Assembly: GCA_024345305.1 (NCBI GenBank) | Contig: BRON01000010.1 | Span: 1-64,000, forward strand | DNA from: Mrakia gelida | Taxonomy: Eukaryota > Basidiomycota > Tremellomycetes > Cystofilobasidiales > Mrakiaceae | Direction of reading: 5' to 3' | Length of the DNA: 64,000 nucleotides | Shown here: one piece after another, positions 1 to 64,000 of the stretch | Layout of the letters: the number at the start of each line of letters is the position of its first letter | Numbering within the stretch: position 1 is the stretch's first letter | Program-made: the position numbers and the translations under genes | Notes under the pieces: model-generated | Database searches by the model: none | What the model saw: the letters and a program-made list of their open reading frames with translations, nothing else | What the model was told of the DNA's origin: nothing

Positions 1-2
1 AC

Positions 3-479
3 GCCGTCAATCTCCGATTCAACTGGGTCGACCACCGTCCAAACCTCGATTTCTCCAGACTCGAAACGGACGATCCCCTTCCACTCGACCTCCTCACCCT
101 CTCCTTCCCAACCGAAGACGAAGATAGCCTCCTCCCAATCCTCGAAACCCTCCTCCCAATCTTCAACCCGGTCCAGTTCTCTATCTCCAGGTTCAATCGC
201 CTAAAGCGAACCGTCAAGGAGGGGGCCTCTCCTTCGTTCAGGATCGGAAGTCAGCTTCTCTGGGAGTGGACGAGGACATCCTTGATTGAGGCGAAGGGAG
301 GGCTGCCAGTCGCTCGAAGTAAATTCGCTGGTCTTCCCAACCCGAAGAAGTCGGAACGTCGTGTCTTTCGTCTTCACGTCGCGACGTTCTTGTTCGAGGA
401 GGATTTGGAGGTCGCCAACCTCGTCGATTACCTGGTGAAGTGGAGGCTAGTTTATGGGCGACGACGAGACGACCAGTAG
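3..479 (+). pseudogene. 3' fragment of an unrecognised gene, cut by element copy A
   Basis: One frame is open from base 3 to a TAG stop at 477-479. It reads as ordinary protein (near the left edge FNWVDHRPNLDFSRLETDD, later FEEDLEVANLVDYLVKWRL). The last few codons (GRRRDDQ) come from sequence that matches the helicase part of copy C starting near 22903, so the native 3' end has been replaced where copy A begins, at about 452-460. The family is not recognised. The fragment is either a host gene broken by copy A or part of an older mobile element. The left part lies outside the window. Confidence 0.45.
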
Positions 480-3400
480 GGTGACTGCGGTCGAGGAGAG
501 CTCGAAGGAGGGAGAGGAAGGTCTTGCCCGACCCAACGGGGCTGCTGAGAAGGTAATCGGTTCCTCCGCGGATGATCTTGGCAGCAGCTTCGAGCTGGTT
601 CTCATAGAGCTCCGCTGATGGGTTGCCGGTCCACTCCCGAAGAAGGCTGGTGATGACATCAGCTTGGGAGTAGGGAGGAGGAACGGGGAGAGGGGAGGGT
701 TCAGGAGGAATGCGAGGAGCCGGAGGAGGAGGAGGAGGAGGGGGACTGGATCCGTCGAAGTCGTCCATGTCGTCGTCGAAGTCGACACCGTCCGTGAGAG
801 CTTGGAGATCGAGAGGAGTCCGGCTTCTTGAGGATACCTCCACCGCACTTGATGAAAGGATCGAACTCCTCTCCTCCTCCTCCAAGACTGGATCTCTCGC
901 GCTGTCTCCTCCTCCTGACGCGTCGTCTCGACTTGGCTCCATCGGCTCGGATCCTTCGTCGTCGTACCCTGAGACTGGAGGAGGGGAGGGTGGTGCTGGT
1001 GTGGGACGTTTGAAGAGAGGTTGGGAGGAAGAGAGAGAAGAGGAGGAGGGACGCTTGGAGGAGAGCTGAAGAGAAGGAGAGGAGGAGAGACGCGTCAGTC
1101 AGGCGAGGGACGTCGAGAGAAGAGAGAAGGGAGGAAGGACTCACCGACGGATGAGAGCTACGCCCAAGAAACAGATCCAGCCTGTCGGGCAAGCGATTGA
1201 TCTTAAGAACCTGCGTAGCGGAGGGGGGAGAGGAGGGTTGGTCAGAACGAGGTGTCGCGTGAAGATCGAGAGAACGAACATGGAGGCGAAGACTCACAGG
1301 GTCCACTCCCAACGCGAGTTGATACAGGCTCACGACCCTCATCGCATTCGTCGCGTCTCCAAAAGCAGCCAAGTCCCGAATCCCACCACTGGAGTCGGTG
1401 TTTCCGTAAGCGGCCTCGTCCGTGTTGAGCGAGTGGCCTCGTTGGCTCGACTGAGTCTCCAGAGCGACGAGGAGTCCGTTGGCGTCTGATCCGAGGAGAG
1501 GGAGGATGATCCGACTGATGAAGACTTCGGCGTGTCGAACCGTTTGGAGCCCGACTCCCGACGAGGAGCCTGACAAGACGAAGGCGAGCTTGAGGTGGGA
1601 TCGGAGGTCGGCGGCGACGATCTGCTTCCCGACACCGTCTGTCCAAAGGAACGTCCTGAAGGTGGTCTGAACGGCGAGGTTGTTGTCCAGAGGGCTGAGA
1701 GAGTGGAGGAGGGAGAGAAGGTAGAGAGCGAAGGGTTGTACGACTCCGAAGAGCTGGATGACGAGAGGCACGAGGGTCGGAGACACGAAGCGATGGATGG
1801 TCTTCGTTCCTGTCTTGTTGACCTCCGTACGAATGGCGAGTCGGTTGGAGGTGATGAAGAGAGAGGAACCGTGGTCGACCGTTCGGGTGAGCTGCTGAGT
1901 AACGAGTTCCGAAGCTCGACCTCCAGGGGAGGAGAGGTGGATGGCGACGAGGAGGTTGAGCTTCGCGGCGGCGAGGGAGTGAAGGAAGGCTCGGGCGTGA
2001 GGAAGGTTGAGCTGGGGTTTGAGAGGATCTGAGGGGTTTGAGATCCAGAGCTTGGAGTTGGAGAGAGAGAGGGAGAGGAGGAGAGCCTGTTGGTTCCGAG
2101 GTATCCCGAGCTTGATGCAGTTCGATAGATCCGTGAAGATCGATCCCCCAACCTCTCCCGCAACTCCTCCGACCGTCACTCCTTCCATCGTTCGGCCAAC
2201 TGCTGAGAGGTCCGCCGAGAAGGTGAGGGTCTTGATCGAGGAAGCAGCTGATGCGATGGCTCCCTTGGCGGCCTCGGCAATAGCGGTGAGGGAGATGAAG
2301 CGGTTGTAGGAGAGGAGAGGGAGGAGGTGGCCTTCGACTGGGTCGTGGAGGGGTTGGATGGAGACGACGGGTCCAGCAGCGGTGATGGCATGGGAGATGG
2401 GATAGCGAGTAGCTCGAAGGACAACGAAGGGTGTGACTTGAGCTCCGTTGGGGTGAGCTTTGACGAGGTCGAAGAGCGGCGAGTCGAGACTGAGAAAGAA
2501 GAAAGAGAGAGAGGTCAGCGAGGCGTCTCGAACCCCAAAGCGATCAAGACAACCGACTTACCCTCTCGACACTGGCACTGCTCCAACCTCAGCTTCATCC
2601 AACTCCCTAACCTCTCCCCATCCAATCTCGTCCAGCACCAGGCGGTAGACGACGAGTCGAACGAAGAACTCGCAGGACGCGAGCTGAGGTCCGAACGATC
2701 TGATCTCCCGAAAGCCTCCTCCAGCAGCGAGGGAAAGGCAGATTAGGAACTGATCTAGGACCATCTGGCCCCGAGGAGGAGTGGATGAGTATCGAGGGGA
2801 GTAGATTGCAAGGAGGAACTGGAGGAGGGCGTCCTGAACCTCCTTCGACTCCTCGACTCCTCCTCTCCCTTCTCCTCCGACGACCCCGTTCGGCTGGGTG
2901 AGGACGTCCCTCTGGAGGACTTGACGGAGGGTGTTGGCTGCGAGTACCATCCGCTCGGTGGTGTGGAAGGAGGGAAGGTCGATGGAGGTGGTGAAGGAGG
3001 AGGAGGAGGGAGGAGGGGAGATGATTGGAGGAGGTGCGAGCTCGCCCTGAGGGATGGGGATGGGGTTTCGGTAGACCGTTGGCGTGACCCTGAGGGCAAA
3101 GAGGATGAGCGAGCTTGAATCCCTGCTGTATCGTTTGAGGGTCGAATCCGCGAGCCGCGGCTTGAAGATCCTCGTCGGTCCCTTCCCTCCTCGCTCTTCC
3201 TCGACCATGTCCTCCGAGATCTGCACCGACCCGTCCCCCATCCCGATCTTCCTCGCCACAGCAAACTCGCTCGGATTCGTCCCGTACTTCCGAACTCCTA
3301 AGGCGAGATCCTGAACGTGGACCCAGACGTTTCGCAGAGGGTCGCGGTCCTCGATTCGAGTCTTGTCCGAGGATCGGTAGTTGTGGGCGGGGGAGATGGC

Positions 3401-6267
3401 TGAGCGAAGGATGGCGAGAGGGTAGGGTCGGATGAAGGAGCCGTAGCCGAGAGGGTTCTGGTAGACTGGTTGATGGTAGAGGGAATTGTCGAGCTTGTCG
3501 CTGGGGATGGGAAGGGAGGAGAGTATCTCGTCCTGCTGCTTGAGAAGGAAGGCTGCTGATGCCGAGAGGGGATCCGATCGTGGGACCTTGGGAGGGGGAG
3601 GAGGAACGAAGTTGGTGGAGTCGTGGGAGGGAGGAGGAACGGCGAAGGCGGGGAGGTGAGTGTCAGGGAAGAGTCGTTGGGAGTAGGCGGGAGTGGGAGC
3701 GAGGTTCGTTCCTCCGTGCTTCTTGTGACGGTGGCTTCGGAGAGAGTCGCCATCCTTGCAGACCACACCACAGCTCCCACACCCTACTCCCATCCTCACG
3801 GCGATGCCCTCGACCATAGGGAAGGTCGAGGTGGGCCGTCTGGAGAGGAGCAGCTGACTTGCGAGTGTCCGATCGGAGAGGGGACCGTAGATGGAGTGGT
3901 GGAGGGAAGGTGCAAGATTGAGGAGATGGGTTGCTTCTTGAACGAGGGTTTTTCGATGGGAGGAGGGGAGGGAAGGGCAGAACTTGAGTAGGTGAGCGGT
4001 GAGGCCGGATGGTGCGACTCCTCCTCCGTACGGGTCCTCGTGGGTGGAAACGACGAGACCGATCCTTGTGTTGATGGCTAGAGAAGCAGCGTGGAGGTTG
4101 GTCGTGGCTGAGAGAGAGAGAGAGAGAGGAGAGAGAGGTCAGGGTCGGGAAACAAAATTGGGGAAAAGGAGATGAAGGACGAACAAGCGAGGCTCTCTCC
4201 TTTCCAAAACGCGACGAGTCCTTCCACGTCGAGTCTCCTGAAGCCTCCGACCCGAGCTTCGTCGTCTCTTGGCACCGTTTCTGTTGAGCCTGATGGAGGG
4301 AAGAAGGGTTGGAGGATCAGCACAAGTCCATACTCTCGATCGAGAGAGCAGAGCAAACAAGAGTGACCGAGAGAGAGAGACTCACCATCGTCCACAGAGA
4401 CCTCGCCCTCAACTCCATCCATCCCGCATGCAGCACCAACCCCTCCACCTTCTGGAAGGTTCCCATCCTCCCAACCACCACCCTCTCTCCCATCAACAAC
4501 CTCGCGTTCCTTCCTTTTCCTCGTCCCACTCAAGCTCGACCCACTCGCACTCCCTCCAACTCCCTCGCCACCACCTCCCTCGGTGTCTCCCTCTTCCTCC
4601 CCCTCGTCCATCCCAGAACCAAACCCTTCCACGTCCCCTAGGTGAGCGGTCTCCTCATCCTCCTGCTGATCCTGGGTTGGCGGAGGGAGAGCGTCGGGTT
4701 GGGGAGAGGGAGAGGGAGAGTGAACGAGAGGAGAAGGGAAGAGCGGATGGAGAGGTTCGGTGACTGTACATGTCCTCCAGTGTTTGTGTAGGGCGAAGGG
4801 CTTGGAGCATCGGTGGGGGTGGGAGTGAGGTCGAGGGCAGGTTAGGGAACCATCGTCTCCACGAAGAACTGAGAGGGAAGGTCAGGAGAGAGGGAGGGAG
4901 GAAGGAGAGAGGGAGGGAAGGAGATGAGCTTCGTGCTTCGTTCGGTGGGAAGCGAGACGTATGGAGAAAGAGAGAGCTCACCTCGGAAACCTCCAGCAAG
5001 AAGGACTTCGGCTTGATGTCGATCTTTGGTGTGTTGGTTGAGCTGAGATCGAGAGGAGAACGGTGGTAGAGTGTTGCACAACAACTTCGGGCAGGAGAAG
5101 CTCATCTGCTCGAGCGCGAACGAGAGACGGCCAATCGAGAGTCAGAACAGAGCCAAGTGGTGGGGGGATGGTATGAGAAGATTGATGTATGCGAGAAGAA
5201 CATACGTGATCAAAGAAAGAACCTGAGAGGGAAGGGGAAAGGAGGGAGAGCGAGTGAGGTGAAGGGAAGAACGATGGTCAGCTCGAGCTCGCAACTCCTC
5301 CTTCCTTCTCCTCCTTCCTTCCTTCCCTCTCCCTCTAACGCTAACCCTCCCCGGGCAGGCCACACATTTTCCGACCTCTCCCTACCTCCAACTCCATAGC
5401 GGAAAGCAAAAGACTCACTTGGATCCTACGAGAAGGTCTCTCGAGTGCTCGTTCAGCGAGGGTTCCAAAGGGGAAGGAGGGTTGGCTGAGGTTGCTTTCA
5501 AAGGAAGCTCGAGAGGGTTGTGACAGCAGATCGGGTCCGTTGGATGAATGGGAGTAGAGGAGGAGTGGGGGAGAAGTTCCTGGTAGAGAGGGAAGGGGAG
5601 GAAAGAGAGTCAGCATCGAGCTTGCTCGTGGAGGAGGGAAGGGAAGGAGGAGGGCAAGACCGAGTCATGAGCGAGCGAGCGAGCTCCTCCTTCCTTCCTT
5701 CCAACGCGAGACCTTCCCAGCATACATCCACGTTCTCAGTGGGTTCTATACACCCCAGAGGATACACTCCCAACATAGAAGCTCAAGAGAAAGGACTTCC
5801 CTTCCTTTGCGAGAGGAGGAGGGGTTGAGGAAAGGGAAGCGATAAGGGAGCGATAAGGCGAGGGAGCTCACCAAGTCTGCCGTTCGAGCACTGCTCCAGT
5901 GGGTCCTTGGGAAGGAGGCTGGCCCCTCGTAGGATCTGACAAGTTGTTGGTAAGGGGAAGTGGAAATGGAAAGGAAGGTGTCAAGGGAAGAGGTCGATGT
6001 CGATGTGGTTGGGGGAGAGAGCAGGTCCGCGACTTCTCGTCGAAGACACGCGATTGACCCGGAGCTCGTCCCCTTCGGTCCACGGCTTTGTAGATCCACC
6101 AATTTATGAAACCACCCTCCCATCGCCCAGGTCGATCCTAGAGTACCAAAGGGGCAGGAGGGTTCAGGAAGAGCGCAGCTGCTGTCGTAGGAGGTAAGCG
6201 AGGGAGGAGGGGGAGAGGGGGGGAGGTGGGGGTTGAGCTTGAACGAACGGAAAGCTCCTTTTTCCAT
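460..6267 (-). pseudogene. Copy A gene: zinc fingers, recombinase-like domain, truncated helicase
   Basis: Read on the minus strand the pieces come in this order. The 5' exons include a C2H2 finger near 5100-5010 (FSCPKLLC, then H-x4-H) and a finger-like Cys/His cluster near 4850-4775 ending HKHWRTC. The OrsD-like region runs about 4075-2560 and its finger begins GCGSCGVVC near 3790. The recombinase-like region runs about 2500-1320 (GGRASEL, NKTGTK, TVRHAE and RGHS motifs). The helicase start has Walker A (GSGKT) near 530 and the gene ends abruptly near 460. Introns equivalent to those of copy C are present (for example about 2489-2561 and 1221-1307). DEAH and everything after it are missing, so the protein cannot be an active helicase. 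A candidate start Met is at 6267, but the 5' exons are not certain. Confidence 0.65.
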
Positions 6268-6780
6268 CGGCAGGTTCGTTGCTGCTGCGAGGGGGTCGTT
6301 GCAGTAGATCCAAATATGAGAAGTAGGTATATAGACCCTAACCCCATTCGAGCGAGCAGGTTTTCCTGCTACGAAGGCTCACAGCTCCATGGGCGAGAGG
6401 AGAAGGAGCTCAGAGGTGAGCTTGAGCTCATACCTTTCAACCTCGAGACGTCGGCAAATCTTCTCTCTATAGCTAAGCCCTTTTTACGGGACATACTAGA
6501 GCTATGTACCAACGACTCCAGCTGTTTACAATCCGCGGTTTCGGCCTTGAGTATACAGAGGCGCTGAAAGAGAGAGGATGGAGCTCCTCCGAAAAGAACT
6601 CGCGGAAGTCAGCTCGAGCTCGCCCTCTTCATCGTTTTGAGGTACCTCTCGGGAGAATCGCTGTCGGCCATGCAGATCTTCTCGTACGGAGCCGTGCTTC
6701 TGATACATTGTGCTTCGTAGGTAGATCTCGCTGGTCGTTTTTCCCGTTTGTGATTTGATGGAAAGGGGAGGGAGAACGAG

Positions 6781-6900
6781 GCAACGCAAGTTGCGTATCC
6801 CTCGGAAAGCCTGTTGGAACGCTCGAGGGATACGCATGCGTACCCTCGAGGGTACGCAGGGGCCCGTTCCAACGCGTTGGAACGGCGCGCATAGGATTAG
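6781..6900. repeat. Palindromic terminus of copy A
   Basis: The sequence holds a 13-bp stem (6792-6804 with 6824-6836), a perfect 22-bp palindrome at 6837-6858 (centre CTCGAG) and a second perfect 22-bp palindrome at 6864-6885 (centre ACGCGT). A 15-nt tail follows, ending GCATAGGATTAG at 6900. The loop of the first stem carries GTTGGAACG, which repeats one arm of the second palindrome. The tail length and the two 22-bp palindromes recur in copies B and C with different bases. The next base belongs to an interrupted gag-like ORF. Confidence 0.85.
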
Positions 6901-7208
6901 ACGTCCCAGTTGGCCGTTCCCTTCTTCGACGACTTCTGGAGTTTGATGAGTCCTTGAGCTTCTCCTTCGGCGTACTTGTAGGCGGCTCGAACCTTCTCCC
7001 AGTCCGACGTGATGTTGAGTTGTTCGAAGAGGTCGTCCAGCGCTTCGACCCATTCGTCGCAATCGTCTCCTTCTCCAGCGAACGTCGGAGGAGCTCCTTT
7101 ATCTCCTTTGAAGGGGATCTTGGTGTAGGTAACGACGGCTTGGACCCTGGCTTCGGTCTTGACGTCGCCGGTGGTGGTTGTTCCAGATGATGGAGTGGAA
7201 GAGGGCAT
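6897..7208 (-). pseudogene. N-terminal fragment of a retrotransposon gag-like protein
   Basis: A 103-residue reading frame starts with MPSSTPSSGTTTTGDVKTEA and continues with PFKGDKGAPPTF, GDDCDEWVEALDDLF and a helical stretch typical of retrotransposon Gag N-terminal regions. It stops at 6897-6899 exactly where copy A's TTAG terminus begins, the stop codon being supplied by the junction. The rest of gag and any pol are absent. This is a gag gene cut by copy A or by a rearrangement at its end. I cannot tell Ty1/copia from Ty3/gypsy. Confidence 0.55.
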
Positions 7209-8688
7209 GGTTTCGATGATGGGTTCGGTTTCGACGATGGTTTCGGTTCCGACGATGGGTTCCGAGTTGGTGTTGTTGTTGTTGTTGTTGTTGGGAGATG
7301 GAGAGGTTCGAGAGTGGGGAAGGGGTTCGGGTTTGGGAGTAGAGTCCGAGGAGGGTCGAGCGTAGGGGGAAGGGTTGTAGAGGGACGAGAGACGAGGGAG
7401 GCGAGGTTTGTTGGGTCCGGAAGCTGACGACGTACGAAGGGGATAGGGTTCGGTTGAGCGTTGGTCCTGGATTTTAGGGTTTGGGGGATTGGATATGGTC
7501 GATGGTTCGGGCGGGGAAGGGTTCGTGGGAAGGGGAGAGGGTTCTAACGAAGGGGAGTGGGGAGACGAAGGGCGACGCGGAATAATGAAAGGGAATGAGG
7601 TCGAGTTCTAGCAAAGTTCCTCTGAGACCTGGATCTATGTTGCTAGTTCTACGGGACTCTTCTTGGGGTTACGGCTTTGTAAGAGCGGATGTTCCTCGAA
7701 GTATGACGCGTGGAAGGTTGCTCGAAGGATGAAAGGGGGGGAGTACGCGTTTGGGAGAAGACGAGAAGGGGTGGGGGTTTTGGTAGCTACGGGCGAGGAT
7801 ATCTATGCTTAAGCTAAGTGGTTTGGGTCGGAATTCGGTCCTTACAGCCTCCACCAGTTGTGGGCGTTCTACGGTAAAGTAAAGGTCTCTAGGTGGGGTT
7901 GTGGTGGGTAGCTCTATCGAGGTTCGTGGGAGGAACGACGCTGGCGAGTGCTCGTTGAGGTTTCAGCTCTTGGAGGCTTTGGGGTGGGCTGGGAGAAGGA
8001 AGGGAGGTCGGTGGAGAAGGGAAAACGAGAACTACTACTAGCTACTTGAGAACTACGCGAGGGAGAATGAGAACTACTACTGGGCGACTTGACGGCGAGA
8101 CTGGTTCTGGAGAAGGGAAGATGAGAAAGGGAGTCGAGAAGGGAAGCTGAGAAGTTGACCAATTCTGGGGTGAAAGTTGATGGATAGCAAGAAGGTCAAA
8201 ACTAGCCCACTCTTTATACTAGATATGATCCGCAGTCCGAAGCACCGAGAAGGAGGACAAAGCTCGAGGGAGTAACTAGCGAAAGGGAGGGAGGGTGGTG
8301 AGACACGACGCGAGACCATCAGCGGTCACAGCAAAGCCAAAAAGGGGTATAAGCTATAAAACGGAAGAGGCAGAGAAGGCGAGAACCGAGAAGAAGTATG
8401 TACTATGCAAGAGAGTCGAGACGGAAGGGAGGGCCGAGAAGAAAAGAGGAACGTGAAGAGTGAGACGCGTCGCGAGGAGAAGGTTTCGGGCAAAGCAATC
8501 TACAGAGCGAGAAGAGTCGGTGAAGGGAAGCAGAGAACTAAATTTAAACAGAAGGGCGAGGCCCACAACCTATAGAAGCGGGGTCTAACCGAGAAAGGGG
8601 AAAAGGGGAAGAGACGCGTCGAGAAGAAAGCAAAACAAAAGAACGAACGAACCGAGAAGAACTCCTCACTTCCTCTCCAAACCCCCAC
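7209..8688. other. Sequence between copies A and B, probably retroelement debris
   Basis: No convincing gene. It starts with a TTG/GGTTCGATG-rich stretch (a (TTG)n run near 7273-7291) upstream of the gag-like fragment and ends with purine-rich sequence full of GAGAAG and GAACCGAG motifs. TATA-like blocks (TATAAGCTATAAAA near 8348-8361) suggest part of an LTR or 5' leader of the retroelement that supplied the gag fragment. I found no paired LTR. Confidence 0.35.
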
Positions 8689-10135
8689 AGCGAGTAGCTC
8701 GAAGGACGACAAAGGGTGTGACTTGAGCTCCGTTGGGGTGAGCTGTGACGAGTTCGAAGAGCGGCGAGTCGAGACTGAGAAAGAAGAAAGAGAGAGGTGA
8801 GCGACGCGTTTCGAACCCCAAAGCGATCAAGACAACCGACTTACCCTCTCGACACTAGCACTGCTCCAGCCTCAGCTTCATCCAACTCCCTAACCTCTCC
8901 CCATCCAATCTCGTCCAGCACTAGGCGGTAGACGACAAGTCGAACGAAGAACTCGCAGGACGCGAGCTGAGGTCCGAACGATCCGATCTCCCGAAAGCCT
9001 CCTCCAGCAGCAAGGGAAAGGCAGATTAGGAACTGATCTAGGACCATCTGGCCCCGAGGAGGAGTGGATGAGTATCGAGGGGAGTAGATCGCAAGGAGGA
9101 ACTGGAGGAGGGCGTCCTGAACCTCCTTTGACTCCTCGACTCCTCCTCTCCCTTCTCCTCCGACGACCCCGTTCGGCTGGGTGAGGACGTCCCTCTGGAG
9201 GACTTGACGGAGGGTGTTGGCTGCGAGTACCATCCGCTCGGTGGTGTGGAAGGAGGGAAGGTCGATGGAGGTGGTGAAGGAGCAGGAGGAGGGAGGAGGG
9301 GAGATGATTGGAGGAGGTGCGAGCTCGCCCTGAGGGATGGGGATGGGGTTTCGGTAGACCGTTGGCGTGACCCTGAGGGCAAAGAGGATGAGCGAGCTTG
9401 AATCCCTGCTGTATCGTTTGAGGGTCGAATCCGCGAGCCGCGGCTTGAAGATCCTTGTCGGTCCCTTCCCTCCTCGCTCTTCGTCGACCATGTCCTCCGA
9501 GATCTGCACCGACCCGTCCCCCATCCCGATCTTCCTCGCCACAGCAAACTCGCTCGGATTCGTCCCGTACTTCCGAACCCCTAAGGCGAGATCCTGAACG
9601 TGGACCCAGACGTTTCGCAGAGGGTCGCGGTCCTCGATTCGAGTCTTGTCCGAGGACCGGTAGTTGTGGGCGGGGGAGATGGCTGAGCGGAGGACGGCGA
9701 GAGGGTAGGGTTGGATGAAGGAGCCGTAGCCGAGAGGGTTCTGGTAGACTGGTTGGTGGTAGAGGGAATTGTCGAGCTTGTCGCTGGGGGTGGGAAGGGA
9801 GGAGAGTATCTCGTTCTGCTGCTCGAGAAGGAAGGCTGCTGATGCTGAGGAGGGATCCGATCGTGGGACCTTGGGAGGGGGAGGAGGAACGAGGTTGATG
9901 GAGTTGTGAGACGGAGGAGGAACGGCGAAGGCGGGGAGGTGAGCGTCGGGGAAGAGTCGTTGGGAGTGAACGGAAGCGGAGGAGAGATTCGTTCCTCCGT
10001 GCTTCTTGTGACGGTGGCTTCGGAGGGAGTCGCCATCCTTGCAGACCACACCACAGCTCCCACACCCTACTCCCATCCTCACGGCGATGCCCTCGACCAT
10101 AGGGAAGGTCGAGGTGGACCGTCTCGAGAGGAGCA
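8689..10135 (-). pseudogene. Copy B OrsD-like exon remnant
   Basis: The frame encodes the OrsD/DUF3505-like finger (MVEGIAVRMGVGCGSCGVVC, with His residues downstream) and the following roughly 400 residues, almost identical to copies A and C. The 70-bp intron with GTAAGT donor is kept near 8838-8770. The frame then runs out where copy B is truncated at 8689. At the right the frame runs directly into the retrotransposon LTR. No enzymatic domain remains. Confidence 0.7.
10131..10135. repeat. Target site duplication, left copy (GAGCA)
   Basis: GAGCA directly precedes the LTR at 10136 and is repeated at 16437-16441 directly after the other LTR. Copy A has a single GAGCA at 3848-3852 at the matching position. 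Confidence 0.95.
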
Positions 10136-10494
10136 TGTGAGGATCGAGCGAGGAGCGGGGATGGCGAGGGAACGAGAGCGACGCGACGAAGAGAAGTCAG
10201 GTGCTTATCGAGGAACGAGGACGAGGTATGATCCAAAGGTGATTCAAGATAGAGGTTAGAAAGTGAAAAGCGAGGCGAACATATTTAAGGGAGGCGAAGC
10301 GATCAAAGGGAAGAAAGAACAAAAGACTTTGAAGGCTGAAACGATAACAGGGGAAGAGTTATGAACAAAGGGACAAAGGCAGAACGCGTAGCTGAGAACA
10401 AAGGACTAGTAGCGGTGAAAGGGAAGTAGGGGGAAGAAAGGGAAAGAGTAAGGGAGAGTGAAACAAGAAGGAGCTGAAACCTGATTCCCTGACA
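10136..10494 (-). repeat. LTR (3' LTR in element orientation)
   Basis: The 359-bp copy begins TGTGAGGATC and ends CCCTGACA in plus orientation. I see no difference from 16078-16436. Confidence 0.95.
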
Positions 10495-10506
10495 TAATCC
10501 CCCATC
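10495..10506 (-). other. Polypurine tract of the retrotransposon
   Basis: On the minus strand the bases directly upstream of the 3' LTR read GATGGGGGATTA. This is the expected place and composition of a plus-strand primer tract. Confidence 0.65.
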
Positions 10507-10525
10507 TAAGACGCGAAGGTCTCTC

Positions 10526-10605
10526 GAGCGTCTAAGAACCTTTCCTAGGGCGAGCATCCTTGTGAGAGCGTCTAAGAACCTTTCCTAGGGCGAGCATCCT
10601 TGTGA
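10526..10605. repeat. 40-bp tandem duplication at the pol 3' end
   Basis: Two head-to-tail copies (10526-10565 and 10566-10605) of a unit containing TCTAAGAACCTTTCCTAGGG. The pol stop codon falls at the start of the second copy (10572-10574), so the first copy lies in the 3' untranslated part. Confidence 0.9.
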
Positions 10606-13600
10606 GAGCGAAGATAAGAGTTGAGAACTCGAAGTCGAGCAAGTCCGTTGGCCGGTTCCCAAGTGTCGTCGAAATCTTGATATCCTTCCCAGTGAACGAG
10701 GTAGTAGGTTCCGTCAGGACGATGTTCGTGAGCGAGGATCCGTTCCGGGATGAAGTGTTCCTGGGATTCGAATTCAATGATGGGAGGAGGATCCTGATGC
10801 TGATCGTGGAGGCCGGGAGAGTAAGGGAGGAGGAGCGAGACGTGGAAGACGGGATGAATTTGGAGGGTAGGGGGAAGGTCCAGGACGAAGGTGATTGGGG
10901 ACAGTTTCTTGACAATGGGGAAGGGACCGAGATTTCGTGCGTCGAGCTTGAACGAGGGCCGAGCGGTGGAGATGTTTCTGGAGTTGAGCCAAACGAGATC
11001 CCCGACGTTGAAGAGGTCGACCTCCTTTCCATCCTTGTCGCGTCGAATTGGAGCCCGATGTTTCCGATCGTAGTACTGTTTTTGGAGGTCTTGCGCGTGG
11101 ATGATTGAGTGGTGGATAGAGGAGTGGACTTTGGCGAGAGCGAGGATTTCGGTGTTGGCGGCGGGGTTGTGAGAGGTTGCGGTGAGGAGGAAGTCGGAGG
11201 GAGCCAAAGGATGGTAACCATGATCCGCGAAGAAGGGAGATTCGAGGGTGGTGGCCGAGCGAGAGTTGTTGAGAGCGAAGGCGCATGTTGGGAGGAGTCC
11301 GGACCAGTTCGATTGGTTGTAGTCGCAAAACATCCGAAGGTAAGTTTCCGTTGCTTGATTCGTCTTTTCCGTTTGGCCGTTTCCTTGAGGGTGGAACGCC
11401 GTAGTAAAGTGAGGACGAACGCCGAGGAGTTGGATGAAGGAGGTGAAGAAGGAGGAGGTGAAGGTAGTTCCGCGATCCGAGAGGATGTCTGTTTGAAGAC
11501 CGTGATGAGCGACGACGTGGTTAAGGTACATTTTGGCGAGATCCGACGCGTTGAATCCATCTTCCTTATAAGGGACGAGGACGACCATCTTGGAGAAGCG
11601 ATCGACGAAGACCTGAATGCAGTCGAATCCGTTGGAGAGAGGGAGCTTGACGATTCCGTCCATCGAAATTTGGCGCCAGGGAGCAAGTGGAGGAGGGATA
11701 GGTTGGAGGAGGCCGAGGGGGAGTTGTCGCGAGGGTTTGTTTCGAGCGCAGGTATCACAACCCGCGACGTAGGTTCCGACGAAATCCGAGTCCAGAGGGA
11801 AGATGAAGGATCGTCGAAGGAGGTCGTGCGTCTTGGTTCGTCCGAGGTGACCAGCAAGGAGGGTGTTGTGGCAGGAGCGAACGATGTCGAGGCGAAGTTG
11901 GTGATCGTTGGGTACTCGGATGAGTTCCTTGAAGAGGATGAGGTCGAGGGTTGGGTGGAGTGAGAAGTCTCGGAGGAGGATGAAGTTGTCGTATTCTAGA
12001 GGGAGCGTCGGGTTCCGGAGGAGCTGTCCGATTTCGTCGAGCGAAGGGTCGAGGGAAGTAGCGCGACGAATGCGTCCGACAAGGTCGGGATCCGGATCGG
12101 CAGGTTGAGGGTCGAGGGAGGGAGCGAGGATTGAGGGAGGAGGTTGAGGTGCAGGCGAGGGAGGAGGTTGAGGGCCGAGGGAGGGAGCGAGGATTGAGGG
12201 AGGAGGTTGAGATGCAGGGACGAGGGAGGGAGCGAGGATCGAGGGAGGAGGTTGAGGTGCAGGGTCGAGGGAGGGAGCGAGGATCGAGGGAGGAGGTTGA
12301 GGTTGTTGAGGTTTCGAGAGTGAAAGGCGAGTGGATGTTCGGATTGGCCGAGAGCCTTGAGCAATAGATAGATGTGGAGGAGTGTTGATAGCCGGGGTAA
12401 GGTTGACGAAGGGTTCCGAGGGAGGATGGGGAGGAGCGACGAGTTGACCAGGCTTGAGGACGCGTTGAGGGGCTTGTTGAGAAGCTCTACTCCCCTCTGA
12501 AAGACCCGATCGTCTCGAGAGGGCATCCGGAAGTTCCATCTTAGTTCCCTGTTTGTAGTGAATGACGAAGGAGAAGTTTCCGAGGAGTTCGCACCAGCGA
12601 GCTTGTCGACGCGTGAGGACCTTGGACGAATTGAAGTATTGAAGGGCCTCGTGGTCGGAGTGAATGGTGAGGGTTGACGGGTGTCCTTCACAGTAGTGTC
12701 TCCATTCCTTGAGGCACTCAACGATGGCGAGCATCTCCTTGTCGTGGATTTCGTAGTTGAGTTCGGCGGGGTTGAGTTTTCGAGAGTAGAAAGCGATGGG
12801 GTGGTTGAATTCGTTGGTGGGAGAGCGTTGGGAGAGGATTCCGGCGATAGCGAAGTCGGACGCGTCGGTTTCGAGGAGGAGTGGGAGTGAGGGATCGAAG
12901 ACGGTGAGGACGGGAGCGGTGGTGAAGGCGGTTTTGAGTTTGTTAAAGGCGGAGAGAGCGTCGCGTCCAAAGTCGAAGGGGACGTCTTTTCGAAGGAGGG
13001 AGGTGAGGGGAGCGGCGATGTCCGAGAAGTGATGGATGAAGCGGCGATAGAAGTTGGCGAATCCAAGGAAGACCTGAATATCCTTGACCGAGGAGGGAGG
13101 GGACCATTCGAGGATAGCGGAGACCTTGTTCTTGTCCATTCGAACTCCATTTCGACCGACGACGTAACCGAGGAAGTCAACCTCCTCCTTGTAGAACTCA
13201 CACTTCTCCGGTTTGACCCAGAGTTGTGCTTCTTGAAGAGCCTTGAGGATGACGGAGACGTGTTGAGTGTGTTCGGCGAGGGAGTTGGAGTAGATGAGGA
13301 TGTCGTCGAGGTAAACGATGCAGAAGATGTCGAGGTGTTGGCGAAGGGTGTCGTTCATAAAGTGCTGGAAGGCGGCGGGAGCGTTGGTGAGGCCGAAGGG
13401 CATGACGGTGTATTCGAAGTGGCCGTAACGACAGCGGAAGGCGGTTTTCCACTCGTCTCCAGGAGCGATCCGAACGAGGTTGTATGCTCCACGAAGATCG
13501 AGTTTGGTGAAGAATTTTGCCTTGGAGAGTCGATCGAGGGATTCGGGGATGAGGGGGAGAGGGTAGCGATTCTTGAGGGTGATCTTGTTGAGTCCTCGGT

Positions 13601-14879
13601 AGTCGACGCAAAGGCGAAGAGATCCGTCCTTCTTTTTGACGAAAAGGATGGGAGCTCCAGCAGGAGAGGTTGAGTGTCGAATGAATCCTTTGGTGAGGTT
13701 TTCGTCGATGAAGGTCTTGAGAGCGTCGAGTTCCGTGGCGGAGAGTCCGTAGATGTGTTGGAAGGGAGGAGTGGAGCCGGATTCGGTGTTGATCTTGAGG
13801 TCGTAGGATCGATGAGGAGGGAGGATGTCGGCGGAGGATTTTTCGAAGACTGAGCGATAGGGAAGGAACTCGGGAGGGAGGTGTTTGTCGAGGTTGAAGG
13901 TTGGATCCGAGGGAGGTTCCTCTCCTGAGCGAGGAGGAGAGATGTCGACAGGAACGGGGGAATAGTTGGCTGAGAGAGAGTAGACGTTCTTGAATGCTCC
14001 TGCCTTGGCGGCTTGAGTGAAGGCGGCAGCGGAAATGATGGATATTTGAGGGAGAGGCGAGGTTGGGGGCGAGGGAGATGCGACGGTGGGCCGCGTCGAG
14101 GGTCTTGGTTTGCTGGGAGGAGGCTTGCTGAGGGAAGGAGGTTTTGGCGATGGGTGGAATGATGAGGGAAGGGAAGAGAGTGGAGTGGGGGTGGAAGCTG
14201 TTGGGAAGCGAAGATTCCGATCCGCGATAGGTGGGAGGCAGTGATAGTCGCAGTGGTCCGAGAGGAAGTCAAGCGAGTGGGTGCTCCATCCGATTGTTGG
14301 TTCGTGTTTTTTGAGCCAGGGGATTCCGAGGATGATGGGGTAGGATCCGAGGGTAGTGATGTCGAAGGAGAGGGTTTCGGAGTGAAGTGGCGATGAGGAG
14401 GTGACGGAGAAAGGGAGTGGAGAGGTGTGGTGGGTGACGGCGCCAGAGGAGATGGAACGACCATCAACAACGACGAGTTCCCGAGGAATGGGTTTGGCGA
14501 CCGTTTTGAGGGAATGGGCGGAGACGAAGGTAGAGTCGACGAAGTTTGAGGTAGCTCCGGAGTCCAGCATCGCGAAGGTCTTGACGGCGAAAGACCCGAA
14601 GCCCAGCGAGACTTCGATAACGAGGTGATCCTCCTCTGAGAAGATCGTCTCGAGCGCAAGGATTTCGAAGGGGTTTGGATGGATGAAAGGTGAGAGCGAG
14701 TTGGAGAGGGAGTTGAGGGAGATGTTGAGAGGGGAGGGAGTGGTAAGACGACCGGGGTGAGGATGGGAAGTCGATTTGGAGTTGGCGACCAGAGAGGAGT
14801 TTGGTAGGTTTATAGTTGACGAGGACGAGAGCGAGGACCGGTGATTGTTGGGCTGAGCGAAGGGGGAAGGCTGTGGCCT
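10572..14879 (-). CDS. pol: Retrotransposon Pol: protease, RT, RNase H, integrase, chromodomain
   Basis: The frame continues from gag after one TGA (14880-14882) without another stop for 1435 codons. Numbered from the Met in the protease motif (14570), the pieces are: aspartic protease DSGATSNF at 3-10; reverse transcriptase about 240-430 with VDYRGLNK, FGLTNAPA and the catalytic YLDDILIYS; RNase H about 540-680 with ETDASDF and HSDHEALQYF; a proline-rich repeat linker about 750-820; integrase with an HHCC-type start (ending CDTCARNK), ISMDG, LSDRGTTF and NGQTEKTNQATE carrying the D,D,E set; a GPF motif (LGPFPIVKKL); and a C-terminal chromodomain (YYLVHWEGYQDFDDTWEP). Products would be made as Gag-Pol in virus-like particles and integrate the cDNA; the chromodomain is known in this group to bind modified histone tails. 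The Met at 14570 is probably not a real start. Confidence 0.95.
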   Translation of the reverse strand, partial: RPQPSPFAQPNNHRSSLSSSSTINLPNSSLVANSKSTSHPHPGRLTTPSPLNISLNSLSNSLSPFIHPNPFEILALETIFSEEDHLVIEVSLGFGSFAVKTFAMLDSGATSNFVDSTFVSAHSLKTVAKPIPRELVVVDGRSISSGAVTHHTSPLPFSVTSSSPLHSETLSFDITTLGSYPIILGIPWLKKHEPTIGWSTHSLDFLSDHCDYHCLPPIADRNLRFPTASTPTPLSSLPSSFHPSPKPPSLSKPPPSKPRPSTRPTVASPSPPTSPLPQISIISAAAFTQAAKAGAFKNVYSLSANYSPVPVDISPPRSGEEPPSDPTFNLDKHLPPEFLPYRSVFEKSSADILPPHRSYDLKINTESGSTPPFQHIYGLSATELDALKTFIDENLTKGFIRHSTSPAGAPILFVKKKDGSLRLCVDYRGLNKITLKNRYPLPLIPESLDRLSKAKFFTKLDLRGAYNLVRIAPGDEWKTAFRCRYGHFEYTVMPFGLTNAPAAFQHFMNDTLRQHLDIFCIVYLDDILIYSNSLAEHTQHVSVILKALQEAQLWVKPEKCEFYKEEVDFLGYVVGRNGVRMDKNKVSAILEWSPPSSVKDIQVFLGFANFYRRFIHHFSDIAAPLTSLLRKDVPFDFGRDALSAFNKLKTAFTTAPVLTVFDPSLPLLLETDASDFAIAGILSQRSPTNEFNHPIAFYSRKLNPAELNYEIHDKEMLAIVECLKEWRHYCEGHPSTLTIHSDHEALQYFNSSKVLTRRQARWCELLGNFSFVIHYKQGTKMELPDALSRRSGLSEGSRASQQAPQRVLKPGQLVAPPHPPSEPFVNLTPAINTPPHLSIAQGSRPIRTSTRLSLSKPQQPQPPPSILAPSLDPAPQPPPSILAPSLVPASQPPPSILAPSLGPQPPPSPAPQPPPSILAPSLDPQPADPDPDLVGRIRRATSLDPSLDEIGQLLRNPTLPLEYDNFILLRDFSLHPTLDLILFKELIRVPNDHQLRLDIVRSCHNTLLAGHLGRTKTHDLLRRSFIFPLDSDFVGTYVAGCDTCARNKPSRQLPLGLLQPIPPPLAPWRQISMDGIVKLPLSNGFDCIQVFVDRFSKMVVLVPYKEDGFNASDLAKMYLNHVVAHHGLQTDILSDRGTTFTSSFFTSFIQLLGVRPHFTTAFHPQGNGQTEKTNQATETYLRMFCDYNQSNWSGLLPTCAFALNNSRSATTLESPFFADHGYHPLAPSDFLLTATSHNPAANTEILALAKVHSSIHHSIIHAQDLQKQYYDRKHRAPIRRDKDGKEVDLFNVGDLVWLNSRNISTARPSFKLDARNLGPFPIVKKLSPITFVLDLPPTLQIHPVFHVSLLLPYSPGLHDQHQDPPPIIEFESQEHFIPERILAHEHRPDGTYYLVHWEGYQDFDDTWEPANGLARLRVLNSYLRSHKDARPRKGS
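12118..12305 (-). repeat. Proline-rich 15-residue tandem repeats inside Pol
   Basis: About four to five near-identical units of 45 bp encode QPPPSILAPSL followed by a short variable spacer (DPA, VPA, G, D). They sit between RNase H and integrase and probably act as a flexible linker. Unit number is likely to vary by slippage. Confidence 0.85.
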
Positions 14880-15971
14880 TCATTCCAAAGCGGGAAGAGG
14901 GGTGACCGTTGCCGAGGGAAGTGCGTCGGTTCCGTATTCCAAAGCGGAAAGCTGATGTTGTCGTCGATTCGCCGCGAGAGGACAGGTGATTGCGAAGTGA
15001 CCCGTTCCACCACAGTATCCGCAGAGTCCGAGAGTTCGTCGGCGAAGTTTTTCGGCGTCGGTGAGAGGTCCTCGAGGTCGAGAAGTAGTCGCGTCGACGT
15101 CCATTGGAGTTGGTCCAGAGGAGAGGGTGGAGTTTCGAGGGAGGAAGTTGGTGACGGGGAAAGGCTGTTTTCGACGGTTGTAAAGGAGGGTGTCCCATCG
15201 GATTGAAGTGTTGATGAGGGTTTCCAAGTCGGTGAAGTCGGTGGAGAGAGGGTTGAGGATTCGATCCTTGACGTCGTCCTTGAGTCCGTCGTAGTAGGCA
15301 TGTCGAAGAGACTGATCGCTCATCTCGAGGGAGGAAGCGAAGCGTCGGAAGTCGATGGCGTAAGTGGTGCAGGGTCCTGTTTGTTTGAGTTTGGCGAGGG
15401 AGCGTCGAGAGGTTTCAATGAGGTCCGCGTCTCCGAAGTCTTGGAGGAACTTCTTCTTGAAGAGAATCCAATCCTGAGACCAGTTGGGAGGAGTCTCGTC
15501 ATCCTTGAGATCGAGAGCCGGTCGGATCCAGTGAAAGGCGGTGTCCTTGAGGTAGGTAACGACGAAGGTGATCTTGGCCGAGTCGGAGGAGTAGGATCGA
15601 GGTTGGACTTTGAAGACGAGTTCGCACTTGATGAGGAATTCCCTCGCTTCGGAAACTTTTCCGGTGAAGGGAGTAGGAGGAGCGACCTTGGGCTCCTTGG
15701 GTTCTTGAGCGTAGGGGACGGAGGAATTGTGGAGGGAGGAATTGACCGAAGAGGGGAGTTGAGCTTGAAGTTGGTGGACGAGTTGGACGAGTTCCTCCTG
15801 TTGAGCTTGAGCTTGAGCAAGTGCCTGTTGCTGTTGATCGAGGTTGGTCCTGAAGCGGTTGGAGGCGACGTCATGTTGGTCTTGTTGCCATCTGAGGGCG
15901 TCGGAAAACCATCCTGGAGAGTTCGTTTCGTGCTCAGAGCTGAAAGCAGGAGAGGAGGCGTCGGAGGACAT
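14880..15971 (-). CDS. gag: Retrotransposon Gag
   Basis: The 363-residue frame from the ATG at 15971 begins MSSDASSPAF. It contains a Gln-rich helix (QQQQALAQAQAQQEELVQLV), a Gag-type core (FTGKVSEAREFLIKCELVF, later DWILFKKKFLQDFGDADL) and a CCHC knuckle CGYCGGTGHFAITC near the end. It terminates at TGA 14882-14880. The same frame is open upstream to an ATG at 16178 inside the LTR, which would add 69 residues. That start lies only about 15 nt after the predicted transcript start, so both starts are possible. Gag would form the particle and its knuckle would bind RNA. Pol is in the same frame, so one stop codon is all that separates them. Confidence 0.92.
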   Translation of the reverse strand: MSSDASSPAFSSEHETNSPGWFSDALRWQQDQHDVASNRFRTNLDQQQQALAQAQAQQEELVQLVHQLQAQLPSSVNSSLHNSSVPYAQEPKEPKVAPPTPFTGKVSEAREFLIKCELVFKVQPRSYSSDSAKITFVVTYLKDTAFHWIRPALDLKDDETPPNWSQDWILFKKKFLQDFGDADLIETSRRSLAKLKQTGPCTTYAIDFRRFASSLEMSDQSLRHAYYDGLKDDVKDRILNPLSTDFTDLETLINTSIRWDTLLYNRRKQPFPVTNFLPRNSTLSSGPTPMDVDATTSRPRGPLTDAEKLRRRTLGLCGYCGGTGHFAITCPLAANRRQHQLSALEYGTDALPSATVTPLPALE

Positions 15972-16066
15972 GTTGTTGTTGTTGGGGGAAGAGAGTTGGA
16001 ATAGGCGAGTTGGCTGGGGGGTGGGGTTGTTGGAGGATTGGTGATAAGCAGGCGACCGGTTTGTTG

Positions 16067-16077
16067 ATCTTGAATTA
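16067..16077 (-). other. Primer binding site, self-priming type
   Basis: Two bases inside the 5' LTR the minus strand reads ATTCAAGAT (16075-16067). It has no TGG start and no likeness to a tRNA 3' end that I can see. It is the exact reverse complement of ATCTTGAAT in the LTR (minus strand 16192-16184), near the predicted transcript start. This is the arrangement known for Tf1/sushi elements, whose RNA 5' end folds back to prime. Confidence 0.65.
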
Positions 16078-16436
16078 TGTGAGGATCGAGCGAGGAGCGG
16101 GGATGGCGAGGGAACGAGAGCGACGCGACGAAGAGAAGTCAGGTGCTTATCGAGGAACGAGGACGAGGTATGATCCAAAGGTGATTCAAGATAGAGGTTA
16201 GAAAGTGAAAAGCGAGGCGAACATATTTAAGGGAGGCGAAGCGATCAAAGGGAAGAAAGAACAAAAGACTTTGAAGGCTGAAACGATAACAGGGGAAGAG
16301 TTATGAACAAAGGGACAAAGGCAGAACGCGTAGCTGAGAACAAAGGACTAGTAGCGGTGAAAGGGAAGTAGGGGGAAGAAAGGGAAAGAGTAAGGGAGAG
16401 TGAAACAAGAAGGAGCTGAAACCTGATTCCCTGACA
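16078..16436 (-). repeat. LTR (5' LTR in element orientation)
   Basis: The 359-bp copy shows no difference from 10136-10494 on visual comparison. It holds the promoter (TTAAATATGT on the minus strand, 16230-16221) and the putative self-primer sequence. Confidence 0.95.
16221..16230 (-). promoter_or_regulatory. TATA-like promoter in the 5' LTR
   Basis: The minus strand reads TTAAATATGT. A start 25-35 bp downstream would fall at about 16186-16205, on or just before the 9-nt self-primer at 16192-16184. Confidence 0.55.
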
Positions 16437-16441
16437 GAGCA
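16437..16441. repeat. Target site duplication, right copy (GAGCA)
   Basis: Direct repeat of 10131-10135 flanking the retrotransposon. Confidence 0.95.
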
Positions 16442-18800
16442 GCTGACTTGCGAGTTTCCGATCGGAGAGGGGAGCGTAGATGGAGTGCTTGAAGGAGTTT
16501 GCGAGGTTCAGGAGGAGGGTTGCTTCTCGGACGAGGGTTTTTCGATGGGAGGAGGAGAGGGAAGGGCAGAACTTGAGTAGGTGAGCGGTGAGTCCGGATG
16601 GTGCGACTCCTCCTCCGTACGGGTCCTCGTGGGTGGAAACGACGAGACCGATCCTCATGTTGATGGCTAGAGAAGCGGCGTGGAGGTTGGTCGTGGCTGC
16701 GAGAGAGAGAGAAAAAGAAAGGAAGATCAGGATCGGGAAGCAAGAGATTGGAGAGAAGGAGATGAAGGACGAACAAGCGAGGCTCTCTCCTTTCCAAAAC
16801 GCGACAAGTCCTTCCACGTCGAGTTTCCTGAAGCATCCAATCCCAGCTTCGTCGTCTCTTGGCACCGATGCTGTTGAGCCTGATGGAAGGAAGAAGGGTT
16901 TAAAGATCAGCACAGGTCCATACTCTCGAGCGAGAGAGCAAACGAGAGTGACGGAACAGGACGCGAGAGACTCACCATCGTCCGAAGAGACCTCACCGAC
17001 GACACCATCAATCCCACAAACCCCACCCTCCGCTTCGTCTTCCAGACAGTTCCTATCCTCCCCACCACTACCCTCCCTCCCATCAACAACCTCGTGTTCC
17101 TTCCCCTTCCTCGTCCCACTCAAGCTCGACCCACTCGCACTCCCTCCAACTCCCTCGCCACCACCTCCCTCGGTCTCTCCCTCTCCCTCCCCCTCGTCCA
17201 TCCCATAACCAAAACCTTCCCCGTCCCCTAGGTGAGCGTTCTCCTCCTCCTCCTCCTGATCCTGGGTTGGCAGAGGGGGAGTGTCGGGTTGGGGAGAGGG
17301 AGATGGAGAGTGAACGAGAGGAGAAGGGAAGAGCGGGTGGAGAGGTTCGGTGAGGATGCAGATCTTCCAGTGCTTATGAAACGCGTTTGGGGTACGGGAA
17401 AAGTGAGGTTCCGAGTGAGGTCGAGGGCAGGAGAACGATCTGTTGGTTCCACGCGGCACTGAGAGGGATGGGGGAGGGAGAACGAGAGGAAGGGAGGAAC
17501 GGGATGAGTGTTGGGCTTGAACGGAACCTACACGGAGAAGATGTGTGCAAGCGCACCTTTGAGACCTCCAGCAAGACGAATTTCAGCTTGATGAACATCC
17601 TTCACATGCTGGGTGAGTTTAGCAAGGGTGGAGAAGGGTGAGAGGGCATGGCAGATCGCTCTTGAGCATGGGAAGCTCATCTGCTCGAGCACGAACGAGA
17701 GAAGGTCAATCGAAAGTCAGAACAGAACCAAGTGGAGGGTGGATAGTATGAGAAGATTGAGGTATGCGAGGGCAACTTACGGTACTGAAGAAAGAACCTG
17801 AGAGTGCAAGGGGAAGGAGGGAGAGCGAGCGAGGTAGAGGGAAGAACGATGGTCAGCTCGAGCTCGCAACTCCTCCTTCCTTCTCCTTCCTTCTGCAAAG
17901 GCAGGTGACACCTCATCCCACCTCCCCTACCTCCAACTGAAAGCGAAAGACTCACTTGAGTCCACGAGAAAGTCTCTCGAGAGCTCGTTCAGCGAGGGTT
18001 CCAAAGGGGAAGGAGGTTTGGCTGAGGTCGCTTTCGAAGGAAGCTGAAGAGGGTTGTAGAATTGGATCGGATCCGTTGGATGGCTAGGAGTAGAGGAGGA
18101 GTGGAGGAGAAGTTCCTGGTGGGAGAAAAGTGGAGGAAAGGGGTCAGCATCGAGCTCGCTCATGAAGGAGGGAAGGGAAGGAGGAGCGGAAGACCGAGTC
18201 ATAAGCGAGCGAGCGAGCGACGAGCTCCTCCCTTCTTCCTTCAAACGAGAGACCTTCCCAGCATGCATCCACCTTCTCAGTGGGTTCTATTCACCCCAAA
18301 GGATACTCTCCCAACATGGAAGCTCGAGAGAAAGGACTTTCCTTCCTTTGCGAGAGGAGGAGGGGTTGAGGAAAGGGAAGCGATGAGGAAGCGATAAGGC
18401 GAGGGAGCTCACCAAGGCTGCCGTTCAAGCACTGCTCCAGTGGGCCCTTGGGAGGGATGCTACTCCCTCGTACGAGCTGACAAGTTGTTGGTAGAGGAAG
18501 TGGGAAATGGAAAGGAAGTGGTCAAGGGAAGAGGTCGATGTGGTTGGGGGAGAGAGCAGCTCCGCAACTTCTCGTCGAAGACACGCGGTTGACTCGGACC
18601 TCGTCCCCTTCGGTCCACGGCTTTGTAGATCCATCGATGTATGAAACCACCCTCCCATCGCCCAGGTCAATCCTATAGTACCAAAGAGGCAGGAGGCCCG
18701 AGAAGAGTCCAGCTGCTGTTGTAGGAGGTAAGCGAGGGAGGAGGGGGAGGGGGGAGGAGATGGGGGTTGAGCTTGAACGAACGAGAGGGCCCTTCCATCG
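16437..18800 (-). pseudogene. Copy B 5' exons (zinc-finger region) separated from their gene
   Basis: The exon after the retrotransposon reads INMRIGLVVSTHEDPYGGG and belongs to the OrsD-like domain. Upstream exons follow: REYGPVLIFKPFFLPSGSTA near 16940-16870, and a Gly/Glu/Ser-rich acidic exon about 17459-16975 that starts MPRGTNRSFSCPRPHSEPHF with a finger-like HKHWKIC. Further 5' exons continue to about 18800, where MEGPSRSFKLNPH is a plausible start. The retrotransposon sits between these exons and the finger exon at 10135. Exon phases in 17600-18800 are not resolved. Confidence 0.5.
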
Positions 18801-19336
18801 ACAGGTTCGCTGCCGCTGCGCAACGACTCTAGCAGTAAATCGAAATCTGAAAACATATTAGTCAGAGGCCGGATATAAAGAACACGTTCCTCCTTCGAGC
18901 GAGCAAATTTTCTTACCACGAGGCTCAGACTCGCATAGGAAAAAGGAGGAGGAGCTGGGAGGTGAGCTTGAGCTTATACCTTTCAACCTCGAGACGTCGG
19001 CAAATCTTCACTCTAGAGCTAAGCCCTCTTTAGGGGACATACTAGAGCTATGTACCAACGACTCCAGCTCTTTACAATCCGCGGTTTCGGCCTTGAGTAT
19101 ACAGAGAAGCTGAAAGAGAGAGGATGGAGCTCCTCCGAAAAGAACTCGCGGAAGTCAGCTCGAGCTCACCCTCTCCTTCGTTTTGAGGTACCTCTCGGGA
19201 GAATCGCTGTCGACGATGCAGATTTTGTTCTAGAGAGCTGTGCTTCTGATACATTGTGCTTCATGGGTAGATCTCGCTGGTCGTGTTTCCCGTTTGCGAT
19301 TCGGTGGAAGGAGGAAGGAGAACGAAGCGACGCAAA

Positions 19337-19447
19337 GTCCGGGTAGTCCAAAAAGGGCTGCTGGAACGGTCGGACTACCCGGATCCGGGTAGTCGACTCC
19401 ACGGAATCGACCGTTCCTGGAGGCAGGAACGGGGCGCATACGGTTAG
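19337..19447. repeat. Palindromic terminus of copy B
   Basis: An 11-bp stem pairs 19339-19349 with 19372-19382. A perfect 22-bp palindrome lies at 19373-19394 (centre GGATCC). A 22-nt inverted repeat at 19411-19432 has 9-bp arms and loop GAGG. A 15-nt tail ends GCATACGGTTAG at 19447. The loop of the first stem carries GGAACGGTC, the complement of one arm region of the second repeat. Confidence 0.85.
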
Positions 19448-20606
19448 AGCAGCTGGAGCGGCACCGAATAAATTGGGAGAACCGTCAAGACTACTAGAGA
19501 TGATCCGAATTGGTTTCGATCAGCTCAGAGAAGATTTGAGCAAGTCGGAGTTGGCTGGCAGTGGGGAGGACGTGACTGGAAGGAGAAGTCCCGAATCGAT
19601 CGCTTCCATCTGATGTAGATCACCTCGGGTCATAGATGAATCAAACAAGCTTTTGATTCCCTTTTGATCGCGTATGCCCGCGAGTATATAGGTGCGCCCG
19701 TTCATGTTCTAGTAGCCGTCAAAGAGCGCGTCCACCATCTCGCACCCACTTGCGAGCACTCCCAACTCCTCAACGAAAGCAGCTAGAGCGACACTGAACA
19801 TACCCAGAGAGTCAGCGAAGCAATACGAGATCATAGGTAGGTCATCTAGCAGTGCCACGGAAGAACGGACGAACGTCGAAGGGAGGCAAGGTCGAGATGG
19901 AGGGAAGGGGAGGAGAGGTGAGCTCAACGCAAGCCGACTCGACGACCGAGAGAGGCCTTCCAACACTCCTACAGTATCCCTCTACTTCTCCACCTATGGG
20001 CCCACTATATATAAGCCGTATGAATTCGCCAGAAGGGAGGAAAGGGAGCAAGAACTCGTCTCGACAGCTTCGACAAAGGAAAGGAAGGAGAAAGGTCGAG
20101 CTGCCAGCGCATGGAGTGGGGAGGTCGAGGGAGGGAGAGGTGGAGCAAGAGGGGTAGTGGGAGTGTTTCGCGATGGAAGAGGAGGTATACTAGAGTGGTA
20201 GGAAAGAGAGAATGAGAAGATAGAGTGAGTACGAGAGTCTCAGCAGCATCGGATGCATGGGAGGAAGGAGAGTCAAGCTCAACATGACTCCATGAGCGAG
20301 GAGCCTCAACCGTATACATCCCTCGAAATCTGAGACCTTCCACCTAGGCACCCTAGCTGCCCTACTATACCCCCGAAGTCCCATTGCGATCCGAGCAAGA
20401 GGTGAGGAGAACGGAAGGAGAGAAGATGGAGGGAAGGAAGGGGAGGAGGTGGAGGTGGAGCTCACATTGATCGAGCTCATTTTCTCCTGCATCCAGCCCT
20501 GGCGAAAGATAAAAAGTGGATAGGGTTGGTCCTATACTACCATAGACTCATAATGGAGAAGGAGGGGCAAGGGGGAAGCGCATGTATAGAGCGAGGGGCA
20601 AGGGAA
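19448..20606. other. Decayed stretch between copies B and C
   Basis: No intact gene. Short minus-strand frames occur (19705-19520, beginning MNGRTYILAGIRDQKG; 20051-19842). Motifs such as GAGACCTTCC and GGTGGAGCTCAC with nearby A/G-rich blocks resemble the 5' exon region of the composite element, so part of it is probably an older, diverged copy. A TATA-like GAGTATATAGG is at 19681-19691. Confidence 0.35.
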
Positions 20607-20912
20607 GATGGGGGTTGAGCTTGAACGAACGAGAGGGCCCTTCCATCGACAGGTTTGCTGCCGCTGCGCAACGACTCTAGCAGTAAATCGAAATCTGAAA
20701 ACATATTAGTCAGGAGGCCGGATATAAAGAACACGTTCCTCCTTCGAGCGAGCAACTTTTATTACCACGAGGCTCAGACTCGCATAGGAGAAAGGAGGAG
20801 GAGCTGGGAGGTGAGCTTGAGCTCATACCTTTCAACCTCGAGACGTCGGCAGATCTTCACTCTAAAGCTAAGCCCTTTTTACGGGACATACTAGAGCTAT
20901 GTACCAACGACT
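20607..20912 (-). repeat. Displaced fragment of the composite element's right-end region
   Basis: It is nearly identical to copy B about 18752-19057 (from GGGGGTTGAGCTTGAACG to CCAACGACTCCA). It then breaks abruptly to unrelated sequence at about 20913, without the palindromes. It abuts the left side of copy C. Confidence 0.75.
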
Positions 20913-21011
20913 CCAACTTCAGACAAGAGACATCAAAGAGAACCGGAGAAGAAACGAAAGCGGAGCGCAACAAGATTCAAAACCAGTACAGAAAGAGGAG
21001 GACACGAGTTA

Positions 21012-24000
21012 CTACGTAGGAAGAGAGACAGTCTTGTAGAACCAGAGGAGGAGAAGAGCAGCGTTGGTGAAAGGAAGTGTAGGGGAGAGCAAACCTAGCC
21101 AGAACGAGAACTCCACGTCCTTCTCCTTCGTGATCTTCCACTTGTGATATTCCCTCGTCCCCAGCAGTATCCCTTCTCCGTCAGACACCCACCCCCAGTC
21201 TGATCCAATCCTCCCCTCCTCGATAGCCCTCTCCCTCCAACTCCGATCCCGGAACAGCTGCATGCAAAGAGGAACAACCATCTTCGCAGCTCTGAACGGA
21301 CACCCTCCTCCCATCCCACCCTCCGCCGCCTCCTCGTGCAGCGAGATAGGGAAGAGGCATCCGAAACAGCAGTTGGAGTAGGTAGAGCGTTGAGCGGTAA
21401 GGACTGCGCATGTCTCGAGACTCCTCCAGTTGCAGCCAGTACAGTACGAGCACCTGCGAGAGAAGAGAAGAAAGCGACGTCAGAACGCGTCGCGGTCAAG
21501 AAGGAGAGGCAAACAGAATCGAAAACGTACTCTTTCTTCTTGCTGGGGCATCCGTACTTGTGGAGTGAGGTGGCGTTGGGAGAGAGTTGAGTGGTTGGGT
21601 GAAGGAGGATGCACGACGAGCAGAGGGAGTCGAGGGTTCGGAGGAGATGGGCAAGTTCGTCGTGGAGGATGTTTGCTTGAGTATGGAGCTGACGGGATTG
21701 GAGGTAGGCTTCGGGGATCTCGGAGGAGTGAGGGATGGTAGGGAAGAGAGAGCTGATGAGGGGAGGAGAGATGGCTGAGGGGAGGAGGTTGGTGGTTCGG
21801 TGGGAGGGGAGGGAGGGAGATTGAGGAGGGGCAACGCGACGACGACGACATTCTGTACAGAGTCCACAGTCTCCCGACGAGAAATCGTTGAGCTGCTCCT
21901 CCAGTGCTTTGGCAATGCAGCTGTTTGGAGAGCGGAAGCGAGGGTCGAACCCGTTTGGGTGGTCGACGAAAAGCGTCGACTTCTTCCGTTGGAGGTCCCA
22001 GACGACGGTCTCCCAGTCTCGACCTCGACCTCCTCCCTGAACGCGCTCGGAAACTGTCCATCCTTTTGGGTGAGGAAGGAAGATGACGAGGTTGCATTGC
22101 TGGAAGAGGAAGGAAGAGAGTTCGGTTGTTGTTCTCGTCCTGACCCGACGCGACGCAAGGGGGGTTGTGTTTGACTCACCGGACAGTCCAGAGCTTGAAT
22201 CCCCGCTGTTGTGCAGAACAGGTAGTCGATCCTTCCGGCTTCCCAATCCTTGCTCGTTCCATCCATCTTCCTTGTCTCCTCCACACCCGTCACCGCGTAG
22301 TAGACCTCCGTCCTCACCTCGACACCCTTCCTCTCCGCCTCCTCCACCAGCCTTCCTCGTAGCGCGTCCAGCTCCTTCTTGGTGAATCCAAAGATGATGA
22401 CTGGAGCTCTAGGAGCAGAGAGGTGACCGTTCCCGAAAGTATCCATCATCGTCTTGAAGACGTCGTCGCTGGAGTCCAGCTTCACAACGTGGAACGTGAC
22501 TCCAGGACGACGAAGAGGGAAGTTGAGCTCGGTGAGGGTTGAGTGAAGGAGTGTTCCGGCGTGTCTCCGTGCTCCCTCAGTCCAGCTGCCGGAGAGAAGG
22601 AGGAAGGGAGCTCGCGCGAGTCGAGCGAGGGAGACGTAGCCCATCGACGGCCTCCAATCCGACTGAGTCGCCCAGGTGTGAGCCTCATCCCCGACGAACT
22701 GGAGGACCTTCCCTATGGTGCCGAGGGAAGCGAGGTCCTCTCGAAGCTGCTTGTTGCCTAGCTGCTCGATCGAGATGAGGAGGACACCTCGGAGGCTGAC
22801 GAGAGGGGTTTCGGGAGGGAAGGGGTGGGTGTGGACGTCGAGACTGCTGTTCCGACATCGAGCGTGAAGCGTAGCGAGGATGGAGCGGAAGGGTGTTATG
22901 AAGACGACGAGACGACCAGTAGGGTGACTGCGGTCAAGGAGAGCTCGAAGGAGGGAGAGGAAGGTCTTGCCCGACCCAACGGGGCTGCTGAGAAGGTAAT
23001 CGGTTCCTCCGCGGATGATCTTGGCAGCAGCTTCGAGCTGGTTCTCGTAGAGCTCCGCTGATGGGTTGCCGGTCCACTCCCGAAGAAGGCTGGTGATGAC
23101 GTCCGCTTGGGAGTAGGGAGGAGGAACGAGGAGAGGGGAGGGTTTGGGAGGAACGCGAGGAGGCGGAGGAGGAGGAGGAGGGGGACTGGATCCGTCGAAG
23201 TCGTCCATGTCGTCGTCGAAGTCGACACCGTCCGTGAGAGCTTGGAGATCGAGAGGAGTCCGGCTTCTTGAGGATACTTCCACCGCACTTGGTGGAAGAA
23301 TCGAAATCCTCTCCTCCTCCTCCGAGACTGGATCTCCTCCTCCTCCTGCCGCGTCGTCGCGACTTAGCTCCATCGGCTCGGATCCTTCGTCGTCGTACCC
23401 TGAGACTGGAGGAGGGGAGGGTGGTGCTGGTGTGGGACGTTTGAAGAGAGGTTGGGAGGAAGAGAGAGAAGAGGAGGAGGGACGCTTGGAGGAGAGCTGA
23501 AGAGAAGGAGAGGAGGAGAGACGCGTCAGTCAGGCGAGGGACGTCGAGAGAAGAGAGAAGGGAGGAAGGACTCACCGACGGATGAGAGCTACGCCCAAGA
23601 AACAGATCCAGCCTGTCGGGCAAGCGATTGATCTTAAGAACCTGCGTAGCGGAGGGGGGAGAGGAGGGTTGGTCAGAACGAGGTGTCGCGTGAAGATCGA
23701 GAGAACGAACATGGAGGCGAAGACTCACAGGGTCCACTCCCAACGCGAGTTGATACAGGCTCACGACCCTCATCGCATTCGTCGCGTCTCCAAAAGCAGC
23801 CAAGTCCCGAATCCCACCACTGGAGTCGGTGTTTCCGTAAGCGGCCTCGTCCGTCTTGAGCGAGTGGCCTCGTTGGCTCGACTGAGTCTCCAGAGCGACG
23901 AGGAGTCCGTTGGCGTCTGATCCGAGGAGAGGGAGGATGATCCGACTGATGAAGACTTCGGCGTGTCGAACCGTTTGGAGCCCGACTCCCGACGAGGAGC

Positions 24001-27000
24001 CTGACAAGACGAAGGCGAGCTTGAGGTGGGATCGGAGGTCGGCGGCGACGATCTGCTTCCCGACACCGTCTGTCCAAAGGAACGTCCTGAAGGTGGTCTG
24101 AACGGCGAGGTTGTTGTCCAGAGGGCTGAGAGAGTGGAGGAGGGAGAGAAGGTAGAGAGCGAAGGGTTGTACGACTCCGAAGAGCTGGATGACGAGAGGC
24201 ACGAGGGTCGGAGACACGAAGCGATGGATGGTCTTCGTTCCTGTCTTGTTGACCTCCGTACGAATGGCGAGTCGGTTGGAGGTGATGAAGAGAGAGGAAC
24301 CGTGGTCGACCGTTCGGGTGAGCTGCTGAGTAACGAGTTCCGAAGCTCGACCTCCAGGGGAGGAGAGGTGGATGGCGACGAGGAGGTTGAGCTTCGCGGC
24401 GGCGAGGGAGTGAAGGAAGGCTCGGGCGTGAGGAAGGTTGAGCTGGGGTTTGAGAGGATCCGAGGGGTTTGAGATCCAGAGCTTGGAGTTGGAGAGAGAG
24501 AGGGAGAGGAGGAGAGCCTGTTGGTTCCGAGGTATCCCGAGCTTGATGCAGTTCGATAGATCCGTGAAGATCGATCCCCCAACCTCTCCCGCAACTCCTC
24601 CGACCGTCACTCCTTCCATCGTTCGGCCAACTGCTGAGAGGTCCGCCGAGAAGGTGAGGGTCTTGATCGAGGAAGCAGCTGATGCGATGGCTCCCTTGGC
24701 TGCGTCGGCAATAGCGGTGAGGGAGATGAAGCGGTTGTAGGAGAGGAGAGGGAGGAGGTGGCCTTCGACTGGGTCGTGGAGGGGTTGGATGGAGACGACG
24801 GGTCCAGCAGCGGTGATGGCGTGGGAGATGGGATAGCGAGTAGCTCGAAGGACGACGAAGGGTGTGACTTGAGCTCCGTTGGGGTGAGCTGTGACGAGTT
24901 CGAAGAGCGGCGAGTCGAGACTGAGAAAGAAGAAAGAGAGAGGTGAGCGACGCGTTTCGAACCCCAAAGCGATCAAGACAACCGACTTACCCTCTCGACA
25001 CTGGCACTGCTCCAACCTCAGCTTCATCCAACTCCCTAACCTCTCCCCATCCAATCTCGTCCAGCACTAGGCGGTAGACGACGAGTCGAACGAAGAACTC
25101 GCAGGACGCGAGCTGAGGTCCGAACGATCCGATCTCCCGAAAGCCTCCTCCAGCAGCAAGGGAAAGGCAGATTAGGAACTGATCTAGGACCATCTGGCCC
25201 CGAGGAGGAGTGGATGAGTATCGAGGGGAGTAGATCGCAAGGAGGAACTGGAGGAGGGCGTCCTGAACCTCCTTTGACTCCTCGACTCCTCCTCTCCCTT
25301 CTCCTCCGACGACCCCGTTCGGCTGGGTGAGGACGTCCCTCTGGAGGACTTGACGGAGGGTGTTGGCTGCGAGTACCATCCGCTCGGTGGTGTGGAAGGA
25401 GGGAAGGTCGATGGAGGTGGTGAAGGAGGAGGAGGAGGGAGGAGGGGAGATGATCGGAGGAGGTGCGAGCTCGCCCTGAGGGATGGGGATGGGGTTTCGG
25501 TAGACCGTTGGCGTGACCCTGAGGGCGAAGAGGATGAGCGAGCTTGAATCCCTGCTGTATCGTTTGAGGGTCGAATCCGCGAGCCGCGGCTTGAAGATCC
25601 TCGTCGGTCCCTTCCCTCCTCGCTCTTCCTCGACCATGTCCTCCGAGATCTGCACCGACCCGTCCCCCATCCCGATCTTCCGCGCCACAGCGAACTCGCT
25701 CGGATTCGTCCCGTACTTCCGAACTCCTAAGGCGAGATCCTGAACGTGGACCCAGACGTTTCGCAGAGGGTCGCGGTCTTCGATTCGAGTCTTGTCCGAG
25801 GATCGGTAGTTGTGGGCGGGGGAGATGGCTGAGCGAAGGATGGCGAGAGAGTAGGGTCGGATGAAGGAGCCGTAGCCGAGAGGGTTCTGGTAGACTGGTT
25901 GGTGGTAGAGGGAATTGTCGAGCTTGTCGCTGGGGATGGGAAGGGAGGAGAGTATCTCGTCCTGCTGCTTGAGAAGGAAGGCTGCTGATGCCGAGAGGGG
26001 ATCCGATCGTGGAACCTTGGGAGGGGGAGGAGGAACGAAGTTGGTGGAGTCGTGGGAGGGAGGAGGAACGGCGAAGGCGGGGAGGTGAGCGTCGGGGAAG
26101 AGCCGTTGGAAGTAGGCGGGAGTGGGAGCGAGGTTTGTTCCTCCGTGCCTCTTGTGACGGTGGCTTCGGAGGGAGTCGCCATCCTTGTAGACAGCTCCAC
26201 AGCTCCCACACCCTATTCCTGACCTCACAGCGAGTCCCTCGACCATAGGGAAGGTCGAGCCTGAACTCGTCGAGAGGAGGAGGCCGATCGCGTCTTGGTT
26301 GTTGGCGAGGGAAGCGTAGTCGGAGGTGTCGAGAGAGGAAGAGAGTTTGAGGAGGTGGGTGGCATCTCGGGTGAGAGTCTTCCGCTGGGAGGAGGAGAGG
26401 GACGGAGTGTGGAGTGAAAGATGGTGTCCGATGCGAGAGGGACGAACACCTCCTCCGTGGGAGTCCTCGTGGGTTGAGATGACGAGGCCGATGCGAGTGT
26501 TGACAGCGAGAGAGGCGATATTGAGAGCGGGAGTGGCTGAAAGGAGGAAGAGGAGAAAGGTCAGGGTCGGGAAGGAAGGGGGAGAGCAAGGAGGAGGGAG
26601 GAGAAGAAGAACGAACTGGCGAGATGAGGTAGCTTCCAGAACGCGTCTCGAACGAAAAATCCTCCGATGATGAGTCCCCTGAGGCTGTTGTTACCAGCCC
26701 TGTCGTCTCTAAGAACCGATGCTGTTGAGCCTGATGGAGGGAAGAAGGGTTTGAGGATCAGCACGAGTCCATACTCTCGAGCGAGAGAGCAAACAAGAGT
26801 GACCTAGAGAGACTCACCATCGTCCGAAGAGACCTCGCCCTCGACTCCATCCATCCCACATGCAGCACCGACTCCTCCATCTTCCGAAAGGTTCCCATCC
26901 TCCCCACCAACACCCTCACTCTCAACAACCTCGCGTTCCTTCCCCTTCCTCGTCCCACTCGAGCTCGACCCACTCGCACTCCCTCCAACTCCCTCGCCAC

Positions 27001-27298
27001 CACCTTGCTCGGTCTCTCCCTCTCCCTCCCCCTCGTCCATCCCAAAACCAAACCCTTCCCCATCCCCTAGGTGAGCGTTCTCCTCCTCCTCCTGTTGATC
27101 CTGTGTTGGCGGAGGGGGAGCGTCGGGTTGGGGAGAGGAAGATGGAGAGTGAACGAGAGGAGAAGGGAAGAGCGGGTGGAGAGGTTCGGTGAGGATGCAG
27201 ATCTTCCAGTGCTTATGAAACGCGTTTGGGGTACGGGAAAAGTGAGGTTCCGAGTGAGGTCGAGGGCAGGAGAACGATCCGTTGGTTCCACGCGGCAC
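21012..27298 (-). CDS. Zinc-finger, tyrosine-recombinase-like, RecQ-like helicase fusion protein
   Basis: Core exons are 26536-24991, 24920-23729, 23641-23576, 23496-22180, 22099-21531 and 21453-21012, all with GT-AG introns. Counted from the internal Met at 26246 they total exactly 1614 codons, and residue numbers use that Met. The OrsD/DUF3505-like finger uses C13, C16, H29, H34. Residues about 600-785 look like a tyrosine recombinase: GGRASEL (R610), NKTGTK (K644), QTVRH (R737), RGHS (H771) and Y780. The helicase follows: a Q-motif-like YENQLEAAAKI, Walker A GSGKT (K1015), VGDEAH (D1108) and LLLSGSW. Cys-rich clusters CGLCTEC and CSYCTGC lie near the C-terminus. Upstream exons, including an acidic exon from 27298, add more zinc-finger-like sequence; the true start is unresolved and may lie near 28600. 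Known relatives are telomere-linked RecQ-like helicases and OrsD-type proteins of fungi. The recombinase reading is mine. A DNA-mobilising role is inferred. Confidence 0.75.
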
Positions 27299-29164
27299 TG
27301 AGAGGGATGGGGGAGGGAGAACGAGAGGAAGGGAGGAACGGGATGAGTGTTGGGCTTGAACGGAACCTACACGGAGAAGATGTGTGCAAGCGCACCTTTG
27401 AGACCTCCAGCAAGACGAATTTCAGCTTGATGAACATCCTTCACATGCTCGGTGAGTTTAGCAAGGGTGGAGAAGGGTGAGAGGGCATGGCAGATCGCTC
27501 TTGAGCATGGGAAGCTCATCTGCTCGAGCACGAACGAGAGAAGGTCAATCGAAAGTCAGAACAGAACCAAGTGGAGGGTGGGTGGTATGAGAAGATTGAG
27601 GTATGCGAGGGCAACTTACGGTACTGAAGAAAGAACCTGAGAGTGCAAGGGGAAGGAGGGAGAGCGAGCGAGGTAGAGGGAAGAACGATGGTCAGCTCGA
27701 GCTCGCAACTCCTCCTTCCTTCTCCTTCCTTCTGCAAAGGCAGGTGACACCTCATCCCACCTCCCCTACCTCTAACTGAAAGAGAAAGACTCACTTGAGT
27801 CCCACGAGAAAGTCTCTCGAGAGCTCGTTCAGCGAGGGTTCCAAAGGGGAAGGAGGTTTGGCTGAGGTCGCTTTCGAAGGAAGCTGAAGAGGGTTGTAGA
27901 ATTGGATCGGATCCGTTGGATGGCTAGGAGTAGAGGAGGAGTGGGGGAGAAGTTCCTGGTGGGAGAAAAGTGGAGGAAAGAGGGTCAGCATCGAGCTCGC
28001 TTGTGGAGGAGGGAAGGGAAGGAGGAGGGGAAGACCGAGTCATGAGGGAGGGAGCCTGCTCCTCCTCCTTCCAACGAGAGACCTTCCCAGCATACATCCA
28101 CGTTCTCAGTGGGTTCTATACACCCCAGAGGATACACTCCCAACATAGAAGCTGGAGAGAAAGGACTTCCCTTCCTTTGCGAGAGGAGGAGGGGTTGAGG
28201 AAAGGGAAGCGATGAGGAAGCGATAAGGCGAGGGAGCTCACCAAGGCTGCCGTTCAAGCACTGCTCCAGTGGGCCCTTGGGAGGGATGCTACTCCCTCGT
28301 AGGAGCTGACAAGTTGTTGGTAGAGGAAGTGGGAAATGGAAAGGAAGTGGTCAAGGGAAGAGGTCGATGTGGTTGGGGGAGAGAGCAGCTCCGCAACTTC
28401 TCGTCGAAGACACGCGATTGACTCGGAGCTCGTCCCCTTCGGTCTACGGCTTTGTAGACCGATTTATGAAACCACCCTCCCATCACCCAGGTTGATCCTA
28501 TAGTACCAAAGAGGCAGGAGGCCCGAGAAGAGTCCAGCTGCTGTTGTAGGAGGTAAGCGAGGGAGGAGGGGGAGGGGGGAGGAGATGGGGGTTGAGCTTG
28601 AACGAACGAGAGGGCAAGTTCCATCGACAGGTTCGCTGCCGCTTTGCAACGACTCTAGCAGTAACTCGAAATCTGAAAACAGATTAGTCCGGAGGCCGGG
28701 TATAGAGAACACGGTCCCCCTTCAAGCGAGCAACTTTTCTTACCACGAGGCTCAGACTCGCATAGGAGAAAGGAGGAGGAGCTGGGAGGTGAGCTTGAGC
28801 TCATACGTTTCAACCTCGAGACGTCGGCTAATCTTTACTCTAGAGCTAAGCCCTCTTTACGGGACATACTAGAGCTATGCACCAGCGACTCCAGCCCTTT
28901 ACAATCCGCTGTTTTGATCTTGAGTATACAAAGAAGCTGAAAGAGAGAGGATGGAGCTCCTCCGAAAAGAACTCGCGGAAGTCAGCTCGAGCTCACCCTC
29001 TCCTTCGTTTTGAGGTACCTCTCGGGAGAATCGCTGTCGACCATGCAGATTTTGTTCTAGAGAGCTGTGCTTCTGATACATTGTGCTTCATGGGTAGATC
29101 TCGCTGGTCGTGTTTCCCGTTTGCGATTCGGTGGAAGGAGGAAGGAGAACGAAGCGACGCAAAG

Positions 29165-29274
29165 TCCGGGTAGTCCAAAAAGGGCTGCTGGAACGGTCGG
29201 ACTACCCGGATCCGGGTAGTCGACTACACGGAATCGACCGTTCCTGCTAGCAGGAACGGACGGCATACGGTTAG
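29165..29274. repeat. Palindromic terminus of copy C
   Basis: An 11-bp stem is followed by a perfect 22-bp palindrome at 29200-29221 (centre GGATCC) and a second perfect 22-bp palindrome at 29238-29259 (centre CTAG). A 15-nt tail ends GCATACGGTTAG at 29274. Spacing is the same as in copy B. Confidence 0.88.
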
Positions 29275-30149
29275 GTGAGTCGCGTCATTTATCACTTTGT
29301 CCATAGCCTTGCGTGGACTTCGCATCTTCTGCGAGTACCACACTGGCTTTGTCTTGTCTCTGCTCTCGCTCAAGCCTCTCAGCAGAAGCCAGACGAATCT
29401 CAGCGTCGTTGAATTTCGCGTTTCGCACACGTCGTCTTCAATCAGCTCGGAGAAGAGCTTTTGATGCAGACACTCCCCACCTTTCGTGCTGCCCACCATA
29501 TATTCCAAGCGAGGTGGACGCAGTAGGGTGGGTTTCGGATGTAGGTTGAGCTTGAACGCAAGAGTGCGTGCAAGAACCGGAAATCACAACGCTCGAAAAG
29601 CGGGCTCCGGTTAGTTTCAGCGCCTGCTTCTGCCTGCTCTGTCCGAATTCTTTCGTTCGTCTCTCTGCGTTCATTCCCTTTTTCTCAGAACGCTTCTAGC
29701 AGGTGATGAAAGTAGGCAAGCTAGTAATATTCAACAGGATATGGCTGGTGTGCGCGCTCAACTGAAATTGGAGGACTGAGTGAGTCTGATTGGGATCGAA
29801 AAGAAATCGTCTTCGGTTGGTGCAAGACTTTTGACGCGCGTCCTTTCTTTTCGCCTGGCGTCACAGGATAGAGCTACTAAAAGTTGGAAAATATGGGTAC
29901 GCTAGGGTGGCTGATCAGCGGAAAAGTTGTTGGAGGGAGAGAGCTTTTAGAAAAGGTGGGTTGTTGGAAGTTCGAGGCTGAGGAACCGCTAGAGTAGAAG
30001 GAAGATGCCATTTGCACTAGTGACCATGTACTTTTATCGTGCAGATCAGACACGTCGTACTTGAGAAACGACAGCTGTCTTTTTCTTTATCCATTTGTTT
30101 CGCCTTTTCACTCGATCTTTGTATACGAAGGGCCCATGTCGTGGCTCTA
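29275..30149. other. Flank of copy C: possible interrupted ORF, otherwise no gene
   Basis: On the minus strand 29508-29275 is open. It reads KLFSELIEDDVCETRNSTTL and LRGLSESRDKTKPVWYSQKM before running into the element terminus, so the terminus again seems to sit inside a reading frame. I do not recognise it. From about 29,600 to 30,149 the sequence is AT-richer and I see nothing coding. Confidence 0.35.
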
Positions 30150-30620
30150 GAAAAAGTGGTGGAGTCGGACAAGCTGAACGACGGTGGAGTCGGCGAGATG
30201 AGCTTTGAAGATGCGAGTCGATCCCTTCCCTCCCCTCTCCTCCTCGACCAGATCCTCCGAACCCAAGACAAATCCCGACACATCTCCTATGAATCTTCCC
30301 ACCCATTGATGCCAAGCTCGTTTGGGAGTGTCCTAAACTCGTTGCTAAAGCTGACGTCCTCCATGTGAACCCAAACGTTCCGATCAGATCGCGCTTCTCG
30401 ATTGAAGTCTTGTCTCCGGCTCGATAACTGTGTGCGGGAGCAATGGCAGCTCAAGGGATCGAGAGATGATAGGGTGATGAACGATCCGTGGTCGATATAT
30501 TCTCTCGTAGCTTCAAGCCGAGTCTCGCAATGCCGCTCCCTCTCTTGTTTTGTCGGACCCGACGACGCGTCTGATATCGAAGGAGGAGCACGAGGTCTGT
30601 CGAACGGTAAGAACTTGGTT
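30150..30620 (-). pseudogene. Ancient relic of the element's OrsD-like exon
   Basis: The minus strand aligns by eye with the exon after the OrsD finger. RNVWVHMEDV matches RNVWVHVQDL, HGSFITLSSLDP matches YGSFIRPYPLAIL, SSRRQDFNREARSD matches SSDKTRIEDRDP, and the region near PRAPPSISDASS matches PRSDPLSASAA. The DNA of the Arg-Asn-Val-Trp-Val-His block is recognisable, but frames are broken by indels. It shares the orientation of copies A to C and extends the array to about 30.6 kb. Confidence 0.65.
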
Positions 30621-31460
30621 TGGAGCACATTCCTGACTGAGTTTATGTTCGAGTAGGAGGGTGACGAATCGAAGTTGATCGCAAGGAAGCATAGGACACG
30701 CTGTCTTTTTCTCCACATTTCTTCTTAGGTCGCTGTGAATGACCTTTGTGGGTTTTGTGCTTATCAACTGTCCTTCCTGTGTCTAATTTTCTTCGAGAAG
30801 TTACTGTAAATCAGCTGGAGCGCTGACCTCGTTGCGTTTTCCTTCTGCGCAATGTATTTGAATCTGATGGGGTCAAATTAAGGTCCACACAACGATGGTA
30901 CTGTCTAACATACACCTGTTTCACTGCCTCCTGTGGCGCAAACAGACAATTCACCAGAGCCATGCTTGCTAAAGGCTGATTTTTGAGAGCTTGCCGGAGA
31001 CCTGAAAACACTAGAGCTACAGCTGAGGGTCAACGAGTCAGCCTTACGAGCACAGTCCAGTACAGAAGGTGAGCCACGTACGAAAAGCCACTTATCTGGG
31101 TCAGGGGGTGGGTCAAGTCTCAGCTTTTCGCCATCTTTTCGTTTCGCTTCATCCTCTCAGTCAACTCCGAACTCATAGGATCCCATTTGTAACCTGCTCT
31201 TTTTCCTAACATCTCCAGATCCTCCTTAAGTGCGGAGGGTTACTAACAAGAGGACTGTTACTAACAAGAGGACTGAACGAGACGCGTTACTAAGCTACTA
31301 CGTAAGACCTATCTGCGAGTCCCCACTTTCCTAGAGATTTGTCTTTTTTTTTTCTCCTGCTCGCTCCGCGAAGACGAACGCGAAGCTCCTTTTCTTCTGG
31401 CTCCCGAGACAAGTCGCTCGTTCGTTTCGCGAGTCCAGCTTTTTCCTCAGGCTTTCCTGC
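30621..31460. other. Gene-free stretch with an 18-bp tandem duplication
   Basis: No coding potential seen. GTTACTAACAAGAGGACT occurs twice head to tail at 31239-31256 and 31257-31274. A T-rich run is at about 31343-31353. Confidence 0.5.
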
Positions 31461-31473
31461 TAAGCACAAGGCC

Positions 31474-31858
31474 ATGCCATCGCTGAGGTTCAATCAAACC
31501 CACAAGCTACCGAGTCCGCTCTCACGGGAACCTGACCTCCTCCCTCCCTCCCTCCTCGCGCCACCCGACTCTAGCAGATCTCCCCTCTTTCTGTCCCCTT
31601 CTTCGCCAGAGAACGGTATCTCTTTCACCGACCTCGAAGACCTCCACCTCCAGCTTTCGTTGCTCTCAGCGGCTCTCCTCCCGCGACCAAAAGCAACACG
31701 ACTTCCGTCTCGAGCTCAGCTCCTCTTCCTCCTCTCAACTCGAGCTCTACCTCCAGCACACCACCATCGTCACCCCATCCCTCATCCTCCTCGAGCATTG
31801 ACTCCGTCCGCGACGACTCGATCCCAACCCTTCAGCGCTTAAAAAACGAATTAAACCA
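31474..31858 (+). pseudogene. Frameshifted coding fragment, family unknown
   Basis: Starting MPSLRFNQTHKLPSPLSREP, the reading passes through FTDLEDLHLQLSLLSAA. It then appears to switch frame to a coiled-coil-like stretch (DQKQHDFRLELSSS) and again to DSVRDDSIPTLQRLKNELNQ before a TGA near 31,888. Three frames in sequence suggest indels or unrecognised introns. The heptad-like Leu pattern suggests a coiled-coil protein. Either a broken host gene or the first exons of a gene continuing into 32,150-32,430. Confidence 0.3.
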
Positions 31859-32147
31859 ACGAACCTCCATTCGAGCGTTGTGATTCCTGATCGCTGCCTC
31901 CTTCCCTGAGTCCCTCCCCTTTCCTTTCTCTTTCCTTCCTAAGGATGCTCCCATGGTGTTGACCGTAGACCTGCTCGTCCTTTTGGACGCTATCATTCAT
32001 ACCTGTGGTCCGTCCGCCCTACTGAGCTTGCCGAACAGAGCTCTGTTTGCTCCCAATCCAGCCAGCCCCCTTGCTCGCTTCGCCTGGTTCCTTCTCGTTT
32101 TCATAATATTTTTGACCGACCCGCCGCGTTCTAATCTCTTCATCAGG

Positions 32148-32430
32148 AACGAAGCAAAAAGCTCAGCAGATCATATCGACGGCCGAACTAGCCTCTCGCG
32201 ATCTAGACATCCTTTCCTACTCTCGCCAACCACATCCACCCGCCCTTCTCTTTCCCTCCACGTCGTACGCTCGCATCCCTCCGGTCAACATGGATTCCTT
32301 GGCCATCAATCCTCTCCCGAGACGACGGAAGCCTCAACCCACCACCACCTCCCCTCGAGCCGGAAGACGAGTGTATCTGGAAAGGCTGGACGTCATTGTG
32401 TTCGTCGCGATGGCGGCGCTAACAGGGTGA
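32148..32430 (+). CDS. Coding-like exon, hypothetical
   Basis: One frame is open from an AG at about 32148 to TGA at 32428-32430. It reads KQKAQQIISTAELASRDLDI, SYSRQPHPPALLFPSTSYAR, then NMDSLAINPLPRRRKPQP. Composition and helix pattern look like real protein. It may be the last exon of the gene seen at 31474-31858, since a helix there (RLKNELNQ) would precede this one. Family not recognised. Confidence 0.35.
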
Positions 32431-35400
32431 TGGGCGGCTGTTGCTTCGCCTGCTTTTCGGATGACAAGAGGTCAGGGGGAAAGAAAGGAAGGGATCGATG
32501 CGAGCAGAGAACCAGTAGTGGTGATGAGACGAATGAAGAAGAGAAAAGCAGGGAGGGAGGGAGACGCTGGAGTTCCCAGGACTCGGACGAAACACTCTGA
32601 GAAGAGGTTGAGCATAGTGCTGATTTACTTTCCGCAAAGCCCTTCCAGACACAAGACAGTAGTCACTTGGACGAAGGGCTTAGGAAAGCCAGGGCAAGAG
32701 GAGCAAAGGAAGAGAAGGACAAGCTGATCTGTCTTCGGCGCGAGCCTGACTTCGAGCGTTGTGATTTTCGGTTCCTGCACTCTCTCTCACCTTCATTCGA
32801 CTCGAACTCAACTTCCACGGGTTTGTTTCACTTGGTTCGGTGAAGCATACTTGGATTGAGAGACTGATGAAGATCCGAGTCAAACTGAGGTCTGAAAGGC
32901 AAGGGAAGGAAAGAGAGGGGTTGAGGAGCAAAACGAGAGGGCTGGGAACGGCGAGTTGAGAACGACCTGAGCGAAACGACGCGTTTGAAGTGGGACGGGT
33001 GAAGACTTTCTCTGAAAACTCGTTTCAGGTGGTGAGATGTATAGTAGGACCGAAGGATACCGGGCTGGTTCGGTAGCAGAGCTCAAGGGGCGAGGAAGAT
33101 TTGCCTGACTCGGGTTGGGCCGATTCTGAGCACTTGGGTGAAAGTATACATTCCGATGCGGCTACGGCCAATCTGAGCGCGGAGATAGAACGAGCCCTAT
33201 TGATCTAGCATAGACACATCTTTGGTTCAGTTCTATCAATTGCAGACGAGTTTAGATCTGAGAACCTCATTCAGTGTTCACTTTCAGCTCCTTCTTTGAG
33301 CGCTTGAGTTCGTTTTCTCTTTTGCGTTCGCTCACTCTCGTTCGTTCGGGGAGATTTTCACTCGCGGGTTTGTCCAGCACCCCAAATGCATACTCTCACA
33401 GTTCGCTCCAGGTCCCAATTCCCTTCAGCCCTCAAGTTGGAGTGAAGATAGTCAAATCGAGTGTTTGAAGCTTAACTCACTCCGCTGTGAGATCTATACA
33501 ATCTCGTCCCGCTAGGGCTGATCCGAACCCCCCAATCGCTTTGGTCCGATCTGTATACTGTTCTCCCATGCCCGCTTTTACTCTCTCGTACGGTCACAGG
33601 CCGCAGAGACGAAAATCAACTCGAGTCTTCCTTTCAGGCTGGTTTCGAGCGCCTTGGGTCGATATTTGCTCTCCCAGTTGAACGCATGAAGGCTTCCATT
33701 CGCGATTCATATATAGTAAGTAAAACAAAGTGACGCCGATTCGGTTTGGAACACGTCAACAGGGGGAGAAATCTCTCTCGAGAGCGTCTGAGCTGAATTG
33801 AGCGATCAAAAGCACGATTTGAGGTAGTTACCCGAATGGAATCGGAAGGTATTAAAAGGGGAGCTAGCATGTATCGATTCAAGCACGACCCATCTTAAAC
33901 GTCGAAAGGAAAGATAGCCGGCGGTCAGTCGAGTGGGTCGGTTCAAAGTTCGAGGGACAACGAAAGCGAAGAACTGACCTTCATGTTGCGGAGACCTCGA
34001 AGTCCTTCGCGTCCTCCGACTCGTCCGTAGCCTAGAGAAGAGAAGAGAAGCGATGCGAACGAAGCGAGAAAGAAGTCGATCAGTACCGAGACGGTCGGCG
34101 AAAGGAAGGAGGGGAGAGTGGGGAGGGACGCGACTGGATCCAAACTGACCCGACGCTTCTCATCCTCCGAAAGGTTGGTTGACTTTGGTCGAGGTAGACT
34201 GTAGTGAAAGATAGTACAGTTCAGGAACATCGTCAGTGGTGACGGGAGGCAGTGAGAAGAGCGAAAGAAGGGAGCACAAACGAACACTGTTGCGACGCGT
34301 CGAGGCAAGAAGATCCAAAGTCAGTTTGCGGGTCGAGCCGTGGATTCAGATAAGGACGAGCTTGTGTAAGGCGTCGATCGTCACCATACCGAACGCAGCC
34401 GTGAGAGGAGCAGGAAAGACGTAATTGAATCTTCAAGCATCATGGCCCAGGCGCTCTCAAACACTACTCAATCAAGCCTGGTCCAAGATCGCAGCTGAGG
34501 TACATGCTCTAGAGTAGATGGTCTATCTTCCACTTCAAGGAGATCCGAAAAAGGACGGAAGAGACTCGCCTGCAACCTCTGAGCGAAGCGTTTCAGCCGC
34601 TGTCTCATTCAGCAGCCACCATCGAGCACCGCTGGACGTGCGACAGCGCTCGACGATCATCTACCAGAGGAAGCATTCAGGGACAAAAGTTGAGAGAGGA
34701 AGAGGAAGGGAAAGACGGACGCGACTTGGTCTGTTTCGACCTCTGAAACAGCTCGTCCTTCAGCTCTCGCAATCTCAGAGAGGGCTGAAAAGTTGAGAGC
34801 CATCCCGGCATGCTGTCAGAGAGGAAGGACGACCCAGCGCTCCAAGATGTAGGGACGTGAATGGGCGGAGATAAAGAAAGCGTACCCGTTCGCGCGACGC
34901 GAGTTCCGGATTACACAAAGGGAAGGAAGGTCTCTTCTGCAAGCTGATCACCCTAACTCCAAGAGCATTGAGATGGAATGAACAGGATGAGGGATGAGGA
35001 GGGAAGGGTGAGAGGGTCGAAGAGGACGGAAAGGAAAACGAAGACGGCCCGAAGAACGCGTCGCTGCGTCCAGTACGGCTTCGGCACGCGGTCCAAGAAA
35101 CGGATCGTGCAAAAGGATGCGAAACCCTAGTAGAGGTAGAGAGAGTGACTCGGAACCAATCGGGACTCGACTTCACTTCCTCGCCTCCGCGTTCACTCCA
35201 TTGTTACCAGCTCAACATCTCCCTATCGAGGATCCTTCTGCACCCAAAGCGAGGCTCCTGCCTGGCGATATGGATGCGAGGATGAAGTGCGAAGGGGATG
35301 AAGAGCCGAGACAAAAAAGGAAAGAGGAGTCGACGCGACGACGCAGGGAAGGAGGAAGAATGGATGAGGTGAATAAAAGAGGAAGAAAATTGATAGAAGA

Positions 35401-36611
35401 TAAGAGAGAGCCAAGATCAAGACGGCGAAGGGAAGACAGATAACGAGCCGAAGAAGAGGGAAGAAGGGGGACAGCGCGTCGCGCCTCCTGCCATCCTCCC
35501 CGTCAACGAGCTCTCTCGTCTCCTTTAGTCCGCTCCGCCAAACCACATCGATGGAGCATCCGAGACTCTGGGGGATCCCTCTCCTTTCTCTTTGGTCCTC
35601 CTCGGGGGTCGGGGTGAGGATGAACTTGGTTCTCCCTCGATGGGAGCGAGCTAGCCTCGAAACTGAACGTCGGGGGGGACTCTCGAAGGTCTCTGAGCTC
35701 TCCCTCCGCTCCCCTCCCCTCCCTCTCAGGTTGGTTTTGTTCGGGAGGCGGATTGCAAGAGAACGCGAGCTGTCGTATAGATTCGCCGAGGAGCTCGCGT
35801 GGAACGTTGGGAAAGGGAGCTTCGGCTGGTAGGGTTGGATCGTAAAAGAGTGAAAATTTGAACGAGCAGCAGAACGTCCGAGGGTGTTGGACCGAGAGTG
35901 TTGGAACGAACGAGGCGAGTCAACCAGGAAGCCTACGATCCTGCAAGCGAGTTCGTTCGAACCCCCTCGTTGGACTCTATCTTCGGTTAAGCAAGACGCT
36001 CGCCGCTCGAACGAGACGAAACGCGTTGCATTTGGTTCATGGTTGAGTCGCAGACAGCAAGCTCGTTTCCTTTCGCTACCGCCAGCGTGTTTCGTGCTAG
36101 AAGGCTTACAGGAGGGTATATTGAGCGTACATTACAGAAGAATAAAGCGCGAAGAGACTGTGCGTGTACGTCTGTGAGGGTAAGTAAGAAACGAAGCAAG
36201 GCTTTGAACGAAACGAGCGCGAGGGAGCGAGACAAGACGAACGAGCGAGGCTGTGAGGGGGTAGGGTGGAAACAAAGAAGTGGGTATAGAGGAGATAAGG
36301 TGATAGGCGAAAATGCATGAAGGAAAGGAGTCAAAGGGAGAGGGTTGTGTGAGGAAGGGTTGGGGAGTGAACGTGAGTGAATGAGAACGAGAGGGAAAAC
36401 AAAGATGGACGTGAAGAGCGAGGACGCAGAAGGATGAGGGTTGATTGATGTAGGGGAAGAGAAAGTTAAGCGATATAATAGGAGAGGGGTGTCTTCGTCA
36501 GGCGAGAGAGAGTGGAACTAAGCAATGCAAGAGAGGGAAGAAGAGCAGAAGAGGGTTGGTGTCGTCGCGTCGATGAGAAGCGGAACTGGGATCGGTCGAG
36601 TCATCCGTGCT
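32431..36611. other. Long gene-poor interval
   Basis: No complete gene recognised. A short minus-strand exon-like stretch at about 34437-34353 reads FNYVFPAPLTAAFGMVTIDA and may belong to an unresolved spliced gene; another at about 34190-34145 reads PRPKSTNLSEDEKRR. The rest (32,600-33,900 and 34,500-36,500) is pyrimidine/purine-biased and shows only short chance frames. No RNA gene seen. Confidence 0.4.
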
Positions 36612-38060
36612 TTACGAGGAGTTTGGGAGGGACTGGAAGTGAGAGTGGACTCCCGTCAGGAACCGCACGAATGGAGGGAATGGGAAATACACGCGAGAAG
36701 GAAAGGGTGGAGACTCACGTCCAGCGAGAAGAGTTGGCCGTCGCAGAACCCCTGACGATCCATCCGTCCGAGTTCGACTGTCTCCCACCGATCTCTGTTG
36801 AAACGATGGTAGACGAAAGTCAGCTCTTCACATCCCGAGATAAAGAAACGAAAGAAAGAGGAAGACGCACATCCGAGGACGAACTGCAGGGAGAAAGAAG
36901 AGGAGTCAGCTCGAGAGTCGACGCGACGAGAAGCCCACGAAACAACAACTCACCGACGATAAGGCTCGGAATCAACGCTGACGACCAGCGATGAGATTCC
37001 ATGGTTCCGAAAGTCGTTGCCGCGACACATCTCCCACATACCTTCACGCTGCAGCTCCGACCCAACAACCAGCTCGAGCTCGACGCCAGAACGGCCGTAG
37101 TCCCAAAAGACGAAGAGGTCGAGGTGCGCGTCGTACTCTTTGCAGAAGGGAGGGATGTGAACGATGACGCGTTCGAGGTTCGGGTTGGTGTAGAATTCCC
37201 ATCTGGCGAAGTCGTCGAATCCCATCACCCCGTCCAACTCGATGATCTTGACGGACGAGCACTTGTTGACGGTAGACGTCTCCTGGTTGGAGTTGAAGAA
37301 GACGGACTTGTTGGATCTGAAGAGGTGCTTCCATGACCAAACGTACGTGCTGCTCTGTTCCATGTAGATAAAGAGATGCTGAGGGTTGAGGACGTCCACG
37401 AGCTCGGGAAGGGCGTAGTCGCGATCCGTCGGGGCCAGCAGGACGGTGAGTTTGAGGAGGTTGAGTCCATCGATCCTTCCAGGAAGACGGTCACGACTAA
37501 GGAACGGCTCTCCCGCGAACCTTGAATCCATCTGGAAGAGCTCCTCGTCGTGGTACTCCTCGTGCCAGAGTCGTCGTGGGAGCTTGCCGACCTCCGAGTA
37601 CTGAGCTTCGTCTTCAACACGGGATATCCAGCTTCCACCGTCTTCGAACGTCCATTCGTCGTCTTGCTTGACGGTAATCTCGAAGGTTTTGAGGCGAGAG
37701 AGGCTGAGGAAGGGTTCGAGGAGAGGAGAGGAGAGAGATTCGACGGGCTGCAGTGAGAGGAGATGACGTTTTGAAGACGAGTCAGAAGGAGAGGGGTTGT
37801 GAGCGATGTGAGAGAAGAGTATTTGAGCTCACGATGTGGCAGAACAGAAGACGCAGAGACCTGAGTCCCTTGACCTCGATGTGGGTGTACAGGAAAGGCG
37901 ACGCGAGTTGGAGGAAGAGGAGAGCCGCTCTTGACGCGACAGCGAGAGTTGAGACGTCGCAGTGGGACAGGATGTGTCCGATGACCTCGGTGGGAAGGGA
38001 AGGGAGATCCTTGACGGTTGGGGAGAGGTCCGAAGTCGACGAAACTAAAGGAAGGTTGGA
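36612..38060 (-). CDS. F-box domain protein
   Basis: The exon at about 38058-37836 encodes an F-box: LPSLPTEVIGHILSHC, then VASRAALLFLQLASPFLYTH. After a GTGAGC intron, exon 37750-36953 carries a long domain (FLSLSRLKTFEITVKQ, WISRVEDEAQYSEVGKLPRR, DRLPGRIDGLNLLKLTVLLA, ending SEPYR). Joining CG of the donor side to A of the next exon gives RDRWETVELGRMDRQGFCDG, and a final short exon ends SLDSLPNSS at TAA 36614-36612. F-box proteins recruit substrates to SCF ubiquitin ligases; the Leu-rich, beta-rich remainder is typical of fungal F-box proteins. The first exon and start codon are not fixed; exons at 38300-38908 may be upstream parts of it. Confidence 0.65.
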
Positions 38061-38311
38061 AGATGGGAGGAGAAGAGTCAGGACGCGTTGAATGGAGCTC
38101 GGTTGACAGACAAGATCGTCACGAACCCGAAGTAGCGAGGAGGGGATCGCTCTCTATGGAGGTGATGCGATGAGCCGAAGAGGAGAGACATGGGGAAGAA
38201 GAAGGATTCGTGGGAGAGAAGAAGAAGCGCTCCGTCAGACGCTGAATTCTTGCTCGAGAAACGAGCGGCGAACCGCTGGAAACGAGGACGAGACCGAACG
38301 ACTCACCTTCG

Positions 38312-38908
38312 GAAACAGAAACCAGACCTCCTTGTAGCTCGCCAAGGTCGCTGAGGCCGGTTTGAGTCGAAGAAACGCCATGTCGGAGGTTCTAGGAGAA
38401 GGACGAGGCGAAGGCGTAGGCGGGGGAGGGGTGGGAAGGTGCGAGCGAAGTGGTAGGAGTTTTGTTGGATGGCTCGGTAAACACTGGAGAGAAAACGTGA
38501 CATGTTCAGTTAGATCCGTCGGAGTAGAGGCACACACGATCCAACAGAGAAGAAGACGGGAAACGGCAGAAACGCACCTCGTCTGAGCTCATCGCGGGCC
38601 TCTTCTGCCTCTTCATCAGACCACCCGAGCTTCCTGCCCAAATCCAACATCACTCCAGTCGCCTTGCTCATGTTCTGAAGATTCCTCCTCATCATCTGTG
38701 CCTGCAACCAGCCTCCAAACTCCTCTGGATCCGCCGGCGATGGTTCTTGATATCGGCTCTCGAGCCAGTTGACGAGTCGAGGGGAGACGATCCCAGGTCT
38801 CCTAGAGTGAACCCAGCCGTTGGAGGAGAGGACGGTGACGGGTGCTGGTTCGACGTAGGGGAAAGGAGTTGTGGATACGAGGGTGGGGGGCGGGATGCGA
38901 AGAGCCAT
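38312..38908 (-). CDS. Hypothetical protein, two exons
   Basis: From the ATG at 38908 the first exon reads MALRIPPPTLVSTTPFPYVE, then WVHSRRPGIVSPRLVNWLES and KLGWSDEEAEEARDELRR, ending at a GTGCGT donor near 38580. A second exon (about 38500-38312) reads MAFLRLKPASATLASYKEVW and ends FLFPK at a GTGAGT donor. The phases of the two do not join simply, so a boundary is misread or they belong to different genes. Sequence after the last donor leads toward the F-box exon, so this may be the front of that gene. No family recognised. Confidence 0.4.
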
Positions 38909-39566
38909 GCGGCAGAGGGCAGGCAAGGAGGAACAAGAGGAGGGAGCTCAACGGGAGGGAAGGAGGAGTGGCGAGGAAGTTGGCGCAGAGATGGGCTGTT
39001 GATGGACGACGAGAAAGCCGAAAGAGTCGAGAAGAGGAAGCTGAGGTCGAGGGTGGCCCTTAGAGGCTGTTTGGGTTGCGGTTTGACTCGTTGAGAGGAG
39101 AGGGAGGGAGGAGGTCGTGGTCGAGGGAAGGAAAGAGAGGAGGTCGAGCTGACTTCCTTCCCCTCGTCGATCGAGCTCAGGAACGAGCGAACCCATGGAA
39201 CGTCAAAGAAGGAAGAGGGACTGAAGGCATCTTTGGATGGGTGGAGAAGAGCCGTGAAGAAAATTTGGTCGAGAAAGAGGTCGGGTCGAGGTTGAACGTT
39301 GAGAGAGAACAGAAGCTCAACTCGACGAAGGTTGAGGTCTTCGAAGGAAAGCCGACTCGGAGCTCGACCTTCTTGCGTCGAAGACTCGCTTTCTCTCGCT
39401 CATCATACAGCTTCGAGAAGTCTAGGTGGAACATGGAGACTCGTGATATGTACATCGATATGGTTACGAGTGCGAGAGTTCGTAGGGATGAAACAGCGAT
39501 CAAAAGCAAGGAGTACAACAGTGAGAGAAACGACGACGCAGCGCTTCGCAGGAGAGGTCTAGAGGT
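38909..39566. other. Interval without a convincing gene
   Basis: A minus-strand frame (39518-39177) has a hydrophobic stretch (SLLLIAVSSLRTLALVTISM) but no supporting codon pattern or homology. It probably contains the 3' end and promoter regions of neighbours. Confidence 0.35.
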
Positions 39567-41116
39567 CTAAATTGCTGCGGGAACACCAACATGGATCACA
39601 CTGAATCAAAGGAAAGCAGGTGAGGGAGTGGAAGCGCGATCAGCGATCGAAAGGAGAAGGCGAGACGTGCAGAGAAACGCGTCGCCGTCGAGGAAAGGTC
39701 GCGTCGACTCACTCTTCGTTCCCGTCTCCTCGAGCTCGCTCGTCAGGAAACATGACTCGGATCCGGTCGTAGACCTGCTCGATCATCCATCGACGAGCGA
39801 CGGGCCAGAGTTCGTTTCCGCGAAGCTTCGATTCCAGGACGTAGTTGGGAAGGCTGAGTGAAAAGCAAAAGCTCGGTCAGTCGCGTCGTCGAGATTCCGA
39901 GAGGTAGCGAAGATGCTACGAACGTGTGAGTAGCATTCTGTCCAGCCTCGGTGATCTCCCTAACGTGTCGGTCAGCGGTGACTGGGTTCGAGGCGGCTTC
40001 GATGGCGATAATTCGAGGGAAAAGATCGTGAACGAAGTTTGGGAGATGTCGAAACCCAAGTCGAACGGTAACTCCGTAGAAAGCTGAGGATAGTCGAGGA
40101 GGAAGACGGGAGTGGATCAGCGGAGGTCGGTCACGATTGAAGAAGAAGAGGAAGGAAGATCGTCAGGAGGGAAAGAGAAACGGGATTTAGTTGCAGCGAC
40201 TCACCTTCGAGGCTTCGAACTTTGCTGATGACTGTAGAGAGAGAGATGGGACGACACCGAGATCAGTAGATGGTCCTCGAAGTCTGGAGATGGAGCGAAA
40301 GAGCCTCACGATATCGATCCTCCTCCTCGACGTGTGCGAGACCGACGACGCGAGTTGAGAGGAAGATGACAACTCGAGGGAGGGAATGCCATCGTCGAAG
40401 GAAGGTCTGGACTACAAAGACGTAAGGTGAAAGTCAGAATGGAGAGACCGAGAGCTCGAGATGGAGGGAGATGAGCGAACAGACGGCGGAAACTCCTCGT
40501 CCAGTCGACGCCCGCTTCTGCCATCGAAGCTCTCGAAATGAACGAACCTCAGCGAATCCGTTTACGTCTTCACTGTTCTCGTCGAAGGATGACACTGCTG
40601 AGGTAACCTAGTGCATGAAGAAGGGTGATAAGGAGAAACGTGAGTCAGTCAGGCAATCGACGCGTCGACGAAGAGGGAGAGAGCAGCAGCCTCGTCGAGA
40701 GAGGAACAAACGACTCACTTCGTCGAGGGAGCGCGAAGGAAACGACCACGACGCCTCATATTGAGCACCTACGGGAAGTGGATGTACGCTCTCGTCGAGA
40801 ACCTGTCGAAGGCGAGAAAGGAAGAAGGGAGTAAGTCTCGTACGGGATCGTCGATCCCACGAAAGGTGAGGGAAGAACGAACTTGGAAGAGATCCGAGCC
40901 ACGCCACGACCACTCGTCGTCACCCAAATAGGTAGAGTCCAAGTGCTTGTACGAAGAATCAGCCACGAGGAGAGTGTCAACTGATTTGAGTGGGGGAAAG
41001 ACGCGTCAGCAGGAGTCGAGACGCGACCAGTTTTGTCTCGATCACGAGGACAACAAACACGAACCATCGTCGGAGATCGAATCCTTGTCTAGTGTATAGC
41101 AGCTAACTGGCTGCAT
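39567..41116 (-). CDS. Conserved-looking hypothetical protein, about nine short exons
   Basis: From the ATG at 41116 the exons read in order: MQPVSCYTLDKDSISDD; VDTLLVADSSYKHLDSTYLG; VLDESVHPLPVGAQYEASWS; VTSAVSSFDENSEDVNGFAE; RWHSLPRVVIFLSTRVVGLA; VISKVRSLE; FYGVTVRLGFRHLPNFVHDL continuing with IIAIEAASNPVTADRHVREI; SLPNYVLESKLRGNELWPVA continuing with YDRIRVMFPDERARG; and a last exon VIHVGVPAAI ending at TAG 39569-39567. Introns are 45-110 nt with GTGAGT or GTTCGT donors. No family recognised. The even codon quality across exons supports a real gene. Confidence 0.55.
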
Positions 41117-41355
41117 CGGACTGGAAGAGAAGGAACAGAGGGAGTCAGCCGTTCGTTCCCAAGCAAGACGCGTCGTTTGGGGAGAGACGAAGACGAAAGG
41201 GCCTACAGGTTGAGACGTCGGCGGTCAGAAATTTGAGGGGAGCGAGAAGATGTCTACATCGACCAAGAAGACTGTAAGTATCGAAAACAAGTCAGTCAGA
41301 AGAGGTGAGGTTGACGAAACGAGTCGAAGAGGTACTTTCAACTCGCACGCTGTCA

Positions 41356-42173
41356 TCATCTCTCGAGATCCCAAGGGCTTCCCTGATCATGCTCTCGGAA
41401 GGGCAATTTTGAAGCATTGGGCCGAGGGGATGGAGGTTTCAGCTTGACGAAGTGGGACGGGACGCAGAAGGTTGAGCGTTGGTTCATTAGATAGTCTAGA
41501 GCTACATAATCGTATTTTCCCGCTTCAAATTCAGCACTGTAGAGTTCCTGAAGAGAGAAATCGCTACTGCGAACGCAAAGGGTGAACGGGAGTCTCACTT
41601 TCGAGCTCGCCTCCTGCTGCTCCAAGCCATCACTCTCCCCTTCTTCCATCAAGAGATCTCCACCTCTCCAATCAAGCCTCATGAAAGAGTCTTCTTCTTG
41701 TTCTCAGCCAGCGAAACAAGGTGCGGAAGAGAACTCACCTCTTCGTCCCCCCATCTCCCTCCCTCTTCCAGAACGACGCTTCCGCCTCAGCTACCACAGC
41801 ACCGATACCAGCAGAATCCTCAGAACAACTACAGCGAGACTGAACGAGCCTTCTTGGGAATAGCGAGCCGAAGGAGACGCGTCCAGAATGCGACGAAGGG
41901 GGGAAGATCCAGAGCAGCTTGAGTCGAGGTCGAGGAAGAGGAGGGCCAGCAGAGACGGGCCTGCAGAGGACTTGAAGTCAGTATAGGGGCCTCGATGTCG
42001 ATGGCTATAGAGATGATTGGATGACTGACCTTTTGAAAGGGTTGGAGGGAGGATGGGAAGCGAGAGAGGGCTGGAAGCAGAGGTCTGAAGCATAGAGGGA
42101 GGGGGGAAGAAGGAGGTGAGCTCGACAGTTCGAGAACCGAAAGTAGACCTCCCTGCTGAACCATCCTCGCCAT
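41356..42173 (-). CDS. Hypothetical protein, spliced
   Basis: The last exon reads ELYSAEFEAGKYDYVALDYL, then MNQRSTFCVPSHFVKLKPPS, and stops at TGA 41356. It is preceded by a 51-nt intron and an exon with RLDWRGGDLLMEEGESDGLE, and before that VAEASFWKREGDGGTKR. Upstream the frame from the ATG at 42173 (MARMVQQGGLLSVLELSSSP) is a possible start, but that part is low-complexity. Family unknown. The gene would be divergent from ATG13 across about 540 bp. Confidence 0.4.
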
Positions 42174-42716
42174 AGAAGACGAAATCTGGAACTCACTAAA
42201 GAGATTTTACCGTTGACTCACACGAGAGGGTCCTATGGAGGAAGAGTCGAGAGGATGGAGGGGAGATCATGGCCGTAAGAGCGAGAAGGAAGGATCAGCG
42301 AAGTCGTGAGCTTCACTTTCGGAGGCGGCTGCATGCTGAACGCTGCTAGACCTCCCTCGATATCGAGATCAGCTTTTCTGTTCACTATAACAAGAACCAA
42401 CTTCAGCCTTGAACTTCCTCAAAGTTCGTTGCGGAAATATCTACAGCGGAGGCAGGGAGAAGGCAACCGCATCTGTCCGTCAAGTTGAGCGAAGCTCATC
42501 ATCGCGCTTCCTTCCTTCCTCCAAGACTCCTCCCAACCACCAGCCCCCTTCCCTCAACAACTTCGTTCCTTTCAATCAGAACATCTTCCTCTCTCTCGCT
42601 CTCTCATCTTCCCTAGGACTGGTCTCGCTCTTCTCTCCCCCCCGCCGGTCGGACCCAACCCACCGCTCTCTCCCTCCTCCACCTTCCCTCCGTCTCCTCA
42701 CTTCCCTTCCCCTTCC

Positions 42717-45700
42717 ATGTCCTCCTCTCGTCCTCCCCAATCGAAATCGGATCAGCTGGCTCAGCAATGGTTCAAGAAGGCATCTCAAACTCTGTGCGAG
42801 TCTCGTCTCACCGGATTCGACCACGCAAAGAGCACTCCTTCCCAAAGCCGATGGTTCAACCTAGACCTCCCAGCTCAAGATCACTTCAAACAGGAACTCC
42901 TCGTATACAGGTCCATCTCCCTCACCTGCCCTCCACCCTCAGGATCAAATCCAAGTAGCAGTGCTGAGATGAGTGGTGGGAGAGGCGCTGGAGGGAGTGG
43001 CGGGAGGTTGAGATCTTCAGGAGGAGGAGGAGGGGAGGAAGAGGGAAGAGGTTGGGGAAGGTCCCAGCGTTCATCATCGAGTTCGTACTGGACTTGACAG
43101 CTGTAGGGGAGAACCAGGTTCTTATGTTTGAAGGAAGGGATGGAGAGTCAGGGATGAGGAGAGGAATGAAGGGCATGGGAAGAGAGTAGAGACGAGGAGG
43201 AGGGCTTGTCGAGAGGTGAGCTCACCTTCATGGTCTTCCACCCGTCTCCCTCTTGCTCTTCCGCCTCTGACCTTCTTCCCTTTGCCTACACCTTCTTTAC
43301 AGCACCACCTCACCAACCCCGACCGACTCTTTTCCTCCCGCCTCTCTCTCAAATCTTCCCGAACCCATCGTCGAGTCTCGCACCCTTCGTCTTCCCCCAC
43401 CCCCCTCTTTCGTCTCCCTCGAACTCGTCGTCTCCACCAACGGATCGCAAGGGGTCACGGATCCTTCTGGGTCTTAGCCAGGACTCACTCGGACATCCTG
43501 GGGACACGGGTTGATTGGGGTTGGGAGGAGGAACCTGCGAGCACGATTTTTCTCGGGGAGAAGTTCGAAGAGAGGGAGTATGAGGGGAAGAGCAGAGATA
43601 CGGGTGAGTGTGTCCGATTCTCAGCTATCTGAAGGGAGGGGGAACGTGACGCTGAACTTGCTTCGTTTCGTCTCGCCCGCAGAAGCTGAACTCATCGAGG
43701 GCCGCTCGGTTTCGACATCGAACGAAGACGGGAACCTCGTCGCGTCTCCGCCCACTCGGCTTCTCTCTGCCAGCGACCACTCCTCCCTCACCACCATCGC
43801 TCAGCAACCCTCCTTCACCAAACTCACTACCACCTCGACGAACAACATACCCTCGCTTCCCAAACCAGAACCACCCCCTATCTCCTCAACCCAACCACCC
43901 TTTCCCCTCCCAACTCCCCCTCCCCAAATCCCTCCCTCCGGAATCGATCACGAAACCACGACAGTTCAGTGCGACCTACGCTCAGCGACCCAAGTTCGGA
44001 AGCGTGTCGTCGAGAGCGATGCTGGAGAGCTTAAGCGGAGGAGGAGGGAGTGGAAGCGGGAGTGGAGCCTCAGGGAGATCGTTCAGCGAGTCGGGTTACG
44101 GAGCTGAGGCGATGGAACGAGGAATAAGGAGCTCGGACGTCGAAGAGAGGGTCGGAGTGCCGGTGCCTTCGGATCGAACTCGGAGGAGCAGCTTCTATGG
44201 AGACGACAAGGTTAGTACTTCCGTTGCGTCGCGTGCTCGATTTTCCCCTCTTCGACGCATTGAGATTGACCTTCGTCTTCTTTCTCTTTCTTTCCCTCTC
44301 ACGCAGACTTCCCATTCGCCTTCCTCTCTCTCTCTCTCTCGGCGTCCCACCCTCAACTCGATTCAAACCTTCAGATCCGGGACCCTCTCCTCTCCTCTCC
44401 CATCACCAGTTCCCTTCCGGTCTCGACCATCCCAACTCCCTCCTCCTACAACACCGCATCACCGTCCTCTTCCCTCATGCAACCTCGTCCGTCGGGTCTC
44501 AGCTTCCTCTCTCGCGAGGTCGGCTCCTACATGTCGTCAATCGGAGGTCAACAGCAGCAACCCATCCCCATCAGTCGATCCAACACCTTCTCGGCAGCGT
44601 CTCAGTACCCATCCCTCACCCTCTCGACGCCAGACTCGCCGAGATCTCCATCATCAGGAGGAGGAACGATTTCGTCTCCCACGGCGTTTCCCTCGTCGTC
44701 GTCAACAACTCCAGCCGTCCCCATCGCCCCTCCGATGTCGAAACGATGCTCGTCGAGCTTCGGACATCGACAGGGGAGGAGCTTCAGCACGCTCTGGAGC
44801 TCAGTCGCTAGTAGCATCACGAGGCAGCATATGACGGCTCCCATCGTGAGGACGGGCAGCGGAGGTCCAAGCGGAGGATCGCTTACTCGAGGAGTGAGTT
44901 TCGTCTCTCGTTGTGTCGACGCGTCGTTTTCGACTCCCACGACTTGAGCGCTGACTCTTTCTTCTTATTCTTTCTTTCTTTCTCTCTTTCAGCAAAGCAT
45001 CCTCTCAGCAGCCAACAGCGCTCTCGAAGCCGACGCCGAGCTAGCAGCTTTCGTCAACCTCATCGACAGCCGTCCAACCCTCTCGGCTCCCCTCACCCTC
45101 GGATCCTCCTCCTTCCTTCGTTCGCCCATCTCCTCCTCCTCTCTCGCTCGAGTGTCTCTCACAGCGGCACCTCATTCAACCACCAAGTCACAACTCTCGG
45201 AAGCTCTTAAACGCATGGGAGCCTCGTACACCGGATTCGGTCCAGCCTCGAGTGGAACCGTCCCTGAAGGAGTCGAGTCCTCGTCTTCCCCCACGTCGCC
45301 TTCGGGACTCTCTCCCCCTACCTCGTCAACAAGTCCACAAGGAGGACTTCACCTCAACATCAGTCCGCCGACCAAATGCTCCTTCGCTACCTCGCCCATC
45401 GCTCCCTCCCCTCTTCGAGCCTCGACCGAAGCCCACTCGTTCGCCAAATCGTCCGTTGGCTCGACCTCCTCACCTCTCGCTGGATCTTCCTCCACCTCAT
45501 CCTACACATCGGCGTTCTCCTCGCTCAACTCGATCCTTGCCAGTCTCTTCCCTTCCTCGTCCTCACCAATCCGCTCCCCTCCAGAACAACCCCTCCCATC
45601 CTCAAGCGCGAAAGGATCCTCCTCCCTTGGATCTCCAGCCAGCGAGCCAGCCGACCTTCTCCCTTCTCCCATGCCCAACGACGGAGGAGGCCGCTGGTCT

Positions 45701-46319
45701 CCCAACCTCCTCCCTCTCGGATCATCAACCGCGTCGTCGTCCAGTCGAGGGAAGGGAACTCGACGTTTTCTAGACAGCTCGCCGAAGGAGGATTCGTCAG
45801 AAGTCATTCAAAGGAGGGATCGAGGAGTCTCAATCACTCCGGAAATCAGCACAGATCTCACTTCGCGTCGTCGGGAATCGAGCTCCAAGACGATCCCCAG
45901 GATCTCATCACCCTCGACTCTCCCTCTCCACCACCAGCATCAGCAGCGTCCGCACTTCAGCCATCTCAACCCCTCCCTCGTCGACCACCTCGACCTTCGT
46001 TCTCGCCTTCAGCTCCTTCGTTCTCAACGTCAACCCACCCATCCTCACCCAGCACCCAGGCTCGTCGCGAGGCTCGTCCCCTCCCAACGGCCTACGTCGC
46101 GTCGGAGGGTTCGACGAAACGGAGGAGGACGATGTGCTTGGACGGTTCGAGCTTGGGATGGACGAGGAACCTTCTCGTCTCGCACTCGCGTGCGGATTCG
46201 AAGACGGGAGAGATCTTTCTCGTCGAGTCGAGTCGAGGGGCGGGAAGGTCGAGGAAGAGTTGACTCGGAGGGCTGGGCTGCAGCGCGTAGAGACGTCCGA
46301 ATCGTGTTGGGCGAGGTGA
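42717..46319 (+). CDS. ATG13: Autophagy protein Atg13 (Atg1 kinase complex regulator)
   Basis: The ATG at 42717 opens an N-terminal HORMA-type region: SDQLAQQWFKKASQTLCESR, SRWFNLDLPAQDHFKQELLV, then VPAFIIEFVLDLTAVGENQV. These match the fungal Atg13 pattern (WFNL, L-P-x3-x-F-x-EL, and a strand before the aliphatic IIE). Later exons hold the long disordered Ser/Pro region, including RPKFGSVSSRAMLESLSGG and the Atg13 hallmark SSSFGHR (near 44752), then ADAELAAFVNLIDSRPTLSA and an acidic C-terminus (EEDDVLGRFELGMDEEPS) ending at TGA 46317-46319. Atg13 binds Atg1 and Atg17 at the phagophore assembly site, and TORC1 phosphorylates its disordered region. Several frame changes mark introns (for example GTTAGT near 44213); boundaries in the HORMA second half (43,100-43,600) are not resolved. 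Confidence 0.8.
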
Positions 46320-46670
46320 ATGAGTGCGTGGTGGAGGGTGGGAGGAGTGGTGAGGGGTCAGAGACGGGATGGGACTCGACGTGGGGAGGGAGAGGGAGCG
46401 GGAGCGGGAGAGCGGGAAGGGTTGAGCTTCGCTGTTTCGACTTCGCTTGAGTTTCGGGTGCTTAGAGTAGCTTCTCTAGATAGAGGAAATGTAGTTGAAC
46501 CTGTCCTGAATCTGGAGACGTCTGCGAAGAGTCTCAAACTGTTTGAAAGGGAGATGAGAGGGGACGAGAAACCGAGAAAGGAGAGCTAATACCTAGGTCT
46601 TCCCCCTCTCAACAGCCGCCCTTCGAGCCGATTCGTAGAGAACCTCCAAGTTCCGAAGGCCGAGGATGAA

Positions 46671-49600
46671 CTACGAGTATTCGGAGACGAGGGTCTGGTT
46701 TTGGGCGATCTGAGGGTAGGTTAGATCCGACTTCTTCTCCGCATTGACGAGTTCCACGAAGGCTGAGCGGCAGTCGACGAGAGCGAAGAGGTAGAGTTGA
46801 TGGTAGAGGTGTCGGAGACGAGCGATGTACTCGTCCTTCTGCTCGTCCGGCCAGAGGCCCTTCGTGCTCCTAATCGGCTTGAAGTCCGGAATGGATTCGA
46901 AGCAGGTCAAGAGTCCTTCGGGACGAGGTCCTTGATCCAGTCGAGGTCCTTCTGAAGGGCGAGACGATCCTTTTGACCGGCGAGAGGGATGAAGATCCTG
47001 ACGAGGTCGTCGAGCGTCGTTTTGGGGTCGGCGAGGACGGGTTCGATGAGGGCGTGAAGGTATCCGACGGACTTCTCGTTGATGTCCGAGAGCTTGAGGA
47101 GACGGGGGTGCTTCGGGTAACTCCTCTCGTGGGCGTTCAATTCAGCGACGTGAGAACCTGTTCAGTCGAAGGAGGTTACGCGAAGATCAGCACCTTCGTT
47201 CGACGCGACGAACGATGAAAAGAGTGAAGCTCACCAGCTTCAACTTCGATGCCGGGAGGGAACGACCGAGAAGATGGCATGTGGAATCCTCGACGAATGG
47301 TTTGAGAAAGCTCTCCTGAAATGGGTGAAGAAAGCGAAAGGGTCAGATTGAGAGACGTCGCGAGAGGGAAGGAGGCCGAGCGACTCACCACAGGCAGCAG
47401 GAGGACCCTCGAGATGATCGTCCCACCTAGCCTTCTTTGCAGTAGACGAAGTGCCTGTCCAAGAGGTAGAAGGGGGAAGAGAGTCAGTCGAGGCGGACAT
47501 ACGCTCGCAGAGGCGTGAAGAAGGAGAGACCGGCGAACCTGAGACATCGCTCCCCGCGTCGCTCTGAGAGTCGTCCGTCCCTCCCTTCGGGTTGCTGTTG
47601 ACCGAAAGGTTCCTTCTCTGTTATCTCGGGACTCCTTGGTCGGCGTCTCGAACTCCTGCTCGTCGAAGGTTGCCGCAGAGAGACGCGAGGACAAGGCGGA
47701 ACGCGACGTGGGTTGGAGAGTCGAGGTCTTTGATGTCGACCTCGATGAGACCGTACGTCCGACCGTCGAGGAAGGGGGTTGTGAGGGTGACTCTGTGGAA
47801 GAACACAACGAAGAACGGTGAAATATCAGTATTTCGGCGGGAGAGACGCGAGGGAAAAGAGGGAGACGAGAAATGACTTACCCTGGGAACCAGAACGACC
47901 TCTTCTTCGAATCGACGTCGAGACACTCGTCGGCTCCGCTGTGGGGGAAGATGATGATGCAAGGCAAACTATGGTCAGTTTAGGCTCAAGGGAAAGGACG
48001 CGAGCGAGGAAGAAAACGAGAACTCACGCGACGGCTCCCTCATCCTCTCCTTCCCCTTTCCAGAACTTGTCGTCCCAGACCTCTTCGAACCTAGCCACTC
48101 CTCCACCACACCTCCACCTCCACCTCCAACCTTCCCCGACCCACCTTCCACCTCACCACCACCCACCCTCGTCTGATCAACACCCACCGACGTCGTCCTC
48201 ACCCGAGTCCCACTTCCCTCCCCGACTCGCGTCTTCCCATCCGAGCGACGGCCGACGAAGGCTCCTTCCTCGCCATCCGTGTCCACGTCTTCGGTTCCGT
48301 CGTCGTCGAGTCCATCCGAGTGGGAGCCAGGGGTTGCGAGAGGAGAGCTTCGGCGCGAAGGAAGAGGAGGACGACGGTGAAGGGGAGAGGGAGAGTCGGT
48401 TTCGGAACCTGTCCGCGTTGAAGGTTGGATTTGGATAGCGACGAAGGGATTCGGGCCTGCGAAAGGTTGAAGAAGACGAAGAAGAGAGGGTGGAGATGGT
48501 CAGCTCGAAGCCCTACTGGAGGAGAAGAACGAGACGAAACGAAGACGAACCCGAAGGCGACGAGATCGCAGGTTGACGTCCGACGGCGGCGATCTTTCCG
48601 TCCTCGTCGTCCGTGTCCTCCTCCTGATCGTTCGGCAACGGAAGCGAGAACTTGGCGACGTCTTGCGCCTCCGGTGAGATGGAAGGTGAGAGGAGAGGGA
48701 CAGGCGGAACTTCCGAGGCGGATCGAGATCGGTTCGCTGTCGGGAAGAAGACGAGAAGAGAGATCAGCTGAGTTCGACGAAGATTCATTCGGACGAAGAA
48801 AAGCGTGAAGAAGAAGGTATTCAGACGAACCTCCTGCTGGTCGACCTCTATCCTCCTGCGTTCCGGTTCGATGGAGGGGTCGCTGAGGTTGACGAGAATC
48901 TGAACGAGACGCGAAAGCACGACGAAAGGTCAGAGACTCGTGAATTGAGAACGAACTCGAGTGTAGGGAACGTACCTTCGACCGACCTCTCTGCGAAGCA
49001 GTCGAAAAAGAAGAGCGAAAAGAGAGAAGATGGTCAGCGAACGTGTCGAACGCCGAATCGACTTCGAAAGTCGAAAACCGAAGAGCCTCGCGAGACGAGG
49101 AGTAGAACATACCATTCGACCTATTCGAACTCAATATGCTTGAGAGCTGCTCTACCTGAGCCTTCAGAACGACAATCTCCATCTGCAGAGCGTTCTCCCT
49201 CACACGCTGATCCGCATCCTTCTCCCGCTGAGCAAACTTCTCCTCCTGCCACTCGACCTCCTTGCCCTTGAAGATGCCGACTTCAGACCGAGCCTGATTT
49301 CGCTCCGACTGCATCACCCCAAGCGCGCGTTCGGCCGTCTGAGCCCGTCTAGCATCGATCCCGCCGTTCGCCTCCTTCACCTGGTTTTCACGCTCGAGGT
49401 CCGAGACCCTCTTCTGAAGGTAGTCCTTGCTCGCTTCCGCGGCACTCGCTCTCGCGATGAGCACCTCTCGAGTCTCGAACGCTGGCACGGCGACGGCTGA
49501 AGAGGAAGGCGACGACGAGGGTTGTTTCGTGATGACGGAGGAGGGCGGCGGCTGGAGGGAGGAGGCGGGGATGGCGTCGACTTGAGAGAGGGGAGGAGAG

Positions 49601-51052
49601 GGATCCGACACGAGGAGGGAGGGTGGTTTTGCTGCTGCCGACGTCGACGAGGCTGCTGCTCCTGTTGCTGGATGAGGAGAAGGAGGAAGAGGAGAGGGTT
49701 GCTCGAGGGAGATCGAGGAGGGGACGACGACGGGAGGAGGGAGGGGAGCGGGTGATCCTCCTGCTGACTCTTCTGGAGGCGACGACGACGACGACGACGC
49801 GACGTGAGGAGTTACTGTTGGAGCTGGTGTTGAGGCTGAAGCTGGGGGTGCCTCTTCGAGAGTAGGGAGGGGAACGGGGAGGGAGGAGAGACCTCCGACG
49901 ACTGGGGAGGACGCGCCTCCTGCTGCTGGCGCTCCTTGGAGGGCTGTTGCTGCTGATGCTGCTGACGATGAGTTTGCTGGTGATGCTTCTGGAAGTGCTG
50001 GTGTTGCTGCTGGTGTTGCTGGAGACGAAGGGACGAGAGGAGAGGGAGTTTCGTCGTCGGGGGGAGGTGACGCGACGAGTTGCGATGTTGCTGCCGGAGT
50101 TGCTGGCGACGAGGAGGACGCTGCTGGAGTGGCTGAGGCTGATGCTGCTGGCGGAGGTGAGGAAGGGAGGGAGGTAGATGCTGACGCTGGTGCTGAACCC
50201 TGGAAGGTGGCCTTGTCGACCGTCTTGTCGTGGGAAGGGTCGCTTGTCGAGCGACGAGTGGGCTCTCCCGATCCGAACTTGGTACCGAGATCGGAGAACG
50301 ACGCCTTCCTGCTGGGTCCTTCGTTGACGAAGGTCTTCGAAGCGTTGAAGTTGCTGACCGAGGAGTTTCGAGAGTGAGTTCGGCTCTGTTCGACCCAACG
50401 AAAGAAAAGAACGAGCGACGTGTCAGCTCGACTTGCCGCAGCCCTCTCAAATCGTTCTACCTCTCCTCGAGAGAACCCCTCTCAGCAGTTCTCCTCGACG
50501 AGATCTCCTTCGAGGGACATCCCTCCAAACGTCCAGCGTCCCCACCCTAGCCTCAATCTCGACGAAACGGGAGGAAGAAAGGGCGAGGCGACCGAAGAGG
50601 AACAGGCGAACGAAGAGGAACCAAACAACTCACCTGAACAGCCCTCGGAATCTCATCATGATACCAGTCCGGCGCGGAGCTCATGAACTTCTTGAGCTCG
50701 TCCCCCTCGAACACGGCCGTTATCGCCCTCCAAATCCTATCGTCATACAGCTGGAAGTCACCCTGCGACTGATTCCCCTCGAGCTTCATCTTTGGGAATA
50801 CGACCTTCTCTACCAGTCCTTGACCGATTCCTTGTTCCAGACACCTTTGTCTCTCTTGTACCGTATACCCCACTGGCACTTCTCGAGCTGAGATGCAATC
50901 GTCTGATCGTCGTAGGAGTAGACGGGGGTGGGAGAGGTGGAAGGGATGGTGCTGGACGAAGGGACGGCGAGGGAGGAGGAGGAGGGTTTCCGTTGATGCG
51001 AGACCGGGCGAGGAAGCGCAGACGAAGAGGATGCTGAGGGTTTGGGTTCCAT
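46671..51052 (-). CDS. Long Ser/Pro/Ala-rich coiled-coil protein, function unknown
   Basis: From the ATG at 51052 (MEPKPSASSSSALPRPVSHQ) the exons include DDRIWRAITAVFEGDELKKF; a long Ala/Pro/Ser stretch with GAC and GCT triplet runs (about 50350-49600); and a coiled coil about 49480-49120 (YLQKRVSDLERENQVKEANG, later EEKFAQREKDADQRVREN). Next are ILVNLSDPSIEPERRRIEVD, an acidic DGTEDVDTDGEEGAFVG, and a compact region CLDVDSKKRSFWFPG plus FLDGRTYGLIEVDIKDLD that faintly recalls Tudor/PWWP-like folds. The C-terminus is helical (SVGYLHALIEPVLADPKTTL, EYIARLRHLYHQLYLFALVD) and ends at TAG 46673-46671. One-gene status is inferred from continuous exon structure. At 46907 the frame stops and resumes in another frame, and near 50,830 two frames overlap; each may be an indel or an intron. 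It is convergent with ATG13. Confidence 0.5.
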
Positions 51053-52315
51053 ATCTTGAAGAGGAGAGAGGGAGGGACGAGTGAGGAAGAGGGGGTGGGA
51101 AGAAGAAGGGAGGGAGGGACGGGAGGAGGAGGACTGAGGGGGAGGAGGCGAGGGAGGCGGGAGGAGGGAGGTCGAGAGGAGAATGCTGTTGCTGCTGCTG
51201 GTTCTGTTGGACCGGAGAAGTGGAGACGACCGAGTGGGAATCGAAGTCGAGAGGGTTGAGGGTATCCTTCGTTGAGTTCGATGATGGTTATCTGAGGTGA
51301 ACGAGGGAGGGAGAGAAGGGACGAAAGGGAAGCGAGCAAGAGGAGAGGGGGCAAGGTGAATCCATCCTCCCTTCGTTCCTGGTTTCTTGGCTCAGGGGAC
51401 AGCGAACCGAGCTAGCGAGAAGAACGTTGGAGGGGGGTGGTGAAGGGAGGGCATCTCGAAGGAAGCAAGGCTGAAGAGTTGGTGGTAGAGAGTAGGAGCA
51501 GGGAGAAGCTGACGGTCGAAGGGGAAGGGAGGAGAGGAGGTTGAGCTCCAGGAGGTTTGAACGGGGGAGGTTGGGAGCGAGAGGGTTGTTTGGTTGGCTC
51601 GAGAATAGACCGAAGGGAGCAAAAATTCTCGAGACCTTGCAGGGGTGTGTCTCTCCGTAGGGGAGCAAAGAAAAAGGCTCGAGAGAAACTCAGGAAGGTC
51701 TTCAAGCTCGCTTCCCTTCGTCGCTCCCTCCAGTTTGGACGTTCGATTCGAGCGAGGCCGCTCCTCGTCCAGCCCTCTCCCCTCTTCGTCGTTTTCTTCA
51801 CCGCTCGAAGAATACAGAATACCGCTTAAAATCATTCCCTAGTACTCAGGCTACATCGCCAAGCTTTCACCTCAGCGCTGGGATAACGAGTCGAACAACA
51901 CTCGGATTCGACGAACGCGTCGTCGTTTTCGAGTCCAGCTCCTGCCTCTCCTGCGCCAGCTCTTCGCAACCGCAAGAGTTATATGAAACTCCGGCCAAGA
52001 AGCACTCATGATGCTCATCGCGAAAGACGAGATACGAAACTTCCTCGACTCCTTGAAAGACCGAAGCTCAAACTGCAACAACAACAACTCGCTCGCCTCT
52101 TCCCTCATCAAAGTTTTCGAACAAAGACGAGCGCTCTCTCCGTCCCACAGGGTATAAACCTATGTAAGCGATTATGAGATCGTCATGCTACCAAGAAAAA
52201 GAAAGGTAAAAAAGAAGAAAACGTGAAGTGAAAGAGAGAGAAAAGAAAGAACCCCGTCGCTCGTCGTCCCACCACCTCCTCGACGCGCTACCTCAGAAGC
52301 AAAACGAAAGGGTGT
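51053..52315. other. Intergenic interval upstream of the coiled-coil gene
   Basis: Purine/pyrimidine-biased sequence with only low-quality frames. I see no gene. It should hold the promoter of the minus-strand gene starting at 51052 and the 3' region of SDH2. Confidence 0.5.
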
Positions 52316-54140
<1,825 letters not shown>

Positions 54141-54891
54141 GATGGGGAGAGGGAGGGGAGGGGGAGGGGGAGAGGAAGGTGGGCGGGAGAGGAAGGGGGA
54201 GCTGGCCGATGGGTCGTTGATGGAAGTTGGAAGTGGACGAGGGAGGAGGCAGGGGGAAGAGGACGCTCTTCCCTTCGCGGCCTTTTCTATTGGCTCTCCC
54301 CTCGAGCTTGAAAAAGTCTCCTCATCCTCCATCTTCTAACTATTGAACTGAGTGGCTGTGGTGTTGGCGAGCTCATCCATCCAAAGATCGACCGAAAAAG
54401 TATAGTAATTGAGGCTGAAACGTGCTCTTCTCTCTCGCCAGTCGGATCGACCTCACCTCCTCGCCCCTGCTTCTCGCTCGCATCGGTCTTGTTCGCGTCT
54501 CTCTTCCTCACTCGCTGTTCCGACCTTCACTCCCCTCTGCGTGCCATATTCTTCAGAGCATCTTCGCTCTCTTCCTCCCCATCGTACTGCAGACTTCCAA
54601 ATCTCCTCCCCAACTTCCCAACCCTTCCCTCGAACGACGCGTCGTCGCTGGTTTCGTTTCGCGTTATCTACTCCTCCTCTACTACTCAAGCGGCAGGAGG
54701 TGGAGAGCTGTGGATGTGCGGTGCGAGCTCCCAGGTCGCAGGTGGCCTCTTTCCAGATTCGTCTCCTCTCAAACTCTCCCTCGCTCTCCGTCTCTCGCGA
54801 CGCGTCGTCCATCTTTTCCTCTCCCTCCTCTCCCTCTCTCCCCACCCAACCTCTTTCCACGACCCACTCACAAAAAAAAAAAAAAAAAAAA
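54141..54891. other. Interval between SDH2 and QTRT1
   Basis: It should contain the SDH2 promoter and the 3' end of the queuine transferase gene. A run of A about 19 nt long begins near 54871, just beyond the QTRT1 stop. No gene seen; long plus-strand frames here are Ser/Pro/Leu-rich chance readings of pyrimidine-rich DNA. Confidence 0.55.
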
Positions 54892-57425
54892 TCAATCGTC
54901 ACCTCTCACCTTCCCTTCCTCCGACCCAGGCTCCAAATCCACCCCTACACTCCTCAGCGCCGTCACACACCACCTCGGGATGCCCTCCTTGTCGCCAGCG
55001 AAGTAGCGAGGGAAGAACTCCTGGAGGTAGGCGGGGAAACGGTCTTCCAGGATGGCTTCGCGGGCTTGGCCCATCAGACGAGCTGCGAAAAAGAGGAGGA
55101 GCGATGGGAGGGAGAGGGAGAGTCAGCGTTCGACTCGAATCGAGAGCGAGGGAGAGAGGAGAGACAGATGGGGAGATGGATGACGAACCTTGGAATGTAA
55201 GGTTGTGTCTGCGAGATGAAGATGTGTGTTAGCTTGCGAGAGTAAACGGTTCAAAAGAGCGAAGGAAGAACCCCGAGAGGGAAGACTCACAAAGTGATGG
55301 CTGTTCGATTCAAACGCGAGGACGAGACAAAAGAACGAACGAACGCAGAGTCAGCAGGGACGCAACAAGCTCGATGTCTCGAAAAAAGACAAGGCATGTA
55401 GATGAGAGAGCCGGTCGGTGGATGGAACTCACCAGTAGCAGCGTTCGGTGTCCCTCCAATCGAGTAAAGGAACGCTCGAGTCATTCCAGAGGTGCAGGTC
55501 GGACAAGGGCAGCCTTCCTCGATGGTTCCGAGATCGGAAGCCATGGCTCGGGTTCCTGGTTCACGAGAGGAAAATGAAAGGGGTTAGGCGCAAAGAGTGG
55601 AAGCTTTGATAATCAAGAGAGAGAGGGTTGAGAGCGAGGACGAGGCGACTCACTCGTGTTCACGAACCCATCGAACGTTATCGCCTGACCGAAACGGGCT
55701 GTCCGGGTCGGGAAGACGCAGTCGGCCTGATAAAGAGTTCAAAAAAAGAGGTATGAGAGTCGGCGAGAGCTCGAAAGAGGGGCGAGAAGGGAGATAAGAG
55801 ACGCGTGAAACTTGACTGACCATGTCGACACCGAGAGCGATGATCACGAGAAGGTCCTCGGCCATTCCTATTCCCATCGAGTAGACAGGTCGATCTCGGG
55901 GTAGCTCGTCGGTGCATTGTGTGATACTGTGAGTAGGGATGAGGGAATAAGGAGAAGAAGAGGTCAGGCGAGAGTCGAGTTGAGCAGATGGTGACGAGAC
56001 GCGACGGGTTCGACGTCGAGCGAATCCTGATCGAGCTGCGAGCAGGGTGAGGACGCGCACTCACATCCTCCAAAAGACGTCTTCGTTCGTCGAGAGCAGA
56101 ACCCAATGACAGAAAGCGAGTCAGCTCTTCGAACTCGACTCGGCGCGTCCCTCTTCGTGTCAACCCGAACTCACCTTTCTCCTCCCCTCCACTCAGACCT
56201 CCAATCGCAATTCCACCCAGCCCAGGATCATCCCTCCTCTTCACCATCTCCTCGCAGCAGATCGTCCTCAGTTTCGGATCCAGTCCTCCTTGACAGATCG
56301 CGAAGATCGTCTGAGCGTTTCCGTGAGGTTTGGGAGGAGCAGTTCGGTGGTACTCGAGACAACGGTCGAGCCAGCGGATGGAACGCCACTGAGAAGAAGA
56401 GGAGAGGGAGAGGGAAGAGGCGTAGAAAGGGTGGGGAGAAATAGGGAGAGGTCAGCTTGGGGAGCGAGCAGGGACGCGAGCGAGGGAAGAGGCAAGGTCG
56501 GCGCACCATAGCTTCCTCCACTCTTGGACCGGTAGTTAAGGATGAAACTACATCGTCTAGCTGCATCATGATATCACTGGAGGTGCAGTAGAACCAGCGA
56601 AGAAAAGATCAGTCTCTCGTCGAGTCGAGTCGAATCGAGCACGTCTCGCGAACTTCAAACGCTCGAACTCACCTCCCGATACTGTGCTGAATCCCTATCG
56701 ACTGCTCGGGCTGTTCGAAGCGGAAATGAAGAGCAGGTCAGCTCCAGGGCTAGATGAAGTTAAAGAGACAAAGCTTACCGTCAACATCGTAGGCTTCCCA
56801 TCGAAAGGACTCGCGAACAGCACTCCCTCCTCCGTGACCTCTGCGAACTGGGAGAGCGAGACCATTTGGAACCTGAAGACGACCGAAACGGAGTGATGGA
56901 TGAGCGAGCATTCTTTTGAGCTGAAAGAGAGAAAGCGAAATACCCACCCTCCACTGTCCTACAACACCCAAACCCAACCAAACAAGACGAACGAACGAAG
57001 CTCATCAGCTTTCCCTCCTTCCCTCTCTGTCGCCCTCCCTCCCTCCCTCGTCCTTTCTCACTCACCGTAAGCATATTCCCCTTCCAGCCCTGAAACTTAT
57101 GTGCCCCACCCGCCTTGTCAAGCACCTCCATCCCCGGTCTGAGCAGCAGATGGTACGCGTTGTTGAGCTGCAAGGTGATCCCCAGCGAAGCGGTTTGGAC
57201 GGGCGAGAGAGACTTCATCGTTCCTTGAGTCGCGACGGGCATGAAGGTGGGGAGGATGGTTGGGCCGTGAGCGAGGGTCATTCGGGAGACTCGAGCTTTG
57301 CTAGAGAAGGTGAAAGGGGGGGAGGAGGGGAGGCGAGGGTGAGCTTGGGAAGAGGGGGGGAGGAGAGAGGAGAGGGAAGAGGGCACGGACGTTGTTGAGC
57401 ATTCTGCTAAGATCTCGAACTTCAT
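54892..57425 (-). CDS. Queuine tRNA-ribosyltransferase catalytic subunit (TGT/QTRT1 family)
   Basis: From the ATG at 57425 the first exon reads [12 protein letters not shown], followed by [20 protein letters not shown], then [20 protein letters not shown] and [16 protein letters not shown]. An 11-nt exon supplies DSGG, followed by [20 protein letters not shown]. Later exons give [73 protein letters not shown] (with the nucleophile Asp) and the zinc site CPCPTC with a later TLHNLTFQ His. The stop is TGA 54894-54892. The enzyme swaps guanine-34 for queuine in GUN-anticodon tRNAs and in eukaryotes works with a second subunit. About ten introns. The alternative upstream in-frame Met at 57500 would add 25 residues. 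Confidence 0.93.
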
Positions 57426-57640
57426 TTTGAGGAATCTACTGCTCGATTGAAATGTACCCGAGGCTGCTGCTGACACAAGTCGAGACGAAATCTTGAACAA
57501 TAACCGGAGAAAAGGTGCGAGTGGGCGTTTTGGAAGAGAAGGAAGGAGCGAGCTCGAAAGTTGACCTCAACGGAACCTCCTTCCTTGCCCTCCCCTCCCC
57601 TTCCCCTCCCTTTCAACTTCAAGTCTACACACCAGTCAAG
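57426..57640. promoter_or_regulatory. Divergent promoter region of QTRT1 and EMC6
   Basis: The two start codons point away from each other and are 215 bp apart, so both promoters must lie here or overlap the first exons. No TATA box is obvious. Confidence 0.6.
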
Positions 57641-58232
57641 ATGGAAGCCATGATGGGACAAGGTGCCGCCGCACCACCAGATCGAGAAGCTCCTTTACCT
57701 ATCTTCTCTCCTTATCTCGTTCACAACACAGTCAGTCCAGCTCGCTCGCTCATCTCCTTCCCCTCCTCTCTCCCTCTCAAACTAACCACCTCCCTCCCTC
57801 GTTCGCATCCAGAACACCCTCTTCTCCACCCGAACGCTCGTCTCCCTCTTCTCCGGAGCCGTCGCTGGAGTGATCGGCTTGCAAAACCTGTGGGGGTTCG
57901 CGTTCTACCTGTTGACGCTCCTGCTGCACGCCGTCGTCGTCGCCAGTCTGAGATGCGGAGGGAAACCAAAGGATTACTTCCAGCATGGGTGGTGGGATCT
58001 GTTGACGATAGATCAGGATGGATTCTTGGCGTTCCTGCTGGTGTGGATTGGAGGGTATGCCGTCGTGCATGGTGAGTCCAAGCGAGAGGGAGGGCAGGAG
58101 GAGTAGAAGAGGTTAAGCTTCGAGGACGAGCTGTCGAGCTTCGGAGCGGGCACAAGGAGTTGTATGGCAAAGATTCGTACGACGAGCTGACCATTTACTT
58201 CTTCTACATCTCTTCCTTCAGTCTACGACTAA
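57641..58232 (+). CDS. EMC6: ER membrane protein complex subunit 6
   Basis: From the ATG at 57641 the protein starts MEAMMGQGAAAPPDREAPLP and the first exon ends YLVHNT at a GTCAGT donor. The second exon reads NTLFSTRTLVSLFSGAVAGV, then IGLQNLWGFAFYLLTLLLHA and GFLAFLLVWIGGYAVVH. The last exon adds VYD and stops at TAA 58230-58232. The N-T-x-S-T-R-T-L-x-S-L start, two to three hydrophobic helices, PKDYF and the HVYD end are EMC6 hallmarks. EMC6 is a core membrane subunit of the complex that inserts tail-anchored and polytopic proteins into the ER membrane. About 125 residues, close to the usual 110. Confidence 0.92.
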
Positions 58233-58561
58233 ATCATGGACCCACGAGACGGAAGGAGGGTCGCTCACTCACTCGCTCGTCGTCGAAGGAAGGAGGAGAT
58301 CGTTCGGCTGGACGTCCTCTTGCTCCCTCTCCCTCTCCCTGTCCCTCTCTCCCTCTATGACGAACACCGCACTAGCTATACCCCCTTGGAGTTGTACACC
58401 ATATCTTATATACCACCATCTCACCTTGCTTCTTGAGCCTCTTATCTGCCAGCGAATCCCGAAATGACGAGCTCTCCCAAATCGAAAGCCAGATTTCGAC
58501 CTCTCCTCTCCCTTCTCTCCCAACTCCCTCCTTCTCTATTCAGAAGGACTCAACGCCAACC

Positions 58562-61500
58562 ATGTCAGCCCCTCCTCTCGACCCAGAAACGACTCCCAAA
58601 CCCTCTTCCTCCATCCCAACTCCTCCCTCTCCTGCTCGTCCCTCCCCTTCAACCGTCCAACAACCTCCCTCCTCCTCTTCGACTTCAACCTCCTCCATCG
58701 CCATCCCTTCCATGTCGCCCTCCTCGATCTCCATGCCCCCTCCTACGTTCACCCGTAAACTCACCAACTCGCCTCCGAGTTATTCGAAGGAGAAGGTCGT
58801 GTTGGGTGTGTGTTCGATGGATGTCAAAGCGAGGAGTAAAGCCATGAGGGAGATCTTGACGAGGTTGCAGGAGATTGAAGGCGCTGGAGTGGAGATTAGG
58901 ATTTTTGGGGATAAGGTCATTTTGGATGAAGGTGAGTAGAGATTAGGTTATGTATAGAGGGTGTGGGTTGTGGTGCAGGGATGGGAGGAAGGGACAATGG
59001 GAGGGAGGAGAGGGAGAGGGACGAACGTGTTGAGAGAGGGCTGAGAGCGAGCGAGATTTCGTAGACATTCGAGAGGGCTGGAGCCTCGAGGTTGGGTTGG
59101 GAGCACGCCCTTCTACGTTCCTCGATGATGGAGAAAGAACATCTTCCGAACCCTCGGATCTGCAGCTCCTATCACCGCTCGAGCTTCCTTCCTCGAACGA
59201 GCTCAAGCTGACCGTCCATCCTTCCCTCTCCCGCTTCCTTTTTTTCTCTAGACGTCACCCACTGGCCAACCACCAACGTCCTCATCTCCTTCTTCTCCAC
59301 CGACTTCCCTCTCCCCAAAGCCATTTCCTACACCCTCCTCCCCACGCTCTCCCCTCCTCCCATAGTCATCAACGACCTCCCCATGCAGTCCGTCCTCTGG
59401 GATCGTCGTCTCGTCCTCGCCATCCTGGATCACATCGGGGTCCCTACTCCTCGACGAGTCGAAGTTAGTCGAGATGGAGGACCCAACGTCAGGCCTGAGG
59501 TGGACGAGAGGTGCAGGAGGGAGATGGGGTTGAGCTTGGTTGGAGAAGGAGGGATCGATTGGATGGGCGAGAGGGTCGGAGAGAAGAAGGAAGGAGAGGT
59601 GGTTCGAGGGAGGGATGTCGTGCTGAGGGAGGATGGCGATGCGATCATTGTGAATGGAGTTGTGGTGGAGAAGCCGTTCGTGGAGAAGGTGAGCTCTCTA
59701 CGTCTCTGTCGCTCGCTCGAAGGTGCTCGACGCGCGAGGGCTGAACGTCACACTGACCTTCGTCCCGTTTTCGTCTGCTCGTAGCCTGTCAACGGAGAAG
59801 ATCACAACGTCTACATCTACTACCGAGGAGGAGGAGGTCGACGGCTTTTCAGGAAGGTGAGCACGCGCGCGTCCTAGAGGGCTGAAGATGGGAAAGAAAT
59901 CAAAGTTCCCTCTCTCACTCGTCTCGGAAGGAACTGACGAACCTCCTTTTCCTCCGCACGGCAGGTCGGCAACAAATCCAGCGAGCACGATCCTGAACTC
60001 CTCGCTCCCAGGTCGGAGGGATCCTACATCTACGAAGAGTTTATCAACGTCGAGAATGGTGAGTCCGAACCCGTCTTCGTGCTCGTCTCTTCTTCACGCG
60101 TCTGACTCTCGTCTTCCCATCCTTTCCCACTCCTTTCCTCCCTTCCTGTGCCTCCCACCTCATCCACTCATCTCCATCTCCTCCAGCCGAAGACATCAAG
60201 ATCTACACCGTCGGCCCTAACTTCTCTCACGCCGAGACTCGAAAGTCACCCGTCGTCGACGGTCTCGTTCGTCGAAACACCGACGGAAAGGAGATCAGGT
60301 TCATCACCCAGCTTTCGGAAGACGAGAGGAGCTACGCAAGACGGATCTGCGATGCGTTCGGGCAGATGGTGTGTGGATTTGATCTGTTGAGGTGCGAAGG
60401 CGAGGGTGGCAGGAGTTTGGTGATTGATGTGAACGGGTGGAGTTTCGTGAAGGGGAATCAGGTCAGTATTTTTGCTTCGTCACTCTGCTTGTGGGGATGG
60501 GAGGTCGGGTTGGTTGTGGGTAGGAGAGTAGAGAGTTGACCTCTCGATCCTTTTCGTTCGAAACAGGCGTACTACGGTTCGTCGCGTCTCTCTTCCGGAC
60601 CTCCGTCGCTCGACCTCGAGAAGCTGACCTCGTCCTCCCTACATCGCGTTGGTCTCACAGACAAGGCCGCCGAGATCCTCTCTTCCGTCTGCGAGAGTGC
60701 TCGAGAACTTCAACGAGCTGCCAAAGCCAAAGCTGCCGCTCTGCCTCCTCCTGCTGCTGGACCTCTCTCGTTCCATCGACCTGAGCTTGCTCCCTCGCCA
60801 ACGACCTCCTCGACACTCAAGGCCAGTGTCACCGGTGAACATCCTACTCACCATATACTTCCATCGCATCTCTGAGCTGATCTGGTCCCGTCCTTTTCTC
60901 TCCCAGTCTTCCGACATGCCGATCGGTGAGCTTCCCTTCATCTCTCCCTCGACTCGGAGCCTTTCTAACTTCGTCTTAACTTTGATCTCATTCACAGAAC
61001 TCCCAAGATGAAGTCCAAGTTCAACTTCACCGTCGGCGAACCCTGGGCTGCTCCCTTCGTCTCTCTCCTTCGAGGTCACCGCGAAGAGATCGTCCTTCGT
61101 GAGTCGAAGCAGCTCGACCTGATCCTCGAGGCTGCCGGAGAGGCCATCGAGATCGGATGTCCTCAGGACGTAATGGAGAAGCTCGAGAAGCTTCAGGATG
61201 TGCTCGAGAGGAAGAAGGATCTCGTAAGTTGGCTTCCTTCCTCGCTCGTCTCGTCGCGTCGAGTTCGACTCGTTTCTGACTCGACTCCTTTTCCTTCTTC
61301 GTTCCTTGTTCGGTTCGACGCAGCCCGGAACCAAAGCGCAGCTCAAGCCTACCTTCCCTAAGGACAAGTCTGCCAAGAAGGAGAAGGAGAAGGACGACCA
61401 CGGCGACGACGACGGATCGACCACCGAAACGGAGGAAAGGATTCGACAGTGGATCGCGATGGGAGAGTCTGCTCCTCGACCGTCCGACGGAGCTGCTCCT

Positions 61501-64000
61501 GAGCTTGGAGCTGTCCTCGAGGAGGCTGGAGAACCTGCTGTGAAGATGGAGAGGAGCGCTTCGAGGCCTCGGACTGCTGGTTCGGAGGGAAGGAAGAGCA
61601 ACAGGACGTTCCCTCCTCCTGCTGGGTTGGAGAAGGTTCAGCTTGGTGAGTAGGGTATTTCTGCTCTTTGACCTGCCCCTTCGCTGGAGAAGGTTGCTGA
61701 CTGTCATTGTCTCGCTCTCTCGTCTCGCAGTCGTCAAGTGGGGAGGAGAGGTGAGTTTGCATCTGCGATTCGGATAGCAGTGTGAGAGAGCTCGAGCTGA
61801 CTTGATATCCTCTTCAAATTCGAACTTCAGTCGACTCACGCCTCTCGATACCAAGCCAAGGATCTCGGAGAGAACATGAAGAAGGATCTCGGGATCATGA
61901 ACTCGTCGATCCTCAAGAACGTCAAGGTCAGTCGCGTCTCGACCCTCGACTCCCTTCTACTCCCTTCCTTCGTCGTGTCGCGTCGGCCTTTCGACTCCCT
62001 GCTGACTTTCCGCTCTCTTTCATTCATCAGATATACACCTCCTCCGAACGCCGAGTCGTCAACACCGCCGAGATCTTCGCTCGAGCTCTCCTCGAGAAGG
62101 AATCGTCTGGTGGATCCTCCGGTTCTTCCAACCCTTCGTCTCGGATCCTCGAGAAGGCTCCCCTGGTCGATCACCTCATTCAGCGACGAGACTTGCTCGA
62201 TGATTCAAATGCTGCGAAGTCGTTGATGGATGGTTCGTTGCTCTCTCCGTATCTTCCTCCCGTCGACTTGGTTCTTGAAACATCGCTGACTTCGATCTGT
62301 TCGCTCCTTCGTTTTCGCAGGAGTCAAGAAGAAGCTCAAGATCCTCCTCCGACCTGGAGAGAGTGAACGTCGACCTGGACTCTTCTGGCCCAAGGAGCTC
62401 AAGAAGGAGCCTGCTCAGGTTGTTCGGGTACGTTCGATGTTCCCTGAGCTTCGACGCAGCTGGACGCCGAGACGCGTTCGAAACTGACCGTGACCCTCGA
62501 TCTCGTGTTCGTCTCTCACAGGAGGTCGCCGAGATGATGACCGATCTTCGAAAGATTCTTCTCGCCAACTACAAGAACGGGAACGCCGACAAGATCAAGT
62601 CTCGATGGTAAGCTCCCATCTTTGCCCTCTCGTTTCGTCGCGTCTCGACGTTCGTTCGCTGACTCTCTCTGCTTTCGATCTTCACCTCTCTCAGGTGCTC
62701 TGGAGACAGCCCTGGCCTCTTCAAGGAGCGATGGGAGAAGCTGTTCGAGGACTGGGTTGGAGTCAAGCAGGAGAAGTTCGATCCTTCGAGAGTGAGTTCG
62801 ACCTTTTACTCGTCCCTCGTTTCCTTCGTTCACCTCGTCTCTCAACGATCCTGACTCCCTCATCTCCGCTTCCCCCAGGTCTCGGAACTCTACGACTCGC
62901 TCAAGTACGACTCTCTCCACAACCGAGTCTTCCTCTTCTCCATCTTCGACCCTCAAGGTGGAAAGGACCTCGTCGGTGCTCGAGATCGAAGTCTGCACGA
63001 GTTGGTGGATCGAGCGAAGCTGCTGTTCTCGCTCATCGCACCCGCTGAGTATGGAGTGAGTCCTTCGTCACTTATAACTTCGAGGAAGGATCACCTTCGA
63101 ACTGTCGCTGACCTTCTCGCTGTCTTCGTTTTCCAGATCGACGCGGAGGAGAAGGAGGAGATCGGTCTGCTCACGTCTCTGCCTCTTCTCAGGAAGGTCG
63201 TCGAGGTAAGTCGCTCTTATCTATAGCTAACTCAACTTCCTCGCCATCCATGTCTGACCTCCTTCACCGTCTCCGTCTTCGTTCGACAGGACCTCGAACA
63301 CGCTCAAGCCAGCGACGAGTCTCACGCGTCCTTCTACTTCACCAAGGAGTCCCACATCCACACCTTCGTCAACCTGGTCCTCGCTTCGGGTCTTCCGATG
63401 GAGAAGAAGAAGATCCCTGAGCTCGACTACGGTGCGTCTTGCCCTTCCCTCCTTCTCGTCGAGCTTCGTCTTTCGTCGAGCTCACGCCCTTCTATTCTTC
63501 TTTATTTTGTTCAGCCGCCCACATCACCTTCGAGCTCTACGAACGCTCGACTGGAACCGACGCGAAGGACTACTCTCTCGGTATCTCGATCTCGGAGGGA
63601 GCTCACTCGCCAGCCGTCCTCGATTCGTCCGTTGACGCGAGGCATTCGCTTAACGTTCAGCCTCGACGAAAGCTGACTTCGTGAGTCGATATCGTCTCCC
63701 CTTCCTCCGTGTCGAAAGCTTCCGTGCTGACTCCTCGCCCTTCGCTTTTTCTCCACAGCCACATCCCGTACGAGCAAGTCATCAAAGCTCTCAAAGCCTT
63801 CGAAGGCAAAGCCGAAGCGCTCAACATGTCCTTCTCGACTACTCCTCTCGAGGTTCGTCTTCCCCCTCGTTACCTGCCCTTTCTTTGAAGCTCCGCAACT
63901 GACTCTCGCTATCTTGGGTTTATTTCTCGCCGCAGGGTGAAGCCATCTACTTCGAACGAGAAGTGAAAGACGAAGTCGTCCTCCCTCTTTCGACCACCCT
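58562..64000 (+). CDS. VIP1: Inositol pyrophosphate kinase/phosphatase of the VIP1/Asp1/PPIP5K family (runs off the window)
   Basis: The ATG at 58562 starts a Ser/Pro-rich leader, then [20 protein letters not shown] and [11 protein letters not shown]. The ATP-grasp kinase half follows: [73 protein letters not shown] and [18 protein letters not shown]. The histidine-acid-phosphatase-like half has [14 protein letters not shown] (split by an intron after HADR), [45 protein letters not shown] and [10 protein letters not shown]. The kinase makes 1-diphospho-inositol phosphates and the phosphatase half removes them. About 18 introns of 60-110 nt fall within this stretch. The C-terminal end lies beyond base 64000. 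An in-frame region upstream of 58562 could extend the leader. Confidence 0.95.

Follow-up and report, generated by a model that had tools for sequence, protein, structure and literature searches.

The window, that is the whole stretch of 64,000 nucleotides analysed here, covers the leftmost 64 kb of a contig of 1.6 Mb in a genome of 34.9 Mb, and contains three copies (A, B and C) of a subtelomeric element (Table 1). The element's gene is encoded on the minus strand, reads toward the telomere, and comprises an OrsD/zinc-finger-like part, a middle part and a DEAH-helicase part. On the plus strand, each copy terminates in a structured end with the common layout x'0-y1-x1-x'2-x3-y'2-y3-tail, read toward a terminal TTAG, where x' and y' denote the reverse complements of x and y.

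Table 1. Positions of the element copies, their structured ends and the exons of copy C within the window
Feature	Position	Strand	Basis or remark
Copy A of the element	1..6900	-	Cut by contig start; gene reads toward telomere
Copy A hairpin H1	6792..6836; arms x'0 6792-6804, x1 6824-6836	+	Fold, covariation
Copy A palindrome 1, hairpin H2 (arms x'2/x3), TGCGTACCCTCGAGGGTACGCA	6837-6858	+	Read directly, fold, covariation
Copy A palindrome 2, hairpin H3 (arms y'2/y3), CCGTTCCAACGCGTTGGAACGG	6864-6885	+	Read directly, fold, covariation
Copy A 15-nt tail, CGCGCATAGGATTAG	6886-6900	+	Last base is the joint
Copy B of the element	8689..19447	-	Telomere-side break at 8689, not a TTAG joint; interrupted by LTR retrotransposon
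Copy B structured end	19338..19447	+	Fold, covariation
Copy B H1 arms	19338-19350/19371-19383	+
Copy B perfect x1/x'2 palindrome	19373-19394
Copy B H2	19384-19405	+	Two mismatches
Copy B H3	19411-19432	+	Loop GAGG
Copy B tail	19433-19447	+
Copy C of the element	19448..29274	-	Telomere side cut exactly where copy B's TTAG joins
Copy C helicase exon (DEAD/DEAH-box)	22183..23496 (ends approximate)	-	Profile match
Copy C middle exon (tyrosine-recombinase-like signature)	23730..24919	-	Ordered residues
Copy C exon with weak OrsD / C2H2 zinc-finger match	24991..26690 (start approximate)	-	Profile match; splice sites read
Copy C structured end	29165..29274	+	Fold, covariation
Copy C H1 arms	29165-29177/29198-29210	+
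Copy C perfect x1/x'2 palindrome	29200-29221
Copy C H2	29211-29232	+	One mismatch
Copy C H3	29238-29259	+	Loop CTAG
Copy C tail	29260-29274	+

A four-arm end in copies A, B and C

The arms of each end form three hairpins. H1 pairs x'0 with x1 and holds y1 in its loop (in copy A, y1 is GTTGGAACG), H2 pairs x'2 with x3, and H3 pairs y'2 with y3. Folded as single-stranded DNA, the ends of A, B and C gave z scores of -7.3, -4.3 and -5.0, respectively, with none of 200 shuffles of each being as stable; a control stretch just upstream of copy A gave -1.25.

The two perfect 22-bp palindromes of copy A, from which the preliminary description of this DNA started, are evident in the letters themselves, and the 15-nt distance that it counted from palindrome 2 to the terminal TTAG is the same in all three copies. 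Its further statement that the palindrome bases of A are unlike those of B and C is correct for palindrome 1 but not for palindrome 2, whose outer seven bases are the same in A, B and C. Likewise, the layout that it saw as common to the three copies exists as a four-arm design, but the perfect palindrome 1 is formed by a different arm pair in A. In A it consists of x'2/x3, whereas in B and C the perfect palindrome consists of x1/x'2 and lies 11 nt further from the end. Because the perfect palindrome of B and C thus uses other arms than that of A, the three copies display different pairs of one four-arm design. Ends of the B type have one or two mismatches in H2, and palindrome 2 of copy B is imperfect, its 4-nt centre GAGG not being self-complementary. 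The first stem of copy A does use the bases of palindrome 1, as had been proposed, apart from one position, where TGCGTATCCCTC has one extra base.

Position and pairing of the ends across the genome

Searching the whole genome for the tail pattern GGAACGG-N(1-4)-GCATA-N(1-5)-TTAG yielded 74 tails, and the reversed-pattern control yielded 0. Similarity searches of the DNA, by comparison, scored 40/102 and 40/112 candidates. Ends were read at 72 places and joints were analysed at 68. The tails are concentrated near chromosome termini, with 72/74 at most 40 kb from a contig end, in a zone that makes up about 6% of the genome, and 73/74 point inward, away from the nearest contig end. Altogether, 33 contig ends carry tails; some contigs start or end without telomere repeat. 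One outlier (C15:1069024) lies 197 kb from a contig end, near a middle exon with an inner stop, and another (C23:131272, on a 187-kb contig) is the one tail with the opposite direction.

Because the tail pattern includes one arm of palindrome 2, ends without that arm escape it. A second anchor, positioned about 200 nt upstream and independent of the palindromes, identified 70 places, of which 1 was spurious and 69 were kept. Among these, 63 ends have both hairpins entirely in Watson-Crick pairs and the tail, three, identical to one another, contain a G-T pair in H2 (palindrome 1), and three are damaged (C6:2051055, C13:1348028 and C14:15882). Termini lacking the palindromes, or bearing them at random distances from TTAG, were looked for in this set, and 66 of the 69 ends have the palindromes in place, the three with the G-T pair included. 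At the C17:6280 end, palindrome 1 is deleted. Of the 72 ends read, 65 have a tail of 15 nt and 7 have one of 16 nt. Two small stretches beside GCATA vary within several hairpin types, with CG, GG, CA, CT, GT, GA or AC before it and CC, CG, GG, GC, TC or CCC after it.

Pairs were counted over 39 of the 41 distinct end haplotypes; C2_3188123, a 42-nt unit, and C17_6280 were omitted. Paired cells amount to 491/507 in H1, 337/351 in H2 and 349/351 in H3 (96-99%), and pairs altered on both sides occur at 8 of 13, 6 of 9 and 2 of 9 pairs, respectively. With shuffled partners, the mean number of paired cells fell to 373 (H1), 242 (H2) and 322 (H3), and with partners slid by 1-3 columns, 19-50% were paired. 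The arm pairs exist in nine versions for H1, nine for H2 and three for H3. These counts strongly support that pairing is kept despite replaced letters, and with them the earlier proposition that structure is preserved while sequence is exchanged. Selection and template-switch correction would both preserve pairing and would look alike within one genome. G-T pairs are rare (H1 3/491, H2 1/337, H3 0/349), a near-absence that fits DNA better than RNA.

Other pairings of the arms were scored in the same way. The alternative stem x1:x'2 is also kept (343/351 cells), as is y1:y'2 (442/507 cells), the latter hardly exceeding its shuffles (mean 431). An outer closing stem between GCGAC and the tail was rejected, as 55/195 cells were paired against a shuffle mean of 58.

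The loops and arms also vary as modules. The H3 loop is flipped, reading GAGG in 20 ends and its exact reverse complement CCTC in 4, and the H2 loop occurs in both orientations, CTGG and CCAG. In a table of x and y types covering 70/72 ends (C2_3188123 and C17_6280 omitted), two y classes were distinguished, and all but one of the seven x types are found with each of them. Although y1 and y'2/y3 lie on opposite sides of x1-x'2-x3, they belong to the same class in 70/70 ends, with classes that were set post hoc; when the two scored bases are compared individually, y1 and y3 agree in only 40/70 ends.

Joints, arrays and the gene of the element

Among the 68 joints read, 60 have distinct flanks after TTAG. 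The first base after TTAG (+1) at these 60 is G in 37, A in 17, C in 6 and T in none. Empty sites, defined by an uninterrupted relative of the flank whose match begins at most 4 bases from the joint, were present in the DNA examined for 45/68 joints, representing 37 distinct sites. The base at -1, lost before the break and read from the best-matching relative, is G at 36/37 empty sites; at 8 of these 36, some other relatives carry another base. The single exception is a telomere repeat, at which TTAG is followed by CCCTAACCC. Further out, position -2 is G in 1/37 and A in 20/37, and position -3 is T in 3/37. Plain microhomology with TTAG at the joint was rejected, given the rarity of T at -3 and the purine that follows the joint. 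Rather, the needed G, the rare T at -3 and the following purine point to a target preference H-G^R and not to a longer homology with TTAG.

At four joints, which have two distinct flanks, the target is telomere repeat and the target G is absent; three of the four are identical and are probably recombination copies. Two targets carry joints of different hairpin types (C5_2052371 with C16_1238774, and C4_12321 with C4_14419), which indicates either reuse of a target or a later exchange of the unit. Together, these observations support the TTAG site as the joining end of a subtelomeric element. The preliminary description had offered an interchangeable recombination or replication site as one source of the conserved structure, and the part of that suggestion that stands is a joining end, with 60 distinct joints and an HG^R target.

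The opposite side of the units behaves differently. In the four contiguous arrays examined (C4:1-16500, C7:1-10900, C1:1-10400 and the right 13.3 kb of C10), the units stack head to tail: at 9 of 11 joints the flank is a further unit or the telomere repeat of one, and at the other 2 it is sequence unmatched in the DNA examined; no target remainder distal to a unit was seen in these arrays. Each older unit stops at the point where the next TTAG starts, as copy C does in the window; copy B is instead broken at 8689 by other DNA. The breaks, assessed at 28/68 joints, map to 23 distinct positions of the reference copy C, its own start included, with no departure from uniformity (KS p = 0.27). At six contig ends, telomere repeats begin at five different positions within a single colinear outer region, and no second fixed end was found there on the outer side, only telomere repeat. 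Because the repeats begin at varying outer positions, the element has one fixed end; another was not found. Short units of about 3-4 kb do not contain the gene and long units of about 8-10 kb do, and tiny units of 21 nt (C1:3231367, C17:6259) and 42 nt (C2:3188123) lie between successive tails.

Several other sequences were noted. A unit of about 350 bp (window 19446-19798 and homologues) is tandemly repeated in the outer part of several short elements. Between the joint of copy A and the broken end of copy B at 8689 (CACAG|CGAGTAGC) lies a segment of other origin (window 6901-8688). Near C3:2327837-2329710, copy A recurs together with the beginning of this flank, and the middle exon is again broken at its start in the same way; a duplication of the block from one chromosome end to another is therefore probable. 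At C1:1-1023, about 1 kb precedes the telomere repeats that begin near 1024; it reads like a cloning-vector ccdB region and is presumably an assembly leftover. At C22:227600-229000, interspersed TTAGGG tracts, most of them followed by TTCTATAGTCATATCAATACG, form a separate repeat of telomere-like tracts.

The gene's outer two parts match known families to different degrees. The OrsD/C2H2 match is weak (E 6e-4, below the gathering score), and the helicase exon matches the DEAD/DEAH box with E 2e-6; only DEAD/ResIII families score above cut-off for this exon, with no RecQ model among its NCBIfam hits and no PDB hit. The middle exon (396 amino acids) contains, in order, GGRASEL, NKTG, VRHA and GHS-x7-Y, motifs that correspond to boxes of XerC/XerD-type tyrosine recombinases. 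A signature built from these motifs, with the lysine omitted and designed after seeing the protein, was run against 319 ORFs of at least 100 amino acids, drawn from the window and from six loci of E. coli and phages. It retrieved 6 of them: both window copies, FimB, FimE, XerD and XerC; lambda Int, Cre and IntS did not match. It occurred in none of 200,000 shuffles of the exon, and a looser pattern occurred in 15. A diverged relative at C3:2253205-2253788 (59-73% identity) keeps NKTG, VRHA and GHS...AYG.

Of the 40 genome matches to the middle exon that were scored, 29 are full-length and none of the 29 has an inner stop. Over 8 distinct copies (28 pairs), the middle exon has a pN/pS of 0.145, and on this measure the gene is constrained.

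Homology searches with the middle exon returned no family in Pfam at a cut-off as loose as E 10, no match among PDB sequences, no protein-database homologue among the candidates scored (8000, 7989 and 4798), no match to viral contigs, and an hmmsearch score not above shuffles. Profile searches of the genome with PF00589 and PF11917 gave no match; since PF11917 matched none of the control genomes either, its negative result carries no information. The hhalign probability was 0.1, although the alignment set VRHA against the FimB box-II arginine. Two AlphaFold models of this domain reached a pLDDT of 34.8 and 37.2, too low for a fold search, and the best 50 Foldseek rows for each contained no tyrosine recombinase. 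The second model, at pLDDT 37 too low to count as evidence, places two helices and three strands before further helices, the order expected of a tyrosine recombinase. The tyrosine-recombinase assignment, suggested by ordered motifs and lacking statistical homology support, is tentative and forms the weak link of what follows. A search for known RNAs in Rfam produced a single hit, a mycobacterial sRNA (22 bits versus a gathering score of 45), which we judged to be due to chance.

A proposed folded joining end and its alternatives

OrsD domains occur in fungal proteins of the telomere-linked (RecQ-type) helicase (TLH) kind, and the element shows its weak OrsD match, 29 full-length middle exons among 40 scored matches near contig ends, and a DEAD/DEAH helicase exon in the window copies. 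It resembles the TLH regions of U. maydis, M. oryzae and A. bisporus, described in PMC7473861 and PMC12857005, in being a subtelomeric, multicopy helicase gene with truncated copies and telomere association. By place and rough domain content, the element is a TLH-type region. It differs in that the available text of both papers describes no palindromic end of this kind for TLH regions, and in that its helicase gives general DEAD/ResIII hits only, with no RecQ model. For the Agaricus subtelomeric RecQs, no domain besides the helicase core is reported in the passages of PMC7473861 considered, and the words 'hairpin' and 'tyrosine recombinase' are absent from the available text of the FoTeR paper (PMC12857005).

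Among working systems, the closest analogue of the element end is the integron attC site with its integrase IntI. According to PMC8946536, attC sites have very limited sequence conservation and an imperfect palindromic organisation, are recognised as folded single-stranded DNA and are resolved by replication. In both attC and the element end, shape and palindromes are conserved and the sequence is variable. Integron cassettes, however, are bacterial and are captured at attI, whereas the element is an intron-bearing gene at chromosome ends with a putative integrase.

Two further systems share parts of this arrangement. Like the units here, the Y' elements of Saccharomyces are arranged in tandem in the subtelomere, carry a helicase gene and are in part separated by telomere repeats, but the element has a precise structured end that joins 60 different sequences. 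The terminal repeats of parvoviruses and AAV have interleaved arms, a hairpin-shaped end, and flip and flop loop orientations, all of which recur in the element end; by contrast, no virus genes were recognised in the element, no Rep was found in the ORFs scanned, and its end lies inside the chromosome. Among the matches listed in the literature covered, mostly outside subscription journals, no title or start of abstract described such an end, and no paper was found with both OrsD and tyrosine recombinase.

Our preferred reading, for which we see even chances, is that the structured end is the fixed, inward-lying terminus of a mobile element that resides at chromosome ends and has just this one defined end, and that the element joins via a folded DNA end by means of its own recombinase-helicase. 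Its outline is suggested by the roughly 110 nt of three-hairpin DNA that precede the constant TTAG, with targets that are diverse but HG^R. The element's protein would recognise the folded strand by shape, as integron integrases do attC, and such recognition would leave the arm letters free to change in step. A cut at TTAG would be followed by joining to an HG^R site that is exposed or has itself been cut, and the remainder of the unit would be copied, transferred or exchanged as far as the telomere of the donor. The target would lose its own distal part, so that repeated rounds would build arrays. The likeliest agent would be the element's own protein, in which a tyrosine-recombinase-like middle domain is joined to a DEAH-box helicase, by which the folding strand could be exposed. 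That it is indeed a tyrosine recombinase with a helicase that recognises the folded strand by shape and grafts the unit together with its telomere onto cut or eroded ends is a narrower version of this reading, which we hold to be less likely than not. Chromosome ends would probably be rebuilt here by an unfamiliar, DNA-based route.

TLH genes lie at the chromosome ends of many fungi, and their spread and persistence there are poorly explained. Since the unit combines a precise structured end with a target motif and a candidate enzyme, both questions can be tested at the bench. If the narrower version is true, the element would be a eukaryotic counterpart of integron attC recombination, with chromosome ends renewed by a DNA element without reverse transcription. 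Recognition of the end by shape would carry folded-strand recombination over from integrons to a eukaryote, and a DNA-based route would join the small number of mechanisms by which chromosome ends are known to be renewed. Even should the enzyme have been guessed wrongly, the nine arm versions in which a single site has kept its pairing within one genome constitute a rare natural experiment in palindrome evolution.

We consider it unlikely, though deserving of real weight, that the TTAG end is instead a passive boundary of subtelomeric blocks that spread by host break-induced replication or illegitimate recombination, in the manner of yeast Y' units, with template switching correcting the palindromes. 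Template switching corrects and inverts short palindromes, and the inverted loops and the arms altered together match its products. Block duplication does occur, as identical joints on several chromosome ends demonstrate (four copies of the 20998 joint and the three identical telomere joints), and break-induced replication and illegitimate recombination are the host routes by which Pyricularia chromosome ends are mended (PMC8381367). A passive boundary, however, does not account for the exactness of the end across 60 distinct joints or for the G at -1 in 36/37 sites, and the agreement of y1 with y'2/y3 in 70/70 ends also speaks against it, with the reservation that the classes are post hoc and letters are equal in 40/70. 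An ordinary internal insertion via the circle of a tyrosine-recombinase element, Crypton- or Starship-like, with later loss of the distal remainder, would account for the recombinase-like signature; in Starships the gene starts near the fixed end, as it does here. We regard this as very improbable, given that no distal target remainder was seen in the four contiguous arrays, that 73/74 units share one orientation and that no second fixed end was found, and we reject a typical Crypton or Starship identity because the arrays and ends examined contain no two-sided insertion and no two defined ends. Helitrons terminate at their 3' end in a hairpin and a short tail, and the hairpin, short tail and TTAG of the element resemble this terminus. 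H3 stands 15 nt before the end in 65/72 ends, and the end is TTAG, not CTRR. A Helitron-like rolling circle, in which an HUH nuclease would cut at a CTRR-like 3' end about 15 nt after a hairpin, is nevertheless scarcely credible. The target is HG^R and not A|T, the gene reads away from the structured end, and the outer side shows telomere repeat at five positions (six ends) instead of a second fixed end. Moreover, no Rep or Helitron family was found in the ORFs scanned, and the sole H-x-H motif of the three main exons sits in the helicase exon. Lacking an HUH Rep in these ORFs and a second end, a Helitron identity was rejected.

RNA-primed addition of the HeT-A, MoTeR or FoTeR type would invoke a plus-strand RNA that ends in ...GUUAG-3' with 3' hairpins, and a reverse transcriptase acting in trans. 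The element shares the anatomy of such telomeric retroelements (HeT-A/TART, MoTeR, FoTeR), with a constant internal end, a variable telomere-side cut-off and head-to-tail tandem arrays, and a single base, the C needed at the chromosomal 3' end, could provide the priming. For FoTeR, target-primed reverse transcription (TPRT) is proposed and co-localisation with TLH genes is described (PMC12857005). Several observations make this mechanism quite unlikely here. The element ORFs scanned, which left some small ORFs aside, contain no reverse transcriptase, and the required RNA would be antisense to the only recognised gene. The hairpins are nearly Watson-Crick-only, unlike those of RNA under pairing selection, the loop flips are hard to explain by addition from RNA, and the purine preference at +1 is not predicted by it.

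The reverse transcriptase found in the window belongs to an LTR element inside copy B. This Ty3/gypsy LTR retrotransposon with a chromodomain (window 10137-16436) lies within the gene of copy B, and its two LTRs have 360 identical bases. Together with the flanking duplication GAGCA, identified by eye, this identity suggests that the insertion is recent.
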